Positions 1 to 64,000 of a stretch of DNA of 64,000 bases are shown here, one piece after another; positions within the stretch are counted from its first letter, which is position 1; every line of letters begins with the position of its first letter. Source of the DNA: a bacterium. Lineage in GTDB: Bacteria > Armatimonadota > Fimbriimonadia > Fimbriimonadales > Fimbriimonadaceae. The stretch is from positions 124,001 through 188,000 of the forward strand of contig PNMZ01000001.1 in NCBI GenBank assembly GCA_013823945.1. Direction: 5' to 3'. Position numbers and translations under genes: made by a program. The notes beneath the pieces were generated by a model that did not search any database, had not been told where the DNA came from, and saw nothing but the letters and a program-made list of their open reading frames with translations.

Positions 1-81
1 CCACCCGATATGTCCCAGAGCAATCAAATGAGTGCCTAAATTGTTATATACACCACAATTATTCAAATTCCAAACAAAAAC

Positions 82-1848
82 TTACTCTTTTATCACACCC
101 TTAATCTTCCGAAGCCGGTTCCCAATAGCCCTCAAAGCATCGTCATCCGAACTATTCCCGACTAACTCGGCTTGTTTCCGCGCCTCCCGTGCCTCAAGTT
201 CTTTTCCCAAACGATCGACCGCATCCTCCAATGTTCGCCGCTCAATCGGCTCCGGATCCCCCATGCCCAGATCAAGTAGTACCAATTTCACCTCCTCGTC
301 GGTCACGTCGTGTAGCCACTCAGATCCCGGTCGCGCCGTCCCAACTGCTTTCACAGAATTTGCTATCTTTCTCGCGATCTCCGACTTCATCAAAGGCTCA
401 TGCCCCGCAAATTGCCACGCTTCTTCAAACAAGCTCGACGAAAACAAGCTCAAGAAGATAATCCGCTCCGCCCCCACCAATTCACTCGTACGCAACGGAA
501 CCGCACGGTCCTCACGCTCCGGCAATGGCAGCCTCTCAACCCTCTCCGCAACCCCCTTTGATTTCGCCTTCTTCCGCTCAGCCGCAACCATCCTCTCAAG
601 GGCTTTCGCCGCCGCTTGACGATCACGAATTCCCGGATACTGTGCCGCCACTGGAATCAAATATTTCTGCAATTCGAGGGGTGTTTCTGCCGTCGCAAGT
701 ACCTGAACCACTTCCGTCCAATACCCATCGTCATCTGCCCCGAGCCGTTCGTTGAGCATCGCCATCCGAAAATCCATCGGGCTAACGCCATGCTCAACCG
801 CAAGTCGCACCGCCTGCGGCCCTTGATCTCGCAACAGAGTGTCGGGATCCTCACCTTTCGGAGCTAAGGCAATCTTGACCGTCAGTCCCCCTGCTGCCAA
901 AAGCTGAGCCGCCCGATCCGCCGCCTTTTTGCCTGCGTCATCAGCATCATAAAGCACAACAACCTTGCTGCACCAGCGCTTCAAAAGCCGCACATGTTCT
1001 TCTGCCAATGCTGTCCCTAGGCTTGCAATTGCTTCGGTCACCCCCGCCCGATGACAGGCAATCACGTCAAGATATCCCTCAACCAAAACTGCTTGGTCGT
1101 TCTTAGCAATCGTCTCCTTGGCCCGGTGCATCCCATAAAGAACTCGGCTCTTCGAATAAAGCGGAGTATCCGAACTGTTGATGTATTTGGGATTACCTTG
1201 TCCAACAATCCGCCCCCCAAAAGCGACAAGTTTGCCTCGCTCATCCCGAATGGGAAACATCAACCGACTACGAAATCGGTCATAAAATCCACCGCGCCCA
1301 TCCTGATCAACCAAAAAGAGGCTCTGCCCAAGAGTGAGCGAAATGCCCTTCTTCTTGAGTCGATAGGCCAATGCTTCACCCATACTGGGCCCAAATCCAA
1401 GCTCCCATTCATCAACAACTTTCTGATCAAGCCCCCGTTCCGCCAGGTACTTTTGTGCTTCCGAATCTTCCCGGAGTTGTTCGCGAAAAAACGCCTGGGC
1501 TTCGGCCATTGCCGCCTCCATTTGCTCATTCTCAGACTGGTCAGCTTTCTGAAATTCTGGAAGGTCAACGCCAGTCTGTTGCGCCAAAATCTTGAGTGCC
1601 TCAATGAAGTCAACCCGCTGGGTCTCCATCACCCAATTAAAAACATCACCCTTGGCTCCACAACTCCAACACCGGTAATGCCCGAATTCAGAAGAAACAA
1701 TAAAACTAGGGTTCCTATCATCATGAAACGGGCAGAGACCTTTCCAGTTTCTGCCCGCCTTCTTTAGCGCAACTCGTTGACCAACAAGATCAACCAAGTC
1801 CGCTCGGCGACGAATTTCATCTTTTGCACGATCTAAGTCGCCCGCCAC
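82..1848 (-). CDS. dnaG: DNA primase
   Basis: Bacterial replicative primase (588 aa) that makes RNA primers for Okazaki fragments. An N-terminal CHC2 zinc finger is visible, with Cys39 and His42 followed by Cys60 and Cys63. The catalytic core follows (YGMHRAKETI region), then a TOPRIM domain with the motif EGYLD and the acidic pair in LYDADDAG. The C-terminal helicase-binding part is short and poorly conserved by eye. The length is normal for the family. The ATG start lies 26 bases after the end of the upstream exported-protein gene, so the two are probably co-transcribed. The usual partner rpoD is not next to it on the visible side. Identification is very secure. Confidence 0.97.
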   Translation of the reverse strand: MAGDLDRAKDEIRRRADLVDLVGQRVALKKAGRNWKGLCPFHDDRNPSFIVSSEFGHYRCWSCGAKGDVFNWVMETQRVDFIEALKILAQQTGVDLPEFQKADQSENEQMEAAMAEAQAFFREQLREDSEAQKYLAERGLDQKVVDEWELGFGPSMGEALAYRLKKKGISLTLGQSLFLVDQDGRGGFYDRFRSRLMFPIRDERGKLVAFGGRIVGQGNPKYINSSDTPLYSKSRVLYGMHRAKETIAKNDQAVLVEGYLDVIACHRAGVTEAIASLGTALAEEHVRLLKRWCSKVVVLYDADDAGKKAADRAAQLLAAGGLTVKIALAPKGEDPDTLLRDQGPQAVRLAVEHGVSPMDFRMAMLNERLGADDDGYWTEVVQVLATAETPLELQKYLIPVAAQYPGIRDRQAAAKALERMVAAERKKAKSKGVAERVERLPLPEREDRAVPLRTSELVGAERIIFLSLFSSSLFEEAWQFAGHEPLMKSEIARKIANSVKAVGTARPGSEWLHDVTDEEVKLVLLDLGMGDPEPIERRTLEDAVDRLGKELEAREARKQAELVGNSSDDDALRAIGNRLRKIKGVIKE

Positions 1849-1874
1849 TTCAGTTCTTCAGACCTCCGCTGAGC

Positions 1875-2729
1875 TTAGGTCTTGCCCGCAGCTACAACAA
1901 CGCCTGTTACGACTTGGGGCTTATCCTTCACCAAGCGGCTCAATCGGAATGCAACTCGATCTCGAACGAGGAATCGCACGACCAAGTTATCACCACTCAC
2001 TTCGTAGCTATCCGGCGCGTTGTATGCTTTGATCAAACTTGCAAAGCTAGAACCGAATGTGATCCCGCGTCGGGTCTTAACCGAGCTGTTCTTCATCCCA
2101 ATCGCTTCGATTTGAATGACCCGATTAAACTTGTCCATAACAAAGGCGTAGCGGCTGTTGTTGCGCTTGTAAACCCATCGAGTGTAAATAACTTTTCCAG
2201 AAGAACCAGCTGCCGCTCCACCGCCACTTCCAGGGGCACCTGTATTGCCACCTCGACCCCCGGCTCCCGGTGCGCCACCACGTCCATCCGGATCTCCATC
2301 CGTATCGTTGGTGACTTGGGGCCCGCGAGCCTGCTTCCATTCCTTACCGTCTCCAAATGGATCTCCAACGAGAAAATCTCCAGGATTCGAGGCACTCGGC
2401 GGTGGCGGCGCCATAGTCCCCGGCGTACCACTTCCTCCACCACTTGCTCCACCGCCACCGCGTGAGCCACCACCGCCGCCTTCTCCACCGGCACCACCAG
2501 CACCACCAGCTGCTCCGCCACCTTCGCTTAGTCCCAAAATTTCATCCGGAGAACCGTAAAGACTGACGACTTTCGCGCCCGTATCGTAAAGGCTGACACT
2601 AATCAACCGGTTCTCTGCTGTACCTCGGCGGGCTTGTGGGGCAGACTGAGCAATTACCATTGCTGAGCCAAGCGCCATCGCCGCGATTGTTGTTCCAATA
2701 AGTGCTTTCTTCACAGGTCTGAATTCCAT
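1875..2729 (-). CDS. Glycine-rich exported protein of unknown function
   Basis: A 284 aa protein with an N-terminal signal or anchor (residues about 7-28, KKALIGTTIAAMALG). A folded segment mentions a phrase repeated in kind (SVSLYDTGAKVVSLYGSPDE). A long low-complexity stretch of Gly, Ala and Ser follows at about residues 70-105, then a second Gly-rich stretch near residues 150-175. The C-terminal 110 residues look globular (YTRWVYKRNNSRYAFVMDK, then a region rich in beta strands). I do not recognise the family. It lies directly upstream of dnaG and is probably in the same transcript. An AAGAGGG sequence abuts the ATG. The function is unknown; the glycine linkers suggest a surface or periplasmic protein with two separate domains. 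Confidence 0.75.
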   Translation of the reverse strand: MEFRPVKKALIGTTIAAMALGSAMVIAQSAPQARRGTAENRLISVSLYDTGAKVVSLYGSPDEILGLSEGGGAAGGAGGAGGEGGGGGSRGGGGASGGGSGTPGTMAPPPPSASNPGDFLVGDPFGDGKEWKQARGPQVTNDTDGDPDGRGGAPGAGGRGGNTGAPGSGGGAAAGSSGKVIYTRWVYKRNNSRYAFVMDKFNRVIQIEAIGMKNSSVKTRRGITFGSSFASLIKAYNAPDSYEVSGDNLVVRFLVRDRVAFRLSRLVKDKPQVVTGVVVAAGKT

Positions 2730-2889
2730 CCCTCTTGTGGATTACGAACACACAGACGAGAACACCCAGCCAAATGGTTACAAACTTCTCCCCAATTATT
2801 CCCAACCAGGACCGCGAGGAACTTAACCCCCACTAAACGTCTTAAAGCAGATACACTCGTAACAAAGTAAGGAGTGAAACAAAAGAATC

Positions 2890-3213
2890 ATGGGAGCTAA
2901 CCTCGCACTCGAAGCAAGCAAATTTGAAGCCGAAGTCCTTCAATCTGACCAAGCCGTACTCGTCGACTTCTGGGCCACCTGGTGCGGACCCTGTGTCGCC
3001 ATTACCCCGTCCGTCGAAGCAATCGCCGAAGAAATGAGCGGAACCGCAAAGGTCTACAAAGTAGACGTAGATGCCAACCAAGAACTCGCCATGCAATACG
3101 ACATCATGAGCATTCCTGCACTCCTCGTTTTCAAGGGCGGAAAAGAAGTTGACCGCATGGTCGGTGCAGGCTCAAAAGCCGACATCAAGTCCATGCTCGA
3201 AAAGCACGTTTAA
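2890..3213 (+). CDS. trxA: Thioredoxin
   Basis: Small redox protein (107 aa) that reduces disulfides in cytoplasmic proteins. The active site WCGPC is at residues 31-35, and the cis-proline is in SIPALLVF near residue 77. There is no signal peptide, so it is the cytoplasmic type. The purine-rich AAGGAG sits at 2869-2874, unusually far (15 bases) from the ATG. A strong terminator follows within 30 bases, so this is a single-gene unit. It is divergent from the exported-protein/dnaG pair, with 160 bases between the starts. Confidence 0.96.
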   Translation: MGANLALEASKFEAEVLQSDQAVLVDFWATWCGPCVAITPSVEAIAEEMSGTAKVYKVDVDANQELAMQYDIMSIPALLVFKGGKEVDRMVGAGSKADIKSMLEKHV

Positions 3214-3238
3214 CCAACGTCATCACTCACAATCAAGT

Positions 3239-3272
3239 GGCCCGGTTGCATGTTTTGCCACCGGGCTTTTTT
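3239..3272 (+). terminator. Intrinsic terminator of trxA
   Basis: GC-rich hairpin: GGCCCGGT at 3239-3246 pairs with ACCGGGC at 3260-3266, followed directly by six T residues. It closes the thioredoxin transcription unit. It also shows that an in-frame ATG at 3250 cannot be the start of the next gene. Confidence 0.9.
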
Positions 3273-3321
3273 AGAACCTAGCAACCCTGTTCCACCCTAT
3301 CTCGTCCCTAAAAGCAATCCT

Positions 3322-5136
3322 GTGACCAAAATCCGACTGCTTCTACTCGCAACGCTTCTGGCTGTCGCATCCCTTCTCAATGCAGACGACGGATTCAAAA
3401 TCACGCAGTACGACGTCCAACTCACCGTTACCAAAGCCGCCGCTGTCGTTGTAAACGAGACTATTCAAGTCGAATTTCTCCAATCGCGCCGAGGGATTTT
3501 CCGCGATATTCCCACTCGCTACACCCTGCCCGATGGCACATCCAGGCGCGTTTACCTCTCAAACATCTCCGTACCAAACTATGAGTCAAAAATCACTTCA
3601 GAAGGCCCCAATACACGAATCCGAATTGGAAGCGAGAGCGTCTTCCACTCGCCCGGAACAACCCTAACATATACAATAAATTACACCATATCGGGAGCAA
3701 TCAACTGGTTCGAAGCCGATTCCACATGGGAAGATCGTGCGGAAATCTACTGGAATGTCTACGGCCCTGGCTGGCCCGTAGACATAGAAAAAGGATCATT
3801 CCAAATTGACTACCCAACGGGAAAGGAATCGACCGTCCCAATCCGAGTCTATCGAGGCACCGTCGGAAGTACAACATTTATCTCAATCCCCAATAACAAA
3901 ACGACATCTGACCGAACCGACATTTACACATCAGAACCTGGACGACTCATTGGCAAAATTTCCTTGCCCATTCCGGCCTATAATGCCCTAAGTGTCGTCA
4001 TAGGTGTTCCCTCCTCAAATATCCCGCGTCCTCCCTTCTGGATCACAATCCAACAAGAAGTCTATCGGAATTGGGGGTATCTCCTCCCCGTTTTTCTTTC
4101 CGTCATTCTCGGGGTGATCTGGCTCGCCATCGGTCGCGACCCCAAACTCGGACCACCCGGCGTTCGATTCGACCCACCCCCTGGAATTGCTCCATCCTTC
4201 GCCGGTGTACTCATTGATGACAAAGTAGATGGGCGCGATATCACCGCCGGAATAGTAAACCTAGCCGTGAAAGGCTATCTCAAATTCCAAACCGAAAATC
4301 CCCACGGACGGTTCGAGCCAGAAGATTCTTATATCATCAGCACCGGAAAACAAGCATCAACCGATATCACACCGTTCGAGAAGTCACTCCTGGAAGCCAT
4401 CAACCCAGGCACAATGCGCCAGCCGATCGCGACATTGAACACTAAGCTCGCCACCGCAGGCCCTCGACTAGCCAAACAGCTCGAAGAAAAGCTGATCAAA
4501 TTTGGGTTCTACCGAACTCTCCCTCATCAAGTGAAGAGCACCATGATTTCTATCCTCATTGGCTTCTTCTTCATAGTCTTCTGGTGCGGTGGAGGAATTT
4601 TCGTTTCGCTCGCTCAAACCCTTGGCGTCATGCCGACAACGGCGAGTCTTTTTATCGGTGCCATTACCTGTATCCCCGTCTATCTCATCTTCATGAACAT
4701 CATGCCGGCTCGAACTCGGCTCGGAGCAATCAAACACAACGAATGCCTTGCATTCTACGAGGCAATGAAGCGCCGGGCCCATTACAAAGAATGGTTCACT
4801 AAAACAAATCTTGATCAAGTCAAGTACGAGCAATTCCTACCCTACGCAATCGCTTTCAATCTCGTTGATGAGTGGGGCAAAATATGCGACGGTGTAGTGA
4901 CTGAGCCTCCGTCATTCATCGACAGCTCATACGACCGCAGCCTCTGGAACTACTACTATTTCCACAACAGCCTTAACCACACATTCCACCATGTCAATTC
5001 TGATATGGCGTCCAGCATCGCCCCTCCATCAAGGTCGGATGGAGGATCATCCGGCTGGTCTGGCGGATCAGGATTCAGTGGAGGAGGAGGATTCTCCGGC
5101 GGTGGCTTTGGTGGCGGTGGCGGCGGAAGCTGGTAG
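3322..5136 (+). CDS. DUF2207-family membrane protein
   Basis: A 604 aa membrane protein of the DUF2207 (YciQ-like) type. A GTG start at 3322 is chosen because it gives a clean signal peptide (TKIRLLLLATLLAVASLLNA), whereas an upstream in-frame ATG at 3250 lies inside the trxA terminator. The N-terminal third is an extracytoplasmic beta-rich domain (ITQYDVQLTVTKAAAVVVNE, then the typical RRGIFRDIP). A transmembrane segment near residue 260 (LLPVFLSVILGVIWLAIG) comes next, then a cytoplasmic domain, and two more membrane segments around residues 405-475. The C-terminus is a Ser/Gly repeat tail ending in GGGGGGSW, typical of this family. The molecular function of DUF2207 proteins is not established. 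No Shine-Dalgarno sequence is seen. Confidence 0.85.
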   Translation: MTKIRLLLLATLLAVASLLNADDGFKITQYDVQLTVTKAAAVVVNETIQVEFLQSRRGIFRDIPTRYTLPDGTSRRVYLSNISVPNYESKITSEGPNTRIRIGSESVFHSPGTTLTYTINYTISGAINWFEADSTWEDRAEIYWNVYGPGWPVDIEKGSFQIDYPTGKESTVPIRVYRGTVGSTTFISIPNNKTTSDRTDIYTSEPGRLIGKISLPIPAYNALSVVIGVPSSNIPRPPFWITIQQEVYRNWGYLLPVFLSVILGVIWLAIGRDPKLGPPGVRFDPPPGIAPSFAGVLIDDKVDGRDITAGIVNLAVKGYLKFQTENPHGRFEPEDSYIISTGKQASTDITPFEKSLLEAINPGTMRQPIATLNTKLATAGPRLAKQLEEKLIKFGFYRTLPHQVKSTMISILIGFFFIVFWCGGGIFVSLAQTLGVMPTTASLFIGAITCIPVYLIFMNIMPARTRLGAIKHNECLAFYEAMKRRAHYKEWFTKTNLDQVKYEQFLPYAIAFNLVDEWGKICDGVVTEPPSFIDSSYDRSLWNYYYFHNSLNHTFHHVNSDMASSIAPPSRSDGGSSGWSGGSGFSGGGGFSGGGFGGGGGGSW

Positions 5137-5204
5137 TTCAAAGAAAATCAGATAATTGGTTAAGGTTCCCTTAATCACCAAACAACAAACTTCTATGGTT
5201 CGCC

Positions 5205-6458
5205 ATGGAAAGCCCAACCCGGTTCAACCGCAGTCAGATCGTCACCCTCTCGCTCTTGGTTCTCGGTTATATGGCCTTTTACGGAGCAAGAGCAAACCTC
5301 AGCGTTTCAACCACATCCATTATTGAAGAATTCGCTTCGGTCGGATTCACCAAAGAAACTCTTGGAGCAATCACCTCGGTCGGAACTCTGCTCTATGCCG
5401 CAGGAAAATTCTTTGGTGGTTCATTCGCCGACCGTTTCACCGGTAAGAATTCGTTTCTGTTTGGCGCGGCCGGAGCGGCAATTGCTACAGTGTTGATGAC
5501 AATTCTTGGCCCCGCCGCTCTCATGTTTCTTTGGAGCACAAACCGCTTCACCCAGGCCATGGGCTGGCCCGGAATGGTCAGAGTAACCGGACACTGGTTT
5601 CCTAAGTCCCAATTCGGAACTGCGATGGGCATTGTGAGCCTTAGCTACCTGTTTGGTCCGTTTCTCTCAAAGACCCTTTACGGATACCTGTTCGACCTCG
5701 GCTATTCTTGGAGAACTATCTTCTACATCGCCGCCGCTGGCCTGATCGTCATGTTCCTTGCAAACCTCGCAATCCTCAAGGAATCACCCGATCTAGCCTC
5801 TAAATCCGATCCATCACCCGAGCAAAATGAAATCCTTCCCGTCAATAAAATTTTCCGAACTCTCTTCACAAACCGCAACTTCTGGATAGTGTGTCTCCTC
5901 TCATTTGGATTCACTGTCATGCGGGAAACGTTTAATAACTGGACGCCCACTTACCTCGAAGAAATTGGTGGCCTCACGAAAGGTGACGCGAGCCGAAATG
6001 CCGGTATGTTCGATCTCTTTGGCGGCTTCTCCGTCCTCATCGCCGGGATCCTTTCGGACCGACTCGGACCAAAGGGCCGACCAACCATAATCACCATTGG
6101 ACTCGCTGCCACCGCCGCTTGCCTCTTTATTCTCAGTCAGATTTCAACCGGATCAGGCACTTCTCTCATCCCAATCCTCATTCCTGCCATTGCCTTTCTC
6201 ATGATCGGCCCCTACAGTTTTCTTGCCGGATCGCTCAGTCTCGACATGGGGGGTGCCAAAGGCGGCGCAACCGCAAGCGGTTGGATTGATGGGATCGGCT
6301 ATTTGGGTGGAATCCTAAGTGGCTGGTACATCGGCTCAATCGCAACGACCGCCGGATGGGGCGCCGCATTCACGACTCTAACCATAACGGCAGTTCTGAC
6401 GTTCTTGGTTGCGCTGGTTTATCAGATTGCAAGTCCAAAAACATCTGTCGCCACTTGA
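5205..6458 (+). CDS. MFS transporter, organophosphate:phosphate antiporter (OPA) type
   Basis: A 417 aa, 12-helix major facilitator. The N-terminal half carries the OPA-like signature around NRFTQAMGWPGMVRVTGHWF and the loop GKFFGGSFADRFTGK, comparable to GlpT and UhpT. This family exchanges phosphorylated organic compounds for phosphate. Its 3-prime end overlaps the convergent PhnX-like gene by 37 bases. It stands at the edge of a group of phosphonate-type enzymes, so uptake of an organophosphonate or organophosphate is a reasonable inference. The substrate cannot be read from the sequence. A weak TATGGT lies 5 bases before the ATG. Confidence 0.85.
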   Translation: MESPTRFNRSQIVTLSLLVLGYMAFYGARANLSVSTTSIIEEFASVGFTKETLGAITSVGTLLYAAGKFFGGSFADRFTGKNSFLFGAAGAAIATVLMTILGPAALMFLWSTNRFTQAMGWPGMVRVTGHWFPKSQFGTAMGIVSLSYLFGPFLSKTLYGYLFDLGYSWRTIFYIAAAGLIVMFLANLAILKESPDLASKSDPSPEQNEILPVNKIFRTLFTNRNFWIVCLLSFGFTVMRETFNNWTPTYLEEIGGLTKGDASRNAGMFDLFGGFSVLIAGILSDRLGPKGRPTIITIGLAATAACLFILSQISTGSGTSLIPILIPAIAFLMIGPYSFLAGSLSLDMGGAKGGATASGWIDGIGYLGGILSGWYIGSIATTAGWGAAFTTLTITAVLTFLVALVYQIASPKTSVAT

Positions 6459-7111
6459 CGAACATTTGCGACCAAATGCGTCGGGTCGTAATCCAGAAGC
6501 TGTTCGCGTGTGTGAGTTCCTTCCCAAACCCCAATAACCCAACCGCATCCTGCCGCATGGCCTTGCTCCATATCGCTAGGCGTGTCGCCAACTTTGGCAA
6601 CGAGAGCCGCATCCTCCACGTCAAGAACCCGCATCGCTGATTCAATCATATCTGGAAAAGGACGCCCGCGAGCAACTTCATCCGAAGTAACCGAGAAGTC
6701 AATAACCCGCTCTCCCCAACCCAGCCGATCCAAAATCACATCCGCAATTGGACGACTAAAGCCCGTATCCAATGCAATTTTCACCCCATGCTCGCGCAAA
6801 ACCCTAAAAACCTGTGAAGCACCATCGATCTCCCTCACCCTGGGATCTTCATGATAAAACCGCAACATTTCCGCCAAAAAAACCTCGTGGATTTCATCAA
6901 CAAATATCGCATCCGCAAAACGATCGTCTCCATTCTGTTCTAGAACTCGGGCAATCGCAATCGGCTTGGGAATTCCCATCAGCGGATTGATTTGGTCGGT
7001 TGATATCTCAACCCCCTTGGACGCAAACCCATGGACCACTGCATGATTCACAAAATCAGCATCGTGAACCGTTGTCCCCGCCATGTCAAAAACAACCAAC
7101 TTTGGCAACAT
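6422..7111 (-). CDS. PhnX-like phosphonatase-family HAD hydrolase (paralog A)
   Basis: A 229 aa HAD hydrolase close to phosphonoacetaldehyde hydrolase and to the phosphonatase-like family TIGR03351. Motif I is FDMAGTT (nucleophile Asp9), the second motif is LDTGFSR, a lysine lies in the cap-distal part, and motif III/IV is KVGDTPSDMEQG. After the cap start, MGIPK places a lysine where PhnX has its Schiff-base lysine (MGLLK in Bacillus PhnX). It probably cleaves a C-P bond or a related phosphate ester. It is divergent from the FAD oxidoreductase and convergent with the transporter. The substrate is inferred from context only. Confidence 0.85.
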   Translation of the reverse strand: MLPKLVVFDMAGTTVHDADFVNHAVVHGFASKGVEISTDQINPLMGIPKPIAIARVLEQNGDDRFADAIFVDEIHEVFLAEMLRFYHEDPRVREIDGASQVFRVLREHGVKIALDTGFSRPIADVILDRLGWGERVIDFSVTSDEVARGRPFPDMIESAMRVLDVEDAALVAKVGDTPSDMEQGHAAGCGWVIGVWEGTHTREQLLDYDPTHLVANVRQVATDVFGLAI

Positions 7112-7118
7112 TCCGTTG

Positions 7119-7124
7119 ATTATT
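7119..7124 (-). promoter_or_regulatory. Putative -10 element, leaderless PhnX-like A
   Basis: On the - strand AATAAT lies 7 bases before the ATG at 7111. At this distance transcription would begin at or next to the start codon. No good -35 is visible. Confidence 0.45.
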
Positions 7125-7170
7125 CAATCTTTCATTCCTTCTTAACATCAAGATCATAATCTCCAACGAA

Positions 7171-8292
7171 ATGGCTTCTCCTGATCTCGTGATTATTGGT
7201 TCCGGAATCCTCGGTCTTGCCCACGCCCTCGCCGCCGCAAAAGCCGGGATGAGCGTTGAAGTCATCGAATCAACCTTGGCACCCCAGGGAGCCTCAATCC
7301 GCAACTTTGGCATGATCTGGCCCATTGGTCAAACCCCCGGCGAGCTCCGCGACTTCGCTCTCCGGTCCAGGGAAATTTGGCTGGAAGTAGCCGATCAAGC
7401 CAACTTATTCAACGACCCATGCGGGAGCCTCCACCTCGCTCTGCATCCAATCGAAGCGAAGCTTCTGAACGAGTTCCAATCCCAAAACCCAAATACGACT
7501 ACGATTCTGTCTCCCGATGAAACCATCGAGAGATTTCCGCTTGTGAATCCTACCGAGCTTCAATCTGCTCTTTTCTCAACGACCGAACTTTGCGTCAACC
7601 CCCGGGAAGCATTAGCGCAACTGCCTAACTTTCTAAACTCCGAACATGGGATTCGCTTCTCATTCGGAGAAACCGTCACAAATATTGACGGCAACGACAT
7701 CAGAACAAATCTGCGGAATCTTTCCGCAAGCAAAATATTCGTTTGCCCAGGGGCCAATTTCAAAATCCTCTTCCCTGATTTCTTCACCCACCACGGTGTC
7801 CAACAATGCCAACTCCAAATGCTACGGCTTGAGCCGCCAACTCCCGAAAAAAGACTCCAAACCATGATCGCGGGCGGACTCACTCTAAGCCACTACCTCA
7901 GCTTCCGAGATTGCCCAAGTTTTCCTCTTGTCAACCAACATCATTCTGATTACTACCCAGAATTTATGAAGCGCGGAATCCATGTCATGGCTTCTCAACA
8001 CCAAAGCTCTGAAGTCACTATTGGCGACAGCCACACATATGGATTGGACTTACCCCCGTTCACTGAAGAGCAAACCGATCAACTTATCCTTGGCTACCTC
8101 GCTAAGTTAATCCAATCCGAAACTTGGCGAGTCTCAAGTCGCTGGCTCGGAACCTATTCCAAACATCCAACCAAACCGCTTCTCAAAGAGCAAATGTCAG
8201 ACGCAACTACCATTTGTGCCAGCCCCGGAGGAGCAGGAATGACATTGTCATTCGGTTGGGCCGAGCGAAATATTGCCGACCTAACTCAATAG
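7171..8292 (+). CDS. FAD-dependent oxidoreductase, TIGR03364 (phosphonate-associated) type
   Basis: A 373 aa DAO-type flavoenzyme. The dinucleotide-binding motif GSGILGLAHALAAAKAG is at residues 10-26, and the family-typical GASIRNFGMIWPIGQ is near residues 47-61. The C-terminal FAD contact is CASPGGAGMTLSFG. TIGR03364 enzymes are known to sit beside phosphonatase-like hydrolases and are thought to oxidise aminophosphonates, releasing the amino group. Here the gene lies exactly between two PhnX-like genes. It overlaps the convergent second copy by 12 bases and is divergent from the first with 59 bases between the starts. A CATAAT 10 bases before the ATG may be the promoter. The family call is strong, the exact substrate unknown. 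Confidence 0.85.
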   Translation: MASPDLVIIGSGILGLAHALAAAKAGMSVEVIESTLAPQGASIRNFGMIWPIGQTPGELRDFALRSREIWLEVADQANLFNDPCGSLHLALHPIEAKLLNEFQSQNPNTTTILSPDETIERFPLVNPTELQSALFSTTELCVNPREALAQLPNFLNSEHGIRFSFGETVTNIDGNDIRTNLRNLSASKIFVCPGANFKILFPDFFTHHGVQQCQLQMLRLEPPTPEKRLQTMIAGGLTLSHYLSFRDCPSFPLVNQHHSDYYPEFMKRGIHVMASQHQSSEVTIGDSHTYGLDLPPFTEEQTDQLILGYLAKLIQSETWRVSSRWLGTYSKHPTKPLLKEQMSDATTICASPGGAGMTLSFGWAERNIADLTQ

Positions 8293-8955
8293 AATTTCTG
8301 GCAACGCATTCACATTTGCCACCAAATGAGTGTGCGGGTAAGGAATCAATGCTTCCCTTGCGTGAGTCCCCTCCGTCACGCCAATCACCCAACCACAACC
8401 CCCAATATTCCCCATCATCAAGTCATTCGGCGTATCTCCCACCTTTGCTACATGGGCAGGATTGTCCACCGCGAACCGCTTCATCGATTCAAAAATCATG
8501 TCCGGTGACGGCTTTGGGCGGTTCACTTCATCACAAGTAATCGTAAAATCAATCACCCCTCCTTGCCAACCTAGCTTGCCCAAAACGGCATCCGCGACTC
8601 GCCGATTCAACCCCGTATCCAAAACGATAAACATCCCTTCTTGGCGCAATTTTGTGAACACCGCCATCGCCCCCGGAACCGGATTACCCTCCGCTTCAAA
8701 ATGCTCAATCAAAGCCCCATCCAACTTCTCTGATACCTCCTTCAAAAACCCCGGTTCTTCTGCCCGTTCATGACCAGCTCGTTTCATTCCGTTTTTAACC
8801 GCTGTAACTGTTGGCATCCCCATCAAAGTGACAAACGAACCTGGCCCCATATCTGCGCCGAACTCCCCAAACACTCGCGACATCACTTTCGCTACGCCAC
8901 CCCGGTCAAACACAGTCGTCCCTGCCATATCAAACATGACCAGCTTCGGCTTCAT
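8281..8955 (-). CDS. PhnX-like phosphonatase-family HAD hydrolase (paralog B)
   Basis: A 224 aa HAD hydrolase, paralog of the gene at 6422. Motif I is FDMAGTT, the middle motif is LDTGLNRRVADAVL, and the last is KVGDTPNDLMMGN. The C-terminus (GVTEGTHAREALIPYPHTHL) closely matches the first copy. The position equivalent to the PhnX Schiff-base lysine reads MGMPT, so threonine replaces lysine, unlike paralog A. The ATG at 8955 is preferred over an in-frame ATG at 9000, because the Rossmann strand begins at once after it (MKPKLVMFD) and a -10-like CATACT precedes it. The two copies may act on different intermediates, or one may be a phosphatase. Confidence 0.83.
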   Translation of the reverse strand: MKPKLVMFDMAGTTVFDRGGVAKVMSRVFGEFGADMGPGSFVTLMGMPTVTAVKNGMKRAGHERAEEPGFLKEVSEKLDGALIEHFEAEGNPVPGAMAVFTKLRQEGMFIVLDTGLNRRVADAVLGKLGWQGGVIDFTITCDEVNRPKPSPDMIFESMKRFAVDNPAHVAKVGDTPNDLMMGNIGGCGWVIGVTEGTHAREALIPYPHTHLVANVNALPEILLS

Positions 8956-8963
8956 CGCTACCC

Positions 8964-8969
8964 AGTATG
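8964..8969 (-). promoter_or_regulatory. Putative -10 element, leaderless PhnX-like B
   Basis: CATACT on the - strand lies 8 bases before the ATG at 8955. It supports that start over the longer one at 9000. Confidence 0.4.
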
Positions 8970-9042
8970 ACCCAAACGAACGCGCTAAAGGTTCAAACAT
9001 TGACTTAACCCCAGGTTAAACCCTGAGTGCAATGCTCAAGGA

Positions 9043-10602
9043 ATGATCGGACTTGTTGCCACACTACTCCTGAGCCAAAACTCTCTTCAAACCGATTTTC
9101 GAGTCACCCCTTACCTTCTTGCTCCCCATAATCAATCCATCACAATAACTTGGTTCTCGCATAGTAACCAGCCTGGCACCCTCACTGTTGCCAACCAAAA
9201 ATTCACTACTCGCCCCACCAAAACCTCAATCCTTGATTACCACTCAATCGAAGAAGCCGAGCGATCAGAGTTTCCCGACATGGCAAAGGGAACTCCCTAC
9301 AAACACCAAGTCATCGTCAAAAATTTAGTCTCAAACTCCACTCAAACCTACACAGTAACCCAGGGCAAATCCACATACTCTGCATCCTTCCGGACCGCAC
9401 CAAAAGCTGATTCCTCAACTCCAATCCGGATCATTGCCATTGCTGATTGCGAAACCGACCCCGAAGGTCGCAAAATCTATCGCGAATGGAGCACCGGAAC
9501 TCAACACCCCGATTCCACCGGACGCCCCACCGACCAGAACAACTACCTCATCACAGAAACTCAAGGCTTCATCGAAAACCTCAAACTGATTCGGCAAGCC
9601 AAACCCAACCTCATCATGCTCGCCGGTGACATCGTCCAAGGCGGAGGCTATCAGCGCGCTTGGGATGAATTCTTTTTCCACACCGCCGGAAAATTCGATG
9701 ACATCCTGGGATCAACTCCTCTCATCCCCGCTATCGGAAACTGGGAAAACTTTGGTGCTCGCGTCGGAGGTTACGAACCATGGGCCGTCAAACTCGCCCG
9801 AGACAAGTACGCATCCTATTTCGATGCCCCCGCCAACAACGTCCGCGAATACAAGAACTTCTATCACCGTCAAGACTACGGCCCGGTGACAATCATCACC
9901 CTCGATTCATCCAACGGACTGCCCGACAACACCGACAACGACACCAACAAGAACATCAACAAGTCCACCTATCCCGGCAACAACTTAACCGATCTGAACC
10001 CCGGATCAGCCCAATGGAATTGGTGTATGGATCAGCTTAAAGATGCACGATCAAAAGGACAAATCATCCTTGTGCAATTCCATCATATCCCGTATTCGAG
10101 TGGAGGCCACTCCCTCCCAACCTCGCTTCCCGACTCATCTGGACAGAGCGGTCTCGCCATGCGGGCTTACACGCCCTACTTCCAAAAGTACGGCGTATCC
10201 GCCATCATTTGTGGGCACAACGAATCCTTCGAGCGATCTCAACTGGGTGACATCCAAATCTACGATGTCGGTGTCGCCGGAGACGGTCTCGGTTCATCAA
10301 TTTCTGACCGAGATCCCCGACGCATGAACCCATGGCGAAAGTGGGTTGCTCACTTTGACTCACCCGAACTCTGGCGCGGGCCCCAACTCATCGACGGCGG
10401 CAAACATTACGGACACCTTGAAATCGACGTCATTCCCAGCCCAACCCAAGCCACGATCACATTTACTCCCGTCTATTCATTCCCCGTCACCAACGATCAA
10501 GGCAAAGTCATCAAATTCGAACGAAGAGTCTATAACGACCAGATCACCGTCAAACATCCTCGTCCCCAAAAGCCCCTCGAAATCAAGACTCCCGGAACTT
10601 AA
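9043..10602 (+). CDS. Exported calcineurin-like metallophosphoesterase with altered metal ligands
   Basis: A 519 aa protein with a short, uncharged signal peptide (MIGLVATLLLSQ), an N-terminal Fn3-like domain as in purple acid phosphatases (residues about 20-120), and a metallophosphoesterase core. The core blocks are all in order: IADCETD, LAGDIVQGG, IGNWENFG, QFHHIPYSSGGHS and CGHNES. Compared with the canonical DxH, GDxx, GNHE, H and GHxH, the His of DxH is Glu, the catalytic His of GNH is Trp, and the last His of GHxH is Glu. Thus both histidines of metal site 1 are acidic here. It may have another metal preference or be inactive. A second HIPY histidine is kept. It is probably periplasmic. 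Confidence 0.8.
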   Translation: MIGLVATLLLSQNSLQTDFRVTPYLLAPHNQSITITWFSHSNQPGTLTVANQKFTTRPTKTSILDYHSIEEAERSEFPDMAKGTPYKHQVIVKNLVSNSTQTYTVTQGKSTYSASFRTAPKADSSTPIRIIAIADCETDPEGRKIYREWSTGTQHPDSTGRPTDQNNYLITETQGFIENLKLIRQAKPNLIMLAGDIVQGGGYQRAWDEFFFHTAGKFDDILGSTPLIPAIGNWENFGARVGGYEPWAVKLARDKYASYFDAPANNVREYKNFYHRQDYGPVTIITLDSSNGLPDNTDNDTNKNINKSTYPGNNLTDLNPGSAQWNWCMDQLKDARSKGQIILVQFHHIPYSSGGHSLPTSLPDSSGQSGLAMRAYTPYFQKYGVSAIICGHNESFERSQLGDIQIYDVGVAGDGLGSSISDRDPRRMNPWRKWVAHFDSPELWRGPQLIDGGKHYGHLEIDVIPSPTQATITFTPVYSFPVTNDQGKVIKFERRVYNDQITVKHPRPQKPLEIKTPGT

Positions 10603-10615
10603 GTAAAACCACTGC

Positions 10616-10621
10616 CAAAAT
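10616..10621 (+). promoter_or_regulatory. Putative -10 element of speE
   Basis: CAAAAT lies 8 bases before the GTG start at 10630, in the same position as in alr and rsmE. Confidence 0.35.
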
Positions 10622-10629
10622 AGACCTCA

Positions 10630-11466
10630 GTGCAACACCTGACTTTCCCAATCCGCAGCGACAAGGTCACGATGACCGTCGCTATATCCGAACATATCGT
10701 GTCCGTAACATCTCCATACCAAACCATTGACATTTACCAATCCACCGAACTTGGTCGCATGCTCTTCCTCGACGGTCACGTTCAACTTGCCGAATTCGAT
10801 GAACACGCCTACCACGAATCCTTCGCTCACATCCCCCTCAGCGGAATGAAAAATCCCCAATCCGCCCTCATCGTCGGTGGTGGTGACGGTGCTCTCCTCC
10901 GCGAACTCTGCCGCCATGAATCCTTCACCACCATCCATATGGTCGAAATTGATGAGATGGTCGTTGACACCTGCCAAACTCACTATCCCGAACTGAATAA
11001 CGGCGCATTTCAAGACCCTCGTGCATCAATTTTTTTTGAGGACGCATTTGCTTTCGTCAAAAATCCACCCCAAAAATACGACGCGATCTACATCGACGCC
11101 ACTGACGTCTATGAAGAAGAAGATGGATCCCTCTCCGAGCAACTCTTCACCGAATCCTTCTACCAAGATTGCGCCAAGGCTCTCACCGAAAACGGAATCT
11201 GCGTCACCCAAGCCGACAACCCCGTCTATTGTCCTTACTCCGCCGGCCCGATCCTGACCCAATTCGAGAATGCCTTCGGCAAAGCCGGATTCTATTGGTG
11301 CCAAGTCCCCTCGTTCGGCGGATATTCCGGATTCGTCTGGGGAAGCCCCAACCACCAACCCGCACCTGAGCGAAAACTCCCCGCCAACCTCAAACTCAAG
11401 TATCTCAACGATTTGAACTACGCCCTCGCCCTTTCGCCAATCCCATTTGGCGATCTGAGCCAATAA
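10630..11466 (+). CDS. speE: Spermidine synthase (polyamine aminopropyltransferase)
   Basis: A 278 aa Rossmann methyltransferase-fold enzyme that moves the aminopropyl group of decarboxylated S-adenosylmethionine to putrescine. Seen are SPYQTIDIY, MLFLDGHVQLAEFDEHAYHE, the nucleotide-binding VGGGDGALLRE, and the acidic EIDEMVVD. The catalytic Asp is in IYIDATD, and NPVYCPYSAGP follows. The length is normal. The start is GTG, 8 bases after a CAAAAT hexamer. A partner AdoMet decarboxylase is not in the window. Confidence 0.93.
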   Translation: MQHLTFPIRSDKVTMTVAISEHIVSVTSPYQTIDIYQSTELGRMLFLDGHVQLAEFDEHAYHESFAHIPLSGMKNPQSALIVGGGDGALLRELCRHESFTTIHMVEIDEMVVDTCQTHYPELNNGAFQDPRASIFFEDAFAFVKNPPQKYDAIYIDATDVYEEEDGSLSEQLFTESFYQDCAKALTENGICVTQADNPVYCPYSAGPILTQFENAFGKAGFYWCQVPSFGGYSGFVWGSPNHQPAPERKLPANLKLKYLNDLNYALALSPIPFGDLSQ

Positions 11467-11555
11467 AACCACTAGGTTAAGACTCACTCTCTGTCAAATA
11501 CCGGGCTTCAAGCATCCCATCTAAGGAACACCCCATCAACTGAGGTTCCTTCGGA

Positions 11556-12359
11556 ATGTTTGCTGCCCTTCCTTTCACCCTTGCGCTCATCACGTCACCC
11601 CAATCCGGTTGGGAGACCAAGTCCAATACAACCAAAATCCCGTTTGAAGTCCACAACGCGGTCGTCAAGGCCCTTCAGGAAGCAACTGAAGCCCAGACCA
11701 AACGCGATTACCAACTCAGTCTTGCCCTGCTCCACGGAATCATCTACAACGATGGAGTCAAAATTGCCATAGACCCAGACGGCCTCACCCCTACCCCCGC
11801 TGCCCGCCAGGGTCTGACCAACGCCCTGAACTCTTGGGAGAAAGCCCTCGAAAAAGATAACCCCATCCAATTCATCTCCGACCCCACAAAAGCCCACCTC
11901 ACCCTTCAATTTGTTGACAAAGTCCCCCGCTCCGGTCATGACGCTTTGGGTCTGATCGAGCTCAAAAAGCGGTACTCGTGGAACCGAACTCGCTACGAAA
12001 TAGAAATAAGCGGAACAATCTATGTCCAAACCCACTTCAACCGTATCCCCCTCACCAGTAGCCAGTTCACCGAGGTCATTGCTCACGAACTCGGACATCT
12101 TCTCGGGCTCGACGATCTCAACCAAACCGGCCAGCTCATGGGGCCAATGATTCTCGATCAACCCGTGAGTGGTCCAAACGCCCGAGAAACCTATGCCGTC
12201 CAAATCGTCCGGTACCACGCCAAAACTCAATGGAACACCGTCGTCGATCTCATTAACGCCAGCAAGCAATCGCAAACCGAAGCAGAATTCCTGTCTTACG
12301 AACAAGAATATCTAGCAACTTGTACAGTGGGAGGCCCTTGCAAATACGGCAAACACTAA
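11556..12359 (+). CDS. Exported metzincin-like zinc protease
   Basis: A 267 aa protein with a short signal peptide lacking basic residues (MFAALPFTLALITSP). The zinc motif HELGHLLGLDD lies near residues 176-186, fitting HExxHxxGxxD of metzincins such as matrixins. A following LMGP resembles the Met-turn region. The N-terminal 100 residues are helical with no recognised domain. The C-terminus ends with a Cys pair (TCTVGGPC). Probably a secreted or periplasmic endopeptidase. The gene stands alone between spermidine synthase and two tiny genes. Substrate unknown. Confidence 0.8.
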   Translation: MFAALPFTLALITSPQSGWETKSNTTKIPFEVHNAVVKALQEATEAQTKRDYQLSLALLHGIIYNDGVKIAIDPDGLTPTPAARQGLTNALNSWEKALEKDNPIQFISDPTKAHLTLQFVDKVPRSGHDALGLIELKKRYSWNRTRYEIEISGTIYVQTHFNRIPLTSSQFTEVIAHELGHLLGLDDLNQTGQLMGPMILDQPVSGPNARETYAVQIVRYHAKTQWNTVVDLINASKQSQTEAEFLSYEQEYLATCTVGGPCKYGKH

Positions 12360-12383
12360 TTAGAGTCCTTGGAGGTTCTCAAA

Positions 12384-12599
12384 ATGGTCAGCTCATCAAC
12401 AACCGCAATGGTTTCGACACTGGCCGGCCTGAAACGCCTTGAAGCTCAAATTCAGCGCGCCATGCTGGAAACAAGCGGACAGGCGCCACAGATGCCGGAA
12501 CAATCACCCGAGAAAGTGGCAGACATGATGGAACACGAAGCAGCAAAGACTGCCGCCCGTGCCAAATCCGTCATGAGCAGCCTCGACATCTCCGCGTGA
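12384..12599 (+). CDS. Small helical protein of unknown function
   Basis: A 71 aa protein. The ATG at 12384 is chosen because TTGGAGG at 12369-12375 is a good ribosome-binding site; an earlier in-frame TTG lies inside that site. The sequence is almost all helix formers, with Ala/Met/Glu heptads (LAGLKRLEAQIQRAML; VADMMEHEAAKTAARAKSVM). The next gene starts 24 bases later with its own Shine-Dalgarno sequence, so the pair is likely one operon. No family recognised. Confidence 0.7.
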   Translation: MVSSSTTAMVSTLAGLKRLEAQIQRAMLETSGQAPQMPEQSPEKVADMMEHEAAKTAARAKSVMSSLDISA

Positions 12600-12623
12600 T
12601 CAAACCAGGAGAAAAACCAACAT

Positions 12624-12836
12624 ATGTCAATCAACGGAATCGGCCCCGCCCTTGCCAGCCTGCACTCAGCCCAGTCGCTCGCCGCAGGCGCGGCTCATTC
12701 CGTTGCCACCCAACCCGAGCAACTCCCGGATGCGCTCATTCAGCTCAACCAGGCCCAGCTCCAAACCCAACTGGCAGCAAAAGTGATCCAAACATCCGAT
12801 CAAATGACGAAATCATTAATCGACATGATCGCTTAG
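12624..12836 (+). CDS. Small helical protein, weakly YjfB-like
   Basis: A 70 aa protein preceded by AGGAG at 12607-12611. The C-terminal half (LIQLNQAQLQTQLAAKVIQT, then SDQMTKSLIDMIA) has the spacing of Gln, Leu and Ala seen in the small putative motility protein YjfB. The match is weak and by eye only. It follows another small helical gene; both may make a small complex. No flagellar genes are in the window. Confidence 0.65.
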   Translation: MSINGIGPALASLHSAQSLAAGAAHSVATQPEQLPDALIQLNQAQLQTQLAAKVIQTSDQMTKSLIDMIA

Positions 12837-12903
12837 CCCCCTTTATCCCGTCCCCCAATCAACAAACCCCTTGAAAGCCAAATCTGTCCACACTCAGAGG
12901 CGG

Positions 12904-12909
12904 TACTCT
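12904..12909 (+). promoter_or_regulatory. Putative -10 element of the MarR gene
   Basis: TACTCT lies exactly 6 bases before the GTG at 12916. This supports GTG as a leaderless start. Confidence 0.4.
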
Positions 12910-12915
12910 CGGCCC

Positions 12916-13344
12916 GTGTCGGATTCCCAACTCGGGCCCCTAGTGGCCACCCTCTACGAACTTCAGTCTGCGTACCTTGAGCCAAAACTCAAGGCTGCCG
13001 GAATCCGCTGGACAACATTCCAACTCCTCGCCGCAGTCATCGGGGCCGGAGATCAAGCATCCCAAGCCGAAATCGCCCGCCGTCTGGCCGTTGCTCCCGC
13101 AACTCTGTCCGAAGCCGTTCAGACCCACGTCCGCCAAGGTCTCCTGATCCAAGCCCCGGCACCCTCTGACCGACGCAAGAAAATCCTTCAACTCACCCCC
13201 GAAGCGAAACGCAAAATGTCAAAGGTCGCCGTCCACGTCCAAACGCTAGAACAGCTTCTCACCGCGTCCATCAGCCCCAAACTCATTGCCGAAACGGAAA
13301 CCGCTTTGGAGAAAATGGTGCAAAACCTCGAAAATCATCTCTGA
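12916..13344 (+). CDS. MarR-family transcriptional regulator
   Basis: A 142 aa winged-helix regulator. The dimer helix (LGPLVATLYELQSAYLEPKL) is followed by the HTH (ASQAEIARRLAVAPATLSEA), the wing with the signature basic patch (APSDRRKKILQLTPEAK) and a long C-terminal helix. A GTG start at 12916 is preferred over an in-frame TTG at 12871: it fits the usual family N-terminus and has a -10-like TACTCT 6 bases upstream. The neighbouring genes do not suggest a target. The ligand is unknown. Confidence 0.88.
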   Translation: MSDSQLGPLVATLYELQSAYLEPKLKAAGIRWTTFQLLAAVIGAGDQASQAEIARRLAVAPATLSEAVQTHVRQGLLIQAPAPSDRRKKILQLTPEAKRKMSKVAVHVQTLEQLLTASISPKLIAETETALEKMVQNLENHL

Positions 13345-13453
13345 AGGACTGGACCCCAAGCGAAAATTCCTGGTAAAAGTACAAGATCAGCGGCAACTCT
13401 TGGGTCCATCTCACCGTCCCTAGTTGCTACAGGCGCTAACTGAAGGGCAAAAA

Positions 13454-13822
13454 ATGATTCGGATCGTCGGAGTTCAGCCAAACGAAAATATTGGTCAAGA
13501 ATTCGTGTTGCTGCAAAATCAAGGCAACATGCGCATCAATTTGCGCGGATACGCTCTTATCGCCGATTCCAATCTGTCCGATCCCCCTGGACTCCAAAAC
13601 GTCTTTGTCATCAACGAAGACATTAATATTCCCCCCGGACACCATGCCGCCATCCGAACTGGGTCCGGTACCTCTGACTGGTGCCACAAGCACGATGGCT
13701 ATCATGTCTACCACTTCTTTCTCGGACGCAACACCCCTATCTGGGAACCTGAAACCACTGTCCACCTCCTCACCCCCACTCACAAATTCGCCACCAAAAA
13801 AGTCGAAGTCATCCCAGTTTAG
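13454..13822 (+). CDS. Lamin-tail-like domain protein
   Basis: A 122 aa single-domain protein resembling the lamin tail domain (LTD). The opening MIRIVGVQPNENIGQEFVLL, then INLRGYALIAD, has the typical pattern of Asn/Glu, Phe-Val and Gly-Tyr-Leu. Later blocks are IPPGHHAAIRTGSG and TVHLLTP. There is no signal peptide, which is unusual since many bacterial LTDs are exported. The ATG at 13454 is chosen over a TTG at 13424. Function unknown; a structural or scaffolding role is possible. Confidence 0.72.
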   Translation: MIRIVGVQPNENIGQEFVLLQNQGNMRINLRGYALIADSNLSDPPGLQNVFVINEDINIPPGHHAAIRTGSGTSDWCHKHDGYHVYHFFLGRNTPIWEPETTVHLLTPTHKFATKKVEVIPV

Positions 13823-14016
13823 AAAATATTTCTTCAGACTCCCTCGTCGACTACGAAAGTTATGTTGAAACGATTGCATTCGGGCAATATGTAAGGAGAT
13901 TTTACTAAAGAAGTTGTCGTGATGAGGAATGCGCTATCTCTAATTTAACTAATCCTGATCGCCTAAACAGTATTCACGGATTCTGGAAAATACTCGTCAC
14001 GCCATAATCTCATGAC
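13823..14016. other. Intergenic stretch with no recognised gene
   Basis: About 190 AT-rich bases between the LTD gene and the SDR gene. I see no ORF of interest. A CATAAT at 14003-14008 is the only promoter-like sequence. Confidence 0.5.
14003..14008 (+). promoter_or_regulatory. Putative -10 element of the SDR gene
   Basis: CATAAT lies 8 bases before the ATG at 14017, giving a leaderless or nearly leaderless message. Confidence 0.4.
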
Positions 14017-14796
14017 ATGGCAAAACCCGCCACTCTTATCACCGGCGCTTCCGGCGGCATCGGACTCGCCCTCGCCGAAATCTACGCCAAGAACTCCCAC
14101 CCCCTCATCCTTGTCGCCCGATCCGAAGACACCCTCACAGAAATCGCTGCCCGACTCCAAAAGCGATATGACATCCCCGTAAAGCCAATCGCCCTCGATC
14201 TTTCCGCCCCCGGTGCAACCGCCGAACTTTACAGCCAACTCGCCGCCGACCAAACCCCCATTGACCAGCTCATCAACAACGCCGGATTCGCAAACTACGG
14301 GACATTTCATTCCATTCCCACCGACCGCCAACTCGACCTCATCGACCTCAATATCCGCGTCCTCACCGATCTCAGCCAGCGGTTCATCCCGATCCTCCTC
14401 CAATTCCCCAATTCACGCCTCGTCAATGTCGCGAGCACCGCCGCGTTCTTCCCCGGACCCCACATGGCCGCTTATTACGCGAGCAAAGCCTACGTGCTCA
14501 GCCTTTCCGAGGCCCTCGCCGAAGAATATCGAACTACCCACCTCGCTGTCTGTGCCCTCTGCCCCGGCCCCACCAAAACAGGGTTCCAAGACCGCGCTCA
14601 AATGCAACGTTCTCGCCTGATGCAAGGCCAATTCATGACCGCAGACCAGGTGGCCCACGCCGCCTATCTCGGAATCCAATCCGGCGATCCCATCATCATC
14701 CCTGGCACGATGAACCGATTCCTCACTTGGCTCCCCCGAATCATGCCCCGAACCGCCCTCGCCCGAATCATTGCCGGTGCCCAAGAACCCGTCTAA
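14017..14796 (+). CDS. Short-chain dehydrogenase/reductase
   Basis: A 259 aa classical SDR of the DltE-like kind. It has the cofactor motif TGASGGIG at residues 9-16, LINNAG near residue 90, the catalytic Ser in NVASTAAF, and YYASK with the Tyr/Lys pair. An Arg after the first strand (LVARSEDTL) suggests NADP(H). The C-terminal half has CPGPTKTGF, then a helix near the end. The 3-prime end overlaps the convergent glycosylase gene by 4 bases. Substrate unknown. Confidence 0.9.
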   Translation: MAKPATLITGASGGIGLALAEIYAKNSHPLILVARSEDTLTEIAARLQKRYDIPVKPIALDLSAPGATAELYSQLAADQTPIDQLINNAGFANYGTFHSIPTDRQLDLIDLNIRVLTDLSQRFIPILLQFPNSRLVNVASTAAFFPGPHMAAYYASKAYVLSLSEALAEEYRTTHLAVCALCPGPTKTGFQDRAQMQRSRLMQGQFMTADQVAHAAYLGIQSGDPIIIPGTMNRFLTWLPRIMPRTALARIIAGAQEPV

Positions 14797-15440
14797 TCCG
14801 AACTCCGAGGCCCCCGGTTCACCGCTGGATCCTCCAATGAACGCCATAAGTAGTAACTCGCCACCGTCCGGAAAGGACGCCACCGCTCCGTAAACGCCAT
14901 CATCTCCACCGCCTTTGGCTTCTCGACTCCCATCATCGGCACTAAAGCCTTCTGCAGACCCAAATCTCCCGGCGAAAACACATCCGGCCGGCACAAATAG
15001 AACATCAAAAACATCTCCACTGTCCAAGCCCCCACCCCCTTAATCGGCAACAACGCCTCCCGCATCGCTTCATCCGACATCTCAAAGAGCCGAACCGGAG
15101 TCAAGTCCAGTTCATGAAACCGCTCCGCAATATTTAGAATATACGTCGCCTTCTGCCGAGACAAACCAACACCCCGCAAAGTCTCAACGTCAAACCGCAA
15201 AACATCCTCCGGTGCCATCCCCGCGTCCGTTCCCACCAATCCCGCAAACCTCCCAAAAATCGTTTCTGCTGCCTTCCCCGAAAGCTGCTGAAACGTGATG
15301 ATCCTCGCCAAAGCCCGAAACGGATTCTCGACCAATTCAAAAACCGGTCGGTCGTGAACCGCAACCACCGGCCCCAAAAACTCACACCCCTCCAACTCCA
15401 ACAATGCCGAGTTCAAAATCTCACTATCGGCAAGCGTCAA
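14793..15440 (-). CDS. DNA-3-methyladenine glycosylase, AlkA-like (HhH-GPD)
   Basis: A 215 aa base-excision enzyme that removes alkylated purines from DNA. It shows the entry helix IITFQQLSGKAAETIFGR, the helix-hairpin-helix LLPIKGVGAWTVEMFLMF and the catalytic aspartate in FSPGDLGLQKAL. The N-terminal beta domain of E. coli AlkA is missing, as in the short MPG/AlkA forms. The start is TTG, overlapping the stop of the upstream PagL gene in the sequence TTGA, so the two are translationally coupled. Confidence 0.88.
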   Translation of the reverse strand: MTLADSEILNSALLELEGCEFLGPVVAVHDRPVFELVENPFRALARIITFQQLSGKAAETIFGRFAGLVGTDAGMAPEDVLRFDVETLRGVGLSRQKATYILNIAERFHELDLTPVRLFEMSDEAMREALLPIKGVGAWTVEMFLMFYLCRPDVFSPGDLGLQKALVPMMGVEKPKAVEMMAFTERWRPFRTVASYYLWRSLEDPAVNRGPRSSD

Positions 15441-16039
15441 AATCTCACTCCAATGCTGTACTGAATCGCATTAAATCCCTGGTTATCGTTGTTCGTCGCC
15501 CCATTCGACATATGATGCCACCGAATGCTGAAAATATATTCCTGACCCATATATTCCGTCATCACCCCAATCCCAAAGAACGGCGTACTATTTAACTGGT
15601 TCGGCAAGTCCTGAGTTGTCCGCTCTGCATAACTTACCCCCCACCCCAAATCCAAAAACGTCGTCCAGCCCGGAATATATTCATTCCAATACCGCGCACC
15701 CAGTTTCACCCCCCATGTGTACATCGTGTTCGCTGGGTTTCCGTCCAAAGCCCCCGCCCGAGTCGGCATGAAATACACCCCGTAAAGAGCCTGAGCGGGG
15801 TTCGACTTGTAGCGGAGCCTTGGCTCAGGCTTTAAGTAAGTCAGTTGATAGATTGAACCAAACCTTGCATCCTCCGACCCAATCCACGCCTTACCTTCGC
15901 TATACCCCGCTTCCAACATCCAAAGTGTCTCCTTCACCCGGAACGCCTGCCTGTCATCATCAGCTAAAACAACTGACGAAAACACAAACATACAACCCAA
16001 CAACCCAAGCCTCATCCCTGATATTTCTCGCATCCTCAT
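15437..16039 (-). CDS. PagL-like lipid A 3-O-deacylase / acyloxyacyl hydrolase
   Basis: A 200 aa outer-membrane beta barrel of the PagL family. The signal peptide is MRLGLLGCMFVFSSVVLA. The barrel follows with alternating strands, and the C-terminal active-site block WHHMSNGATN has the His-x-Ser-Asn arrangement; the protein ends in the typical aromatic barrel terminus (YSIGVRF). The start at 16039 is chosen because longer in-frame starts run into the divergent der gene. ATGs at 16033 and 16015 are alternatives. It implies an LPS-bearing outer membrane. It is coupled to the AlkA-like gene. Confidence 0.8.
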   Translation of the reverse strand: MRMREISGMRLGLLGCMFVFSSVVLADDDRQAFRVKETLWMLEAGYSEGKAWIGSEDARFGSIYQLTYLKPEPRLRYKSNPAQALYGVYFMPTRAGALDGNPANTMYTWGVKLGARYWNEYIPGWTTFLDLGWGVSYAERTTQDLPNQLNSTPFFGIGVMTEYMGQEYIFSIRWHHMSNGATNNDNQGFNAIQYSIGVRF

Positions 16040-16124
16040 CTCACGACGTTCAAAGATTACCGAACTGTTCCCGAGGGCCGGGTCGTTCAATCTGTCACAA
16101 TTTGACACCCCCACCGGAACTGTT

Positions 16125-17489
16125 ATGGCTCTCCGCTTGCCCACCCTTGTCATTGTCGGCCGACCCAACGTCGGCAAAAGCACAATGTTCAACCGACTCA
16201 TCGGCTACCGCCTTGCCGTGGTCGAAGACACTCCGGGCGTCACCCGAGACCGTATCTATGCCGAATCCAAATGGAAAGACTGGCAATACCGCGTCGTTGA
16301 CACTGGAGGAATCCTCTTCGGCGATGACGATCCCCTCGTAGATCAAATCCGCACCCAAGCCGAAGTCGCCATGGCCGAAGCCGACGTCGTCCTCTTCGTC
16401 GTCGATGCAATCGATGGCGTCCACACCGCCGACTGGGATCTCGCCGAGTACCTGCGCGGATTCAATCGCCCCGTTTTCATCGTCGTCAACAAAGCCGACA
16501 ACCAAGACCGAGTCAACGCCAGCCCCGAATTCTATTCCCTCGGCGTTGGCGAAGAAGTCTTCCCCGTCTCCGCCCTCCAAGATAAAGGCTTCGACAAACT
16601 CCTTGCCGCCGTTTTTGATGGCCTCGCCAAACACATGGCCCCTGAAGCCAACCCGGACGAAGAACTCAGACTCGCCATCATCGGTCGTCCAAATGTCGGA
16701 AAGTCCTCAATGCTCAACGCCTTCAGCGGGGAACAACGCGCCATCGTCAGCGACATCCCTGGCACTACCCGCGATGCAATCGACTCTCTCGTCGAATTCA
16801 AAGGACATAAAATCCGCCTCATCGACACCGCCGGTATCCGCCGCCGCGGCAAAGTCCAAGGAAGCATCGAATTCTATATGGTGCTCCGCGCCCAACGGGC
16901 TCTCGAACGCGCCGAATGTGCTCTGCTCGTCATTGATGGCGAAGAGGGCCTCACCGATGGTGACAAGCGAGTCGCAAAAATGTCCCTCGACATGGGCAAA
17001 CCTCTCGTCATTGCCGTGAATAAATGGGATCTCATCGAACCCCCGACCGGGCAACTCGGTAAAACCACTGACACCAAAAAAGAGTTCATGCGCCGAATCC
17101 ATGACGAGCTCCCCGAAATGAGCTATGCCATCATCCGGTTCACCAGCGCTCTCGAATCAAAAGGGATGGATGGCGTCATGAAAGCCGTCTTCACCGCCGT
17201 GGATAGCTGGAATTTCCGACTTCCTACTGGCCCTCTCAACCGTTTGGTTCAAGATGCGCAGTTCGAAAAACCCCTCACCCGCAAAGGCCAGCCGTTCCGC
17301 ATCAAATTCGCCACCCAACCCCAGAGCCGTCCTCCCACATTCGTCATGTTCTGCAACAACCCGGAACTATTCCACTTCAGCTACCAGCGGTACATGATCA
17401 ACCAAATCCGCAAAAAATTCCCCCTCCCCGGCACCCCCATCACCGTCGTCGCCCGCAAATCCGGCGAGGATAAAGACGACAAAGAATAG
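16125..17489 (+). CDS. der: Ribosome-assembly GTPase Der (EngA)
   Basis: A 454 aa protein with two GTPase domains in tandem and a C-terminal KH-like domain, required for maturation of the 50S subunit. The first G domain has GRPNVGKST, DTPGVTRD and NKAD. The second begins near residue 187 with GRPNVGKSS, DIPGTTRDAID and NKWD. The KH-like end includes RPPTFVMFCNNPELFHFSY. Length and layout are standard. No ribosome-binding site is obvious. Confidence 0.97.
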   Translation: MALRLPTLVIVGRPNVGKSTMFNRLIGYRLAVVEDTPGVTRDRIYAESKWKDWQYRVVDTGGILFGDDDPLVDQIRTQAEVAMAEADVVLFVVDAIDGVHTADWDLAEYLRGFNRPVFIVVNKADNQDRVNASPEFYSLGVGEEVFPVSALQDKGFDKLLAAVFDGLAKHMAPEANPDEELRLAIIGRPNVGKSSMLNAFSGEQRAIVSDIPGTTRDAIDSLVEFKGHKIRLIDTAGIRRRGKVQGSIEFYMVLRAQRALERAECALLVIDGEEGLTDGDKRVAKMSLDMGKPLVIAVNKWDLIEPPTGQLGKTTDTKKEFMRRIHDELPEMSYAIIRFTSALESKGMDGVMKAVFTAVDSWNFRLPTGPLNRLVQDAQFEKPLTRKGQPFRIKFATQPQSRPPTFVMFCNNPELFHFSYQRYMINQIRKKFPLPGTPITVVARKSGEDKDDKE

Positions 17490-17496
17490 TTGCCAA

Positions 17497-17650
17497 GGGT
17501 AGCATTGGCTACGCTGGTGCTCAAAGTCCCCCCTCTCCGTTTTAATGGAGAGGGGGTTAGGGGGTGAGGTTCGTGTGCATACTCATTACCTAAATTGGGC
17601 AGAACCAAATTTCCCTCCCCAAGTTTGGGGAGGGACTAAGGGAGGGGTTG
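17497..17650. repeat. Long palindromic repeat, copy 1
   Basis: About 150 bases made of two inverted repeats. The first is CCCCTCTCC, a short GTTTTAAT loop, then GGAGAGGGGG at about 17531-17556, followed by TTAGGGGGTGAGGT. A 31-base spacer leads to GAACC, and the second palindrome CCCTCCCC-AAGTTT-GGGGAGGG follows at 17613-17634. A near-identical copy begins 240 bases downstream. Confidence 0.85.
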
Positions 17651-17735
17651 TCACAAGCACAGAGAAAGGACTCCAGATGAATCCGAAGTCCATCTCAATC
17701 AATCGTAACTCCTCGTAATCCGGACATCAACTCTA

Positions 17736-17911
17736 GGGTTGCATTAGCAACGCCAGTGCTCGAAGTCCCCCCTCTCCGTTTTAATGGAGGGGCCCGTCTT
17801 CGCGCAGGCGGGGAGGGTTAGGGGGTGAGGTTCGTGTGCATACTCTTTACCTCAATTGGGCAGAACCGAATTTCCCTCCCCAAGTTTGGGGAGGGATTGA
17901 GGGAGGGGTTG
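17736..17911. repeat. Long palindromic repeat, copy 2
   Basis: Same architecture as the copy at 17497, including the flanking GCATT-x-GC and GTGCTC blocks. It carries about 20 extra bases in the first hairpin (a CCCGTCTTCGCGCAGGCGGG insert). The insert itself resembles another dispersed repeat found at 30108 and 52684. So repeats of two families are nested here. Confidence 0.82.
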
Positions 17912-18043
17912 CAAACGGAATAGCTTGTAAGTCCTGAAATACCGAGTGAAAATTCAAGAATCATAAAGACAATTTACAATCTATACACGCCCGAGAAAAA
18001 CTACTCTTCCCAACGCCAGTAGAGAAACAACCCTTAACAAAAC
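17912..18043. other. Intergenic, nothing recognised
   Basis: Together with the two repeats this makes a 553-base gap after der. Between the repeats (17651-17735) and after the second copy I see no ORF or RNA gene; the tRNA-Pro gene follows. Confidence 0.5.
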
Positions 18044-18120
18044 TGGTCGGGGCGACAGGATTCGAACCTGCGGCCTCATGCTCCCAAAGCACGCGCTCTA
18101 CCAAGCTGAGCTACGCCCCG
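18044..18120 (-). tRNA. tRNA-Pro (TGG)
   Basis: On the - strand the acceptor CGGGGCG begins at 18120 and pairs with CGCCCCG. D-arm GCTCAGCTTGGTAGAGC, anticodon loop TTTGGGA with anticodon TGG, and T-arm CAGGTTCGAATCCTG follow. CCA is encoded at the 3-prime end (18046-18044). The lnt gene starts 92 bases away on the other strand. Confidence 0.96.
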
Positions 18121-18212
18121 ATATCCTCACAATTATAGCCACCCCAAGCCCCCATCCCCAGGGGCCACCCACCCCGGGAACCCAAAAACCCCATCCCCTG
18201 TTGAACCCCACA

Positions 18213-19550
18213 ATGAAAAAACTACTGGGGATCGCCGCCGCCGCCCTCATCGCAGGTGTGATGTTTGCCCTCGCCCTCCCCCCGCGATCCTTCGGTTTCC
18301 TCGGATGGATATTCCTCGTCCCCCTTCTCCTCACCCTCCGAAACACCCGCTTCGTCACCGGATTCATAGCCGGAATCACTGCCGCCATGACCGCCGCCGT
18401 CATCAGCACCACCCCCCTCGTTGCCCCCAATGTCATCACCACCGGAGACATCAGTTGGAACTACGTCGGATTCGGACTCTACGGCGTAGTCCTTGCCCTG
18501 ATGCTCGGGTTCGCCGCCGAACAAAAATCCCTCACACTCGGCCGCGCCGCAATCCTGGCCTGCCTGGGCGTCGTGATGGAGTGCATCACGTTCATCAAAC
18601 TCCCCGCCCACCTCGCCCTCACCCAATACGCCAGCACCCCCATGCTCGCCCTCGCCAGCATCACCGGAATCTGGGGCGTAAGCTGGCTCCTTTGGTTTAG
18701 CAACTTCGCCCTCGCCTCCGAATCCACCCAAAAGTACTTCCGCCCCGCCGTCGGCGGAGTCGCCCTCATTGCCCTGATCTCATCAACAATCGGATGGCAC
18801 TCCCCTCAAACCCCCGACCGCGTCGTCGGCGCAGTCCAAACCGACCAATTCGGAAGCCAATCAATCCTCCCCATCAACGAATCCCTGATCGCCCAAAATC
18901 CCGACCTCGCCGTCTGGCCCGAACTCAGCATCGCCGAACACGATATCGCCCCAATCCAATCCTTCGCCGCCCGACCCGACGGGTTCCCCATCGTTGCCAC
19001 CCTCCACACCTCCCACGATCCCAAACCCCACAACACCGCCGTCTACATCGACAAATCCGGAGCCCAAGGCAACTATCACAAACGCAAACCCTTCGCCGGA
19101 GAAGCCGACCAAATCACCCCCGGCACTCGCCCCATCGTCGTCCAAACCCTACCCCTCAACGTTGGCCTCAACATCTGCTTCGATAGCTGCTACCCCGGTG
19201 TCATGCGCGACACCGCAAATGCCGGAGACCCCGACCTCATCGCCCTCCCCACCCTCGACCCCGCCAGCCCGAACGGGTTCATCCAGGCCGCCCACGCCGC
19301 TTTCACCCCCTTCCGCGCCGCCGAACTCGGTATCCCCATCGTCCGCGCCGAAGCCACCGCCTGGTCAATGATCGTTGACTCCCGGGGCCGCATCACTGGC
19401 AAACTCCCAACCGGATACGAAGGCACCCTCGCCCGATCAATCGACTCCCCCCAACCCCGCACTATCTACCGAACCCTCGGCGACTGGTTCCTCTGGATGT
19501 GCGCCGGCGTCCTTATTGCTTCAATCTTCCATTCTAAGCACCCTCATTAA
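18213..19550 (+). CDS. lnt: Apolipoprotein N-acyltransferase
   Basis: A 445 aa inner-membrane enzyme that adds the third acyl chain to lipoproteins. Six or so membrane segments fill the first 190 residues, and a carbon-nitrogen hydrolase domain follows. The catalytic triad is visible as Glu in VWPELSIAE, Lys in YHKRKPFAGE and Cys in NICFDSCYP. A last transmembrane segment closes the protein (WFLWMCAGVLIASIF). The ATG at 18213 is used because the longer frame runs back over the tRNA gene. It fits with the many lipoproteins in this window and indicates a diderm. Confidence 0.92.
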   Translation: MKKLLGIAAAALIAGVMFALALPPRSFGFLGWIFLVPLLLTLRNTRFVTGFIAGITAAMTAAVISTTPLVAPNVITTGDISWNYVGFGLYGVVLALMLGFAAEQKSLTLGRAAILACLGVVMECITFIKLPAHLALTQYASTPMLALASITGIWGVSWLLWFSNFALASESTQKYFRPAVGGVALIALISSTIGWHSPQTPDRVVGAVQTDQFGSQSILPINESLIAQNPDLAVWPELSIAEHDIAPIQSFAARPDGFPIVATLHTSHDPKPHNTAVYIDKSGAQGNYHKRKPFAGEADQITPGTRPIVVQTLPLNVGLNICFDSCYPGVMRDTANAGDPDLIALPTLDPASPNGFIQAAHAAFTPFRAAELGIPIVRAEATAWSMIVDSRGRITGKLPTGYEGTLARSIDSPQPRTIYRTLGDWFLWMCAGVLIASIFHSKHPH

Positions 19551-19610
19551 TCCCAAACCGGACCCGCCAACCCCCCGACCCCCTCCAGGTACTATGCAAC
19601 TCCCCGACGA

Positions 19611-19686
19611 GGCGACGTACCCAAGTGGTTAAGGGGAGGGACTGCAAATCCTTTATGCATCGGTTCGAATCCGATCGTCGCCTCCA
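19611..19686 (+). tRNA. tRNA-Cys (GCA)
   Basis: Acceptor GGCGACG pairs with CGTCGCC, followed by discriminator T and an encoded CCA at 19684-19686. The anticodon loop CTGCAAA carries anticodon GCA. The T loop is TTCGAAT. Overall it closely resembles known bacterial tRNA-Cys. Confidence 0.95.
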
Positions 19687-19695
19687 ATATCTTTC

Positions 19696-20247
19696 TTAAG
19701 CGAACAGCGAATCAAAAACCACGTCAATCTTCGCCGTTGCATCAAATTTCTGGTTTGTCAAATGCGCCACCGACATAAATCCAAACAGCGTCGCCGCCAA
19801 AAGCTCCGGATCAGCAAACGGACTCCCCTTCTTCGTCTTCGCCTTCCCAACTGCCTCCGTCATGGCCCCCACCCAGTCCGAATAAATCCCCAAAACTTCC
19901 TTCCGTAACTCGGCATGTTCCACACTCGCCGCATAAAGGCTGAGCAAAACCTTCGCAAACCGGCTCTGCTTCTTGCAATAAGCCTCCGCCAAAGCAAGCT
20001 CTCCTTCCAACTTCTCCGCATCCGATCCGAGCGAGGCATAAAACTTCTCCCGGTCCCCCGCAAACTGCGCCTTCGCAAATTCTGCTACTCCCATCAAAAG
20101 GTCAATCCGCTTCGGGAAGTAATAATGGATCGTCGCATGGTTCATCCCCATCGCCGATGCCACCGTCCGCGCATGCAAACTCTCCAGACCTTCGCTGCCC
20201 ACCAAGTCATAACAAGTCTTCAAAATCTCTGGTCGTCGCTTTTGCAT
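19696..20247 (-). CDS. TetR-family transcriptional regulator
   Basis: A 183 aa regulator with an N-terminal HTH (residues about 25-45: ARTVASAMGMNHATIHYYFP) and a helical ligand domain with no recognised specificity. It is divergent from alr with 68 bases between starts. A 20-bp imperfect palindrome in that gap overlaps its own -10, so the protein probably represses itself. The regulated pathway is not evident, as alr is a housekeeping gene. Confidence 0.9.
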   Translation of the reverse strand: MQKRRPEILKTCYDLVGSEGLESLHARTVASAMGMNHATIHYYFPKRIDLLMGVAEFAKAQFAGDREKFYASLGSDAEKLEGELALAEAYCKKQSRFAKVLLSLYAASVEHAELRKEVLGIYSDWVGAMTEAVGKAKTKKGSPFADPELLAATLFGFMSVAHLTNQKFDATAKIDVVFDSLFA

Positions 20248-20253
20248 AGTCCT

Positions 20254-20259
20254 ATTTTA
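20254..20259 (-). promoter_or_regulatory. Putative -10 element of the TetR gene
   Basis: TAAAAT lies 6 bases before the ATG at 20247 and touches the operator palindrome. Transcription would start at or near the ATG. Confidence 0.5.
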
Positions 20260-20278
20260 ACCGTCCAGATGGTCAGTT
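20259..20278. promoter_or_regulatory. TetR-type operator palindrome
   Basis: AACCGTCCAGATGGTCAGTT is an imperfect palindrome: the outer AAC/GTT, the inner CCA/TGG and an intermediate C-G pair match across the centre. It resembles the ACTGACCA-type half-sites bound by many TetR/AcrR proteins. It sits immediately upstream of the regulator's -10 and between the regulator and alr. Confidence 0.6.
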
Positions 20279-20303
20279 TTCCACTCGTTCCAATATTTTG
20301 AGT

Positions 20304-20309
20304 CAAAAT
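20304..20309 (+). promoter_or_regulatory. Putative -10 element of alr
   Basis: CAAAAT lies 6 bases before the GTG at 20316, arguing for that start codon. Confidence 0.4.
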
Positions 20310-20315
20310 AAACCC

Positions 20316-21410
20316 GTGGAACCCTACCCACGAACCTGGGCCGAGATCAACTTTCCCGCCATGGCGCACAATTTTCGCGTCATTCGTAGCCACATTGGCC
20401 CAACCCCAAAAATCGGTCTCGTCTGCAAGGCCGATGCTTACGGCCATGGCCTCGTCCCCGTCGGCAGGTTCGCCGCCCGCAACGGAGCCGACTGGCTCTG
20501 CGTCGCCAGCGTTCAAGAAGGCGTTGCCCTCCGCGATTCTGGTCTCGATTGCCCCATCATGGTGATGTCCCCCACCCTCCCTGTCGAAGCCGGTCAAGCC
20601 ATCTTCTACAACCTCGACGTCTTTGTCGAATCTTCCGCCGCAATTCAGCATTACCAAACCACCGCCGCATCCCAAGACCGCATCGCCCGCCTCCACCTCA
20701 AGGTGGACACCGGACTCCACAGGTTCGGTTGCACACCCAACCAAATCCTCTCACTCACCCGAGAAATCCAATCCCAATCCAACCTCTTCCTCGCCGGAAT
20801 CGCTCAGCACTTCCTCAACTCTTCCTCCAATCCCGAAAGAACCAATGCCCAGCTCTCCACGTTCCACCAATCACTCACAAACCTAGAAGTCCCTGAAGAA
20901 ACCCTGATCCACACCGCCAATTCCGCCGCTACTGCACTCTATCCCGAGTCCCGTCATTCGCTCGTCCGGGTTGGCATGCACGCCTACGGTATTGACCCCG
21001 ATAACCTCTATCAAAATCAGCTGATTCCCGTCATGCGCTGGTTCACGCGCATCACTTCACTCCGCCATGTTGCCCCCGGCGAAACAGTGTCTTATAACGG
21101 CACATGGCAAGCCACTACTCCATCAACCATCGCAACCCTCGGCGTGGGCTATGGCGATGGCTACCCCCGTGCCCTCAGCAATAAATCAGAGGTCTTCCTG
21201 CAAGGTCAAACTGTCCCCCAAGTTGGCCTCGTGTGTATGGATCAAATCATGATCGAAGTCACGACCGTGCCCAACCCTCAAATCGGTGATGTTGTCGAAC
21301 TCCTCGGTGAAAACATCCGCGTTCCTACCCTCGCCCGCGCCGCCGACACCAATAGCCACGAAATCGTCACCCGACTCATGACTAGGGTCAACCGCCGCTA
21401 CGTCTATTAA
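20316..21410 (+). CDS. alr: Alanine racemase
   Basis: A 364 aa PLP enzyme that makes D-alanine for peptidoglycan. The PLP lysine is in VCKADAYGHG. The catalytic tyrosine is in the C-terminal domain (GETVSYNGTW), and GVGYGDGYPRAL, LVCMDQIMIEV and EIVTRLMTRV are typical. A GTG start at 20316 is preferred to TTG at 20298 because a -10-like CAAAAT lies 6 bases before it; neither has a ribosome-binding site. The end overlaps the convergent serA gene by 4 bases. Confidence 0.94.
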   Translation: MEPYPRTWAEINFPAMAHNFRVIRSHIGPTPKIGLVCKADAYGHGLVPVGRFAARNGADWLCVASVQEGVALRDSGLDCPIMVMSPTLPVEAGQAIFYNLDVFVESSAAIQHYQTTAASQDRIARLHLKVDTGLHRFGCTPNQILSLTREIQSQSNLFLAGIAQHFLNSSSNPERTNAQLSTFHQSLTNLEVPEETLIHTANSAATALYPESRHSLVRVGMHAYGIDPDNLYQNQLIPVMRWFTRITSLRHVAPGETVSYNGTWQATTPSTIATLGVGYGDGYPRALSNKSEVFLQGQTVPQVGLVCMDQIMIEVTTVPNPQIGDVVELLGENIRVPTLARAADTNSHEIVTRLMTRVNRRYVY

Positions 21411-22621
21411 CCATTTGATGGGAGGTCAAAAATGCTCGCATCAAAAATCGCGGGATGCGTTTTGATCGCCAGCAAGCCAGAAGCCGATACCACTTTGTCC
21501 AGGGCAATCTGAGCAATCGCACTTTGCGCTCCACCAAGGATAATGTTCTCCATTTCTTGAACGTTGACTCCCTCATCTCGGAGAACGCCAAGCACATGCG
21601 AGAGAACCCCGACCTTATCCTGGTGGCGTACCACCAAAAGGTGAGTCGCAACTGCCCCTTTAGTCACATTGACGACGTTATGAACGATCCCCGTGCTCTT
21701 AAAGTCAGCTACGATTCTCACGACCTCCGCTGCAACTGCCTCCTGAGCCTGCTCCGTCGATGCCCCTATGTGGTGAGTACAAACAACCCCCTTCGCATCT
21801 GTCATTGGCCCCGAATATTCCGCCTCGGCTGCTGCTGGCTCACCATCAAAAACATCCAATCCAGCACGAATCCTTCCCGCCTGACAGGCTTCAAGCAATG
21901 CCGCTTGGTCAACCACTTCCGATCGAGAGGTATTCACAAAGATCGCTCCTGGCCGCATGTTGCCAATCAACTCTGCCGAAATCATCCCTTTGGTCGAAGG
22001 ATTCAAAGCCGTATGAACGCTGACCACATCCGCCTGAGAAACCAAGTCCTCAAGCGACTCCGCCCGGGCAATCCCCAAAGCCGCCGCCGCCTCCGGTTGC
22101 ATCCACCTGGAGTAAGCAATTACATTCATCCCGAACGCCTTTGCCCGCGGAATCATTTCCTGCGCAATATTTCCCATCCCAATCAACCCAAGGGTTAAAC
22201 CATAAAGTCCCCGCCCCTTAGAATAAGCTTTCTTGTTCCATTTTCCGTTTCGCAAATCCACCGCACAATCTGCAATGGATCGGTCAACCGCGAGCATCAA
22301 GCCAAAAGCCAATTCCGCAACCGCAATCGAATTCTTACCCGGACAATTTGCAACATAAACCCCTCGCTCACTCGCCGCCGCAATGTCAATCGTGTTCACC
22401 CCCGCACCCGCCCTAATAACGAGGGTCAAAGCATCCGCCGCCCCCATCGCGTCTGCTTCCACTTTGGTCGACCGAACGACCAAAACCGCCGGCTTCTCCC
22501 GTTCAATCGCATCTCGCAAACTGTCCCCATCCAAGTCAGCATCCTGGACAACCTCACATCCAATCGCTTTCAAGCCGTCAAGAGCCGACTGTTCTAACTT
22601 ATCTGCAACCAAAACCTTCAT
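21407..22621 (-). CDS. serA: D-3-phosphoglycerate dehydrogenase with ACT domain
   Basis: A 404 aa NAD-dependent dehydrogenase for the first step of serine synthesis. The cofactor motif GLIGMGNIAQE lies near residue 145. The catalytic set is Arg in NTSRSEVVDQ, Glu in LDVFDGEP and His in CTHHIGAST. The last 80 residues form an ACT regulatory domain (VRHQDKVGVLSHVLGVLRDE). The ATG at 22621 is preferred over TTG two codons earlier. A TAAAGT lies 6 bases upstream. It follows the YyaL-like gene by 9 bases on the same strand, so it may also be reached by read-through. Confidence 0.92.
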   Translation of the reverse strand: MKVLVADKLEQSALDGLKAIGCEVVQDADLDGDSLRDAIEREKPAVLVVRSTKVEADAMGAADALTLVIRAGAGVNTIDIAAASERGVYVANCPGKNSIAVAELAFGLMLAVDRSIADCAVDLRNGKWNKKAYSKGRGLYGLTLGLIGMGNIAQEMIPRAKAFGMNVIAYSRWMQPEAAAALGIARAESLEDLVSQADVVSVHTALNPSTKGMISAELIGNMRPGAIFVNTSRSEVVDQAALLEACQAGRIRAGLDVFDGEPAAAEAEYSGPMTDAKGVVCTHHIGASTEQAQEAVAAEVVRIVADFKSTGIVHNVVNVTKGAVATHLLVVRHQDKVGVLSHVLGVLRDEGVNVQEMENIILGGAQSAIAQIALDKVVSASGLLAIKTHPAIFDASIFDLPSNG

Positions 22622-22627
22622 GACCAA

Positions 22628-22633
22628 ACTTTA
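22628..22633 (-). promoter_or_regulatory. Putative -10 element of serA
   Basis: TAAAGT on the - strand lies 6 bases before the serA ATG. It overlaps the last codon and stop region of the upstream gene. Confidence 0.35.
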
Positions 22634-24727
22634 CCCCTCACGTACGCCAATCACATGTCCTTTAACCTCAATTTCATCTGGGCGATAACATTCGGAATCC
22701 GAACAAAGTTGATACCCGAGTCGAACAACGAATTCACCACTTTGACCAACCGGTTGGACCCTTATTCCTATTTCGACCATCCCCGAAAGCTGCCCAGTCT
22801 CGCTCCCTGGAAAACTCACTTCCGCATAACCACCGTCCACGGCCACCGACAAAGGTATCAGCCAATCAGCTCCCGGATCATTGGAATTGATATGAAAACC
22901 ATCAGGAATCCGAACAACCAAATGTGCATAAGCCCAACCATCCGGATCCATCTGAAGTGGTGACGGATCAAACCAAGCCTCAATCGCCGTTCCTTGCCCA
23001 GCGATCGGCGAAGTAACTTGCCGACCCAAAACCAACTGCTCTAAGCACTCAAGCAAAATGGTTGCCGCCGCTTGTGGAGCCCGTTGCGCCCATCCATACG
23101 CAGCGGTTAAATGCTCAAGCGCTTCATCGTTGCGCCCCACCCGCCGCAGTAAACCAATTGCGACCCCATTGGCACTCGGAACCGCTTGATCCAAAAATGG
23201 CTTCTGCCGACCAATCAATTCCTCGTGCTCCCGACCCGTAAAGTAAAATCCTCGCTGGTCAGCGAACTCGTCCACCATACGGTCAACGATCAAAGCAGCG
23301 TCCCGACCTAAGTCCACCAAAGCCATGCCAAAGTAGGCAAAGTCATCGAGAAATCCTCCGACTGACTCATGCCCCTCAACCCACTGGTGGGGTAACTCGG
23401 CCCCATAATTCACAAAGAATTCTGCCACTCTAGTTGCAAGATCAAGTCGGCCTGCTTCCGCCAGCCCCGAGATCACCAACGCATTCCAAGCGAGCAGTGC
23501 CTTATCATCGCGCCCTGGTTGCTGTCGGTCTAATCGCCTCTCCAACATCTCATCTAAATCATCCAGCCGCCAGCCAATTGACTGACGCGCCAAGAGATTT
23601 AAGCCCAAATAAGCCCCCGTCGCCTCGTCCCGAAAGTTCCCCCCTGACTCAAACCCATAAACGTCCGCCACCCCATCAGAAACCTCATCCCGCTTCCAAA
23701 GATAAGTCAAACCCTCTTCACCATCAGTGTCCGCATCGAGTGCCGCCGCATAAACATCTCCCACCCTCATTTCCCGCTCGAGCCACCCCACAATCCCGTC
23801 CGTCACTTCTTCAAACAGTCCCTTCAACTCTTCATCATCGACCATCCGCGCTGCCCGGGCGTAAAGCCAAAGCATTTGCCCGTTGTCGCTCAGCATCTTC
23901 TCAAAGTGCGGCAAATGCCACTGCGCATCTGTGGAATACCGGTGAAACCCTCCACCAACATGATCGCGAATCCCTCCCAGTGCCATCTGCTCCAGCGTTC
24001 TCATCACCATATAAACCGCCGTATCAATCAGCCCTGCCCCATCTCCCGGCAAACTTGCTCGGACTTCAATGTAGCGCATCAAAAATCGCAAAGCTGCAAA
24101 AGGCGGAAACTTGGGGGCTCCGCCAAACCCTCCATTCACTTCGTCAAAATCCTCCCGCATCGCCCGCACTGCCCCATCCACCAAACCCACATCAATCTTG
24201 TCCGTCACCGGTGGAATAGTTCGCTCCAAAACCTGTCTCAACCCCTGGGCAAATTCTTCACTCTTGCGCCGAATCTCCGCTTCCTCCTCTCGCCAAGCCC
24301 CCGCCAGCGCCGCCAAAATCTGCAAAAGCCCCGGATTCTCCCCCCGCCCATTTTTCGGGAAGTACGTTCCCGCAAAGAACGGCTTTCCATCCGGAGTCAG
24401 AAAGACCGACATCGGCCACCCTCCCCGCCCCGTCGCCAATTGCACCGCTGTCATATAAAGATCATCAATATCGGGCCGCTCCTCCCGGTCAAGCTTGATA
24501 CACACAAAATCCCGGTTCAACATTTCTGCAACTTCCAAATCCTCAAAACTCTCATGCGCCATAACATGACACCAATGACAACTAGAGTAACCCACGCTCA
24601 AAAAGACAGGCTTGTTCTTTTGCCGTGCCTCGTCCCAAGCCGCTTCGCCCCATTCCTGCCAATCCACCGGATTCTCCGCGTGTTGGCGCAAATACGGCGA
24701 AGAACTCAAAGCAAGACGATTCGGCAT
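22631..24727 (-). CDS. YyaL/SSP411-type thioredoxin-domain protein fused to a DsbD-alpha-like domain
   Basis: A 698 aa protein. The N-terminal 170 residues are the DUF255/thioredoxin-like domain ([20 protein letters not shown], then the redox-type motif CHWCHVM). A six-hairpin glycosidase-like alpha/alpha barrel follows, ending near residue 580. The last 115 residues do not belong to usual YyaL proteins: they read [18 protein letters not shown] and [17 protein letters not shown], which matches the N-terminal immunoglobulin-like domain of DsbD with its two cysteines. The ATG at 24727 is used since it gives the conserved family N-terminus. It has no signal peptide, so a DsbD-alpha-like domain in the cytoplasm would be odd. 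Function of the family is unclear. Confidence 0.85.
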
Positions 24728-24813
24728 TTCAAAATCAGCATACCGACCCACCTCCGGCCCGCACAGGGAACGAACCACCCCATCCCAAACGCTATACTTC
24801 CCGACAACCAATC

Positions 24814-26442
24814 GTGAGCAAGCTCGAACCAACAAACAGCCTCACCCCCAATATCGCAAAAGGCGGCATTATCATGGCCGCCAGTATCTTCCTCTCCCGA
24901 ATCCTTGGCTTGGTTCGCGAAGCTGTAATCACCGGACAATTCGGAAACTCAACCCTCACCGACGCCTATTTCGCCGCATTCTCGATCCCCGACCTGCTGT
25001 TCTATCTCGTCGCCGGCGGAGCCCTCAGCAGTGCCTTCATTCCCGTATTCAGCGAATATCTCCATACCGATCGCGAAGATGAGGCATGGCACATCTTCTC
25101 CGTAGTCCTCACTCTGATGTCCATCATCGTGGCCATCTTCATCGCCGTGGCGATGGTATTCACCCCCCTTCTCATCCAGATCACCGCCCCCCAAACTGAC
25201 CCATCCAAAGCCGCCGAATTCTATCCAATGGCCGTCATGATGGCCCGCATTGTCCTCCCCGCCCAATTCGCATTCTTCATCGGAGGAATCCTTTTCGGCA
25301 CCCTCTACAGCCGCAACATCTTCACTGTCCCCGGGCTCGGGCCAAACATTTACAACATCGGCATCATCTTTGGCGCTTTAGTTCTCAGCCAATTCATGCT
25401 CGTCCCCACCGCTGGCATGAGCTGGGGGGCAACGATTGGCGCATTTATCGGCAATCTCTTGATTCCCCTCATCGCCATGCGTTCGATCGGGCTCAAATAT
25501 AAATTTAGCCTCGACACCAAACACCCGGGCGTCCGAAAAGTCTTCCGGCTCATGGCCCCGGTCGTCTTCGGTCTATCTCTTCCCGGTGTGTTTGCTCTAT
25601 TCCTGGTCGCTTTCTCCAGTTGGGGCTACGGCGAAAAGTCCGGCTTCATCTCATCATTCCGCCAAGCCAACACTCTAATGCAAGCCCCTCTCGGCGTGTT
25701 CGGTCAAAGCATGGCCCTTGCCGTTTTCCCGGCTCTCAGCCAGTTCTTCGCCCAAAAGAACATGGACATGTTCCGCGACCAACTCATCAAAACTCTCCGC
25801 AGCGTCATCTACCTCACCGTCCCCGTGAGTTTCATCCTCATCTTCGCCAGCTCGGATGTCATCCGCCTCGTTTACCAACACGGTCGATTTACCGCTGAGG
25901 ACACCGCTCGAATGGCTCCCCTCCTCACGGCATTCGCCATCGGAGTCCCCTTCTGGTGCCTCCAACCAATTCTCATGCGGGCCTTCTTCGCTATCCAAAA
26001 CACTCTCCGCCCCATCCTTCTCGGTACGCTCGCCACCGCCATTTTCCTCGCCATCAGTTTCGCCGTGGTAACCACCAACCAGGCACCGTACGCCCTCGCC
26101 CTCGGAGGCTCTGTCGCTGCCATAGCCCTCGTCATACTTCTCATCAAGTCAATTGCCAAAGAAGTTCCCGGCCTCAACACCGCCCCATTACTTAAAACTG
26201 CCGTCAAAGCATCTGTCGCCGCTATCCCTTCAACTGCAGTCTTCTGGGGCATCTTTCGACTCAGCGAGCGGTTCCCCTCCCTAGACAACAAGTACGCCGC
26301 CCTCGCTCTTGGCCTACTATTTGGTCTGATCAGCCTATGGGTCTATTACTTCATCACTAAGTTCTTCAAAATGCCCGAATCAGCCTATTTGGATCGAGTC
26401 GCAAACCGAATAAACAAAAAATCAAAACCGGAACCAAACTGA
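24814..26442 (+). CDS. murJ: Lipid II flippase MurJ
   Basis: A 542 aa polytopic membrane protein (about 14 helices) of the MviN/MurJ family, which moves lipid II across the inner membrane. The family opening [20 protein letters not shown] and the conserved [31 protein letters not shown] are clear, as are [20 protein letters not shown] and the mid-protein basic residues. The GTG at 24814 is chosen; longer in-frame starts would run through the divergent YyaL-like gene. A TATACT 15 bases upstream is a candidate -10. Confidence 0.94.
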
Positions 26443-26466
26443 TATTACAATCCGTAATAAATCCGT

Positions 26467-27774
26467 ATGTTCCTGATCACTGCCCTCATCGCGCCCCTCG
26501 CATTAACTGCCTCGGCTCCAATCCAATCTGGAGAACTCCCTCGAAAACCTGCTCTCGGCATCCAATTTCAAGCCGGAACCCTAGTCGTTGCCGGAACTGT
26601 TCCCGGCGGCTCTGCTGAAAAAGATCTCAAACCCGGAGACATCCTCCTAAGCCTCAATAATGTCACACTAGAAAATCCCCAACTTCTTGGCTCTACCGTC
26701 GCCCAGCTCAAAACCGGCGAGAAAATCCCCGTTGTCCTTCAAAGAGACGGCAAGGTCGTCAACTTGACCCTAACCCTCAAAGAAAGACCTCGAGAAACAT
26801 CTCCCGACTACGACGTGATCTATAGCCACGTAATGAGCAACGGCAACCGGATTCGCACCATCATCACAAAACCAAAGAAAGAAGGGAAATTCCCCGTCTT
26901 CTTCATGATGCAGGGCCTCGGTCAGTTCAGCATGGATTACCCCCTGTCCGGACCATCTGGACCATACAAAGAATTTGTCCAACACTTCGCCAAGAAAGAC
27001 TTCGTCACCATCCGGGTCGAAAAACCAGGAATGGGCGACGCCGAAGGCGGACCCTACCCCGAAACCGACTTTTTCACCGAAGGCGATGTCTACCTCCAAG
27101 CCCTCCGGGACATCAAAACCAAACCGTACGTCAATCCCGACCGAGTCTTCCTTTTCGGACACAGTATGGGCGGAACATTTGGCCCATGGGTCGTCAGCCA
27201 AGAGCCTGTCTATGGCTTCATTCCTGCCTCAACCCTCTACAAAACATGGACCGAATATTGGATTGAGAATGTCCGGCGCCAGCAAGCTCTCGCCGGAGCA
27301 AGCCCCCAAGAGCAAGATGCCGGAGCCCGAGCCGATGCCGTAATCCAACCTCTGGTATTGCTCCATAACTGGACACCCGCCCGTGTTGCTGAAGAATTCC
27401 CAGTCTATAAACCATACATTGACGAATACTTCGGTCAAGACCCCACTAAGATGATGGGCCGCACCCTCGGATTCTGGCGTCAACTTGCCGGACTCAACCT
27501 CCCCGAGCTTTGGAGCAAAGTCAATGCCCGCACCCTCGTCCTCTGGGGTCAATGGGATTACGTCAGCACCGAAGCAGATCACATGATGATCCGCGACCAG
27601 CTTAATTCCCAAAACCCAGGATCAGCCACCTATGTCCGCATCGATGACGCATTCCACGGCTTCACCAAAGCCACCAGCTACGAAAACGCTCGAGCCGTCC
27701 CCAGCCAACCGTTCAACTTCAAAGTCATCGAAGTGATGGATGAGTGGATCAAAAAGCAACTCGCCGACAACTGA
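26467..27774 (+). CDS. Exported PDZ domain-alpha/beta hydrolase fusion
   Basis: A 435 aa protein. Signal peptide MFLITALIAPLALTASA has no basic n-region. A PDZ domain covers residues about 30-105 (ALGIQFQAGTLVVAGTVPGG, LKPGDILLSLNNV). An alpha/beta hydrolase follows, with an oxyanion region in MMQGLG, the nucleophile elbow GHSMGG, an Asp in LWGQWDYVS and a His in DAFHGF. The family of extracellular acyl hydrolases with an attached PDZ is rare. It is probably periplasmic; the PDZ may select C-terminal or lipid ligands. It lies 24 bases after murJ. Confidence 0.82.
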   Translation: MFLITALIAPLALTASAPIQSGELPRKPALGIQFQAGTLVVAGTVPGGSAEKDLKPGDILLSLNNVTLENPQLLGSTVAQLKTGEKIPVVLQRDGKVVNLTLTLKERPRETSPDYDVIYSHVMSNGNRIRTIITKPKKEGKFPVFFMMQGLGQFSMDYPLSGPSGPYKEFVQHFAKKDFVTIRVEKPGMGDAEGGPYPETDFFTEGDVYLQALRDIKTKPYVNPDRVFLFGHSMGGTFGPWVVSQEPVYGFIPASTLYKTWTEYWIENVRRQQALAGASPQEQDAGARADAVIQPLVLLHNWTPARVAEEFPVYKPYIDEYFGQDPTKMMGRTLGFWRQLAGLNLPELWSKVNARTLVLWGQWDYVSTEADHMMIRDQLNSQNPGSATYVRIDDAFHGFTKATSYENARAVPSQPFNFKVIEVMDEWIKKQLADN

Positions 27775-27888
27775 ACAAACCCAAAAACCAAACGTCCCTA
27801 AAGCTGTTCGATCAACGTTCAATCGCAAAAACGTGGAACTCAAAGTTCCAGATCGCCTGTAGTGAAGGACAGGCATGCGACAACGATC

Positions 27889-27927
27889 GCCGGCTCAAGA
27901 CCCGCAAGTCTGAGCCGGCATTTTTTT
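27889..27927 (+). terminator. Intrinsic terminator after the PDZ-hydrolase gene
   Basis: GCCGGCTCA at 27889-27897 pairs with TGAGCCGGC at 27911-27919, followed by A and seven T residues. A smaller hairpin (GCCTGT/ACAGGC, 27855-27874) lies just upstream. Confidence 0.9.
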
Positions 27928-28048
27928 ATTTGAACTATCTTGCATGTTAAAACTCATACAAATCTCACAATTTCGCCGAACTCTCACCTCGACTCTAAGT
28001 CTCTACTCAGCAAGGCAATCCCAAGAATTGCCAACAAAAAGGACAACC

Positions 28049-28537
28049 ATGAACAGTCTCAAAACAATTCTCGTCGCCGCAAGCCTCCTCGTCAGCGTTT
28101 TCGCTTTCGCCCAGGCCGAACATGGCAACCACACCGCCGGAAAAGGCGTTGCCAAAAATCAAGAGCAAACTGCTGAGTTTGAATTCCGTGCTGGACAAGT
28201 CCGCAACGGGGAATTAAAAGGGAACTTCAGCATGACCGTCGGCGGACAAAATCTTCCGTCACGCGTCAAGATCGAACTCAAACGAATCGGCGACCTCGAA
28301 ATCGGTGAAGACCGAGCCTCATTCCAAGGTGCCGGAGTTCTGGTCGTCAACCGAAATGGACGACTAGAACGTGTCGAGGGCCGAATCAAAGTCACGGTTT
28401 TCGACGTTACCGGACCGAACGAAAACGGCGAGGACCGACCGCAGCGAGATCGAATCAAAGTTGAGTTCAAAGCCGCCAATTCCAACCTCACGTTCGACTT
28501 TGAAGGGTTCGTCACTCGCGGCGATATCCGGGTCTGA
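28049..28537 (+). CDS. Small exported beta-rich protein of unknown function
   Basis: A 162 aa protein with a standard signal peptide (MNSLKTILVAASLLVSVFAFAQA). The ATG at 28049 is chosen for its AAGGA ribosome-binding site and for the signal peptide; a longer frame from 27944 is possible but unlikely. The mature part (FRAGQVRNGELKGNFSMTVG, then VEGRIKVTVFDVTG) looks like a compact beta sandwich with many charged residues. I do not recognise the family. A strong terminator follows. Confidence 0.75.
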   Translation: MNSLKTILVAASLLVSVFAFAQAEHGNHTAGKGVAKNQEQTAEFEFRAGQVRNGELKGNFSMTVGGQNLPSRVKIELKRIGDLEIGEDRASFQGAGVLVVNRNGRLERVEGRIKVTVFDVTGPNENGEDRPQRDRIKVEFKAANSNLTFDFEGFVTRGDIRV

Positions 28538-28552
28538 CATTAATCTAATCGA

Positions 28553-28584
28553 AATGACCCTCCCATCCGGGAGGGTCATTTTCA
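28553..28584. terminator. Bidirectional terminator between convergent genes
   Basis: AATGACCCTCCC at 28553-28564 and its complement GGGAGGGTCATT at 28569-28580, a near-perfect 12-bp stem with a 4-base loop and T residues on the + side. It serves the exported-protein gene and, from the other strand, the GyrI-like gene that ends at 28582. Confidence 0.85.
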
Positions 28585-29043
28585 CGACTTCTTAGCCGAG
28601 GCGACAAGCCGAGTTTGAAGATCAGCCTCCGGAACTTCTGTATGGTCATTCAAATATTCTTCAAAGCACCAATCCCAATCAGTGCCTCCAGCTGCTTCCA
28701 GCGCATGAGAAAATTCCGACCATGCCGCTGGCAACCCTGAATAAGGGCCACTGTAAATCGACACTAAAAACTCTCCTTCCGGAACATCAATCAAATGCAA
28801 ATCCGGGTGGTCAAGTTCAAAATCAAGCCCAACCGGAACCGCCGCATCACTTCTCAATTCGTCAACCGGTGTACTCTCTGGGTCGTCATACCAAAATCCC
28901 GCTGGTGGACCCGCCATTTCAATCCCCAACGGCCCGATCAAGCCAAAGAGCTTTTCAAAGCTATTCCCAATCTCCGGATAAGGGCCGTGATGAGAAATTG
29001 CAAGGTAACGACGAGCTGGAAAAGAACTTCGCGTAACTTCCAT
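28582..29043 (-). CDS. GyrI-like small-molecule-binding protein
   Basis: A 153 aa stand-alone GyrI/AraC effector-binding domain. Typical blocks are ARRYLAISHHGPYPEIGNSF, then FELDHPDLHLIDVPEGEFLV and YSGPYSGLPAAWSEF. Such proteins bind small ligands or protect gyrase (SbmC). No DNA-binding domain is attached. The ATG at 29043 rather than 29070 is chosen because a perfect TATAAT lies 6 bases before it. It is divergent from the aldo/keto reductase gene. Ligand unknown. Confidence 0.83.
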   Translation of the reverse strand: MEVTRSSFPARRYLAISHHGPYPEIGNSFEKLFGLIGPLGIEMAGPPAGFWYDDPESTPVDELRSDAAVPVGLDFELDHPDLHLIDVPEGEFLVSIYSGPYSGLPAAWSEFSHALEAAGGTDWDWCFEEYLNDHTEVPEADLQTRLVASAKKS

Positions 29044-29049
29044 CTGAGT

Positions 29050-29055
29050 ATTATA
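29050..29055 (-). promoter_or_regulatory. Consensus -10 (TATAAT), leaderless GyrI-like gene
   Basis: TATAAT on the - strand lies exactly 6 bases before the ATG at 29043, so the transcript would begin at the start codon. An in-frame ATG at 29070 would lie upstream of this promoter. Confidence 0.6.
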
Positions 29056-29107
29056 CAGGAAGTGAATCAATAATATACAGACATTTTTCTACATTATTCC
29101 AAATACA

Positions 29108-30076
29108 ATGAAACCTGCCAAACTCCAATTGCCCGCCATGAAAACCCAAACTCTCGGTCAATCCCCCCTCGCTGTTTCCCAAATTGCCTTTGGGTGTATG
29201 CGCATATCCGGAACCTGGAACCCGTCCGATTTCACCCCCGCCCACGAAGAAATGGGACGCCAAGCCCTTCTCGCCGCGTACGAGTCCGGATACACCCTCT
29301 TTGACCACGCCGATATCTACGGTCGAACCCTTTGCGAATCGATCCACGGACGCCTCCTCGCCGAATCCCCCGATCTCAAATCAAAAACCACAATCGCTAC
29401 GAAATGCGGCATTCGCTTCGGTGGTGATCCGACTCCAAGCTCCCCTCACCGCTGGGACTTCTCTAAGAGCCATATCATTGAATCGGCTGAACGCTCACTC
29501 GAACGACTCCAAATCAACCAGATTGATCTGTTCCAGCTCCACCGTCCCGATCTCTTGATGGACCCCATGGAAATCGCGGAAGCTTTCCAAATCCTCGCTG
29601 ATCGCAAACTGGTGAAGTTTTTCGGCGTCAGCAATTTCCGACCGAGCATGGTGGACCTCCTCAATGCGAATCTCCCCGAACCACTCATTGTCAATCAAAT
29701 CGAAATATCCCTCGACCATCTTGCACCCTTTGAAGATGGTCAACTCGATTCCTGCCTCATCCATGACCTCACTCCACTGGCTTGGTCACCGCTTGCCGGC
29801 GGATGGCTAGGGTCATCAAGTCTCGAACCTTCTCAATTCACTGACCGCAATGCAAAACTTCACGCGCTTCTCGGCGATTTCAGCAAAAAATACAATACAT
29901 CTCGCCAAAACATCGCTCTCTCGTTCCTTCTCAAGCACCCGAGCCACGTCATTCCAATCATCGGAACTACAAATCCCGAACGTATCAAAGACGCCGCCCT
30001 CGCCGCCGAAATCGAACTTTCTCGAGAAGACTGGTACCAACTTTTCACCACCGCCAAAAACCAACCTCTTCCGTAG
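29108..30076 (+). CDS. Aldo/keto reductase
   Basis: A 322 aa TIM-barrel NADPH oxidoreductase of the YdhF-like group. The catalytic residues are Asp and Tyr in FDHADIYGRT, Lys in ATKCGIRF and His in FQLHRPDLL. The C-terminal NADP-binding loop is IIGTTNPERI. An internal ATG at 29138 (MKTQTLGQSPL) matches the usual family start, so the true N-terminus may be 10 residues shorter. Substrate unknown. Confidence 0.9.
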   Translation: MKPAKLQLPAMKTQTLGQSPLAVSQIAFGCMRISGTWNPSDFTPAHEEMGRQALLAAYESGYTLFDHADIYGRTLCESIHGRLLAESPDLKSKTTIATKCGIRFGGDPTPSSPHRWDFSKSHIIESAERSLERLQINQIDLFQLHRPDLLMDPMEIAEAFQILADRKLVKFFGVSNFRPSMVDLLNANLPEPLIVNQIEISLDHLAPFEDGQLDSCLIHDLTPLAWSPLAGGWLGSSSLEPSQFTDRNAKLHALLGDFSKKYNTSRQNIALSFLLKHPSHVIPIIGTTNPERIKDAALAAEIELSREDWYQLFTTAKNQPLP

Positions 30077-30107
30077 TCAGCATTCAAAGGGCAAAACTAA
30101 GAAAAGC

Positions 30108-30140
30108 GTCCTCCCCGCGAAGGCGGGGATCCAGTCCTGG
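30108..30140. repeat. Short palindromic dispersed repeat (CCCGCGAAGGCGGGG type)
   Basis: GTCCTCCCCGCGAAGGCGGG followed by GATCCAGTCC. A related copy with the same ends is at 52684-52716 and a fragment lies in the repeat at 17736. Such REP-like sequences are common in bacterial intergenic DNA. Confidence 0.7.
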
Positions 30141-30211
30141 CAATATCAGGTCGAAGACACAACTGATGTTCTAACTAGTAATCGAATGCCATGGCTCGGA
30201 CGGCCCGCCGT

Positions 30212-31255
30212 TCACTCACCAGTATCCGGTGGCTCAACTGCACTCCCCGGTCGAGTCGAAGCATCCAAATGCCAAGCGTTCGGAAACGCCTTGACACCAA
30301 GCTCATCCACCGGCGTATTGCCACCCGAAAGCCCCTGAACTTCGTCATAAGCCGACCGCTCAACCGATCCGACAAATGCGACTCGCCCAGCGCTACCGAT
30401 AATCCGAACCGTTGCAGTTTTCGTCGCCGGACGACCAACAAAAACATCGCCCGCTAACATCAGAGCCGTCGTCTCAAATGGCACATCCGCCTCCGCAACC
30501 GCGGTCAAAACCACCTCCTCTTGAGCCGGATTCACCAAAATTGTCTGAATTATTGCCCCCTTCTGAGCCTTGGCAAAAATTGACTGAACTGCTTCCGCAT
30601 CATCCGCCGCATTGACCACCGAGGGCACTGGATCTGGCGGATTTTGCGCTGGTTCCGTAGTTGGCGTCGCTGTCGCTTGTTCAGATGCCGGGATTCGGAT
30701 CGGTTCAGCTGGGGCCTGCACTGCCACTTTCTCCGATTTCTTCCCCGCATTCTGCCCTACAAAGAAGCTCGCAATCCCAACCAAAAGAATCAAAACAACC
30801 ATCGTCGCCCAAAGTAAAGTCAGGCCACTCTTGGGCTTAACTTCCAGCGTCTCAACGGACGCTTGGTGATCTTTTAGTGCCAAATCCTGTGTAACACGAT
30901 CCAGCATCTGCTTTTCTCGAACCGCTTTAGGATCCAAGTCAAGGGCCATCTCAAACCACTCTTTGGCCTGGGTCAACTCCCCGTGTTCCAGATAAATCTC
31001 ACCGAGCAACGAATGCGCCGTAACATTATTCGGAAACGCCCGCAAAATCTTCAAACACTGATCAATCGCCGCTTGCTTATCCCCTCGCATTCGGCTCAAA
31101 TTAGCCTGGGCCAAATCCTGATACACCTCGGTATCAGATCCTTCCCCTTTCCCAATCGTGTAGCCACACTCCGGACAAAAGTCGTTCGCCGCCGCAATCA
31201 CCGCAAAGCATCGCGGACAACTGATCTTATATTCACTTGAGTCCTGTACTGCCAA
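30212..31255 (-). CDS. Zinc-ribbon, TPR and single-membrane-span protein
   Basis: A 347 aa protein. The N-terminus is a double zinc ribbon knuckle ([19 protein letters not shown], residues about 12-30). A TPR region follows (residues about 40-125, [22 protein letters not shown]-like), then one transmembrane segment near residue 170 ([20 protein letters not shown]). The rest is an Ala/Pro-rich linker and an extracytoplasmic domain. TTG at 31255 is chosen: GAAGG stands 5 bases before it and the zinc ribbon follows at once. It overlaps the end of dut by 23 bases and is thus translationally coupled to it. A role in envelope assembly is possible; unproven. Confidence 0.75.
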
Positions 31256-31682
31256 AACCGCCTTCACCTCGTTCCGTTTCGTCAAGCGAATCCACAACTA
31301 TGACATCCGCCCGAGCAATCGGGCAAATCACGAGCTGCGCAATTCGCTCACCTGAATCCAATTGGACGACAGAATCGCTCAAATTGATCAAAATAACTCC
31401 AATTTCTCCCCGATAATCGCTATCAATCGTTCCTGGTGAGTTCAAACAGGTGATTCCTTGTTTCAAAGCCAGACCACTCCTAGGCCGAACCTGACCTTCA
31501 TATCCTCTCGGAATTGCTGCCCGCAAACCAGTTTTAACAAGTGCTCGCTCCATCGGTTGTAACGTCACAGCATGAGTGCTCCGTAAATCCATCCCTGCTG
31601 CTTCTTCTGTCGCATAAGCGGGAACCTGCCCCCCTTCCCCCACCGATAACCTCAAACTAACCTTCAACTCATCCTGCGCCAT
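31233..31682 (-). CDS. dut: dUTP diphosphatase
   Basis: A 149 aa trimeric dUTPase that keeps uracil out of DNA. All five motifs are seen: [40 protein letters not shown] and the C-terminal [10 protein letters not shown]. The divergent pxpB gene starts only 19 bases away. The -10-like TATGAT lies 8 bases before its ATG. Confidence 0.96.
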
Positions 31683-31689
31683 TTCCGCG

Positions 31690-31696
31690 TATCATA
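31690..31696. promoter_or_regulatory. Shared symmetric -10 for the divergent dut and pxpB genes
   Basis: The heptamer TATCATA reads TATCAT toward pxpB (6 bases before its ATG at 31702) and TATGAT toward dut (8 bases before its ATG at 31682). The whole intergenic region is 19 bases, so two separate promoters cannot fit unless their -10 elements overlap and both messages are leaderless. Confidence 0.5.
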
Positions 31697-31701
31697 ACCC
31701 C

Positions 31702-32439
31702 ATGCGTGTGGTCAGACTCAGCGAATCCTGCATCATTTTCAAAGAGTTATCCACCGAACCTGCCCCGATTGCCAATACTCTCAACGAAAGCCCACCTCTC
31801 GGCCTAATAGAAGCCGTCCCCGCATTTAACCAACTTGCTGTCTATTTTGAACCAGACGCTTTTGACTCCGCTGCGTTTGAGAAACTTTTGTTTGCCAATT
31901 CTCCCCTCTCCGTTTCAATGGAGAGGGGGCCAGGGGGTGAGGTAAATAGTTCGGCTCTCTCCTCACGTGGTGAGAACCAGCCCCAAACTCGATCTGGAGA
32001 CTCAGGAGGCGGACAAAATTCCGCACTAGTAATCATTCCCGCTCTCTACAACGGCCCCGACCTCGAAGCCGCCGCCAAATCCCTGAGCCTTTCAATCGAA
32101 GCACTCATTCAATTTCACAGCCAGACAATCTACACGGTCGAAGCCATCGGATTCTGCCCCGGATTCCCCTACCTCGCCGGACTCCCCAAACCCCTCCAGT
32201 ACCTCCCCCGAAAATCAACTCCCCGAACCGCCGTTGAGCCAGGTTCAATCGGCATCACCGGCGATCAATGCTGTATCTACCCACTCGTTCGACCCGGAGG
32301 GTGGAACATCATCGCCCAAACTCCTCTCACCCTCGTCGACCCTGACTCAAACTACTTCCCCCTCCAAGTCGGTGAAAAGATCCAATTCCAACCAATCACC
32401 GTTTCGCAATTTCAAGAGCTCCGAGATAAACGCCTATGA
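31702..32439 (+). CDS. pxpB: 5-oxoprolinase subunit B, with an in-frame repeat insertion
   Basis: A 245 aa KipI/PxpB protein, part of the bacterial ATP-dependent 5-oxoprolinase PxpABC. The C-terminal core is intact: YTVEAIGFCPGFPYLAGLP, PRTAVEPGSIGITG and CCIYPLVRPGGWNIIA. Between the N-terminal strand (AFEKLLF, about residue 64) and the normal continuation (LVIIPALYNGPDLE, about residue 107) lies a stretch of about 40 residues with no place in the family. It is encoded by a copy of the dispersed palindromic element. The frame is kept. The stop overlaps the pxpA start in ATGA. Confidence 0.87.
   Translation: MRVVRLSESCIIFKELSTEPAPIANTLNESPPLGLIEAVPAFNQLAVYFEPDAFDSAAFEKLLFANSPLSVSMERGPGGEVNSSALSSRGENQPQTRSGDSGGGQNSALVIIPALYNGPDLEAAAKSLSLSIEALIQFHSQTIYTVEAIGFCPGFPYLAGLPKPLQYLPRKSTPRTAVEPGSIGITGDQCCIYPLVRPGGWNIIAQTPLTLVDPDSNYFPLQVGEKIQFQPITVSQFQELRDKRL
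31901..32012 (+). repeat. Palindromic element inserted in frame in pxpB
   Basis: CCCCTCTCC, a GTTTCAAT loop and GGAGAGGGGG at 31903-31929 are followed by the same GGGGGTGAGGT tail (to 31942), a 31-base spacer and GAACC, as in the copies behind der. After GAACC the block CCCCAA and a GACT then GGAGG follow, a degraded version of the second palindrome. The element adds about 40 codons with no stop. Confidence 0.75.
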
Positions 32440-33182
32440 AAATCATCGACCTCAATGCTGATCTCGGTGAAGGAATGCCCCACGAGCAGGAAATTCTGCC
32501 CCTGATTAGCAGCGCCAATATCTGTTGTGGTGCCCACGCCGGCTCGCCCGAAATCACTCGCGCTACCGTCGAATCCTGCCTCCAACTCGGTATCCGAATC
32601 GGTGCCCACCCCGGCTACCCCGACCCTGAATACTTCGGCCGCCAGTCCTTTATGACACTGAAAATAAAACCAGGGCCACTTTTTAATCAAATGGTCAAAC
32701 AGACAAATTTGATTCCTGAAGCTAAATACATAAAACCTCATGGCGCTTTTTACAACGACACTGCCAGCCGAGCATATAGATATGATCACTTAGGCGCCAA
32801 AAAGTACAAGAAAATAAAGGAGGACTATTCTCCAAAACCAGATGATATCTACAACGTTCTTCATGCATCGCTCATCATCACGAAACTCCCACTCATGGGA
32901 CTCGCAAATACTTATCACTCCCAAATCGCCAGAAACGCACATGTCCTTTTCATTCCCGAAGGATTCATTGACCGCCGCTACGACAACAACCACCGACTCC
33001 TCCCCAGATCCAACCCCGACGCCATAATCCACGAACCACAAGAAGCAATCGACCAAGCCCTACGTCTCGCCAAAACCTGCGATTCCCTCTGCGTCCACGG
33101 CGACAACCCCAACGCACCAGAACTCCTGACAAAAGTCCGCCAAGCCCTCGAAAACGACGGTTACACCATCGCACCAAAATGA
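32436..33182 (+). CDS. pxpA: 5-oxoprolinase subunit A (LamB/YcsF)
   Basis: A 248 aa subunit of the 5-oxoprolinase that converts 5-oxoproline to glutamate. Family motifs are MKIIDLNADLGEG, NICCGAHAGSP, GAHPGYPDPEYFGR, KPHGAFYNDTA and the C-terminal CVHGDNPNAPELL. From residue about 112 to 136 a lysine/tyrosine-rich stretch (AYRYDHLGAKKYKKIKEDYS) appears longer than in usual members and is AT-rich. It overlaps both neighbours by 4 bases (ATGA), so pxpBAC is a tightly coupled operon. Confidence 0.9.
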   Translation: MKIIDLNADLGEGMPHEQEILPLISSANICCGAHAGSPEITRATVESCLQLGIRIGAHPGYPDPEYFGRQSFMTLKIKPGPLFNQMVKQTNLIPEAKYIKPHGAFYNDTASRAYRYDHLGAKKYKKIKEDYSPKPDDIYNVLHASLIITKLPLMGLANTYHSQIARNAHVLFIPEGFIDRRYDNNHRLLPRSNPDAIIHEPQEAIDQALRLAKTCDSLCVHGDNPNAPELLTKVRQALENDGYTIAPK

Positions 33183-34099
33183 TCACTGTCACCCAATCCT
33201 ACGGCGGTAATTTCATCGTCCCAATTCGCATTCCAAATCTCCGGTGCCAAGGAGTTCCCCCCGGCGGCCCTGCCGATCCTCTCCTCGCCAGACTTGTTTC
33301 GCACCTTTCCCAAAACCAGACCGTCCTCGAACTCACCGCCCCAATAACTCTCGTCACCGATTGCCTCACTCAAATCGCTATCGCCGCACCTCGGAATTCC
33401 GCCTGCATTCCGGATCACCCAACAATGTGCCTCGGCCTGATCAGTGCCTCGCCAAGCACGTCCCTCACCATCCATGCTCCCAAAACAGGCTTCCGCGTCT
33501 ACTTGTCTTGGACGGGACTCAATTCGCAATCCCTCCTCCCAACCCCGATATCAACGGGCCAATCCTTGGCGAGTTCAAACAATCATTTTTCAAGCTCTGT
33601 CATCCTGGATCCCGTCCTCATCCCACCTCCGACAGAGACGATCCGCTACCTATACATCATCGAAAACGCTACGCAAATCCACTGCCAAACAACCCCTGCA
33701 ATTTCTCGCATTGGCAATCGTTTAAGCTTTGATATTCTCGATTCTAACGAAATCCCGCCCCAGACCGCATCCGCGAAAACTAGCCCCCACTTATTCCACA
33801 ACCTCGCACCGAACACGCGCTCCGAACCCTCAACTCACGGCACAATCCAAGTCACACCCGACAACCAACTCCTGATCCATGGCCCCGATGGCCCTACCCT
33901 CGGCGGGTACCCAAAAATCGGCACGATTATCGAAGCTGACCTCCCGTCTCTTGCCCAACTACGTCCCGGCCAGCAGATCGAACTCATTCCCGTATCTCTT
34001 GAAGTTGCCCTCGACCTCCGCCGGGAATCCGCACTTCAACTCCAAAAAACCCTGCATCAAATCAACCAAGCTCTGCGCATCGCTCATAATTCGACGTAG
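33179..34099 (+). CDS. pxpC: 5-oxoprolinase subunit C (carboxyltransferase-like)
   Basis: A 306 aa protein of the biotin-dependent carboxyltransferase-like/allophanate hydrolase subunit 2 family, the third subunit of PxpABC. Markers are GVPPGGPADPLLARL, VLELT, a strongly conserved SRIGNRLSF, and GPTLGGYPKIGTI. The start overlaps pxpA by 4 bases. The C-terminal helix is basic and Gln-rich. Confidence 0.88.
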   Translation: MITVTQSYGGNFIVPIRIPNLRCQGVPPGGPADPLLARLVSHLSQNQTVLELTAPITLVTDCLTQIAIAAPRNSACIPDHPTMCLGLISASPSTSLTIHAPKTGFRVYLSWTGLNSQSLLPTPISTGQSLASSNNHFSSSVILDPVLIPPPTETIRYLYIIENATQIHCQTTPAISRIGNRLSFDILDSNEIPPQTASAKTSPHLFHNLAPNTRSEPSTHGTIQVTPDNQLLIHGPDGPTLGGYPKIGTIIEADLPSLAQLRPGQQIELIPVSLEVALDLRRESALQLQKTLHQINQALRIAHNST

Positions 34100-34111
34100 T
34101 AAAGAGAAATC

Positions 34112-34489
34112 GTGTTGGAGAAACCCACCCTACTCTACGATGGAGACTGCGGCTTCTGCCAATTCTCAATCAACCAGCTCAAAAAGCGCGATCCAAAACA
34201 GCAGTTTGATTACATCCCGGCCATCGCCTATCCAGCGATTACTGAATCCCAAAAATCCCAATCTCGACGCGAAGTCATCCTCGTTCATCAAAACAAATCT
34301 CTGGGCGGAGCCGACGCGGCCCTGGCCGTTTACTGCACCCTCAAACCGCTGAGCCCCTTGCAAGTTTTTCGCTTCCCTCCCGGGATCTGGATCGCTCGGG
34401 TCATCTATCGAATTGTCGCAAATAACCGCCTCAAGATCAGCCGCATTCTTGGAATCCCTACCACGTGCGAGATACCGAAGCGTAACTAG
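34112..34489 (+). CDS. DCC-family thiol-disulfide oxidoreductase
   Basis: A 125 aa DUF393/DCC1-like protein. The defining N-terminal motif LLYDGDCGFCQFSI is present (the DxDCxxC signature), followed by the typical helix and a C-terminal region with FPPGIWIARVIYRIVANNR. Members are thought to be thiol oxidoreductases of unknown partner. The start is GTG, 12 bases after pxpC, so it may be co-transcribed. Its stop overlaps the convergent hydrolase gene by 4 bases. Confidence 0.85.
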   Translation: MLEKPTLLYDGDCGFCQFSINQLKKRDPKQQFDYIPAIAYPAITESQKSQSRREVILVHQNKSLGGADAALAVYCTLKPLSPLQVFRFPPGIWIARVIYRIVANNRLKISRILGIPTTCEIPKRN

Positions 34490-35211
34490 ATATTAACTCG
34501 ATCAAGCGCAATAGCGCGCCCACCGACGGCCCCTGCCATCCGTTCCAGAGCTTGGGCAATCTGCTCCGGATGCGTGTAATTCAAAAGATGACCGCCATCT
34601 TCCCACGTTTCATCCGCATGACCAACAGGAATCGGAATAACATCGTCGTTCTTTCCATGAACTTGCCAATACGGAACATCAATTTGATCTCCATCCCAGG
34701 GCAATCGATCCCAATTCGCACATGCCTGTACCGCCCATCGGAAGAACGTCAAATCACACTCATTCGCCATCGCCCGCAAAAACATTCTTTGCCGATTTTC
34801 GAGCAAATCGTGCGGTGAAAACCGCTCACTAAATGTAACCAACCCAAGTCGAAGCAAACTATCCGGCAAATAGGCCAAGAGCTGTGCCCGCTTCTTAAAC
34901 GCATTATCGATCGCTGTCTTGTCTCGACAACTTGCAACACTCAAAATCCCCCGGCACTGTCTGGCAAAACCCTCGTGCCGCATCGCCGCCTCCAGAGCGA
35001 CCATCCCCCCAAAGCTCATCCCAAAAACAAGAAAAGGCTCTGACAGATCAACCCTTTCCGCAAAGGCAACTGAATACTCCCCCAGAGTCTCCTTCCCCCT
35101 GGCTGGAATCCATTCCGGGCAAACCGGATCTGCCAAAAGCGGACTGACGTCCTGAAAAAGACGACAGTCAGCCCCCAAGCCGGGCAGGCAAATCACGCGC
35201 AATGAATCCAC
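34486..35211 (-). CDS. Alpha/beta hydrolase
   Basis: A 241 aa cytoplasmic hydrolase. The oxyanion loop is CLPGLGADCRLF, the nucleophile elbow is GMSFGGMVAL near residues 67-76, Asp in GKNDDVIP and His in GGHLLNYTHP complete the triad. The start is GTG, with TAGAGT exactly 6 bases upstream. Substrate is unknown. It lies 40 bases after the S41 protease gene on the same strand. Confidence 0.85.
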   Translation of the reverse strand: MDSLRVICLPGLGADCRLFQDVSPLLADPVCPEWIPARGKETLGEYSVAFAERVDLSEPFLVFGMSFGGMVALEAAMRHEGFARQCRGILSVASCRDKTAIDNAFKKRAQLLAYLPDSLLRLGLVTFSERFSPHDLLENRQRMFLRAMANECDLTFFRWAVQACANWDRLPWDGDQIDVPYWQVHGKNDDVIPIPVGHADETWEDGGHLLNYTHPEQIAQALERMAGAVGGRAIALDRVNI

Positions 35212-35217
35212 TACGAA

Positions 35218-35223
35218 ACTCTA
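35218..35223 (-). promoter_or_regulatory. Putative -10 element, leaderless hydrolase gene
   Basis: TAGAGT on the - strand lies 6 bases before the GTG at 35211. Confidence 0.4.
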
Positions 35224-35251
35224 CGCAACTAATTCAAACTCGTCTCAAAGA

Positions 35252-36529
35252 TTAACTTTGTGAACCCTGAAAGGCCTTGATGGCCGCATCCAAAACTGGA
35301 TCGCCTTCGACGCCTCGCGTGACTTGCACGTCAATAGTCGGTGTAACGGGATCACCCTCCAGCCGCTGACCCTTGATAGTCACATAGTCGCTGACCGGGA
35401 ACTGAAGCTCAAATCCACCCGCCAATCGACCATAAGTTGATGCCAAAACTGCACCCCTAGTCGCTTGACCCACAATGTGCGCTCCCCGCAGTTCCTTCAT
35501 CGCAGCCGAAAAAATTTCGCTCGCACTCGCCGATCCACGGTTGATCAATACCGCAACTTTCCCCTCATATCTCTTTACCGCTGGAGTCCGCGGACGATAC
35601 TTCGATTGCCCCCATTGAGCGATTTCCTTGACATCTCCCGAAGTCACCTGCTTCTCAGTCAAATACGCTTGCATCATCTGCCGGTTGACAAAAGTTCCAA
35701 CTGGTTCATTAGCGTCAATAAACAAGCCCAGCAAGTGCGCCAGATTCGTGACCGCCCCCCCGCCATTATTGCGAAGATCAATCACGATCCCCTCAGCTTT
35801 GCTCGCTTCTTCAACCATCTTATCAAGAGCCACTCGGTCATAGCCGCGACTAAACGAATTGATCTTGATCACCGCGAATTTTTCGTCAACCCACTTCAAC
35901 TGATCCCGGACTACAACTTCATATCGACCAGCCTTAACCGAAATCTCACGTGGCCCAGCATCACCCCGAACAAATTTTAGTTTCAACTCCTCGTTCTCAC
36001 CCGCCTGCAATCGTGACTCCGCCGTTACAGCCGCCCCGTTGATTTCAATAATCTTGTCTCCAACTGACAGCCCGGCCTGTGCTGCCGGACTCCCCTCTGC
36101 AACGGACCGCACGATCATTGCCCCATTTTCAAATTGTGCCCCTACTCCCAATCCCGTCGTCAAACCAGTTTGCCGAAACTCCCGCGATCTAGGAGTCCGC
36201 AATCCCACATGGCTGATTCCAAACTCGCGCAACAGCCGATTCACTCCACTGGCAAACGAATTCTCGTTTTCGACTTTCAAAAGCTGCTCCCGGTTCGTCT
36301 CCAAAAGCGTATCCCACTTCGCAAAATCAAGGCCCGGAACGAAGGCTCGCTCCTTCAAAATCGTAGTCACACCATCTAATATCTCACCCCGAACCTCTTC
36401 GGTAAATGCCGGAGCGGCATTGGCCTTTGCCGCCGATTCTCCATTGTTAAACTGGGCAAATCCGACGAGCGGAGCAAAGGCCGCCAGCACAACAAGCCCA
36501 CGCACCAACGAACGAACCGATCCAAACAT
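35252..36529 (-). CDS. Exported S41-family protease with PDZ domain
   Basis: A 425 aa protein. Signal peptide MFGSVRSLVRGLVVLAAFAP; a PDZ domain covers residues about 120-190 (GLGVGAQFENGAMIVRSVAE); the S41 core has IVIDLRNNGGG and the nucleophile in LINRGSASASEIF. After that the usual CtpA pattern GxTFGKG, which carries the catalytic lysine, reads GQATRGAVLAS, so that lysine is absent. The TRGA form is more like non-CtpA S41 members. It may use another general base or be a non-classical member. Periplasmic. Confidence 0.85.
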   Translation of the reverse strand: MFGSVRSLVRGLVVLAAFAPLVGFAQFNNGESAAKANAAPAFTEEVRGEILDGVTTILKERAFVPGLDFAKWDTLLETNREQLLKVENENSFASGVNRLLREFGISHVGLRTPRSREFRQTGLTTGLGVGAQFENGAMIVRSVAEGSPAAQAGLSVGDKIIEINGAAVTAESRLQAGENEELKLKFVRGDAGPREISVKAGRYEVVVRDQLKWVDEKFAVIKINSFSRGYDRVALDKMVEEASKAEGIVIDLRNNGGGAVTNLAHLLGLFIDANEPVGTFVNRQMMQAYLTEKQVTSGDVKEIAQWGQSKYRPRTPAVKRYEGKVAVLINRGSASASEIFSAAMKELRGAHIVGQATRGAVLASTYGRLAGGFELQFPVSDYVTIKGQRLEGDPVTPTIDVQVTRGVEGDPVLDAAIKAFQGSQS

Positions 36530-36663
36530 AAACAGTCATAACGCACGCCAAGCGCAAAAGTTCGCCACGATTTTCTGACTCGTCGATCAAAAACCGTACA
36601 ATCCCAATATCCCCACCCCACTTGCACCTGTCCGAAGTTCTCAGTCACAATAATGCCCCGAGT

Positions 36664-36739
<76 letters not shown>

Positions 36740-37037
36740 AATAATCTCAACTAGATATCTAGCGTTTCAATTCGCGACCCAAAATCTCCGCCAAATTCAT
36801 ATTTTAGTGAATTCAGGCACTCAACTGGTCCCCTCACAACGCTACACAGTCCTAACTAATCTTGGTTAACGAGCCACGATATCAGGACACGAAAGAGCAT
36901 TTCGCGAGCGTCTTTACCCTCTGTTTATCTATCCCAGCAGCGCGTCCACCTCTGACAATCCGCTACACATATCCGAAAGCCGACAAATCTTCCGATTCGA
37001 TATCCATACTTGGGAGTTCTTCAGACACAATGGAATT
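36740..37037. other. Intergenic, nothing recognised
   Basis: About 300 bases between tRNA-Ala and a lipoprotein gene. No ORF, RNA or repeat is seen apart from the CACAAT at its end. Confidence 0.5.
37026..37031 (+). promoter_or_regulatory. Putative -10 element of the lipoprotein gene
   Basis: CACAAT lies exactly 6 bases before the ATG at 37038. Confidence 0.4.
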
Positions 37038-37424
37038 ATGATAAGACCAACTTTAGCTGGATTCATTTTCGTCGCAATTGCGGGATGTGGAGCAAACGGC
37101 CCGGCTGGAACATATCAAGCTGAGATACGACATATTGGCACCGTTACGAAGGAAAGAGCCGAGCAACTCCAATCCGAACCTCAGCAAATGCTTAACCTGG
37201 ACAGCGGTGGAACCTTCACAACTACGCGTGGAACCCAAACTGTATGGAAAGGACGATGGAAAGTAGAAGCAAACAAGCTGTTGCTGCGAGCAGAAGAAGT
37301 GAACGGAATTGCCGTCAGCACACAGTTACAGGCCGACGTCGCCTTTGATATTCAAAATGACGGGAGCATCGTTGACAGCCGTACCTCCGGTGATGGATAC
37401 GAACGCGTCTACCGCCGACCGTGA
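37038..37424 (+). CDS. Small lipoprotein of unknown function
   Basis: A 128 aa protein. The signal peptide ends in a lipobox (FVAIAGC), so Cys17 or so is lipid-modified. The mature part has a pattern of strands (GGTFTTTRGTQTVWKGRWKV, LLLRAEEVNG) like small lipocalin- or META-type folds that test a value against a wild background. No family is recognised. It is flanked by gene-free DNA on both sides (about 300 and 235 bases), so it is a single-gene unit. Confidence 0.75.
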   Translation: MIRPTLAGFIFVAIAGCGANGPAGTYQAEIRHIGTVTKERAEQLQSEPQQMLNLDSGGTFTTTRGTQTVWKGRWKVEANKLLLRAEEVNGIAVSTQLQADVAFDIQNDGSIVDSRTSGDGYERVYRRP

Positions 37425-37647
37425 TCCACAGCTCGTAACTCAAGCCCAGAGTTATCGCGGGAAACTTTAGGGAACTCTAAGTTGAGAGATTTGAAGCTTC
37501 AAGTCTGCAGTTTGGGAAAAAGCGACCGGTTGGGAAATACACTGAGTAACCTCAATCATCTAACTCCCACATCACTTTCATGAAAATCTAGCTGCAACAC
37601 AGGTGTCATTGCAATAGCTATGTTGTATTCCGAAAAAGAATCAGGGC

Positions 37648-37653
37648 CATAAT
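37648..37653 (+). promoter_or_regulatory. Putative -10 element of the C25-like gene
   Basis: CATAAT lies exactly 6 bases before the ATG at 37660. Confidence 0.45.
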
Positions 37654-37659
37654 CAAACC

Positions 37660-39999
37660 ATGATCTGTCGCGGCGCATCCCTCGCAATAGTGGCATTCGC
37701 CCAAATCGCTCTCGCCGCACCCACCCGCACAACATTCGTCGTCCCCCTCGACGAAAGCCCATCCTGGCGAGACATGGCCTATCTCGCCGCCATCCCCGCT
37801 TCCCAGCAAGTCAATCCCCAAAGCCCCTCCCTGTTCGCGATCCAACCAGGAAAGCCATTCCCCCGCGAACACCTCGACTATCTAAAGCGGTTCAAACCTG
37901 AATCCATCATCCAAATCGGTGACAAAGCAACGCCAATCTCTGGATACAAATCCAAATCATTCCCGGTAAGTGGCGCCGCAGAGACATCCCTCAAACTGAG
38001 TCAGCAATTTTGGACTTCCAGCAAACACGCCGTTCTGTGCCAGAGCGATGACTACGATTCCGCCCTCATCGCCGCATCCGTCGCAAGCCTCCTCAAAGCC
38101 CCTCTCATATACTCCAATTCCGCCGAGCTCAACGTCTCAATTAAAACAGAACTCAAGCGACTCAAAACGTCCAACCTGATCTCCATCGGCGAATCCAAAC
38201 CACAATTCTCTGGAACTTCCGTCCTCCTCAACGGCCCGCTCGAAACCATCATATGGGCTACAAAAAACAGCTTCAAAATTACCTACCTCGCCGCAGTCAA
38301 TCCCGTTGATCGCAATGCATTCACAACCCGCAAGCTCTCCCTTATCGGTGCCCAACTCGCCGCCGGAAGAAGGGGACTTGTCGTCCCCCTGAAATTTCAT
38401 GTCGAATGGAAAAAGCCGTTTGCAACGGCAATCCACACCGGAAACCTTCCCCCCAACGTTCCCAAATCCTCGGCTCCGCCCAAATCAGGAACAATCGAAT
38501 TCGGCAAAGTCAAAGCCCCTTTCATCCTCACGGGCGACAAAGACGAACACAATCTCAAACTTTCCGTTGACAAAACCAACTCAGGTCAATTTGCTCCGCC
38601 GCTTGTATCAGGCGACCAAATCACGCTCAACCAGAAAACCTATGCCGTGTCACTTGGCACTCGGACAAGATTTGGGGATACCGATGTCCACCTCACCTGG
38701 CCCACTGCCGAGCTTCTCAACACCCAACTCGCAAAATACTATTCCGCCCTTGGATCACCCCCCGAGCATCTCTGCATCGTCGGATTTCCTGATACAATTC
38801 CCCACGCCATTATCGGGCGAGGTGGAATCGTCGAAGAACAAGCCTCCGATCTCCCCTATGCCATTCCCCCCGGTTCTGAGTTTGCCCAAATCGGCGTGGG
38901 TCGCATCATTGCCGAATCGGTTCAGTTCGGCACGCTCTACGCAGCCCGAGCCCTCACCTATAACCAACTACTCAGCCCCAATTGGAAAAATCAGGCAAGC
39001 CAAGCTGAATGGGAAAACTCCCTCGGGCCCCTCTTTGAAAATGTCGGATTTGCCAATCCCCACCACCTCGAAGCAAAAGATGTCCCATGGCAAACCCCAC
39101 CCGCCGAAGGAGTCGATCCCATCCGCGCCCCGAGCTTTGCTCAGGCCTCTCCTCTTGCCCGATCCGCAGTTCTAGCCCATAGCGAACATTCTTGGTGGCG
39201 AGGAATGGGCACGATGTTTACCTGGGACGCCGAAGTTCTGCTTGCCCCCACGATCGTCGAATCCGGTGGGTGTGGCGTCGCTTGCCTCGACCGAGAACCC
39301 GATAATCGCTCCGTTGTCGCACGGCTCCTTCGCCTCGGTGCCGTCGCATTCTCCGGAGGGTCACGAGAACTCTCTGCCGAGGCCCAACCGCTGCGCATGG
39401 AATTCTGGAACGGAGTCCTCAGCGGTCAGACCATAGGGCAAGCCCACCGCCGTGCCCTCAACGCCGGATTGATGATTATCAAAGATAGCAGCGAGGGCCC
39501 GGGTGGCGCATATCGCTACAGCACCAATGTCCGCATGCAATTTGGCGATCCCGCGATCCGTCTCAATCTCCCTAGTTCACCTAAAACCGCCCCCGCCAAA
39601 ACCACAATCCAAGGCAATCGTATCACCGTTCATAGCCCCGAAAAATGGACCGTCGTCCGCACTTTCGTTCCCCCCGACTGGAAACAATGGGGCGATAAAC
39701 CGCTCTTTGCCGTCAGGGCCCCCGGCAGCTACGCCATGTCCAGTTGGAGCGGCGACGGACGCGACAAAGAAATCCCCCTAGTCACTGCCGAATTCATCAC
39801 AAAAAAACGAGTTACCTCAATCGCTCAAGCCGCAGAACTTCCCGAATCCCTTGGCTGGATCGGTAAATGGTACTCCTCACCCAATCCTGATGGCACGTTC
39901 ACCACCCGGTTCACCGTCCGAATGATCGACTTCGACCAGGTAACCGGAAAAATCAACAGAGTCATCGAAAAAATCGATTACCAAATAACCTTTGAGTAA
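37660..39999 (+). CDS. Exported gingipain-like (C25) peptidase with CWB2-like N-terminus
   Basis: A 779 aa exported protein (signal ASLAIVAFAQIALAA). Residues about 30-210 have the alternating pattern of cell-wall-binding repeat 2 (ALIAASVASLLKAPLIYSNS, KRLKTSNLISIGES). The middle and C-terminal part resembles peptidase C25: LAHSEHSWWRG with His510, then SGGCGVACLD with Cys538 and Cys542, and the family tail LRLGAVAFSGGSRELSAEAQ, IGQAHRRALNAG. Spacing from His510 to Cys542 (32) fits the gingipain His-Cys dyad. The canonical GHG at the His is not kept. A C-terminal beta domain of 120 residues follows. A secreted or surface cysteine peptidase is likely. Confidence 0.75.
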   Translation: MICRGASLAIVAFAQIALAAPTRTTFVVPLDESPSWRDMAYLAAIPASQQVNPQSPSLFAIQPGKPFPREHLDYLKRFKPESIIQIGDKATPISGYKSKSFPVSGAAETSLKLSQQFWTSSKHAVLCQSDDYDSALIAASVASLLKAPLIYSNSAELNVSIKTELKRLKTSNLISIGESKPQFSGTSVLLNGPLETIIWATKNSFKITYLAAVNPVDRNAFTTRKLSLIGAQLAAGRRGLVVPLKFHVEWKKPFATAIHTGNLPPNVPKSSAPPKSGTIEFGKVKAPFILTGDKDEHNLKLSVDKTNSGQFAPPLVSGDQITLNQKTYAVSLGTRTRFGDTDVHLTWPTAELLNTQLAKYYSALGSPPEHLCIVGFPDTIPHAIIGRGGIVEEQASDLPYAIPPGSEFAQIGVGRIIAESVQFGTLYAARALTYNQLLSPNWKNQASQAEWENSLGPLFENVGFANPHHLEAKDVPWQTPPAEGVDPIRAPSFAQASPLARSAVLAHSEHSWWRGMGTMFTWDAEVLLAPTIVESGGCGVACLDREPDNRSVVARLLRLGAVAFSGGSRELSAEAQPLRMEFWNGVLSGQTIGQAHRRALNAGLMIIKDSSEGPGGAYRYSTNVRMQFGDPAIRLNLPSSPKTAPAKTTIQGNRITVHSPEKWTVVRTFVPPDWKQWGDKPLFAVRAPGSYAMSSWSGDGRDKEIPLVTAEFITKKRVTSIAQAAELPESLGWIGKWYSSPNPDGTFTTRFTVRMIDFDQVTGKINRVIEKIDYQITFE

Positions 40000-40091
40000 T
40001 CAAAACCTCTTAAAATAGGTTCAAAACCTCACAATCGTCTTAAAGTACGACCCGTTTGGCCCCCACCGTGCGACTCGTCCTCGCAAGCCAA

Positions 40092-40670
40092 ATGAAACTT
40101 CTCGCCATCACAACTCTCCTCACCCTCGCCGCTCTCAGCCAAGCCGCATCCTTCACTTTTGAGCCAGCGGACAAAGACCTCTACGATCTTGACCACTACG
40201 ACGCCGTGAGTTGGGGCATCGCCCTCAACATCCCCAGTGATCAACGAATCACCAACGCCACACTCGAAATCAAAAATATCTACGACTGGACGCAAGAAAA
40301 CAACGACATTCTCCAAATCCGGCTCCTCGATTCCGCTCCCCTCGGAGTCAAAACCTACTACGACAATCAAGCCGCAGGAGACTACTTTGGGAACCAAGGC
40401 GTTGCCGTCGGCACCTGGACCGATCCGATTGGGGGACAAGCACGCGGAGTCAACCTTAAGTTCGATTTCGCCCAACTTGGCCTTGTGGATGACCTCACAA
40501 ATTACGTCAAGAATGACGGAAAATTCGCCCTCACTTTCGATCCCGACTGCCACTACTTCAACGATGGCGTCAAGCTAACGGTACACACCGAGGCCGTCCC
40601 CGAACCGGCAACGATGTCCGTTCTCGGACTCTCTGCTCTTGTCGGACTCCGCAAGAAACTTAAGAAGTAA
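40092..40670 (+). CDS. PEP-CTERM sorting-signal protein
   Basis: A 192 aa exported protein. The signal peptide is MKLLAITTLLTLAALSQAAS; the ATG at 40092 is chosen to give it. The middle is a beta-rich domain of unknown family (ITNATLEIKNIYDWTQENND) with many Asp/Asn. The C-terminus is a classical PEP-CTERM tail: VPEPATMSVLGLSALVGL then RKKLKK. Such tails are cleaved and processed by an exosortase during surface delivery. No exosortase gene is in the window. Confidence 0.88.
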   Translation: MKLLAITTLLTLAALSQAASFTFEPADKDLYDLDHYDAVSWGIALNIPSDQRITNATLEIKNIYDWTQENNDILQIRLLDSAPLGVKTYYDNQAAGDYFGNQGVAVGTWTDPIGGQARGVNLKFDFAQLGLVDDLTNYVKNDGKFALTFDPDCHYFNDGVKLTVHTEAVPEPATMSVLGLSALVGLRKKLKK

Positions 40671-40691
40671 CTTCACCCCACCCCTCATAAT

Positions 40692-40727
40692 CACAAGCCG
40701 GGATTCTGCCATCCCGGCTTTACTTGT
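40692..40727 (+). terminator. Intrinsic terminator after the PEP-CTERM gene
   Basis: AGCCGGGAT at 40696-40704 pairs with ATCCCGGCT at 40711-40719, extended by CACAAG and CTTGTG arms, with TTTA after the stem. The T-run is short. Confidence 0.75.
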
Positions 40728-40738
40728 GCCTAAAAGAC

Positions 40739-40744
40739 CAAAAT
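40739..40744 (+). promoter_or_regulatory. Putative -10 element of rsmE
   Basis: CAAAAT lies 7 bases before the ATG at 40752 and only 1 base before an in-frame GTG, favouring the ATG. Confidence 0.4.
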
Positions 40745-40751
40745 AGTGCCA

Positions 40752-41450
40752 ATGATTCCCCTCCGCGCCCTCCCCCGCGCATTTGTCCAAATCCCGAACC
40801 TCGACCCCACCAAACCCATCCCCCTGCCCGAAGAAGAATTCAAAAAGTTTCGCTCCGTCCTCCGCCTCAGTACCGGCGATGAAGTCGCCCTCTTGCCCGG
40901 AGATGGTTCTGTCATCCGCGCTACTCTCGACGGCAAACAAGCCATCCCGAGCGATGTTCAATATCCTCTAACCGAGTCGCCAATCGAAATCACCCTCGCC
41001 CTCGGCCTCCCCAAACCCGATTCACTCGAAGATTCCGTCCGCATGGCTTCCGAACTCGGAGTGGCCAACATCATCCTTTTCACCGCTCGCCGATCCGTTG
41101 TCAAATGGGAACCTGCCAAACTCGACAAAAAACTCCAACGGCTCCAAATCATCGCTCGCGAGGCCTGCGAAGTCGCCTATCGAACCAAACTCCCCACATT
41201 TCAAGTCCTGCCCGATCTCAAATCCGTCCTCGAACAAGCCCAAAATCCGCTCGTCCTCAGCGAATCCGACCGCGCCGAAACCCCATTCCCCCAGATCACA
41301 AAACCCACTACCTTGGTTGTCGGACCTGAAGGCGGCTGGGATCCCATTGAAACCAAGCTCATCACCAACCCGATCACCCTCGGCCCACGCGTCCTCCGGG
41401 TCAGCACCGCTGTCGCGACCGCCTGTGCCCTCGCTCTGTCCAATCGGTAA
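40752..41450 (+). CDS. rsmE: 16S rRNA (uracil-1498-N3)-methyltransferase
   Basis: A 232 aa SPOUT methyltransferase. Motifs are RSVLRLSTGDEVALLPGDG (N-terminal PUA-like domain), ALGLPKPDSLEDSVRMASEL, the knot region TTLVVGPEGGW and the C-terminal LGPRVLRVSTAVATACAL. It methylates U1498 of 16S rRNA. The ATG at 40752 is chosen. Thirteen bases separate it from rph, so the two form an operon. Confidence 0.92.
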   Translation: MIPLRALPRAFVQIPNLDPTKPIPLPEEEFKKFRSVLRLSTGDEVALLPGDGSVIRATLDGKQAIPSDVQYPLTESPIEITLALGLPKPDSLEDSVRMASELGVANIILFTARRSVVKWEPAKLDKKLQRLQIIAREACEVAYRTKLPTFQVLPDLKSVLEQAQNPLVLSESDRAETPFPQITKPTTLVVGPEGGWDPIETKLITNPITLGPRVLRVSTAVATACALALSNR

Positions 41451-41463
41451 ACTCACCCCACTT

Positions 41464-42180
41464 ATGCGCAGCGACGGACGAGCCAACGACCAACTCCGAC
41501 CCATCATTATGGAAGCCGGATTTTCAAAATACGCCGAAGGCTCTTGCCTCATCAAAATGGGCGATACCCACATGCACGTCACGGCAACCGTCGAAGACAA
41601 CATCCCCCGCTGGCTCAAAGGCAAAGGTTCCGGATGGGTCACTGCCGAATACTCCATGCTTCCCAGATCAGGTAAGCAACGCAACCAGCGCGACGCCATG
41701 CGTGGCGGCCCCAATGGTCGCACAATGGAAATCCAGCGGCTCATCGGGCGCGCCCTCCGCAGTGTCATTGATCTGGAGCGGATGGGCGAACGCACCATCA
41801 CAATCGACTGCGATGCCCTCATGGCCGATGGCGGAACCCGAACCGCATCCATCACCGCCGCCTATGTCGCCACTTACCAAGCCTTTGAGTGGATGAAAGC
41901 AAACCGCATGATCAAACAAAACCTCATGCGCGAACCCATGGCCGCTATTTCTGTCGGCGTCGTCCGTGGTCAGGAACTCCTTGACCTCAACTACGAGGAA
42001 GATTCAACCGCCCAAACCGACATGAATATCGTCATGACTGCCAGCGGAAAATTCATCGAAATCCAAGGCACCGCCGAATCCGACCCCTTCGGCCCCGACA
42101 CCCTCGGCCGCATGCTCGCCCTTGGTAAAAAAGGCATCCTCGAACTCATCGAACTCCAAAAACAAGCCTTAAGCAACTGA
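41464..42180 (+). CDS. rph: Ribonuclease PH
   Basis: A 238 aa phosphorolytic 3-prime exonuclease that trims tRNA ends. Seen are MRSDGRANDQLRP, GDTHMHVTATVEDNIP, TAEYSMLPRSG, the Arg-rich RNQRDAMRGGPNGRTMEIQ, ALMADGGTRTASITAA and DLNYEEDSTAQTDMNIVMT. The length is normal for the family. The ATG at 41464 gives the family start. Confidence 0.96.
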   Translation: MRSDGRANDQLRPIIMEAGFSKYAEGSCLIKMGDTHMHVTATVEDNIPRWLKGKGSGWVTAEYSMLPRSGKQRNQRDAMRGGPNGRTMEIQRLIGRALRSVIDLERMGERTITIDCDALMADGGTRTASITAAYVATYQAFEWMKANRMIKQNLMREPMAAISVGVVRGQELLDLNYEEDSTAQTDMNIVMTASGKFIEIQGTAESDPFGPDTLGRMLALGKKGILELIELQKQALSN

Positions 42181-42190
42181 GGACTCACTC

Positions 42191-42231
42191 AAAAATAATG
42201 CCCCAGGGTCGCAACCACTCGACCCCAGGGC
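42191..42231 (-). terminator. Intrinsic terminator of the exported-protein gene (- strand)
   Basis: On the - strand GCCC-TG-GGGTCG pairs with CGACCC-TG-GGGC around an 8-base loop, with one 2x2 internal mismatch, followed by ATTATTTTTG. It ends the gene at 42260-42760. Confidence 0.65.
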
Positions 42232-42259
42232 AAAATCGTTCACAAACAACAGAGTAATT

Positions 42260-42760
42260 CTAGTTCCGACGCGCAGATGGATCCGGCTTAACCGCAACCA
42301 GCCGCGACAAAAGCTCTTTCGCACTCGGCTCACTCACCAAACCACCCACAAAAGCAATATCCATATCACCGCGCTTCATTGAGACAAACGTGTCCAGATG
42401 ACTCACCCCACCCTCGAAGTAGCCGCCCTTCAAAAGCCAATCCATGTGCTTTGAAGCATTAACCGACTTTGACGTCGGAACCTGATAGATATCAAACGCC
42501 GTCGTTGTGTGCTTATTGATAAACCGCATCCGCACCGCATGGCGCTCACCCAATCCCGAAAATCCTGCCGGAACTTTCGTCATCTCAATTGACCGCAAGG
42601 AGAACCCACGCGCCGTCTTATCCGGTGCCCATAGAGCCGTGTTCACCATCGTCGCAACTTCCATCACCGCATCGTGCTGAGATTGCGGACCATGGTCAAC
42701 CACGTTGCTAACGCCCGTTGTCTGAGTGGCGAGGAGGCAAGATACCAAGAGTGTCGTCAT
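42260..42760 (-). CDS. Exported protein of unknown function
   Basis: A 166 aa protein with a short signal peptide lacking basic residues (MTTLLVSCLLATQTT). The mature protein is alpha/beta with a basic pattern (TARGFSLRSIEMTKVPAGFS, FINKHTTTAFDIYQV, MKRGDMDIAFVGGLVS). It does not match a family I know. A purine-rich GGAAGAAGAAG precedes the ATG. A glycosyltransferase gene lies 190 bases upstream on the same strand, beyond a gap. Confidence 0.72.
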   Translation of the reverse strand: MTTLLVSCLLATQTTGVSNVVDHGPQSQHDAVMEVATMVNTALWAPDKTARGFSLRSIEMTKVPAGFSGLGERHAVRMRFINKHTTTAFDIYQVPTSKSVNASKHMDWLLKGGYFEGGVSHLDTFVSMKRGDMDIAFVGGLVSEPSAKELLSRLVAVKPDPSARRN

Positions 42761-42950
42761 GTGTCTTCTTCTTCCGTGAAATTGGAATGTTTAACATCAA
42801 GGCAATAAACTTCAAAACATCCACCCCAAAAGATACCAGGATTGCAAATCCCTGAGAAAAATACAGTGGAGCCATCCCTGGCTCGTCCTCCGTTACCACC
42901 GTCCGTGGTCTCACCGTACTATTATTCAAACGCACAACCAAGAGCCACAA

Positions 42951-43931
42951 TTACCGCCGAGTCAAAACGTCCCGGATCATCCGCGCATATTCCTGCACGC
43001 AGCGATCAAGGGCTAGATAATCCTCCGCCCTCGCCCGAGCCGCCATCCCCAAACTTTCCTGGTATACCGGAGCCGAGATCAAATCCAGCAGTTGGTAGTA
43101 CGCGTCCCCGTCATTCTCAAAAAACTCCATGCTCACATCCGGCACTCCCATTTCCCTGAGCGAAGACAACTCCCGCGCCATCACCGGTTTCCCCAACGCC
43201 ATTCCCATCGCCACCGCCATCTTGAATCCTGCTCGCCGATCCGGACAAAAAACCACGTCCGCCGCCTGAATCAAAACCCACGGATCAACCTCCTTCACTA
43301 CTTTCGCGTGCTCAAACTTCCGCTTTCCCGGCTCGGTCAGTACCCAACTCTCCGTTCCCGGAATCTCTTCGCTGATCATCTCTGCGACATCTTCAAAAAC
43401 GTCTAGCCCCGAATCATAAACCGCCCGCCCCATCCCAACGATCAGCCTCTCGCCGCCAAACCCAATCTGCTCGCGTGCAACTTCCTTGCTCGGTAATCCC
43501 GCCGGAACTGCCACCCCCGGAACGATAACCTCCAGATTCACTCCATCCGCATCATCCAGAATCCTCCGCGTCGAACGTGAACAGCAAATCCCGGATCGCG
43601 CCGCTCCCAACCGCCCAATGAGCTGATCATGAGTAGTCTTCGGCGTGTCATAAGCAACGTAAACCCACGGCTTTTTCAAATAAAATGCTTCCGAACATGC
43701 CCAAGCTGCTCTGTATCCCCAAGCCACAACCAAGTCAAATCCCTTCCCTGCATCCCGGACAAGTCGGCTAACCTTCCGATCAACCGCCCAACCCGTTTTC
43801 TCCGGAATCCAATCGTCCGCTGTGTCAGTGACGACCTCAATCCCCTCAGATTCCAATCGTTCCGCCAGGGAGTCGGCAAATGTTCTAGCCCCCCCAAATT
43901 TCTGCCTCGTCAAAAACAAGACGCGAATCAT
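42951..43931 (-). CDS. Glycosyltransferase, GT-B fold (family 4-like)
   Basis: A 326 aa protein. The N-terminal domain begins VLFLTRQKFGGARTFADSL; the C-terminal domain has LIVGMGRAVYDSGLDVFED and the donor-binding region VVFCPDRRAGFKMAVAMGMALGKPVMA, with the usual Glu replaced by Gly-Phe in the E-x7-E stretch. It is a likely retaining GT for a cell-surface sugar. Its start is 6 bases after the MoxR stop, so the pair is an operon. Acceptor unknown. Confidence 0.8.
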   Translation of the reverse strand: MIRVLFLTRQKFGGARTFADSLAERLESEGIEVVTDTADDWIPEKTGWAVDRKVSRLVRDAGKGFDLVVAWGYRAAWACSEAFYLKKPWVYVAYDTPKTTHDQLIGRLGAARSGICCSRSTRRILDDADGVNLEVIVPGVAVPAGLPSKEVAREQIGFGGERLIVGMGRAVYDSGLDVFEDVAEMISEEIPGTESWVLTEPGKRKFEHAKVVKEVDPWVLIQAADVVFCPDRRAGFKMAVAMGMALGKPVMARELSSLREMGVPDVSMEFFENDGDAYYQLLDLISAPVYQESLGMAARARAEDYLALDRCVQEYARMIRDVLTRR

Positions 43932-43937
43932 GTCCTC

Positions 43938-44885
43938 TTACCTCGGAACAACTTGCGCATCAAGCAAACGCTGAAGGACTTGCTCAACTCCAAAACCTTC
44001 AATCTCCGCTTCTGGCCGCATAAGAACCCGATGGCGAAGAACTGGCATCGCCAGCTCCTTAATATCATCCGGAATCACATAGTCGCGACCCCGAATCGCC
44101 GCCAAGGCCTGTGAAGCCGCAACCAAAGCCAGCCCCGCCCGGGGAGATCCTCCAACCATCAAGTCTCCGCTGCTCCGAGTCGAACGAACAATATCATAGA
44201 TGTACCGGAACATCCGATCTTCCATCTTGACCGCGCGAACCTGACTTCGCACCATTTCCAACCCCTCCAAATCTAAAACCGGCTGAATCTGAACTTGCTC
44301 CAAATTCTGGCTCCGGAACCCTGCATGAAACCTCCGAAAAACATCGATCTCCTGTTCATCCCCCGGATAATCCATCACGATCTTAAACAAAAAGCGATCT
44401 TGCTGAGCCTCCGGCAAAGGATACGTCCCCTCATACTCAATCGGGTTCTGCGTTGCAAAAACCATAAACGGCTTCGGCAAGGCATACCGAATCCCGTCAA
44501 TCGTTGCATGACGCTCTTCCATCGCCTCCAACAAAGCCGACTGTGTCTTGGGTGGTGTCCGGTTAATCTCGTCTGCAAGCAGGATCGAGGTGAAAATCGG
44601 CCCTTGCCGAAGAGAAAAATCAGAGCTACGTTGATCAAAGATATTTGTACCAATCACGTCGCTTGGCATCAAATCCGGAGTGAATTGAATCCGCTTGAAC
44701 TGCAAATTCAGTGCCTGCGAAAAACTGCGAACCATCAATGTTTTTCCAAGCCCCGGCACCCCTTGCAACAAACAGTGTCCATCGGCAAAAAGAGCGACTA
44801 GTGCCTGCTCCAAGGCCCGGCTCTGGCCCACAATCGCCTTGCCGACTTCAGAATAAATCCGGCTCGCTACATCCGCAACCTGCAT
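43938..44885 (-). CDS. MoxR-family AAA ATPase
   Basis: A 315 aa AAA+ ATPase of the MoxR group. Walker A is GVPGLGKT, then LLADEINRTPPKTQSALLEAM (Walker B), sensor 1 in VFATQNPIEYEGTYPLPEAQ, and the arginine-rich sensor 2 region GGSPRAGLALVAASQALAAI. MoxR usually acts with VWA-domain proteins (BatA/BatB, DUF58), but none is adjacent; a glycosyltransferase follows instead. ATG at 44885 is chosen over GTG at 44906, because TACGAT lies 6 bases upstream. Confidence 0.92.
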   Translation of the reverse strand: MQVADVASRIYSEVGKAIVGQSRALEQALVALFADGHCLLQGVPGLGKTLMVRSFSQALNLQFKRIQFTPDLMPSDVIGTNIFDQRSSDFSLRQGPIFTSILLADEINRTPPKTQSALLEAMEERHATIDGIRYALPKPFMVFATQNPIEYEGTYPLPEAQQDRFLFKIVMDYPGDEQEIDVFRRFHAGFRSQNLEQVQIQPVLDLEGLEMVRSQVRAVKMEDRMFRYIYDIVRSTRSSGDLMVGGSPRAGLALVAASQALAAIRGRDYVIPDDIKELAMPVLRHRVLMRPEAEIEGFGVEQVLQRLLDAQVVPR

Positions 44886-44891
44886 CCCTGC

Positions 44892-44897
44892 ATCGTA
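44892..44897 (-). promoter_or_regulatory. Putative -10 element of the moxR gene
   Basis: TACGAT on the - strand lies 6 bases before the ATG at 44885. Confidence 0.35.
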
Positions 44898-45009
44898 CCT
44901 GCCCACAAACCACCAAACTCTCTTGTCCTTATTCGATCTTCAAAACCTAAGCCGGAACCATCTCGCCCGGTAAACTGTTCAATCAGACAGGAACCATTCT
45001 GTCCTCCTC

Positions 45010-46122
45010 ATGAAACCGTCCATCAAAGTTGGCCTGATCGTTGCCGCCGCCGGAGCTGCTCTTGGCGGGGCTTATTGGGGCTTTGGCGAATTTCAACTCC
45101 AAAATTTCAACCCTCAACCCATCAAGCCGGACGAAGTTGCCCTCGTCGCCGTCAACACCGATCTCGGCTTCAGCATTCGGGTTGCGAACTCCGTAGCCCA
45201 GCTCGTCCAAGTCGAAGGCCAGCAACAAGGATTCCAGGCCCCGGACAGCAACGAACAAGGATCAGATGCTCGCCGCATTCCAATGCGCGAACTGCTCGAA
45301 TCGCTCCAAGGAAACGAAGAGTCCCTTGTCCGCCTCGTCGCCGTCCTCAACAAAATCGATCTCGACGAACTGCAACCCGGAATGACCACCTGGACAGAAG
45401 CTGATCTCAGAAAAGCTTTGGGCGGCGATCCCACCCTGGAAAAAAAACTCACCGAAGACCTCAATATTCAATTAGATGGAACACCACTTGCTGAGATTCG
45501 GCTGAAATCCATCCTGAACGGAATCCAAGTAATCTGCGAAGTGCCAGTCAAAGTGAGCATCGAGGGCACACCCCAAACGCTCATAGCCAAACTCCCCCTC
45601 TCCTACCAACCAACTCTCTCAAAAGAAGTCAGTAATATCATCGAGAAGAAATTCGAGCCGACAACTGCCGAAATCACGGGGCATTATCAAGAAGCTGCAT
45701 TCAAAGTCACAAAGGGTAATCAACCCAAGGAAAATGTTCGCGGCGCAATTGAAAGCCTCATCTCGGATAGTAAAAAATCAGGTCTTGCCCGCCGACCGGA
45801 ACAAGTCTTGCAGGGTGCAGTTGTGCTCGTGAACAAAAGCATGGTCGAAAGCGCGACCACGTCCCAACGTAAAGACGAAAAAGGAAACCCGATCTACACT
45901 GTCCATCTCAATATGACCGAGGATGGGCGGAAGCGACTGTGGAAATATAGTCGCAACCAAAAAGGCTCAAACCTCCTCGTCGTTGTGAACGGAATCGCCA
46001 TCGCCGCGCCCAAAATCACGACCGAACTCGCCGGGCGTCAACTCGACTTGACCGACCTCAGAGAGAAACGACTAGTCGAAGATGCCGTCAAAACCATCAA
46101 CGAACTCAAAAAAACTAATTAA
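45010..46122 (+). CDS. Membrane-anchored protein with a SecD-P1-head-like domain
   Basis: A 370 aa protein with one N-terminal membrane anchor (IKVGLIVAAAGAALGGAYWG). The central part is a mixed helical and beta region of unknown family. The last 100 residues (VVLVNKSMVESATTSQRKDE, IYTVHLNMTEDGRKRLWKYS, LLVVVNGIAIAAPKITTELA) follow the pattern of the SecD P1 head subdomain, which has the sequence form V-x-L-x-x-x-x-x-G and A-I-x-L-D-G-K-x-I-S-A-P. There are no SecD membrane helices. It is the first gene of an operon running into rodA and ftsK. No ribosome-binding site is visible. Confidence 0.7.
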   Translation: MKPSIKVGLIVAAAGAALGGAYWGFGEFQLQNFNPQPIKPDEVALVAVNTDLGFSIRVANSVAQLVQVEGQQQGFQAPDSNEQGSDARRIPMRELLESLQGNEESLVRLVAVLNKIDLDELQPGMTTWTEADLRKALGGDPTLEKKLTEDLNIQLDGTPLAEIRLKSILNGIQVICEVPVKVSIEGTPQTLIAKLPLSYQPTLSKEVSNIIEKKFEPTTAEITGHYQEAAFKVTKGNQPKENVRGAIESLISDSKKSGLARRPEQVLQGAVVLVNKSMVESATTSQRKDEKGNPIYTVHLNMTEDGRKRLWKYSRNQKGSNLLVVVNGIAIAAPKITTELAGRQLDLTDLREKRLVEDAVKTINELKKTN

Positions 46123-46143
46123 AGGGAATCAGGAAACACACCA

Positions 46144-46863
46144 ATGAACACCAAATCGATCGCACTCATCGCGCTTTGCTGCACTTCAATTGCTCTCGTC
46201 GGATGCGGCGACAAAGGCGGCTCAGCCCCGGTGGGAGAGGCAACTAAAGTCGAAAAATTCCCCGAAGGAGCCAAGGTTGCCGAACTGTTCCCCGCTTCAG
46301 TTGGAACCCAGTCAACTTATGAAAGCACAAACTCCAACTCCACAACCAAAGGGGAATTGAGCCTGCGCGTGTCGGATTCCCAAAAAGTGGGCGACGTGAC
46401 CAAGCTCAAAATTGAAGTCCTCGATAAAGATAAGGTCACTGACGTGGTCGACTGGGAAATCAGCTCCAAAGGGATTTTCCAAACTACTGCTCGAAAAGGA
46501 GTAGCCTACAACCCGCCCCAACTCGCTGTCTCCCCCGACTTCAAGAGCCTTGAAGAAATCAAATACAAAGGCACCGGACCCTATCCTTCCGTCGAAACTG
46601 GCAAAGAAACCCAAGGCCCAATCGAGGGAATGCTACGCAATCGAGGAATCGAAACCGTCGACACCGCAATGGGCCAAATCGAAGCCCTTGCCGTCGAAAG
46701 TGTCTACGGCTACAAAGCCGGCGGAAAGCAGTATCGAACACAGATTACAACCTGGTTTGCACCCAAATATGGAATTGTCCGGCTCGTCCAAATGATCCAA
46801 CGAGAAGACATGCCCGCTCCTCAAACGACAACTCTGAAACTCAAAGCCTTCAGAACCAAGTAA
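46144..46863 (+). CDS. Lipoprotein, DUF3108-like
   Basis: A 239 aa lipoprotein with lipobox SIALVGC. After a short linker the domain reads LFPASVGTQSTYES, and the later block QIEALAVESVYGYKAGGKQY plus TTWFAPKYGIVRLVQ resembles DUF3108-type domains. An AGGAAA-type site precedes the ATG. It is the first of four related proteins in a row. Function unknown, location periplasmic or outer membrane. Confidence 0.75.
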   Translation: MNTKSIALIALCCTSIALVGCGDKGGSAPVGEATKVEKFPEGAKVAELFPASVGTQSTYESTNSNSTTKGELSLRVSDSQKVGDVTKLKIEVLDKDKVTDVVDWEISSKGIFQTTARKGVAYNPPQLAVSPDFKSLEEIKYKGTGPYPSVETGKETQGPIEGMLRNRGIETVDTAMGQIEALAVESVYGYKAGGKQYRTQITTWFAPKYGIVRLVQMIQREDMPAPQTTTLKLKAFRTK

Positions 46864-46881
46864 AATCACTGAGACACAGAC

Positions 46882-47628
46882 ATGCGTAGGTTCACTCAAT
46901 TCCTGATTCTTTCCGCCGCCCTATTCGCCGTGACCGCCTGTAACAACGGCGGTGACGTTAAACCCGTCACCAAACCCGATTCCCAGACGACGACCGAAGA
47001 CAAAGGGCCAGATAAAGAAACCCCAATTCCTGATTCTCTCAAGCACGAAGGATTCAAGTATTACGGGTTAGAATCAGAAAAGGAAAACACCTACGAAGTC
47101 AAGCTCAATAGCGATACTCAAACCGGCGGTCAAAAGACGACCTACCTGGGAATGGTCGATGGCAAACCCCGCTATCAAACCGACCGATCCGAGGGCCTCG
47201 CTCAGCTTGGAACTGAAATCATTGAAGTCCGTGAAGACGGCGTCTATACCGTTTCTGCCCGGGAACAAACCCTCGAGGCACCGATGCTCGGATTGCCTGC
47301 AAAAATCGAAACGGGCAAAACCTGGGAAATCAAAGAGAAGCTTAAGGATCCTAACGGCAACGACGTCGAAGTGACTGCAACCAATAAAATCGAAGCCCCC
47401 GAAAAAATCACGGTCGCTGGTCAAACGTATGACTGCATCGTCATCTCGATGAAAGGGAAAATGACCACCCAAGGCAAAAGCCAAGACGTGGATGGCAAAA
47501 CCTACTTCGCCGCTGGAATCGGAACCGTCAAGCTCACGGTTAACTACACCGCCACCGACGGAACTAAAAACACCTATCAAATTCAACTCAAAAAGGCCAG
47601 CGGAACCGCCGAAAAGCCCGCTGAGTAA
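46882..47628 (+). CDS. Lipoprotein, related to its neighbours
   Basis: A 248 aa lipoprotein with lipobox FAVTACNNGG. It has a charged Thr/Asp-rich linker. The domain includes YYGLESEKENTYEVKLNSDT and later EKITVAGQTYDCIVISMKGK with YFAAGIGTVKLTVNYTATDG. The same order of conserved elements occurs in the proteins before and after it. It ends with TAA directly before the ATG of the next gene. Confidence 0.75.
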   Translation: MRRFTQFLILSAALFAVTACNNGGDVKPVTKPDSQTTTEDKGPDKETPIPDSLKHEGFKYYGLESEKENTYEVKLNSDTQTGGQKTTYLGMVDGKPRYQTDRSEGLAQLGTEIIEVREDGVYTVSAREQTLEAPMLGLPAKIETGKTWEIKEKLKDPNGNDVEVTATNKIEAPEKITVAGQTYDCIVISMKGKMTTQGKSQDVDGKTYFAAGIGTVKLTVNYTATDGTKNTYQIQLKKASGTAEKPAE

Positions 47629-48315
47629 ATGATTACCGCCCTCGCCACCTTTGTCCTCCTCGGCCAACAAGAACTCATGGTCGAGGAGTATTTTCCGCTC
47701 CAGCCCGGCATCATCCGGTTCTACGACGAAGATTTCGAACACAAAGGGAAGCGCAGCAAATTCACAATTATCGAAAAAATCATCGGGTCATCGGAACTCA
47801 AACGGTACGAAAAATATATTGACGAGACCGAACTCGATCCAAATCTCAAAGAAAAAATCCGACCCGTGATCGGCGAAGGAATCGAAGTCACAACATCGGT
47901 CGAAGGGCAAACACCTGCCTCTACGTTCTACAAAATTGACGGGAGAACCGTTTTCATCGTGGGAGTTGAAAAAGGTGCCCTTCTCGTCAACGCCTATCCC
48001 ATCGTGTCCGTCGGACGCAATCCGGAAACCTGGGTCTACTCCGGCCCCATAGACGTAATGGGCGCCCCCGCTCCCGCCATCATCGAAGGCGAAACCAAAG
48101 TCATCCGCGATTACAAATTTAACAACAAAACCTATCCCGCCATCGAAGCAAAAGTCAAATACACCATCAACCTAGAACCGGCGGGGATCGCCGAATCTCA
48201 TCAACGGGCCATCTACGCTCGGGGCCTCGGATTAGTCGAATATGAAGAAACTGGCAAAGTAGGAGATAACGTAACAAAAAGAAAGCGTAAACTCTCACGC
48301 ATTCAACTCCCCTGA
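47629..48315 (+). CDS. Exported protein, paralog of adjacent lipoproteins
   Basis: A 228 aa protein that starts immediately after the previous stop. The N-terminus is a very short hydrophobic stretch (MITALATFVLLGQQE) without a lipobox, so it is probably secreted into the periplasm rather than lipidated. The opening YFPLQPGIIRFYDEDFEHKG aligns with the FPASVGTQSTYES region of the first lipoprotein. It ends with a pattern YARGLGLVEYEETGKVG. Function unknown. Confidence 0.72.
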   Translation: MITALATFVLLGQQELMVEEYFPLQPGIIRFYDEDFEHKGKRSKFTIIEKIIGSSELKRYEKYIDETELDPNLKEKIRPVIGEGIEVTTSVEGQTPASTFYKIDGRTVFIVGVEKGALLVNAYPIVSVGRNPETWVYSGPIDVMGAPAPAIIEGETKVIRDYKFNNKTYPAIEAKVKYTINLEPAGIAESHQRAIYARGLGLVEYEETGKVGDNVTKRKRKLSRIQLP

Positions 48316-48325
48316 AATCAAGATT

Positions 48326-49006
48326 ATGAAATTCACCACCGCCCTTCTTTTGATCTCGATCCTCGCGGTGGTCGGATGCGATAAATTGTCGGTCTCCCCT
48401 TCCGAGACAAAACCCGATCAAAATCCCCAGCCCGTCAGCTCCCTCGCAAAACTCTTCCAAAAGCAAGCTGATCTCAAACCTGAAGTTGCCCCCCCTCGCG
48501 ATGCTAATCTAATCCTGAACGGAACCGTCATCCCTGTAACTCTGAAAGAAACACGAAAAGACAACACCATCATCTATCAATGGCTTGTCGATGACGCGGA
48601 AGAAAGCGGCAAACCCGTCGAAGCCGAGTCCGAAAAGTATTTTTCAACTGACGACGTCTTCTCATTTTCCGCCACCGCTCACGAACAGTACGACCCCGCC
48701 ATCAATCTCATCAAATACCCCTTGAATGTCGGCGATTCATGGGATTGGGCGGGTGAAGTCATCGTTGGCAAGACCCGCCGCAAGGCAACTGCCAAAGTCA
48801 CCACCTCCGCCGATCCCCTCAACCTTCCCAATGACAAAATCAGTGCTCTCCTCGTCAAAGTAGACCTCGTCTACGGCGGAACTGCCAACCCCGCCGCCCG
48901 CGAACTTAAATTCTGGTTCAAACCAGGTGAGGGCCTCATCCGCCGCGAACTCTGGGCCAGTTCAACCCGCGAGCCACGATCCGCAACCGATAAGTCCTCG
49001 GAATAG
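48326..49006 (+). CDS. Lipoprotein, related to its neighbours
   Basis: A 226 aa lipoprotein with lipobox LAVVGCDKL. The mature protein has ETRKDNTIIYQWLVDDAEES, NLIKYPLNVGDSWDWAGEV and a C-terminal KFWFKPGEGLIRRELWASS, again of the same general plan (a PLNVG-type phrase, then a final GxGLI phrase). It lies 10 bases after the previous gene and 6 before rodA. Confidence 0.75.
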   Translation: MKFTTALLLISILAVVGCDKLSVSPSETKPDQNPQPVSSLAKLFQKQADLKPEVAPPRDANLILNGTVIPVTLKETRKDNTIIYQWLVDDAEESGKPVEAESEKYFSTDDVFSFSATAHEQYDPAINLIKYPLNVGDSWDWAGEVIVGKTRRKATAKVTTSADPLNLPNDKISALLVKVDLVYGGTANPAARELKFWFKPGEGLIRRELWASSTREPRSATDKSSE

Positions 49007-49012
49007 TCTCCC

Positions 49013-50131
49013 ATGGCCACCGCTGCCCGAAATCAAGGCATCCTCCTGGAAAAAACCGACCATCGGGGTCACGACTGGGGACTGATCCTATCCGCCGTTG
49101 CTCTCATGATCGTCGGAATTTTTAGCATTTTCAGTATCGACTCTGATCGCAATTCAAATTTTGCCACTCGACAACTCATTTTCTCCGCCATCGGCGTTGT
49201 CGTCTTCTATATCTGCAACAAAGTCAAACTCGAATTCCTCAAGTCCGCCGCCCCCTTCCTCTACGTCGTCAATCTCGGAATACTGGTCGCAACCATCCTC
49301 GTCGGGAAATCACGCGGAATTACCTCTCGCTGGATCGAAATCGGACCCATGCAATTCCAGCCGTCCGAAGTCACCAAGCTCATTCTCGCCATCACCCTTG
49401 CCGCCTACTTTGCGAAACGAGAAGACAAAATCAACGAAATCGGAACCTATCTTGGTGCCCTCCTCCATGCTGCCCCAATCCTCTGTCTCGTCCTTCTTCA
49501 GCCCCACCTTGGCGCAACCCTTGCCCTCCTCTTTCTCACTTTGATTGCCTGTACGTCAGCAGGCGTCCCCGGAAAATTCTTCCCCGCAACTCTCATTGCC
49601 ATCACCGCTCTCGGCGGAGCCGCTTGGTTTACACCTGGTCTCATGCCGGACTACATGCGCGCACGCGTCGATCAAAAAGTCCAGGAACTCGTCTTCGGTG
49701 AGCGCGACCCCCGAGGCGCAGGGTATCAACAGCACCAAGCCATGCTCGCTATCGGTTCGGGTGGAACAACTGGAACCGGCTTCTTCCGTGGAGAACAAAA
49801 AGCCAGCGGCGTCATCCCCGAACAGCAAACCGATTTCATCTTCTCGGTGATCGGCGAAGAAGGCGGATTCTTTGGCTCTGTCCTCGTCATTGTCCTCTTT
49901 GGAATCTTCTTCTTTTTCGTCTGGCGCAGGATGTTCCTGGCTCAAACGATGATGGGCCGTGTCGTCGCGGGCGGACTCTTCGCTGTCCTCGCCTTCCACA
50001 CCATCGTCAACCTCGCCATGGTCCTCAGCTTCGGCCCCGTCGTCGGCCTCTGGCTCCCCTTCATGAGCCACGGCGGCACCGCCCTCTGGATGTGCATGGG
50101 CGCCGTCGGCTTCCTCGACCAATGTGAGTAA
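49013..50131 (+). CDS. rodA: Rod-shape/division SEDS glycosyltransferase (RodA/FtsW)
   Basis: A 372 aa, 10-helix SEDS peptidoglycan polymerase. Family signatures are SRWIEIGPMQFQPSEVTKL near residue 105, and GAGYQQHQAMLAIGSGGTTG then GVIPEQQTDFIFSVIGEEGG. The C-terminal helices (MVLSFGPVVGLWLPFMSHGGTA) are typical. It is more RodA-like than FtsW-like by the short N-terminus, but this is not certain. It is the sixth gene of the operon. Confidence 0.88.
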   Translation: MATAARNQGILLEKTDHRGHDWGLILSAVALMIVGIFSIFSIDSDRNSNFATRQLIFSAIGVVVFYICNKVKLEFLKSAAPFLYVVNLGILVATILVGKSRGITSRWIEIGPMQFQPSEVTKLILAITLAAYFAKREDKINEIGTYLGALLHAAPILCLVLLQPHLGATLALLFLTLIACTSAGVPGKFFPATLIAITALGGAAWFTPGLMPDYMRARVDQKVQELVFGERDPRGAGYQQHQAMLAIGSGGTTGTGFFRGEQKASGVIPEQQTDFIFSVIGEEGGFFGSVLVIVLFGIFFFFVWRRMFLAQTMMGRVVAGGLFAVLAFHTIVNLAMVLSFGPVVGLWLPFMSHGGTALWMCMGAVGFLDQCE

Positions 50132-50185
50132 TCCTTGCATTTCTGCTATACTTGAACCAAGTTCAGTTGAACGCAGAGTCCAAGG

Positions 50186-52423
50186 ATGGGCAAAACACAA
50201 CCTAAGTCAATGGCAAGAAGCCGCAAGACCAAGGAACCGCAAAAATCCCAGCGTGTTCCCGATATCGCCGGAATCCTCCTCCTCGCTCTCGCGTTTGTCC
50301 TCCTCATCGGCCTCGCTCTCCGCCAAGGCGGCCTTATCGGCGACTCCCTCGCCGGATTCTTCTCCCTCCTCTTCGGTCGCGGAGCATGGATCGTCCCCAT
50401 CATCCTCGGCGGCGTCGGCATCGGCCTCATCACCGGAAAAACCCAGTCCCGCGCCCAGCACCTCGTCTGGGGCGCAACCCTCATCTTCCTCGGCATCCTC
50501 GGCGGACTCGCCAAACCTGAGGCGGGCGATTTCTTCACCAACACCGCCATGCAATCCTCCGGCGGCTACTTCGGTGCCATCGTCGCCTGGGGACTCCAAT
50601 CCCTCCTCGGCACCGGGAAAATCATCGCCATCATCGCCATGGTCGCCATCGGCTTCGTCCTCAGCATCGATCTCCCCCTCCGAGAACTTCTGAGCAAAAT
50701 CACTCCCACCCTCCGCGAACCCGAAGACCAAAAATCGAAGACCCGAAAACCCACCGCCCTCGAAGATTCAAACCCTGAATCCCTCCGCGAAAAAACCCTT
50801 CGGATGCTCGGCGGTCGGCCCGAAACCGACGAAGCCGATCCAGAAACCACTGAAAAACCCGTCCGCCAAAAAGCCGTCATCCGCGAACCCTCCGAACGCG
50901 TCCGCTCCCAAGCCGAACTCGATTTCAACTCGCAAGCCAAACCTCCAAAAGACGGCTACATCCTCCCCCCGCTTGATCTCCTCGTCACCCCCGAATCCAA
51001 AAAGAAGCGCGACCCGAAAGAAGTTCAGCGCAACATCGAGATCCTCGAAGACACTCTCGAGCAGTTCGGCATCCAAGCCAATGTCATGGAAGTCGCCAAC
51101 GGCCCAACAATCACCCGGTACGAAGTTGCACTGGGCGCCGGTATCCGCGTCAACAAAATCAAAAATCTCGCCGACAACGTCGCTCTCTCTCTCGCCGCTC
51201 AATCCGTCCGGGTCGAAGCCCCTATTCCCGGCAAATCTGCCATCGGGTTCGAAATCCCGTCTGCCCAGCGTCAAATGGTCTACCTCCGAGAGATGTGCGA
51301 CAGCCTAGAATTCCACGATAACTCCAGCAAGCTCACAATCGCCCTTGGTCAAGATGTCGCCGGAGTCGCTAAATATACTGACCTCACGCGGATGCCTCAC
51401 CTCCTCGTCGCCGGGGCCACCAACTCCGGGAAGTCGATCTGTCTCGCCACAATCATCATGTCGCTCATCCTGCGCATGACCCCCAAAGATCTCCGAATGG
51501 TCATGATCGACCCCAAACGCGTCGAACTCACCCTGTTTGAAAGTCTCCCGCACCTCATGTGCCCCGTCGTCAAGGATGTCAAAGAAGCCGCCGGCGTCCT
51601 TCGTGCCGTTGTCCGAGAAATGGACCGCCGGTACGATCAATTTTCCGAAGCCGGAGTGCGCAATATTGATGGCTGGAACGCCAAAGCCTCTTTTGCTGAT
51701 CGCCTCCCCTACCTCGTCGTCATCGTGGATGAACTCGCCGACCTCATGATCCAATGCCGAAACGAGGTCGAAACCAGCATCACTCGCCTCGCCCAGCTTG
51801 CCCGAGCGACCGGAATCCACCTCATCATCGCCACACAACGCCCCAGCGTGGACGTTATCACCGGAACGATCAAAAACAACATCAGCAGCCGCATCTCATT
51901 TGCCGTCAGCTCCGGAATCGACTCCCGCACCATCCTCGATACCGTGGGCGCCGAAGACCTCATCGGCAAAGGCGACATGCTTTTCCTCCCCATCGACGCC
52001 ACCAAACCCCTCCGCGTCCAGGGCTGCTACGTCTCCGAAAAAGAAATCGAAGACGTCTGCAAATTCTGGTCAGACCAAGAAAAGCCGAGTTACGTTATCA
52101 ATCCTGTCGAAGTCGCTATCCGTGACAAAGAAGATCAGATGCGCGACCAATCCGACTCCGATGAGCATTGGGACGATGCCGTCCGTTGGGTTGTCGAGCG
52201 CGGATCAGCCAGCACCTCGATGCTCCAACGCCGGTTCAGCATCGGATTCCAGCGCGCATCCCGACTTCTCGACCAAATGGAGGAACGAGGAATCGTCGGC
52301 CCCCGCGACGGCCCCCGCCCCCGCGAAGTCCTTGTTGATCCCATGCAGGTCGAAGCCGTCCTCGGCAACGCCGAATACCAAACCCCCATGCCCGACGGCG
52401 CCTACATGGAAGACGAAGACTAA
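50186..52423 (+). CDS. ftsK: DNA translocase FtsK/SpoIIIE
   Basis: A 745 aa protein that pumps chromosomal DNA at the division septum. Four transmembrane segments (residues about 28-175) are followed by a linker, the alpha domain, and the motor with Walker A GATNSGKS near residue 409 and Walker B VIVDELADLM near residue 515. The C-terminal winged-helix gamma domain (MLQRRFSIGFQRASRLLDQM) reads the KOPS-type signals. It has four instead of the common variable linkers, but length is normal. It follows rodA by 54 bases. Confidence 0.95.
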   Translation: MGKTQPKSMARSRKTKEPQKSQRVPDIAGILLLALAFVLLIGLALRQGGLIGDSLAGFFSLLFGRGAWIVPIILGGVGIGLITGKTQSRAQHLVWGATLIFLGILGGLAKPEAGDFFTNTAMQSSGGYFGAIVAWGLQSLLGTGKIIAIIAMVAIGFVLSIDLPLRELLSKITPTLREPEDQKSKTRKPTALEDSNPESLREKTLRMLGGRPETDEADPETTEKPVRQKAVIREPSERVRSQAELDFNSQAKPPKDGYILPPLDLLVTPESKKKRDPKEVQRNIEILEDTLEQFGIQANVMEVANGPTITRYEVALGAGIRVNKIKNLADNVALSLAAQSVRVEAPIPGKSAIGFEIPSAQRQMVYLREMCDSLEFHDNSSKLTIALGQDVAGVAKYTDLTRMPHLLVAGATNSGKSICLATIIMSLILRMTPKDLRMVMIDPKRVELTLFESLPHLMCPVVKDVKEAAGVLRAVVREMDRRYDQFSEAGVRNIDGWNAKASFADRLPYLVVIVDELADLMIQCRNEVETSITRLAQLARATGIHLIIATQRPSVDVITGTIKNNISSRISFAVSSGIDSRTILDTVGAEDLIGKGDMLFLPIDATKPLRVQGCYVSEKEIEDVCKFWSDQEKPSYVINPVEVAIRDKEDQMRDQSDSDEHWDDAVRWVVERGSASTSMLQRRFSIGFQRASRLLDQMEERGIVGPRDGPRPREVLVDPMQVEAVLGNAEYQTPMPDGAYMEDED

Positions 52424-52438
52424 GCCACAGTCGCCGAT

Positions 52439-52480
52439 CCCCCTCTCCGTTTCAATGGAGAGGGGGTTAGGGGGTAAGGT
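52439..52480. repeat. Palindromic element (CCCCTCTCC type), downstream of ftsK
   Basis: CCCCCTCTCC, GTTTCAAT, GGAGAGGGGG, then TTAGGGGGTAAGGT. Only the first half of the long element is present. It lies 15 bases after the ftsK stop and could act as a transcription stop. Confidence 0.8.
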
Positions 52481-52603
52481 CACATTTCAACGGGAATCCT
52501 TCAACAAAGTCTTCATGTTGGAACAGAACGCCGCCCGCTCGTATCAGAATCGATCCTATCAATAAGTGCAACGGGCAACGCGGGTGGACCGCAAGGTCTC
52601 TGC

Positions 52604-52632
52604 CGTCATTCCGGGCGTGACCCGGAATCTCA
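52604..52632. repeat. ATTCCGGG inverted repeat
   Basis: GTC-ATTCCGGG-CGTGA-CCCGGAAT-CTCA. The 8-bp arms are perfect. Similar sequences are known as dispersed REP-like elements in many genomes. It is the only copy in the window. Confidence 0.6.
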
Positions 52633-52683
52633 AATGCGGCGGAAGGCCAGCATATTCAATGGAGTCAAGCCTGACAAACTATC

Positions 52684-52716
52684 GTCATCCTCGTGCAAGC
52701 GGGGATCCAGTCCATT
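52684..52716. repeat. Short palindromic dispersed repeat (second copy)
   Basis: GTCATCCTCGTGCAAGCGGG then GATCCAGTCC, closely related to the copy at 30108-30140. The 52424-52772 gap after ftsK holds three repeat types and no gene. Confidence 0.65.
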
Positions 52717-52772
52717 GAAAAACATTGCCCTGCATGATGAAAGAGCATCATGCAGGAACCTCATTCAACAAA

Positions 52773-54311
52773 CTAACGCGCGCTCACATACACCGAGTAC
52801 GTGTACTCAAAAGTCCGCTTCGCGCCCTTTGCGAGCTTCGGCCGCCACTCAATCACGCTCGTCGGATTCACCTGGTTCAACCGCTTCGCCGTCTTGAACG
52901 TCCGCTCCGAACCTTCTGCCGAAAGTACCTCACCCTCAACTTGCTTGGAGATTTTCATCTGAATCTCCAAGCCTTTGTAATTGATCAACTCCATCGTCCC
53001 CTTCACCGTGACCAAATCGTGTGTGGCATTGTTGAACCGATCCTTGATCGCTCCCCGCTCCCGCGAAACCTCCTCTTCCCGGACATCCGCCGCAACGTCG
53101 AGCGCCTTACTGATCTTCAAGTAAGCCTTCGTACCAGGCGTCGTATATTTCAGCTCATCCGTTCCGAGCATCTCGCCGTTTTGCATGACCAAAGCCGACC
53201 CCGTCGTCCAAGGCTGCTTCATCGTATTGTCAAACTCGATCTCATGCCAGACCGGCAACTCATCACTCGAGTAATCCCGGTTTCCTTCCTCTGCACTGCT
53301 CGGAGGCAAACCGAGCGTGTAAAGGTGAGAATAAGGACTCTCTGTTTGGAACAGAACGTAGTAACCCCGCTCTCCTCTTTTCAAAAGTAAATCCTTCAGC
53401 GGCGTGAAGAACAAATCCTCTCCGCTAAATCCCTCACCGACATTAGGTTCAAAGCTCTCAAATGAAGCATCACTTGCTGATTCCCGCCGCATCGGTGCCG
53501 CATTTTGTGTCATTGCCGCTCCCGGGGCCATTCCTCCGCTACCGCCACCACGCATCATCGAGCCGACATATGTCAAAGGATCCCATTGCCCCATCGTCGT
53601 CAAATTCGGAAAACCAGTCACGAGCCGCGCTGTCACCCCATCCAAGTCCCCCAGATCATTCACAACCGTCGCCTTGCTCACCATCTTCAACTTAGTTTTG
53701 TCCGAAATATCAACCTGATACGCCGGCACCCAAGTCATTCCCACTTGCAAACCCATCAGATTCACCTTCGCCCCCGGAGTCGCTTTGATTCGCAACGCTG
53801 GAACCATCGTTGTGTCCTTGACCACTCGCGTATATGTCAATTCCCCATCTCCCCGAAAACTCAAAATCGAACCCAATGCCAAGAAAACGCGTTGCTCTTG
53901 CGCATCCGTGAAAATCGCCAGCGATCCCGACACCTCCAAAAGCGTTCCGGCGAGGGTCTTCACAACCCCACCCTCAGAATAGACAATCTCCATCGCCTTG
54001 CCCGTATTCAAAGCAAGTGCCCCACCAATCGAATCCGGTCGAATCGTTCGCTCTGACTCCCCCTTCACCTGAGTCATGACAACCGAGCTGATCTTCGCAC
54101 CATCTCCCGCATAAACCCAAAGCGTCCCCAAAGCCGCAATCGGTGGCTCTTCAATCAAAACTTCACCCGAACTTGGCACCGTGACCTGGTGGATTGTCAC
54201 TGCCGATCCATTCTTGAAAATCGTTGCGTCCACAATCTTCGTCTTCGTCAGCTCCGGCTCCGCCGTCCAACCCAAAACCGCACTCACTGCCAATGTCGCT
54301 AAAGTCATCAT
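52773..54311 (-). CDS. DUF4139 domain protein
   Basis: A 512 aa exported protein with a short uncharged signal peptide (MMTLATLAVSAVLGWTA). The N-terminal domain (IVDATIFKNGSAVTIHQVTV) and the C-terminal DUF4139-type ending (VIEWRPKLAKGAKRTFEYTY) are recognisable; the middle has a Gly/Met-rich loop (MMRGGGSGGMAPGAAMTQ). DUF4139 proteins are uncharacterised. It is convergent with ftsK across the repeat cluster. Confidence 0.8.
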   Translation of the reverse strand: MMTLATLAVSAVLGWTAEPELTKTKIVDATIFKNGSAVTIHQVTVPSSGEVLIEEPPIAALGTLWVYAGDGAKISSVVMTQVKGESERTIRPDSIGGALALNTGKAMEIVYSEGGVVKTLAGTLLEVSGSLAIFTDAQEQRVFLALGSILSFRGDGELTYTRVVKDTTMVPALRIKATPGAKVNLMGLQVGMTWVPAYQVDISDKTKLKMVSKATVVNDLGDLDGVTARLVTGFPNLTTMGQWDPLTYVGSMMRGGGSGGMAPGAAMTQNAAPMRRESASDASFESFEPNVGEGFSGEDLFFTPLKDLLLKRGERGYYVLFQTESPYSHLYTLGLPPSSAEEGNRDYSSDELPVWHEIEFDNTMKQPWTTGSALVMQNGEMLGTDELKYTTPGTKAYLKISKALDVAADVREEEVSRERGAIKDRFNNATHDLVTVKGTMELINYKGLEIQMKISKQVEGEVLSAEGSERTFKTAKRLNQVNPTSVIEWRPKLAKGAKRTFEYTYSVYVSAR

Positions 54312-54409
54312 GTGTTACCCAGGGGCATTCCGCCCATCCAGAAGTCCAGACGAACGGCTATCCCGGAGATTACACGCACACCGCCCAACTGCCCCATCAA
54401 ACCTGGTAA

Positions 54410-55558
54410 TTAGTTCTTAGCCCGCCGCTCGGCAATCTCTCGGCAAACTCGCCCAACGATCTCCGCCCCTCGCTCTGCTTCTTCCAACGTATTCCCTCGC
54501 CCAAAGGTAAACCGAAGACCTTCCTTGGCTTCCTTTTCGGAGTAGCCACAAGCCGCCAAAACGTGAGACGGTTCCAAACTCCCGCTTGAACACGCCGCCC
54601 CGCTGCTCGCACTCACCCCCTCTCGATCCAACCGGATCAAAGCGTGTTCCGCATCCACCCCAGGAAAACGAACATGGCAATGCCCCGGCAAAACTTCACT
54701 CCCTGGCCCCACCGAGAATACAAACCCTTCCCCCAACCTGTCCGCAAAACAATCTCGCACTTCTTGAATGCAATTCTTCCATCCCAAATCTTCGCCAAGA
54801 ATCCGAGCTGCAACCCCCGCGCCAACAATCCCCGCCGTATTCTCTGTCCCCGCCCTCACCTCGCGCTCCTGGCCACCCCCAACCATCAACGCCATCGGCT
54901 TCACCCCGCTTCGAGCATATAGAACCCCAACACCTTTCGGCCCATAAAATTTGTGCGGAGCCAAAGTCAGCAAATCCGCCTCAAAATCATCTACTCTCCA
55001 ATCACCCGGAAAGGTTTGCACCGCATCCACATGGAAGAAAGCCGCATGCTCCCGACAATGACGACCAATCTCCACAACATCGTTAAATGTCCCCAACTCG
55101 TTATTGGCATGCATCACGCTGACCAAAGCCGTCCTTCCCCGAACCTGCTCTTTGATCCAATCCGCATCCACCCGTGCCTCCCGGTCTACCGGCGCAATCA
55201 AAACCGTAAATCCCAATAATTCCAATAATTTCTGGGTGTGCAAAACGCAATGGTGTTCCGCCGCCCCCAGAATCACCTCCCAACTCCCGGTCTGATCTCG
55301 CGCACTTAGAGCCCCGCCAATCACACCCAGATTCGCCGCTTCCGTTCCGCTACTTGTAAACACAATCTCCCCAAACAAGCATCCAAGAAGATCCGCAAAT
55401 ATCTCCCTCGACTGATCAATCGCCGCTTTCGCCGCCCTCCCTTCTGCATGCAATGAACTCGGATTTCCAAATCCCCCTGAGAGCCAAGGCTCCATTGCCG
55501 CCACAACTTCGGGAAGCATCGGAGTCGTCGCCGCATGGTCAAGATAAATCCGTCTCAT
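54410..55558 (-). CDS. Cysteine desulfurase (NifS/IscS family)
   Basis: A 382 aa PLP enzyme that takes sulfur from cysteine for Fe-S clusters or thiolation. Seen are YLDHAATTPMLPEV, the HxxxxHCVL pair, the PLP lysine in LAPHKFYGPKG and the catalytic loop Cys in ASSGAACSSGSLEPSHVL. The C-terminal helix is typical. ATG at 55558 overlaps the stop of the upstream CPBP gene (TGATG), so the two are translationally coupled. No iscU or mnmA is nearby, so the acceptor cannot be told. Confidence 0.92.
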   Translation of the reverse strand: MRRIYLDHAATTPMLPEVVAAMEPWLSGGFGNPSSLHAEGRAAKAAIDQSREIFADLLGCLFGEIVFTSSGTEAANLGVIGGALSARDQTGSWEVILGAAEHHCVLHTQKLLELLGFTVLIAPVDREARVDADWIKEQVRGRTALVSVMHANNELGTFNDVVEIGRHCREHAAFFHVDAVQTFPGDWRVDDFEADLLTLAPHKFYGPKGVGVLYARSGVKPMALMVGGGQEREVRAGTENTAGIVGAGVAARILGEDLGWKNCIQEVRDCFADRLGEGFVFSVGPGSEVLPGHCHVRFPGVDAEHALIRLDREGVSASSGAACSSGSLEPSHVLAACGYSEKEAKEGLRFTFGRGNTLEEAERGAEIVGRVCREIAERRAKN

Positions 55559-56928
55559 CACCGAATCACAACGTTCAATCCAAAAATCGTCGCATTATGC
55601 AAAAAGTGCATCAAGATGGCCGGAATCAATGAACCTGTTTGGCGAGTCAAGACCGCTGCCGTCATCCCAATACAAGCCAACGCTGGCCACAGTAACGGCC
55701 CTTGAGGATGAATCACGGCGAAGATCACTCCCTGCAAAACAATCGCCGTTGTCGGACTTCGAAAAATCTTCTGGAAAGCCGGGAAAAGCACCCCCCGAAA
55801 CATCGGCTCTTCAACCAGCGGTGCGCCCACCGCCGCAATAAAGAACAGCAAAGCCATCGATGTCGGCCCGCTCCCCAACAATTGTTCAATCAACTCATGA
55901 CTAGGTGTCGGCAGGAACTGAGCAATCGGTGAAACCAACACCGTAACTCCAATTGCCAAAGGGAAATTCGCCATGTATCCCGCAAAACCCCATCCCAGCT
56001 TGCCAAAAATCCCCTTTGTATCGCCCAAAATCTCGCCAAATTTTTTCTTAAATCCAAAAAGCGGAATCGTCGAAAAAACCGGAATCAAACCGATCAGTAC
56101 CACGAATAGAACCGCCTGCATGACCGCCATATCCAGATTCAAATCCGGAAAAGCGAAGACTGGAATTGCAATCAGAGTAGACAGAAGAAGAAATGTCGCA
56201 AAGTAAATCGCCATACGACCGCCATAAGCATCCGACTCTGGCACAGTTAACCCCGTCTGATACCCTTTCGCGACGAGACCTCCCGAAAATTTCAAACCTG
56301 CATAAAGCGCCAAAGCGACAACTCCCCCCACCGCAACAAATCCCATCCAACCCAAAAATCCGAAGAACAGCACCGGATTCGCGGATATTCCCAATGCCGA
56401 AACGGGAAACTCTTCCACTCCTGGATTCGCAACTTTCCAAGTCGCCACCTTCGCCGGAACATCGTCGCCTTCGATCACAAGCGGACGGCTAATCTCCCCT
56501 GCAAAAGCATCCCCCATGTCCACCGATTCTTCCTGATCGCTCAATTGCAACCGATCAAGCGCATCCTGGTTGAGTTCATTTCCCAAAATCGTATCAATCG
56601 CCAAAATCCATTCCGCGGCCTCATCGCTCTCCCCCACCTTCTCCTCAAATTGATCCCTCGTCTGAACCAATGTCGTCGAAGCCGCCGAATCCAGCTGATC
56701 CGTCCCGAGCATTTCCCCAAGCTCCAAAAAAGTCGCATACTGTTTCAAGGCGACCGGAGCCGTGGTCTTCAGCTCACCGAGCGGATCTTTCTCCTCCGAT
56801 CCCATGGCGAACATCCCCACCATGTTTGTCGCAATAAAGAACCCCGCCAGCCCCGCAAACACCAACCACGTCCACCATTGACGGGCCGGCCCAGACTGAA
56901 TTTGAACTGGCGGAGGAGTAATTTCCAT
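55558..56928 (-). CDS. CPBP-family intramembrane protease
   Basis: A 456 aa polytopic protein. The abortive-infection/CAAX-protease motif is at the C-terminus: VEEPMFRGVLFPAF (the Glu pair and Arg), then FAVIHPQGP and LMHFLHNATIF with the His residues. The first 190 residues are an extra domain with one N-terminal anchor and a long charged helical region, longer than in usual CPBP members. It ends in TGATG, coupled to the cysteine desulfurase. Such proteins may process prenylated or signalling peptides. Confidence 0.88.
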   Translation of the reverse strand: MEITPPPVQIQSGPARQWWTWLVFAGLAGFFIATNMVGMFAMGSEEKDPLGELKTTAPVALKQYATFLELGEMLGTDQLDSAASTTLVQTRDQFEEKVGESDEAAEWILAIDTILGNELNQDALDRLQLSDQEESVDMGDAFAGEISRPLVIEGDDVPAKVATWKVANPGVEEFPVSALGISANPVLFFGFLGWMGFVAVGGVVALALYAGLKFSGGLVAKGYQTGLTVPESDAYGGRMAIYFATFLLLSTLIAIPVFAFPDLNLDMAVMQAVLFVVLIGLIPVFSTIPLFGFKKKFGEILGDTKGIFGKLGWGFAGYMANFPLAIGVTVLVSPIAQFLPTPSHELIEQLLGSGPTSMALLFFIAAVGAPLVEEPMFRGVLFPAFQKIFRSPTTAIVLQGVIFAVIHPQGPLLWPALACIGMTAAVLTRQTGSLIPAILMHFLHNATIFGLNVVIR

Positions 56929-57000
56929 AATCTCTGCCTCACTTTACGCCTTCTCATCCTGCAAAGGATTCCCGGACCCACCAATTTCACCAAAACCAGT

Positions 57001-57006
57001 TACAAT
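57001..57006 (+). promoter_or_regulatory. Putative -10 element of the DNA polymerase IV gene
   Basis: TACAAT lies 7 bases before the ATG at 57014. No LexA-type box is seen in front of it. Confidence 0.45.
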
Positions 57007-57013
57007 AGTAGAC

Positions 57014-58303
57014 ATGGAACTACCATTGAAATACGATGGCTCACTTCGTTGGTTGTTCCTTGACCTCAACGCGTACTTCGCAAGTGTCGAACAAGCTGAA
57101 AACCCCGAACTCCTCGGCAAACCCGTTGCCGTATGCCCCACCCACGGCGACAGCGCAACCATCATTGCCGCAAGTTACGAAGCCAAACCGTTCGGCATCA
57201 GAACCGGTACTCGTGTTGGCGAGGCCAAACAGTTGTGCCCCGACATCATCCTTGTCCCCGCCACTCCCGCCCTCTATGTCGCATACCACCGCGCTGTTCT
57301 CGCCGCCGTCGAATCAGTCCTTCCCATAGATAAAGTCTGCAGCATCGACGAACTCCGAATCCGCCTCCTCGGCGAAGAGCGAACCCCTAAAAACGCCACA
57401 CGACTTGCGCACCAGCTCAAACAAGCCATCCGCGATCATGTCGCCCCCAGCCTTCAATGCAGCATTGGAATCGCCCCCAACGCCTGGCTCGCCAAACTCG
57501 CCACCGAATTCCAAAAGCCGGATGGCCTCGTTTTCATCCATCCTCAAGAATTGCCAGACCGACTCCAGGGTCTCAAGCTAACAGAATTCCCCGGAATCAA
57601 CAAACGCATGCAAGCACGGCTCAATGCCTCCGGAGTCTTCACCAGCGACGATCTTATCCGCCAAAACCCTAAGCAACTGTCCAATGCCTTCGGCAGTGTC
57701 ATTGGCGAACGGTGGTACTACCTTCTCCGCGGATACGACGTTCAATTCGAGAATGAAACCGGCAAGACTCTGGGTCACTCCCACGTCTTGCCCCCCGACA
57801 TGCGCACCGACCAAGACTCCCGCGCCGTTCTCCTCCGCCTCACTCACAAAGCCTGCTCCCGACTCCGCGCCACGGGAGTTTGGGCCACTCACGTCTCAGT
57901 TTCCGTAACCGGAAGAATACGATCCTGGCATGCGGAATCCCGAATCCCTCCCACTCAAGATGCCATCTCCCTCGCTCCTACTATCGAACGCCTCTGGCGC
58001 GACCGTGACTTCTCTCAACCAACAAAAGTCAGCATTACTTTCCACAATCTCAAAAAGGGACCTGAAACAACCCCTTCTCTCTTCGAACCAACCAAAGACT
58101 ATGCCGAGCTCGGTCATGCCGTAGACACCGTTAACAATAAATTTGGCAAGAATTCTGTCTTCCTCGCCAGTCTCGATAAAGCCAAAAACTCCGCCACCGA
58201 AAAAATCGCTTTTAATAAAACGTGGCTGTTTAGCGAAGGCAAAGACGATCACGTCTGGCCAGACACCTTTCGAGGATTACAGCCAGAAAGAGACGAAAAT
58301 TAA
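57014..58303 (+). CDS. dinB: Y-family DNA polymerase (Pol IV type)
   Basis: A 429 aa translesion polymerase. The palm motif is DLNAYFASVEQ (metal Asp17, steric-gate Phe22); the finger has ASYEAKPFGIRTG; the catalytic acidic pair is in SIDEL (Asp112-Glu113). The thumb has FPGINKRMQARLNASG and the little finger the family residues around HSHVLPPDMRTD. There is no beta-clamp motif that I can point to at the C-terminus. It is divergent from the CPBP gene and ends 1 base before the convergent ABC permease gene. Confidence 0.9.
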   Translation: MELPLKYDGSLRWLFLDLNAYFASVEQAENPELLGKPVAVCPTHGDSATIIAASYEAKPFGIRTGTRVGEAKQLCPDIILVPATPALYVAYHRAVLAAVESVLPIDKVCSIDELRIRLLGEERTPKNATRLAHQLKQAIRDHVAPSLQCSIGIAPNAWLAKLATEFQKPDGLVFIHPQELPDRLQGLKLTEFPGINKRMQARLNASGVFTSDDLIRQNPKQLSNAFGSVIGERWYYLLRGYDVQFENETGKTLGHSHVLPPDMRTDQDSRAVLLRLTHKACSRLRATGVWATHVSVSVTGRIRSWHAESRIPPTQDAISLAPTIERLWRDRDFSQPTKVSITFHNLKKGPETTPSLFEPTKDYAELGHAVDTVNNKFGKNSVFLASLDKAKNSATEKIAFNKTWLFSEGKDDHVWPDTFRGLQPERDEN

Positions 58304-59074
58304 TTACTCCACGTCTTCGCGCGGAACGTACTCCCGCTGACCAAACCACCACACGCCGAGCCCACCCAAAACCGCTACCAACCCCAACAAAACCGCCCAA
58401 CTCGCCGCCACCGGAACCCCCATCCCCGTCACCTGACCCGCCAAAACATCCATCATCCCTTTTGCCTCGCGCTCAATTTCTGTGTGACCCGCAATAGACT
58501 TCAAATAGGGATAAATCGACAAGTAGTACAAATCCCCTGGCATATTCGGTACGAACGTTTCCCACCCAAATGCAAACAACAGGCAGTAAATCATCGCCTT
58601 ATTCAGCACCAAACTCACGAAAATAAACAGCGTTCCATAAGCCAAAACGCCAAGCAAAATCACGACCGCGTCCCACCAAAATCCTGGAGTCTGGAACGCC
58701 CTTGGGCCGAGAACTCCCAGCCCAGCCGCCAACCAAGCCGCCCAACTTGCCCCCAAAACCGCCGCAAAGCTCGCTAAACTGCGCCCAATCAAAAGTGAAG
58801 GTCTAGGAATGGAGCGCGTCAACAAATACACAATCGTCTTCTGCTCGACTTCCGCCGCCAAAACTTGCATTCCAAAAATGGCCGCTGCTAATGCCAAAAC
58901 CCGGAAAACCAAAACTTCAACGACTTGTCCGTAAGTCGCCAATTCTTGGCCCGGTTGAAAGCCAACCCAAATCCGTCCCACAATCCCGACAACCACCGCG
59001 ATCAAAAGCCAAGTTACAATCCGACCTGGTCGGACAAAATCTCTCAGCGCTCCCGTAAATGCGACACCGATCAT
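58304..59074 (-). CDS. ABC-2 type permease (second pair)
   Basis: A 256 aa membrane protein with six predicted helices (VTWLLIAVVVGIVGRIWVG, LAAAIFGMQVLAAEVEQKTI and others). The EVEQKT(I)-type segment is characteristic of ABC-2 export permeases. It is the last gene of the four-gene operon and overlaps the ATPase by 4 bases. Confidence 0.85.
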   Translation of the reverse strand: MIGVAFTGALRDFVRPGRIVTWLLIAVVVGIVGRIWVGFQPGQELATYGQVVEVLVFRVLALAAAIFGMQVLAAEVEQKTIVYLLTRSIPRPSLLIGRSLASFAAVLGASWAAWLAAGLGVLGPRAFQTPGFWWDAVVILLGVLAYGTLFIFVSLVLNKAMIYCLLFAFGWETFVPNMPGDLYYLSIYPYLKSIAGHTEIEREAKGMMDVLAGQVTGMGVPVAASWAVLLGLVAVLGGLGVWWFGQREYVPREDVE

Positions 59075-59988
59075 TGCGCACCTACCAAGTATTCATAAAC
59101 CGATTCCAAGTTATTATCTGGACTCTCAATCTCCCAAATCCCAAATCCTTCTGCCGCCAAATCACCAACCACCGCATAAAAGTCCCCCGCTTGCCGAGTC
59201 TGAACTTCCACTTCGTCCAATGCCTCGTTCACCGACAAACTCACTACAAACGGTAAACCTGCAAATCGCCCCGCCATCTCCCGAACCCGGTCTCCGCGAA
59301 TCTTAATCCGGTGCGGATACCGGTCAATCAAATCCCGAATCTCACTCACGTCCCCACTCGCCAGCAATCGCCCCCGATGTAAAAGCAAAATCGAGCGAGT
59401 CATTTGCTCCACTTCAAACAGAATATGGCTACTCACAACAATCGCTTTGCCGCGCATCGCCAGCCCCTGCAAAACATCCATAAACTCTCTCCGCCCGACC
59501 GGGTCGAGTCCGTTCAGCGGTTCATCCAAAAGCAACAGATCCGGATCATGGAAAATCGCTTGCGCAAGTTTTATCCGTTGGCGCATCCCTTTGGAATAAC
59601 CCTTTACCGAGCGGTCAGCCCGGTCGGACATCCCCACCTGCTGCAAAACGTCCTCCGTCCGTCGAACCCCCGTTTCGTGGTCGTATCCCATCATCCGACC
59701 CATCCTGTAAACGAACTCACGCCCGCTCAGATGCTCCGGAAAACTATCAATGTCCGGACAGTAGCCGAGCTTTTCAAAAACTTGCGTATTCGAAAACGGA
59801 TCATTTCCAAAAACCCGAACCTCACCCGTCGTGGGACGAATCTGTCCCGTAATCAACTTCATTAAAGTGGACTTACCTGCCCCGTTCTGACCAAGCAAGG
59901 CAGTCACCCCTGAACCGATCCGGCAGTTCACATCATTCAGTCCAATCACATCGCCGTACCATCGGCTCACTCCGGTCAGCTCAATCAC
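59071..59988 (-). CDS. ABC exporter ATP-binding protein (second pair)
   Basis: A 305 aa ABC ATPase of the CcmA/NatA type. Walker A is GQNGAGKST, the signature is YSKGMRQRI, Walker B is LLLLDEPLNGLD, and the switch His is in VVSSHILFEVEQ. A 70-residue C-terminal extension is usual. The start overlaps the preceding permease stop by 4 bases. Confidence 0.92.
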   Translation of the reverse strand: MIELTGVSRWYGDVIGLNDVNCRIGSGVTALLGQNGAGKSTLMKLITGQIRPTTGEVRVFGNDPFSNTQVFEKLGYCPDIDSFPEHLSGREFVYRMGRMMGYDHETGVRRTEDVLQQVGMSDRADRSVKGYSKGMRQRIKLAQAIFHDPDLLLLDEPLNGLDPVGRREFMDVLQGLAMRGKAIVVSSHILFEVEQMTRSILLLHRGRLLASGDVSEIRDLIDRYPHRIKIRGDRVREMAGRFAGLPFVVSLSVNEALDEVEVQTRQAGDFYAVVGDLAAEGFGIWEIESPDNNLESVYEYLVGAQ

Positions 59989-60938
59989 GAAACCACCTCA
60001 ACCGCTCGGACTTTCCGTAGTGCTAATCCCCAGCACGCAATCACCGGCAAGATCACCATCACCAATAACAACCAGAGATCAGGCCTCGGAACAATAGCTT
60101 CCGCCGCTCCCTGATTGTCCCGCACAAAGAAACTCCCATCTGTACCAAGAACCGTTTTCAATACTCCTTCACTCGCACCATAAAGCGAAAGGTAATGTAT
60201 CGTATCCAAAACCCCTTGAATGCCGGCGACGTCTCGGGTTTCTGCCACGAGCCTCGCGAGCTGAGCAAAAACTCCGCTCAGAACATAAATCCCTGCGTAA
60301 GTCGCTCCCGCAAGCCGCCCCTGATTAAACAAAGAACTCACTCCCAAAATCACACTCGCCTGAAATGCACAGACGGCAACAATCCCCGCCAAAGCCCGTG
60401 GAATCATCATCGGATCATCCGTCAAGAATCCATGCTCACGGAAGTTCATCGCCCCGTAAAACATAAAGAACACCGCCGGAATCAGCATCGCAATCGCCAG
60501 CATCAAGAAGATACCAACGAACTTCCCAACCAAATAATCCAACTTCGAGCAAGGCTTACTGAAATATACCAATAGCGCGTTTGACCGGTTGTCGTTGGCG
60601 ATCGCCCCCGCCCCAACCATCAGCAAAATCGCCATCAAAAGGAAGTGACCAAACTGGAATCCATTCAGAAATTGATCCTTCCAAACAATCTGCTCAAAGA
60701 ATTGCCCGGCAAAATCTGCGCCGCCCATATTCGCCGCAAAACTATCAATAAAATAAGTCACCGCCGCAAGAATCAAATAGTGTCCCCCACTCAAAACTGT
60801 CAAAACCCAAAACGACCGGAGTTTCACAACCCGTTGCATCAACTGCCGCGCAATCACCCACCAATTCCCCCCTCTTCGCAACGGAGAATCCGTCACATTG
60901 CGATAGCTCAGGTCAGCAATTGGGCCACTAGTTGACAT
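59985..60938 (-). CDS. ABC-2 type permease (first pair)
   Basis: A 317 aa membrane protein. About six helices; NDNRSNALLVYFSKPCSKLDYL resembles the cytoplasmic coupling segment of ABC-2 permeases. It has a large extracytoplasmic loop after helix 1 (SFAANMGGADFAGQFFEQIV). The start overlaps the first ATPase gene by 11 bases. Confidence 0.85.
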   Translation of the reverse strand: MSTSGPIADLSYRNVTDSPLRRGGNWWVIARQLMQRVVKLRSFWVLTVLSGGHYLILAAVTYFIDSFAANMGGADFAGQFFEQIVWKDQFLNGFQFGHFLLMAILLMVGAGAIANDNRSNALLVYFSKPCSKLDYLVGKFVGIFLMLAIAMLIPAVFFMFYGAMNFREHGFLTDDPMMIPRALAGIVAVCAFQASVILGVSSLFNQGRLAGATYAGIYVLSGVFAQLARLVAETRDVAGIQGVLDTIHYLSLYGASEGVLKTVLGTDGSFFVRDNQGAAEAIVPRPDLWLLLVMVILPVIACWGLALRKVRAVEVVS

Positions 60939-61848
60939 CGATCGCCTCCATAAACGCCTCTTCCAAACTCCTTGCCCCTGGCTTCAACCCACGAATCTGA
61001 GCCCCCGCTTCCCGAGAAGCTAAGAAAACCTTCTGGCTCAACTCCTGGTGCCCCCCAACCGCCGCCAACCGGTACCACGTCCCCTTCGCACTCACCAACT
61101 CAAACCCGTGCCGTGCCGCCGCTTGCAAAAACTCTCCACTCTTCTCCCGAAGCTCAACATCCACCGCATTGGAGTTCAATCCGCGCAAATCGCTCACGCT
61201 CCCCTGCAATTTCATTTGCCCCCCCGCAATTACCACCACCGAATCACAAGTCCGCTCAATGTCGGGAAGCAAGTGAGAGCAAACCAAGACGTTCACCCCC
61301 TTGTTCTGAGAAATATCCCGAACCAAATCAAGCATTTCGTGACGCCCTTTCGGGTCAAGTCCATTCGTCGGTTCATCGAGCAGAAGCAATTTAGGTCCAT
61401 GTACCAAAGCCTGAGCAAACTTAATCCGCTGCTTCATCCCCGTTGAATAGCTCTCAATTGCCCGATACCGAGCTTCCCCCAGCCCCGCATATTCCAAAAC
61501 CTCATGCGCTCTTCTCACCGCGTGGTTGCGCGGCATGCCCGCCAGCTCCCCGGCATAAGCCACAAACTGAACCGCATTCATCCCCGGAATGTGACAATCC
61601 TGCTCCGGCATATACCCGACTGCCTGTCGAATCGCCATCCCGTCGCGCCCGACTTCTAGCCCCAAAACGTCGCCCCTTCCTCCCGCTGGTTTGATAAAGC
61701 CCAGCATTGTTTTGAGCATCGTCGTTTTTCCTGCCCCGTTCGGCCCCAAAAGTCCAACGCACCCCTCTGGAACTGCCACCGAAAAATCCCGCAAAGCCGT
61801 GAACCGACCGTACTGGACTGTTAAGTTTTCGAGTGTGACGACCGCCAA
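60928..61848 (-). CDS. ABC exporter ATP-binding protein (first pair)
   Basis: A 306 aa ABC ATPase. Walker A GPNGAGKTT, signature YSTGMKQRI, Walker B LLLLDEPTNGLD, and switch His in VCSHLLPDIER. It starts with TTG. It is the first gene of the operon, 97 bases from the divergent ndk. Similar ATPases export lipids, peptides or antibiotics, but the two pairs give no substrate clue. Confidence 0.92.
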   Translation of the reverse strand: MAVVTLENLTVQYGRFTALRDFSVAVPEGCVGLLGPNGAGKTTMLKTMLGFIKPAGGRGDVLGLEVGRDGMAIRQAVGYMPEQDCHIPGMNAVQFVAYAGELAGMPRNHAVRRAHEVLEYAGLGEARYRAIESYSTGMKQRIKFAQALVHGPKLLLLDEPTNGLDPKGRHEMLDLVRDISQNKGVNVLVCSHLLPDIERTCDSVVVIAGGQMKLQGSVSDLRGLNSNAVDVELREKSGEFLQAAARHGFELVSAKGTWYRLAAVGGHQELSQKVFLASREAGAQIRGLKPGARSLEEAFMEAIDVN

Positions 61849-61945
61849 AGTAGAGATACTTTACTCAGGCCGCATGGTGAGGTTGCACCCGCCCGGTATT
61901 AAGGCCCCGAACCCGCCCCCATCGCCCGGTAACCTCCCATCAATC

Positions 61946-62359
61946 ATGGAAACAACTCTGGTTCTCATCAAGCCCGGCGGAGTCGCTCGCAACCTCAATG
62001 GTGAAATCATTCGCCGCATCGAACTCCGGGGCCTCAAAATCACCGGTCTCAAGCTCATGAACGCCCCCCGTGAAACCGTCGAAGCTCACTATGCCGAGCA
62101 CCGCGAGCGGCCTTTCTTCAACGACGTTGTCAACTACCTCGTCAGCGGCCCGGTCGTCGCCCTCGCTGTCACCGGCCCCAACGCCACCAAGGCCATCCGC
62201 ATGATGATGGGCGCAACCAACCCCGTCGAAGCCGAACCCGGCACCGTCCGTGGCGATATGGCCCTCACCATCGACGACAACCTCGTCCACAGCAGCTCCG
62301 ACCCCGAAGCCGCCGCCAACGAACTCAACCTCTGGTTCCCCGAAGGCACCGTCAACTAA
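61946..62359 (+). CDS. ndk: Nucleoside diphosphate kinase
   Basis: A 137 aa enzyme that balances nucleoside triphosphates. The start METTLVLIKPGGVAR, the loop HRERPFFNDVVNYL, MMGATNPVEAEPGTVRGDMAL and the phospho-His in NLVHSSSDPEAA (His115) are seen. A Lys, Tyr, Arg set of the active site is kept. An in-frame upstream extension is not used because it would run into the ABC gene. Confidence 0.95.
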   Translation: METTLVLIKPGGVARNLNGEIIRRIELRGLKITGLKLMNAPRETVEAHYAEHRERPFFNDVVNYLVSGPVVALAVTGPNATKAIRMMMGATNPVEAEPGTVRGDMALTIDDNLVHSSSDPEAAANELNLWFPEGTVN

Positions 62360-62366
62360 TACTCTT

Positions 62367-62447
62367 CTCCCCCTCTCCGATTTAATAGAGTTTTAAGTCA
62401 TTTTTCCCCCTCTCCGTTTCAATGGAGAGGGGGATCAAGGGGGGGAG
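62367..62447. repeat. Two adjacent palindromic elements (partial and full)
   Basis: A partial copy (CTCCCCCTCTCCGATTTAAT, 62367-62386) is followed by a full one at 62406-62435 (CCCCCTCTCC, GTTTCAAT, GGAGAGGGGG). The ATG inside the second copy at 62422 is in frame with the next gene. Confidence 0.8.
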
Positions 62448-62463
62448 GAAGGGTTTTTCGGTT

Positions 62464-62469
62464 CATAAT
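62464..62469 (+). promoter_or_regulatory. Putative -10 element of the nuclease-like gene
   Basis: CATAAT lies exactly 6 bases before the ATG at 62476. This argues against the in-frame ATG at 62422. Confidence 0.45.
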
Positions 62470-62475
62470 GTATGG

Positions 62476-63441
62476 ATGGATGTAATAAATATCCTAAACA
62501 GTCTCGCAAAATCTCGACCAATCTTCTATTCCGAAGCTGATTTTCAGCATGCCTTTGCTTGGGCCGCAAAGTCGCTCTACATGTGTGAACCCCGGCTCGA
62601 AGTCAGAATGATCCACACTTCTTCGCGTGCCTCATTGGACTTACTCCTAAATCTTCCCGGTGAAAAAATCGGCTTTGAATTTAAGTATAAAACCAGCCCA
62701 ATTTCAGCAGCGATATATGGAGAAGTCTTTTCCCTACTAAATCAAGGGGCGCTTGATATCTTTCGTTATGATTGCATCAAGGATATATCGCGTTTGGAAA
62801 ATGCAATTGGATCGGGCCAGATTTCCCGTGGCTACTTCATCCTGCTTACAAATGAACCAGCAGTCTGGTCTCGACCGATTCGAGAGGGCCACGCCGATGA
62901 TGAGTTCAAACTACATGAGAACGAAATTCTCGGCGGGGTACGAACCTGGGGCCCAGCTGCCGGTCCGGGAACAAGGAAAAACCGGGAGGACACGTTAACA
63001 CTGACTGGAGAGTATCAGTGCCACTGGTCTCCCTTTAGCCTGATACAAGGAGAGAAATTTGGCACGTTCAATTGCCTTGTAATTGAAGTTTCCACTCCAA
63101 GCTTTTCTATGCACTCATCAAACAAGACTAGCCGTCCAATCACTCGTTTATCCAAACCCCGAGCAAACTCGGGACGCTATTCAAAACTTACTGAATTTCT
63201 CTCCCAAACGGCAGAGAACCGAATCGAACTTACATTTGACCAAGTTCGGGAGATTGTCGGCAGCCTCCCTGCATCCGCCTACAATCACTCCGCTTATTGG
63301 TCTAACCACCCCTCTCATCCACCAGCGGTGGCTTGGCTCAGTGCAGGCTGGAAACAATCAAAGCTAGACTTTCTCGGTCAGCGAATCTGGCTCGAACGAA
63401 TCACCGACCACCCAACCCACTCAACGAAACCCCCTCAATAA
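62476..63441 (+). CDS. PD-(D/E)XK-nuclease-like protein with DUF7662-like C-terminus
   Basis: A 321 aa protein. Residues about 50-80 have ASLDLLLNLPGEKIGFEFKY, which fits the PD-(D/E)xK pattern (Asp, then Glu-x-Lys) seen in restriction-like nucleases. The last 85 residues (YSKLTEFLSQTAENRIELTF, VREIVGSLPASAYNHSAYWS, AVAWLSAGWKQSKLDFLGQR) follow the plan of DUF7662-type domains (basic, aromatic, Trp-x2-Gly-Trp). The gene sits alone, is AT-richer than its neighbours and lies just after repeats, so it may be accessory and perhaps defence-related. No partner gene is seen. The end overlaps the convergent permease gene by 41 bases. Confidence 0.65.
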   Translation: MDVINILNSLAKSRPIFYSEADFQHAFAWAAKSLYMCEPRLEVRMIHTSSRASLDLLLNLPGEKIGFEFKYKTSPISAAIYGEVFSLLNQGALDIFRYDCIKDISRLENAIGSGQISRGYFILLTNEPAVWSRPIREGHADDEFKLHENEILGGVRTWGPAAGPGTRKNREDTLTLTGEYQCHWSPFSLIQGEKFGTFNCLVIEVSTPSFSMHSSNKTSRPITRLSKPRANSGRYSKLTEFLSQTAENRIELTFDQVREIVGSLPASAYNHSAYWSNHPSHPPAVAWLSAGWKQSKLDFLGQRIWLERITDHPTHSTKPPQ

Positions 63442-64000
63442 AATACTTCTGCGCGAAGAAGAACAACAGCAACACCGGAATCGTCGACATCGTCGCAAAC
63501 GCCATCATCAACGCCTGATCCGTCCCCCGATCCGAAGCAAACAAACCCATCGCGTAACTCATCGGCATCTTCGCCGGCGTATTCACATAAATCAACGGAC
63601 CCATAAAGTTGTTCCAAGCCCCCATAAACGTCCAAATCGCAATCACCGCCAAAGCCGGCTTCACAAGCGGCAACATGATCTGCCAAAACGTCCGCCAATA
63701 CCCGCACCCATCAATCCGCGCTGCTTCCTCCAGCTCCATCGGAATCGTCCCAAAGAACTGCCGCAACAGAAACACATTAAACGCTCCCGCAAAGAACGTC
63801 GGCACCCAGATCGGCAAAAGCGAATCCATCCACCCTAAATTCGAGAAAATCAAGAACTGCGGCAACATCGTCACCGCCCCCGGCAACATCATCGTCATCA
63901 GCATCACAAAGAAAAGCTGATCCCGCCCCGGAAACCGCAACCGCGCAAACCCATAAGCCACAATCGAACAGCTCAAAACCGTTCCCAAAACGCTCATCCC
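63401..64000 (-). CDS. Sugar ABC transporter permease, MalG-like (partial)
   Basis: The C-terminal 199 residues of a binding-protein-dependent transport permease; the N-terminus is outside the window. The EAA motif EEAARIDGCGYWRTFWQIML followed by PLVKPAL is clear, as are FARLRFPGRDQLFF, LLRQFFGTIP and AIWTFMGAWNNFMGPLIYVN. The family length (about 275) suggests that about 75 residues are missing. It imports carbohydrates. Its partner permease and binding protein are likely upstream. Confidence 0.92.
   Translation of the reverse strand, partial: GMSVLGTVLSCSIVAYGFARLRFPGRDQLFFVMLMTMMLPGAVTMLPQFLIFSNLGWMDSLLPIWVPTFFAGAFNVFLLRQFFGTIPMELEEAARIDGCGYWRTFWQIMLPLVKPALAVIAIWTFMGAWNNFMGPLIYVNTPAKMPMSYAMGLFASDRGTDQALMMAFATMSTIPVLLLFFFAQKYFIEGVSLSGLGGR

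Follow-up and report, generated by a model that had tools for sequence, protein, structure and literature searches.

A putative bidirectional leaderless promoter in the 19-bp gap between dut and pxpB of a Fimbriimonadaceae genome

The dut–pxpB gap and its flanking genes

In the window, i.e., the whole 64-kb stretch of DNA analyzed here, dut and pxpB are arranged head to head around a 19-bp gap (Table 1). Because dut is on the minus strand, its ATG reads as CAT, at 31680–31682; the pxpB ATG, on the plus strand, occupies 31702–31704, and the whole spacer between the two start codons, which begin at 31682 and 31702, is TTCCGCGTATCATAACCCC. This spacer includes the heptamer TATCATA (31690–31696), which yields TATCAT toward pxpB and TATGAT toward dut. 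Direct reading of the sequence thus bears out both the 19-base spacing and the two-way heptamer of the original prediction, made from the sequence alone. Since the pxpB, pxpA, and pxpC frames overlap by 4 bp at each junction, pxpB is therefore the first gene of a pxpBAC operon. On the opposite strand, dut is probably co-transcribed with the TPR-repeat protein gene, a homologue of which comes after dut in most loci of the family. An Rfam scan of the window returned three tRNAs only.

Table 1 Features at the dut–pxpB locus (window coordinates).
Feature	Position	Strand	Basis or remark
TPR-repeat protein gene, overlaps end of dut	30212..31297	-	ORF and Pfam
dut, dUTPase, 149 aa	31233..31682	-	PF00692, E 1.9e-34
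Predicted dut transcription start	31682..31684	-	any of three A residues, leader 0–2 nt; placed by position
Putative bidirectional promoter core (19-bp intergenic gap)	31683..31701	.	direct sequence reading
TATCAT, -10-like hexamer toward pxpB	31690..31695	+	first base at -12 of ATG, G before
TATGAT, -10-like hexamer toward dut	31691..31696	-	first base at -14 of ATG
Predicted pxpB transcription start	31702	+	A of ATG, 7 bp past -10; placed by position
pxpB, 5-oxoprolinase subunit, 245 aa	31702..32439	+	PF02682 (CT_C_D), E 1.6e-44
pxpA (LamB/YcsF family), 4-bp overlap with pxpB stop	32436..33182	+	PF03746, E 9.1e-52
pxpC (CT_A_B domain), 4-bp overlap with pxpA stop	33179..34099	+	PF02626, E 3.6e-28

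Both genes have an in-frame alternative start, a GTG at two codons inside pxpB and a TTG at five codons inside dut, but relatives back neither. For pxpB, alignment allowed a start to be set in six relatives of the genus, with the exception of G001, and each of the six has an ATG at the position of the pxpB ATG. The dut ATG aligns with the starts of G006, G007, and G004; the dut start of G003 and G005 is placed four codons earlier, that of G002 five codons later. Within pxpB, positions 31903–31946 hold an in-frame copy of an interspersed repeat of ~41 bp with 24 matches in the genome, itself included; in the pxpB orthologue of G006, this position carries a longer insertion.

The opposite-strand hexamers overlap by 5 bp, as in bidirectional promoters with a shared or overlapping −10, and the first T of each lies at about the distance (~12 bp before the start) that characterizes the TANNNT motif of leaderless genes (Table 1). 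Taking 7 bp from −10 to start, the predicted starts at 31702 and 31684 are 18 bp apart. We scored both sides with a −10 matrix built from 122 sites with TANNNT at leaderless distance, dut and pxpB left out: TATCAT scored 7.1 bits and was the top site within 300 bp upstream of pxpB, while TATGAT scored 5.0 bits and was the top site within 318 bp upstream of dut. The G before the hexamer is absent on the dut side. By eye, no AGGAGG-like stretch lies at Shine–Dalgarno (SD) distance before either start. The symmetry is partly automatic, as the opposite strand of any TATNAT, shifted by one base, already matches at 4/6 positions and only A31696 is extra. When the 19-bp gap was shuffled, both sides reached ≥4/6 matches to TATAAT, including A2 and T6 and at −11 to −15, in 2.0% of shuffles. 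For a TTGACA-like −35 located 16–18 bp from the −10, the best match was 2/6 on each side, and a sigma-70 scan of the gap region returned 0 sites.

Leaderless-type signals and short divergent gaps across the genome

Start-associated signals were evaluated in a sample of 400 kb plus the window (464 kb), with 385 genes called and 246 first genes. TANNNT hexamers peak at −12 of these first genes: 57 of the 246 displayed one at −11 to −15, against 11–20 in eight 5-nt control windows. A G directly preceded 33 of the 57 hexamers vs. 35 of 123 control hexamers, and SD-like motifs were associated with 9 of the 57 genes vs. 55 of the 189 other first genes (for reference, 61/119 operon genes and 77/365 unrelated upstream stretches). 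Together, the preceding G and the scarcity of SD motifs represent two independent features backing the −12 hexamers as real promoters. The −12 peak was also detected in two relatives, one congener and one member of another genus; the hexamer started at −12 for 21 of 219 first genes in one relative (mean of 3.5 per position from −20 to −59) and for 14 of 177 in the other (mean of 2.2 over the same positions). Matrix scores ≥5 bits were obtained at −11 to −15 for 121 of 642 first genes compared to 23 at −31 to −35, the former figure being inflated by a matrix derived from genes of the same set. No −35 enrichment was found in the whole leaderless-like gene class of the sample. Judging from these upstream patterns, leaderless initiation looks common in this genome and looks like a genome-wide habit of the lineage.

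As a count, the suggestion that divergent start codons seldom lie so near each other holds, with only 3 of the 63 head-to-head pairs of the sample separated by a positive gap ≤20 bp (15, 19, and 20 bp, and no others ≤24 bp), but the closeness is itself required by the arrangement: a pair of leaderless starts around a single shared −10 geometrically imposes a gap near 20 bp. Positive gaps ≤24 bp were observed for 1 of 56 head-to-head pairs in G003 (23 bp) and 0 of 47 in G028, and overlapping head-to-head pairs were called twice in the window's genome (G000) and once in each of these two relatives. All three gaps of 19–24 bp, in G000 and G003, displayed a −10 with ≥4/6 matches at leaderless distance on both sides. 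The 20-bp gap (L064:3622–3643, C1:483620) has a symmetric TATAATA core, lies between a gene that is methyltransferase-like by eye and a short gene of no assigned function, and represents the second strict double-start gap of the genome. At L061:13430–13446, head-to-head genes are 15 bp apart, and just one of the two has a −10 at −12.

Conservation of the gap and competing readings

We next consider the locus in relatives. The dut and pxpB genes are divergent and adjacent in 25 of 37 genomes of the family; of the others, two have pxpB ~1 kb away, nine have none within the fetched stretch, and one is without a dut match. Outside the family, a PxpB match was found beside dut at 0 of 14 loci (other families of the order, 14 of 24 genomes). 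The dut–pxpB gap of Armatimonadetes bacterium Uphvl-Ar1 departs from that of the window by a single base. Within the genus, GCGTATNAT is unchanged across six aligned congeners, whereas the flanks and the gap length vary. The distance from the element to pxpB is constant in these congeners (−11/−12) while the distance to dut ranges from 14 to 19, and the element thus looks anchored to pxpB within the genus, with a strictly leaderless dut not conserved there. Of the five other aligned genomes, four (G003, G004, G005, and G007) have a dut-side hexamer that is without T1 and lies 17–19 bases from dut; in G002, neither side reaches 4/6, and the full symmetric heptamer occurs in the genus only in G000 and G006. 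In this species and G006, dut looks close enough to the predicted element for a leaderless or near-leaderless message.

In other genera, the same geometry is written in other letters, e.g., TATGAT/CATAAT in G022 and TATAGT/TATAAT in G008. With starts chosen by rule, available for 19 of the 25 loci (six were dropped for having no start within 8 codons of the query start), a −10 was found at leaderless distance on the pxpB side in 14/19 (1.56 expected), on the dut side in 6/19 (1.55 expected), and for both genes in 6/19 (0.15 expected), counts that come from related genomes rather than independent trials and include G008 as a miss, the rule having picked a start that spoils the pattern. With starts chosen by hand in 22 of the 25 (G013, G014, and G024, with longer gaps, omitted), both sides were matched in 9/22, with overlapping hexamers in 7 of these 9.

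Overall, the best reading of the gap, and a reasonably probable one, is a two-way promoter with a shared −10 and leaderless or nearly leaderless dut and pxpB messages; on the same sequence evidence, this reading is firmer for pxpB than for dut. Specifically, TATCATA (31690–31696) would be the shared −10 of a housekeeping-sigma bidirectional promoter with no recognisable −35, on which RNA polymerase would take one of two orientations. In the rightward orientation, transcription would begin with the A of the pxpB start codon and yield a leaderless pxpBAC message; in the leftward one, it would begin at 31684–31682 and yield a dut(-TPR) message whose leader has 0–2 nt, and ribosomes would initiate on the 5′-terminal AUG as for other leaderless genes. 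The sequence and its positions, the −12 signal across the genome, and the recurrence in relatives are direct observations, from which we infer transcription itself, the start sites, and the sigma factor reading the element. The original prediction had both messages leaderless, which is in line with −10s at leaderless distance, the genome-wide −12 habit, and the recurrence in other genera; it holds less well for dut, which may have a 1–2-nt leader and whose hexamer is weaker (5.0 vs. 7.1 bits) and less constant in the genus.

In an alternative reading, the element would serve pxpBAC alone, as a leaderless promoter working in one direction, with the dut reading a by-product of the built-in TATNAT symmetry and dut expressed from elsewhere, e.g., from inside pxpB with a leader. 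The fixed pxpB distance (−11/−12) and varying dut distance (−14 to −19) across the six congeners, the lower dut-side score with no preceding G, and the restriction of the full heptamer to G000 and G006 in the genus all point that way. We nevertheless regard a one-way promoter as rather unlikely: no better dut −10 occurs in the next 318 bp, no SD precedes the dut ATG, and hexamers at leaderless distance on both sides occur in other genera (G022, G008, G027, G032, and G009, those of G008, G032, and G009 resting on hand-chosen starts). The span of dut–pxpB gap lengths, 17 to 94 bp, and the two separate −10s in the longer gaps of G030 (32 bp) and G026 (41 bp) would instead fit two merely overlapping promoters, brought together when deletions compacted the gap, with no selection for a shared element. 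That history seems improbable to us, as the window hexamers share five of six bases and are physically one element, and it departs from the shared-promoter reading in history, not in present mechanism. The missing −35 boxes could also mean that the heptamer is no promoter at all, and chance alone readily produces TATNATA cores (the inverted control has 3 places in the genome, see below). Chance is nonetheless a very poor account of GCGTATNAT staying the same in six congeners despite their differing flanks and gap lengths, of the pxpB-side excess (14/19 vs. 1.56 expected), and of both strict-pattern places of the genome falling between genes.

The shared −10 reading joins two things already known. 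In parts of the published work on bidirectional promoters, divergent starts lie 10, 18, or 23 bp apart, 18 bp being the commonest spacing (PMC12825309, PMC10268837), and the gap resembles the symmetric −10 promoters described there (Warman, Grainger) in its overlapping opposite-strand hexamers, divergent genes, and predicted 18-bp spacing. Unlike those Grainger-group promoters, as far as these sources, silent on leader length, describe them, the dut and pxpB start codons are the predicted transcription starts (within two bases), and no −35 boxes are visible. A TANNNT ~12 bp before the start has been published as a mark of leaderless genes in bacteria (Zheng et al. 2011, PMC3160421); motif, distance, and SD absence are all equal here to what parts of that study describe, unlike which a G also precedes the hexamer here, and the term Armatimonad- has no occurrence in that article. 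The prpD/Rv1129c pair of Mycobacterium tuberculosis, where closely juxtaposed divergent promoters are reported to be common, is likewise divergent with both genes mapped as leaderless (PMC3898074), the figure legend being silent on start spacing and −10 sharing. Among titles and abstract openings of the literature on leaderless and bidirectional or divergent promoters, we found no description of one −10 serving two leaderless genes, and a search judged by title found no paper on leaderless initiation in Armatimonadota or transcription starts in Fimbriimonas. The gap is probably a compact addition to an already known type of promoter rather than a new switch.

The mutually exclusive expression of dUTPase and 5-oxoprolinase originally proposed is not supported. 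The geometry bars only simultaneous polymerase binding, and the five E. coli bidirectional promoters tested, with starts 10–23 bp apart, showed no interference at basal activity in the portion of that study at hand, which also indicates that strong activation of one direction may repress the other (PMC12825309). An exclusive-expression switch was rejected as stated on both grounds. A shared promoter implies no regulatory link between dUTPase and 5-oxoprolinase, and the pairing looks like an inherited neighbourhood rather than a regulatory switch. If the two-way reading is true, the gap would be near the smallest unit from which two diverging operons can be both transcribed and translated. It would then also count, at the level of sequence, as evidence that leaderless initiation is widespread in Armatimonadota, and would offer a clean natural setting in which to ask whether polymerase is divided evenly by a shared −10 that lacks −35 boxes.

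Recurrence of the symmetric pattern in the family

More tentatively, and with somewhat less than even confidence, Fimbriimonadaceae may use a recurrent minimal back-to-back leaderless promoter, i.e., one −10 hexamer or heptamer with neither a −35 nor leaders, which at dut–pxpB would have been re-formed from other letters in several genera while the arrangement is kept. If so, ~20 bp of non-coding DNA would carry all the start signals of two operons.

We counted a strict pattern, CAT-N5-8-TATNATA-N4-7-ATG, alongside controls with inverted start codons (ATG...CAT) or a mock core. The 3.16-Mb genome contains it twice, each time between real genes arranged head to head, vs. three inverted places (genes there unchecked) and 0 mock-core places. 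Across 74 genomes of the family, a hand tally gave 66 strict vs. 40 inverted and 40 mock-core places (1.65×), omitting G036 and G092, in which strict and control patterns are found in nearly equal numbers. Two ORFs ≥100 codons opened from 9 of 32 strict sites vs. 0 of 27 mock-core sites, among sites supplied with a locus rather than every site; of these nine, L083 and L094 have a left ORF that looks by eye like a non-coding shadow, and L080, L082, L086, and L090 represent a single orthologous pair. As proof, the raw strict-pattern counts were set aside as weak, since only the ORF check separates real from control sites.

In the divergent pair of L080, L082, L086, and L090, a symmetric TATNATA is kept between the start codons in four genomes (near 1501; near 735 in L082), and one protein is aminopeptidase P-like by eye while the other contains EMSGI...HNDSGD. 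G036 and G092, from one genus of the family and with 1.5 Mb each, matched the AT-rich patterns, real and control alike, far more often, and therefore look small and AT-rich.

Follow-up and report, generated by a model that had tools for sequence, protein, structure and literature searches.

The window analysed here comprises 64,000 nucleotides of contig C1 (bases 124001-188000) in a Fimbriimonadaceae genome of 3.16 Mb (Armatimonadota), labelled G000. It contains a pxpB gene whose product matches the CT_C_D domain (PF02682, E 1.6e-44) and has solved relatives (2zp2, 5dud YbgJ and 2phc), followed by a pxpA-like frame (32436-33182) and a pxpC-like frame (33179-34099). As the original prediction had it, the hairpin CCCCTCTCC/GGAGAGGGG with the tail GGGGGTGAGGT lies inside pxpB, where the frame runs through it without a stop and the element occupies the linker that joins the N-terminal domain to the core. 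Further copies are listed in Table 1. Two of the sites named beforehand, 52439 and 62406, were recovered as such, whereas the other two, 17497 and 17736, proved to be the starts of a local duplication, its hairpins beginning at 17529 and 17768. This tandem duplication behind der (17496-17650 and 17735-17911) carries one copy of the element, hybrid in one of the two repeats, and one copy of a second family in each.

Table 1. Palindromic elements of the window and the features of the pxpB gene that carries one of them
Feature	Position in window	Strand	Basis
F1 copy behind der	17529..17570	+	sequence match
F2 copy, TTCCCTCCCC..GGGGAGGG..GGGAGGGG, architecture as in F1	17612..17649	+	triplex scan
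Hybrid F1 copy in the tandem duplicate, with extra CCCGTCTTCGCGCAGGCGGGG between arm and tail and without a simple 3' arm	17768..17831	+	
F2 copy in the tandem duplicate	17873..17910	+	triplex scan
pxpB, KipI-like 5-oxoprolinase subunit B, 245 aa, uninterrupted ORF with the insertion	31702..32439	+	
Expanded interdomain linker, residues 53-112, predicted to be disordered	31858..32037	+	alignment and AlphaFold2
F1 element in pxpB, 42 nt, in-frame reading (S)PLSVSMERGPGGEV	31902..31943	+	
C-rich 5' arm of the pxpB F1	31903..31911	+	
G-rich 3' arm of the pxpB F1, preceded by the loop GTTTCAAT	31920..31928	+	
G-rich tail GGGGGTGAGGT of the pxpB F1, mirror of the 3' arm; predicted reverse-Hoogsteen strand of a class II intrastrand triplex	31933..31943	+	
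F1 copy 18 nt past an ftsK-like gene, the flanking genes being convergent	52439..52480	+	
Partial F1 copy (hairpin remnant)	62369..62390	+	
F1 copy with degenerate tail	62406..62448	+	

Alignment of copies from the genus defined the element, here called F1, as a 42-nt unit, CCCCCTCTCC-GTTTYAAT-GGAGAGGGGG-NNN-GGGGGTGAGGT, with GGGTGAGGT at one end of the consensus, CCC at the other and neither a GTAG nor a CGTC tag. Its tail mirrors the G-rich arm, one T.A-T triad being allowed; in the pxpB copy, the arm GGAGAGGGG is answered by the mirror tail GGGGGTGAGG. Information content drops to ~0 directly outside this unit, whose right end is GAGGT. The 31-base spacing from GAGGT to GAACC had been taken as the mark of a full-length element, but across the copies almost no information remains after GAGGT, which rules out GAACC as the right end; the two copies behind der resemble each other downstream because they are tandem duplicates.

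Within the window, CCCCTCTCC occurs 11 times against 2.1 +/- 1.2 in shuffled sequence, a roughly five-fold enrichment, and none of 100 shuffles reached 11 or more. A composition-blind scan, built on the class II intrastrand triplex definition alone (pyrimidine arm, purine arm and reverse-Hoogsteen mirror purine arm, with short loops and stems no shorter than 8 that allow at most one mismatch), recovered the full motif six times in the window and not once in five shuffles. The genome search suggested beforehand yielded, for F1 in the whole of G000, 17 hairpins with perfect 9+9 arms and 42 places by BLAST, so that the element is a real dispersed one; the set includes hybrids in which a second palindrome replaces the 3' arm. 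Two further families follow the same plan, F2 (CCCTCCCC..GGGGAGGG..GGGNGGGG; 45 exact matches in G000 and 40 in the sister genome G006) and F3 (CCTCCCCC..GGGGGAGG..AGGAGGGG). Both F1 and F2 occur in congeners of G000; of the 61 genomes of the order searched, 27 contain a related hairpin-plus-tail. A fourth palindrome without a mirror tail, F4 (CGTCNTCCCCGCG..GCGGGGATCCAG; window 30107-30134 and 52683-52710), resembles the CGTC-tagged REPs.

The comparisons that follow draw on the complete chromosome of G006 (Armatimonadetes bacterium Uphvl-Ar1, CP021423) and on G003 and G005, which belong to the same genus as G000 and are close relatives of each other. Gene contexts were read from stretches around the matches with a two-strand gene caller of our own, and copies at sites common to sister genomes are not independent.

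The PxpB linker measures 60 residues in the window protein and in its ortholog from genome G007, against 23-46 in 37 other orthologs, with 26 in G003 and G005, so the insertion is missing from most of the aligned relatives, as had been anticipated. Both refuting checks set out beforehand, on orthologs and on copies elsewhere in the genome, thus favoured the original prediction. The ~40 residues first attributed to the element are too many: F1 encodes 14, the whole linker exceeding that of the closest element-free congeners by ~34 (60 against 26), and part of the remainder may be older debris. In an AlphaFold2 model built from 39 sequences, both PxpB domains are predicted to be well folded (pLDDT mostly >90), the linker between them being predicted as disordered, with pLDDT <50 at residues 69-74, 82-93 and 98-104. 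At the corresponding position, the pxpB gene of G006 bears a decayed F1 (25 of 32 positions identical to the consensus, equalled in 0/2000 shuffles) together with three further palindromes, and that of G007 bears a relic of the hybrid form (20/24, again equalled in 0/2000 shuffles). The decayed copy at the same site in a sister species indicates that the insertion is old and inherited; with the relic in G007, it places at least one insertion before the split of G000 and G006. Moreover, the decayed F1 and extra palindromes of G006 and the hybrid relic of G007 indicate that this linker was invaded more than once.

That other genes might carry the element was borne out for ArgRS, PheT, an ArnT-like transferase, a GNAT protein and an FHA protein. 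In G000, palindromes of the F1 family or similar ones stand in frame in the first four of these, ArgRS being affected in three loops: SSLPAGEGKGWG after a CGTC-like palindrome, FPPQDWGGQGGVE-SPPLRFNGEGDQGGEV, and SLPIGEGLREG. An F4 copy lies in frame in ArgRS (stretch L007, ~471-498). The hosts in G006 are PheT, ArgRS and the FHA protein, in which both F1 and F2 separate the FHA domains. The PheT loop HPLD^..IRVRQPHSPEM contains F1 in G006, F2 in G000 and no element in G003 or G005; likewise, ArgRS loop iii contains F1 in G003 and G006, F2 in G000 and none in G005. The same loop was entered by different palindrome families in different species. In ArgRS loop ii the hairpin is intact in six species, one of its pairs being compensated, although its surroundings have diverged; such retention is not predicted by neutral decay alone and leaves room for function or repeated replacement.

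PheT gave a single match per genome and G000 yielded only one full ArgRS; the insert-bearing proteins are therefore presumably functional. The pxpB, ArnT-like and ArgRS frames of G006 appear to be interrupted precisely where palindromic elements with C/G runs of up to 8 stand, which may reflect assembly errors at these runs or may mean that insertions are not always harmless; since ArgRS is expected to be essential, its break in G006 points to an assembly error or recoding. The ArgRS proteins of G003 and G005 also have long unrelated insertions in their middle region, reaching ~250 aa in G005.

The GC skew of G006 is extreme (~+/-0.3), with switches near 1.15 and 2.69 Mb and dnaA at 2.91 Mb, on which grounds the G-rich strand was taken as leading. 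Relative to this skew, the C-arm-first strand of all 67 exact F1 (27) and F2 (40) copies is the C-rich strand (p ~1e-20). All 17 F1 copies of G000 likewise lie on one replication strand, and in the stretches read, the triplex-scan motif falls on the C-rich strand in 31/31 cases in G000 and 46/46 in G006. An apparent wrong-strand F1 in G000 was a reverse reading of the same palindrome. The lock is partial in G003, where the skew is weaker and ~32 of 45 copies, counted by hand, have the locked orientation, and orientation is mixed in G041 and G017, whose weak skew gives no usable leading/lagging call. The F4 palindromes, four of which were seen, lie on the same strand as F1 and F2. The skew itself is of unusual size in the window and the G006 chromosome (~0.3) and is accompanied by an opposite AT skew; it is weaker in G003 and G005.

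Every in-gene copy in G000 and G006 is in sense orientation, and the host genes are all on the non-leading strand; in random stretches of G006, coding sequence amounts to 71.5 kb on the leading strand and 34.8 kb on the other. Intergenic copies, after removal of one artefact, are flanked by genes in the arrangements ++ (19), +- (20), -- (9) and -+ (4); most of them follow a stop codon at a distance of 5-45 nt, and divergent promoters are avoided. An apparent rule that F1 always follows same-strand genes was an artefact of a gene model trained on the window's plus strand under strong GC skew, and was dropped in favour of the two-strand model.

For the BoxC-class triplex repeats, described from E. 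coli as early as the 1990s, we know of no agreed role or means of spread. On sequence and architecture, F1 and F2, whose copies display the class II arrangement (0 matches in shuffles), are best assigned to this BoxC/PIT/TM class of G/C-rich class II intrastrand-triplex repeats, which is found in E. coli, Enterobacter and others (PMC4666352). Both sides of the comparison have a C-rich arm, a loop, a G-rich arm, a short second loop (often TTA or CCG) and a mirror G-rich tail with GGGTGAGG, and both are dispersed with no mobile gene attached. The published TM_ECO pattern, CCCTCNCCC N3-6 GGGNGAGGG N3 GGGNGAGGG, is not matched by F1 because the first loop has 8 nt, the 10-nt arms are slightly shifted and the arm reads GGAGAGGGGG. 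In E. coli, TM_ECO is reported to be always intergenic, to have no strand bias and to lack promoter or terminator activity (PMC4666352), whereas F1-F3 also occur in frame within genes and keep to one replication strand.

The Rickettsia palindromic elements (RPEs) to which the insertion had been likened resemble F1 in behaviour, being palindromes in frame within unrelated housekeeping genes at fold-compatible places. However, a typical RPE is ~150 bp long with a conserved peptide (PMC10969869), whereas F1 is 42 nt long, has triplex architecture and belongs to a free-living Armatimonadota lineage, features that set it apart from the RPE descriptions. The likeness is thus best read as analogy rather than membership, the nearest class by sequence and architecture being BoxC/PIT/TM_ECO. 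GTAG/CGTC REPs are likewise short palindromes found mostly behind genes and sometimes in frame inside them, including tRNA synthetases, giving 'REP-decorated' proteins, and a REP occupies approximately the same recB site in two Xanthomonas species (PMC3733652). F1, F2 and F3, in contrast, lack the tetranucleotide tag, flank no RAYT gene and have a mirror repeat as tail; in G000 only F4 looks like a CGTC REP. IS200/IS605 elements and Y1 transposases share with F1 the hairpin and an insertion bias to one replication strand (PMC6006769), but neither a transposase nor a recognisable full element accompanies F1.

On balance, the pxpB insert is probably a copy of a dispersed, strand-locked class II triplex palindrome family that enters single-stranded DNA during replication and is tolerated in frame, near-neutrally, in surface loops and linkers. 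The non-autonomous palindrome would have spread over the chromosome of the Fimbriimonadaceae lineage, new copies entering via single-stranded DNA at the replication fork in one orientation and without a transposase of their own in G000. Copies would persist between genes, or inside genes when they fall in frame in a tolerant loop or linker, and in-gene copies, near-neutral to the host protein, would be inherited and then decay without serving it. The main rival, possible although we rather doubt it, is that copies in the opposite orientation are selectively removed: insertion would occur both ways, the triplex-forming strand would block replication or slip out when it serves as lagging-strand template, and in-gene copies would be the survivors. 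In keeping with such a purge, the triplex-forming strand in G006 and G000 is always C-rich, i.e. not the lagging-strand template, the rearranged weak-skew genomes are mixed in orientation, and the E. coli motif is tied to small deletions and instability (PMC4666352). Yet TM_ECO shows no such bias in E. coli (13 vs 10 overall; PMC4666352, Table 1), and when the entries of Table 1 were assigned to replichores from the textbook locations of origin and terminus, 13 were leading and 10 lagging; moreover, F4 keeps to the same strand without having a mirror tail.

Mobilisation in trans of a REP-type element by a Y1 (RAYT) transposase since lost from G000 would explain a palindrome with a one-sided unpaired motif and a single-strand bias like that of lagging-strand Y1 insertion (PMC6006769), and RAYT genes do occur in G003, G005 and G006. 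We nevertheless consider it unlikely: the F1 consensus is untagged, no RAYT gene was found in G000, G002 or G004, and those of the other three genomes are flanked not by F1 or F2 but by unrelated palindromes of their own (GCACTGGTTTTAACCAGTGC / CACGGGTTAAAACCCGTG; CCCTACCATTC..GAATGGTAGGG), with which they possibly form REPtrons unrelated to F1. RAYT as the mobiliser of F1 is at most weakly supported. It also seems improbable that selection keeps the hairpin for a function (in mRNA 3'-end protection, in termination or as a DNA structure), the in-gene copies being by-products or regulatory hairpins. The intergenic positions just behind genes, shared with REPs (PMC3733652), a predicted stable F1 RNA hairpin (-23 kcal/mol, z -2.4) and the persistence of the compensated ArgRS loop ii hairpin would all suit a function, but the G006 pxpB copy has decayed, sister species do not share all their copies, the hairpin is not followed by a U-run and the E. 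coli relative showed no promoter or terminator activity (PMC4666352). Finally, an ancestral PxpB linker resembling the palindrome by chance would account for the long linker of G007, but it is already refuted by copy number and ortholog data and retains next to no probability, given the shorter linkers of the 37 other orthologs, the 90-95% identity of the 42-nt pxpB copy to dispersed copies and the absence of the scanned motif from shuffles.

If the pxpB insert is indeed a copy of such a replication-coupled triplex palindrome, repeats known as 'between-gene' can rewrite proteins too: a class apparently related to the E. coli triplex repeats changes proteins, including two essential tRNA synthetases, and bears a clean replication-strand signature. 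In-gene palindromes of the Rickettsia kind arise outside host-restricted lineages as well, here in a third class of repeat that carries no REP tag. A wider proposition is tentative and perhaps overreaching, namely that triplex repeats insert only one way relative to the fork, without a dedicated transposase, and repeatedly place new peptides in loops of essential enzymes that have received such segments before, thereby supplying free-living bacteria with protein insertions on a continuing basis. Both the spread of transposase-less palindromes and how often such palindromes supply new protein segments have now become testable.

The open-access literature searched held nothing specific on palindromes of Armatimonadetes or on a replichore bias of REPs. 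Rfam covariance models run against window positions 17400-32200 matched no family to F1, returning only tRNAs and a weak unrelated match. A sub-threshold resemblance to the whalefall-1 RNA (RF01762) at 25105-25158, within a coding region, is probably due to chance. A perfect inverted repeat, CCTGCATGATG..CATCATGCAGG, unrelated to F1-F4, stands between genes at 52729-52756.
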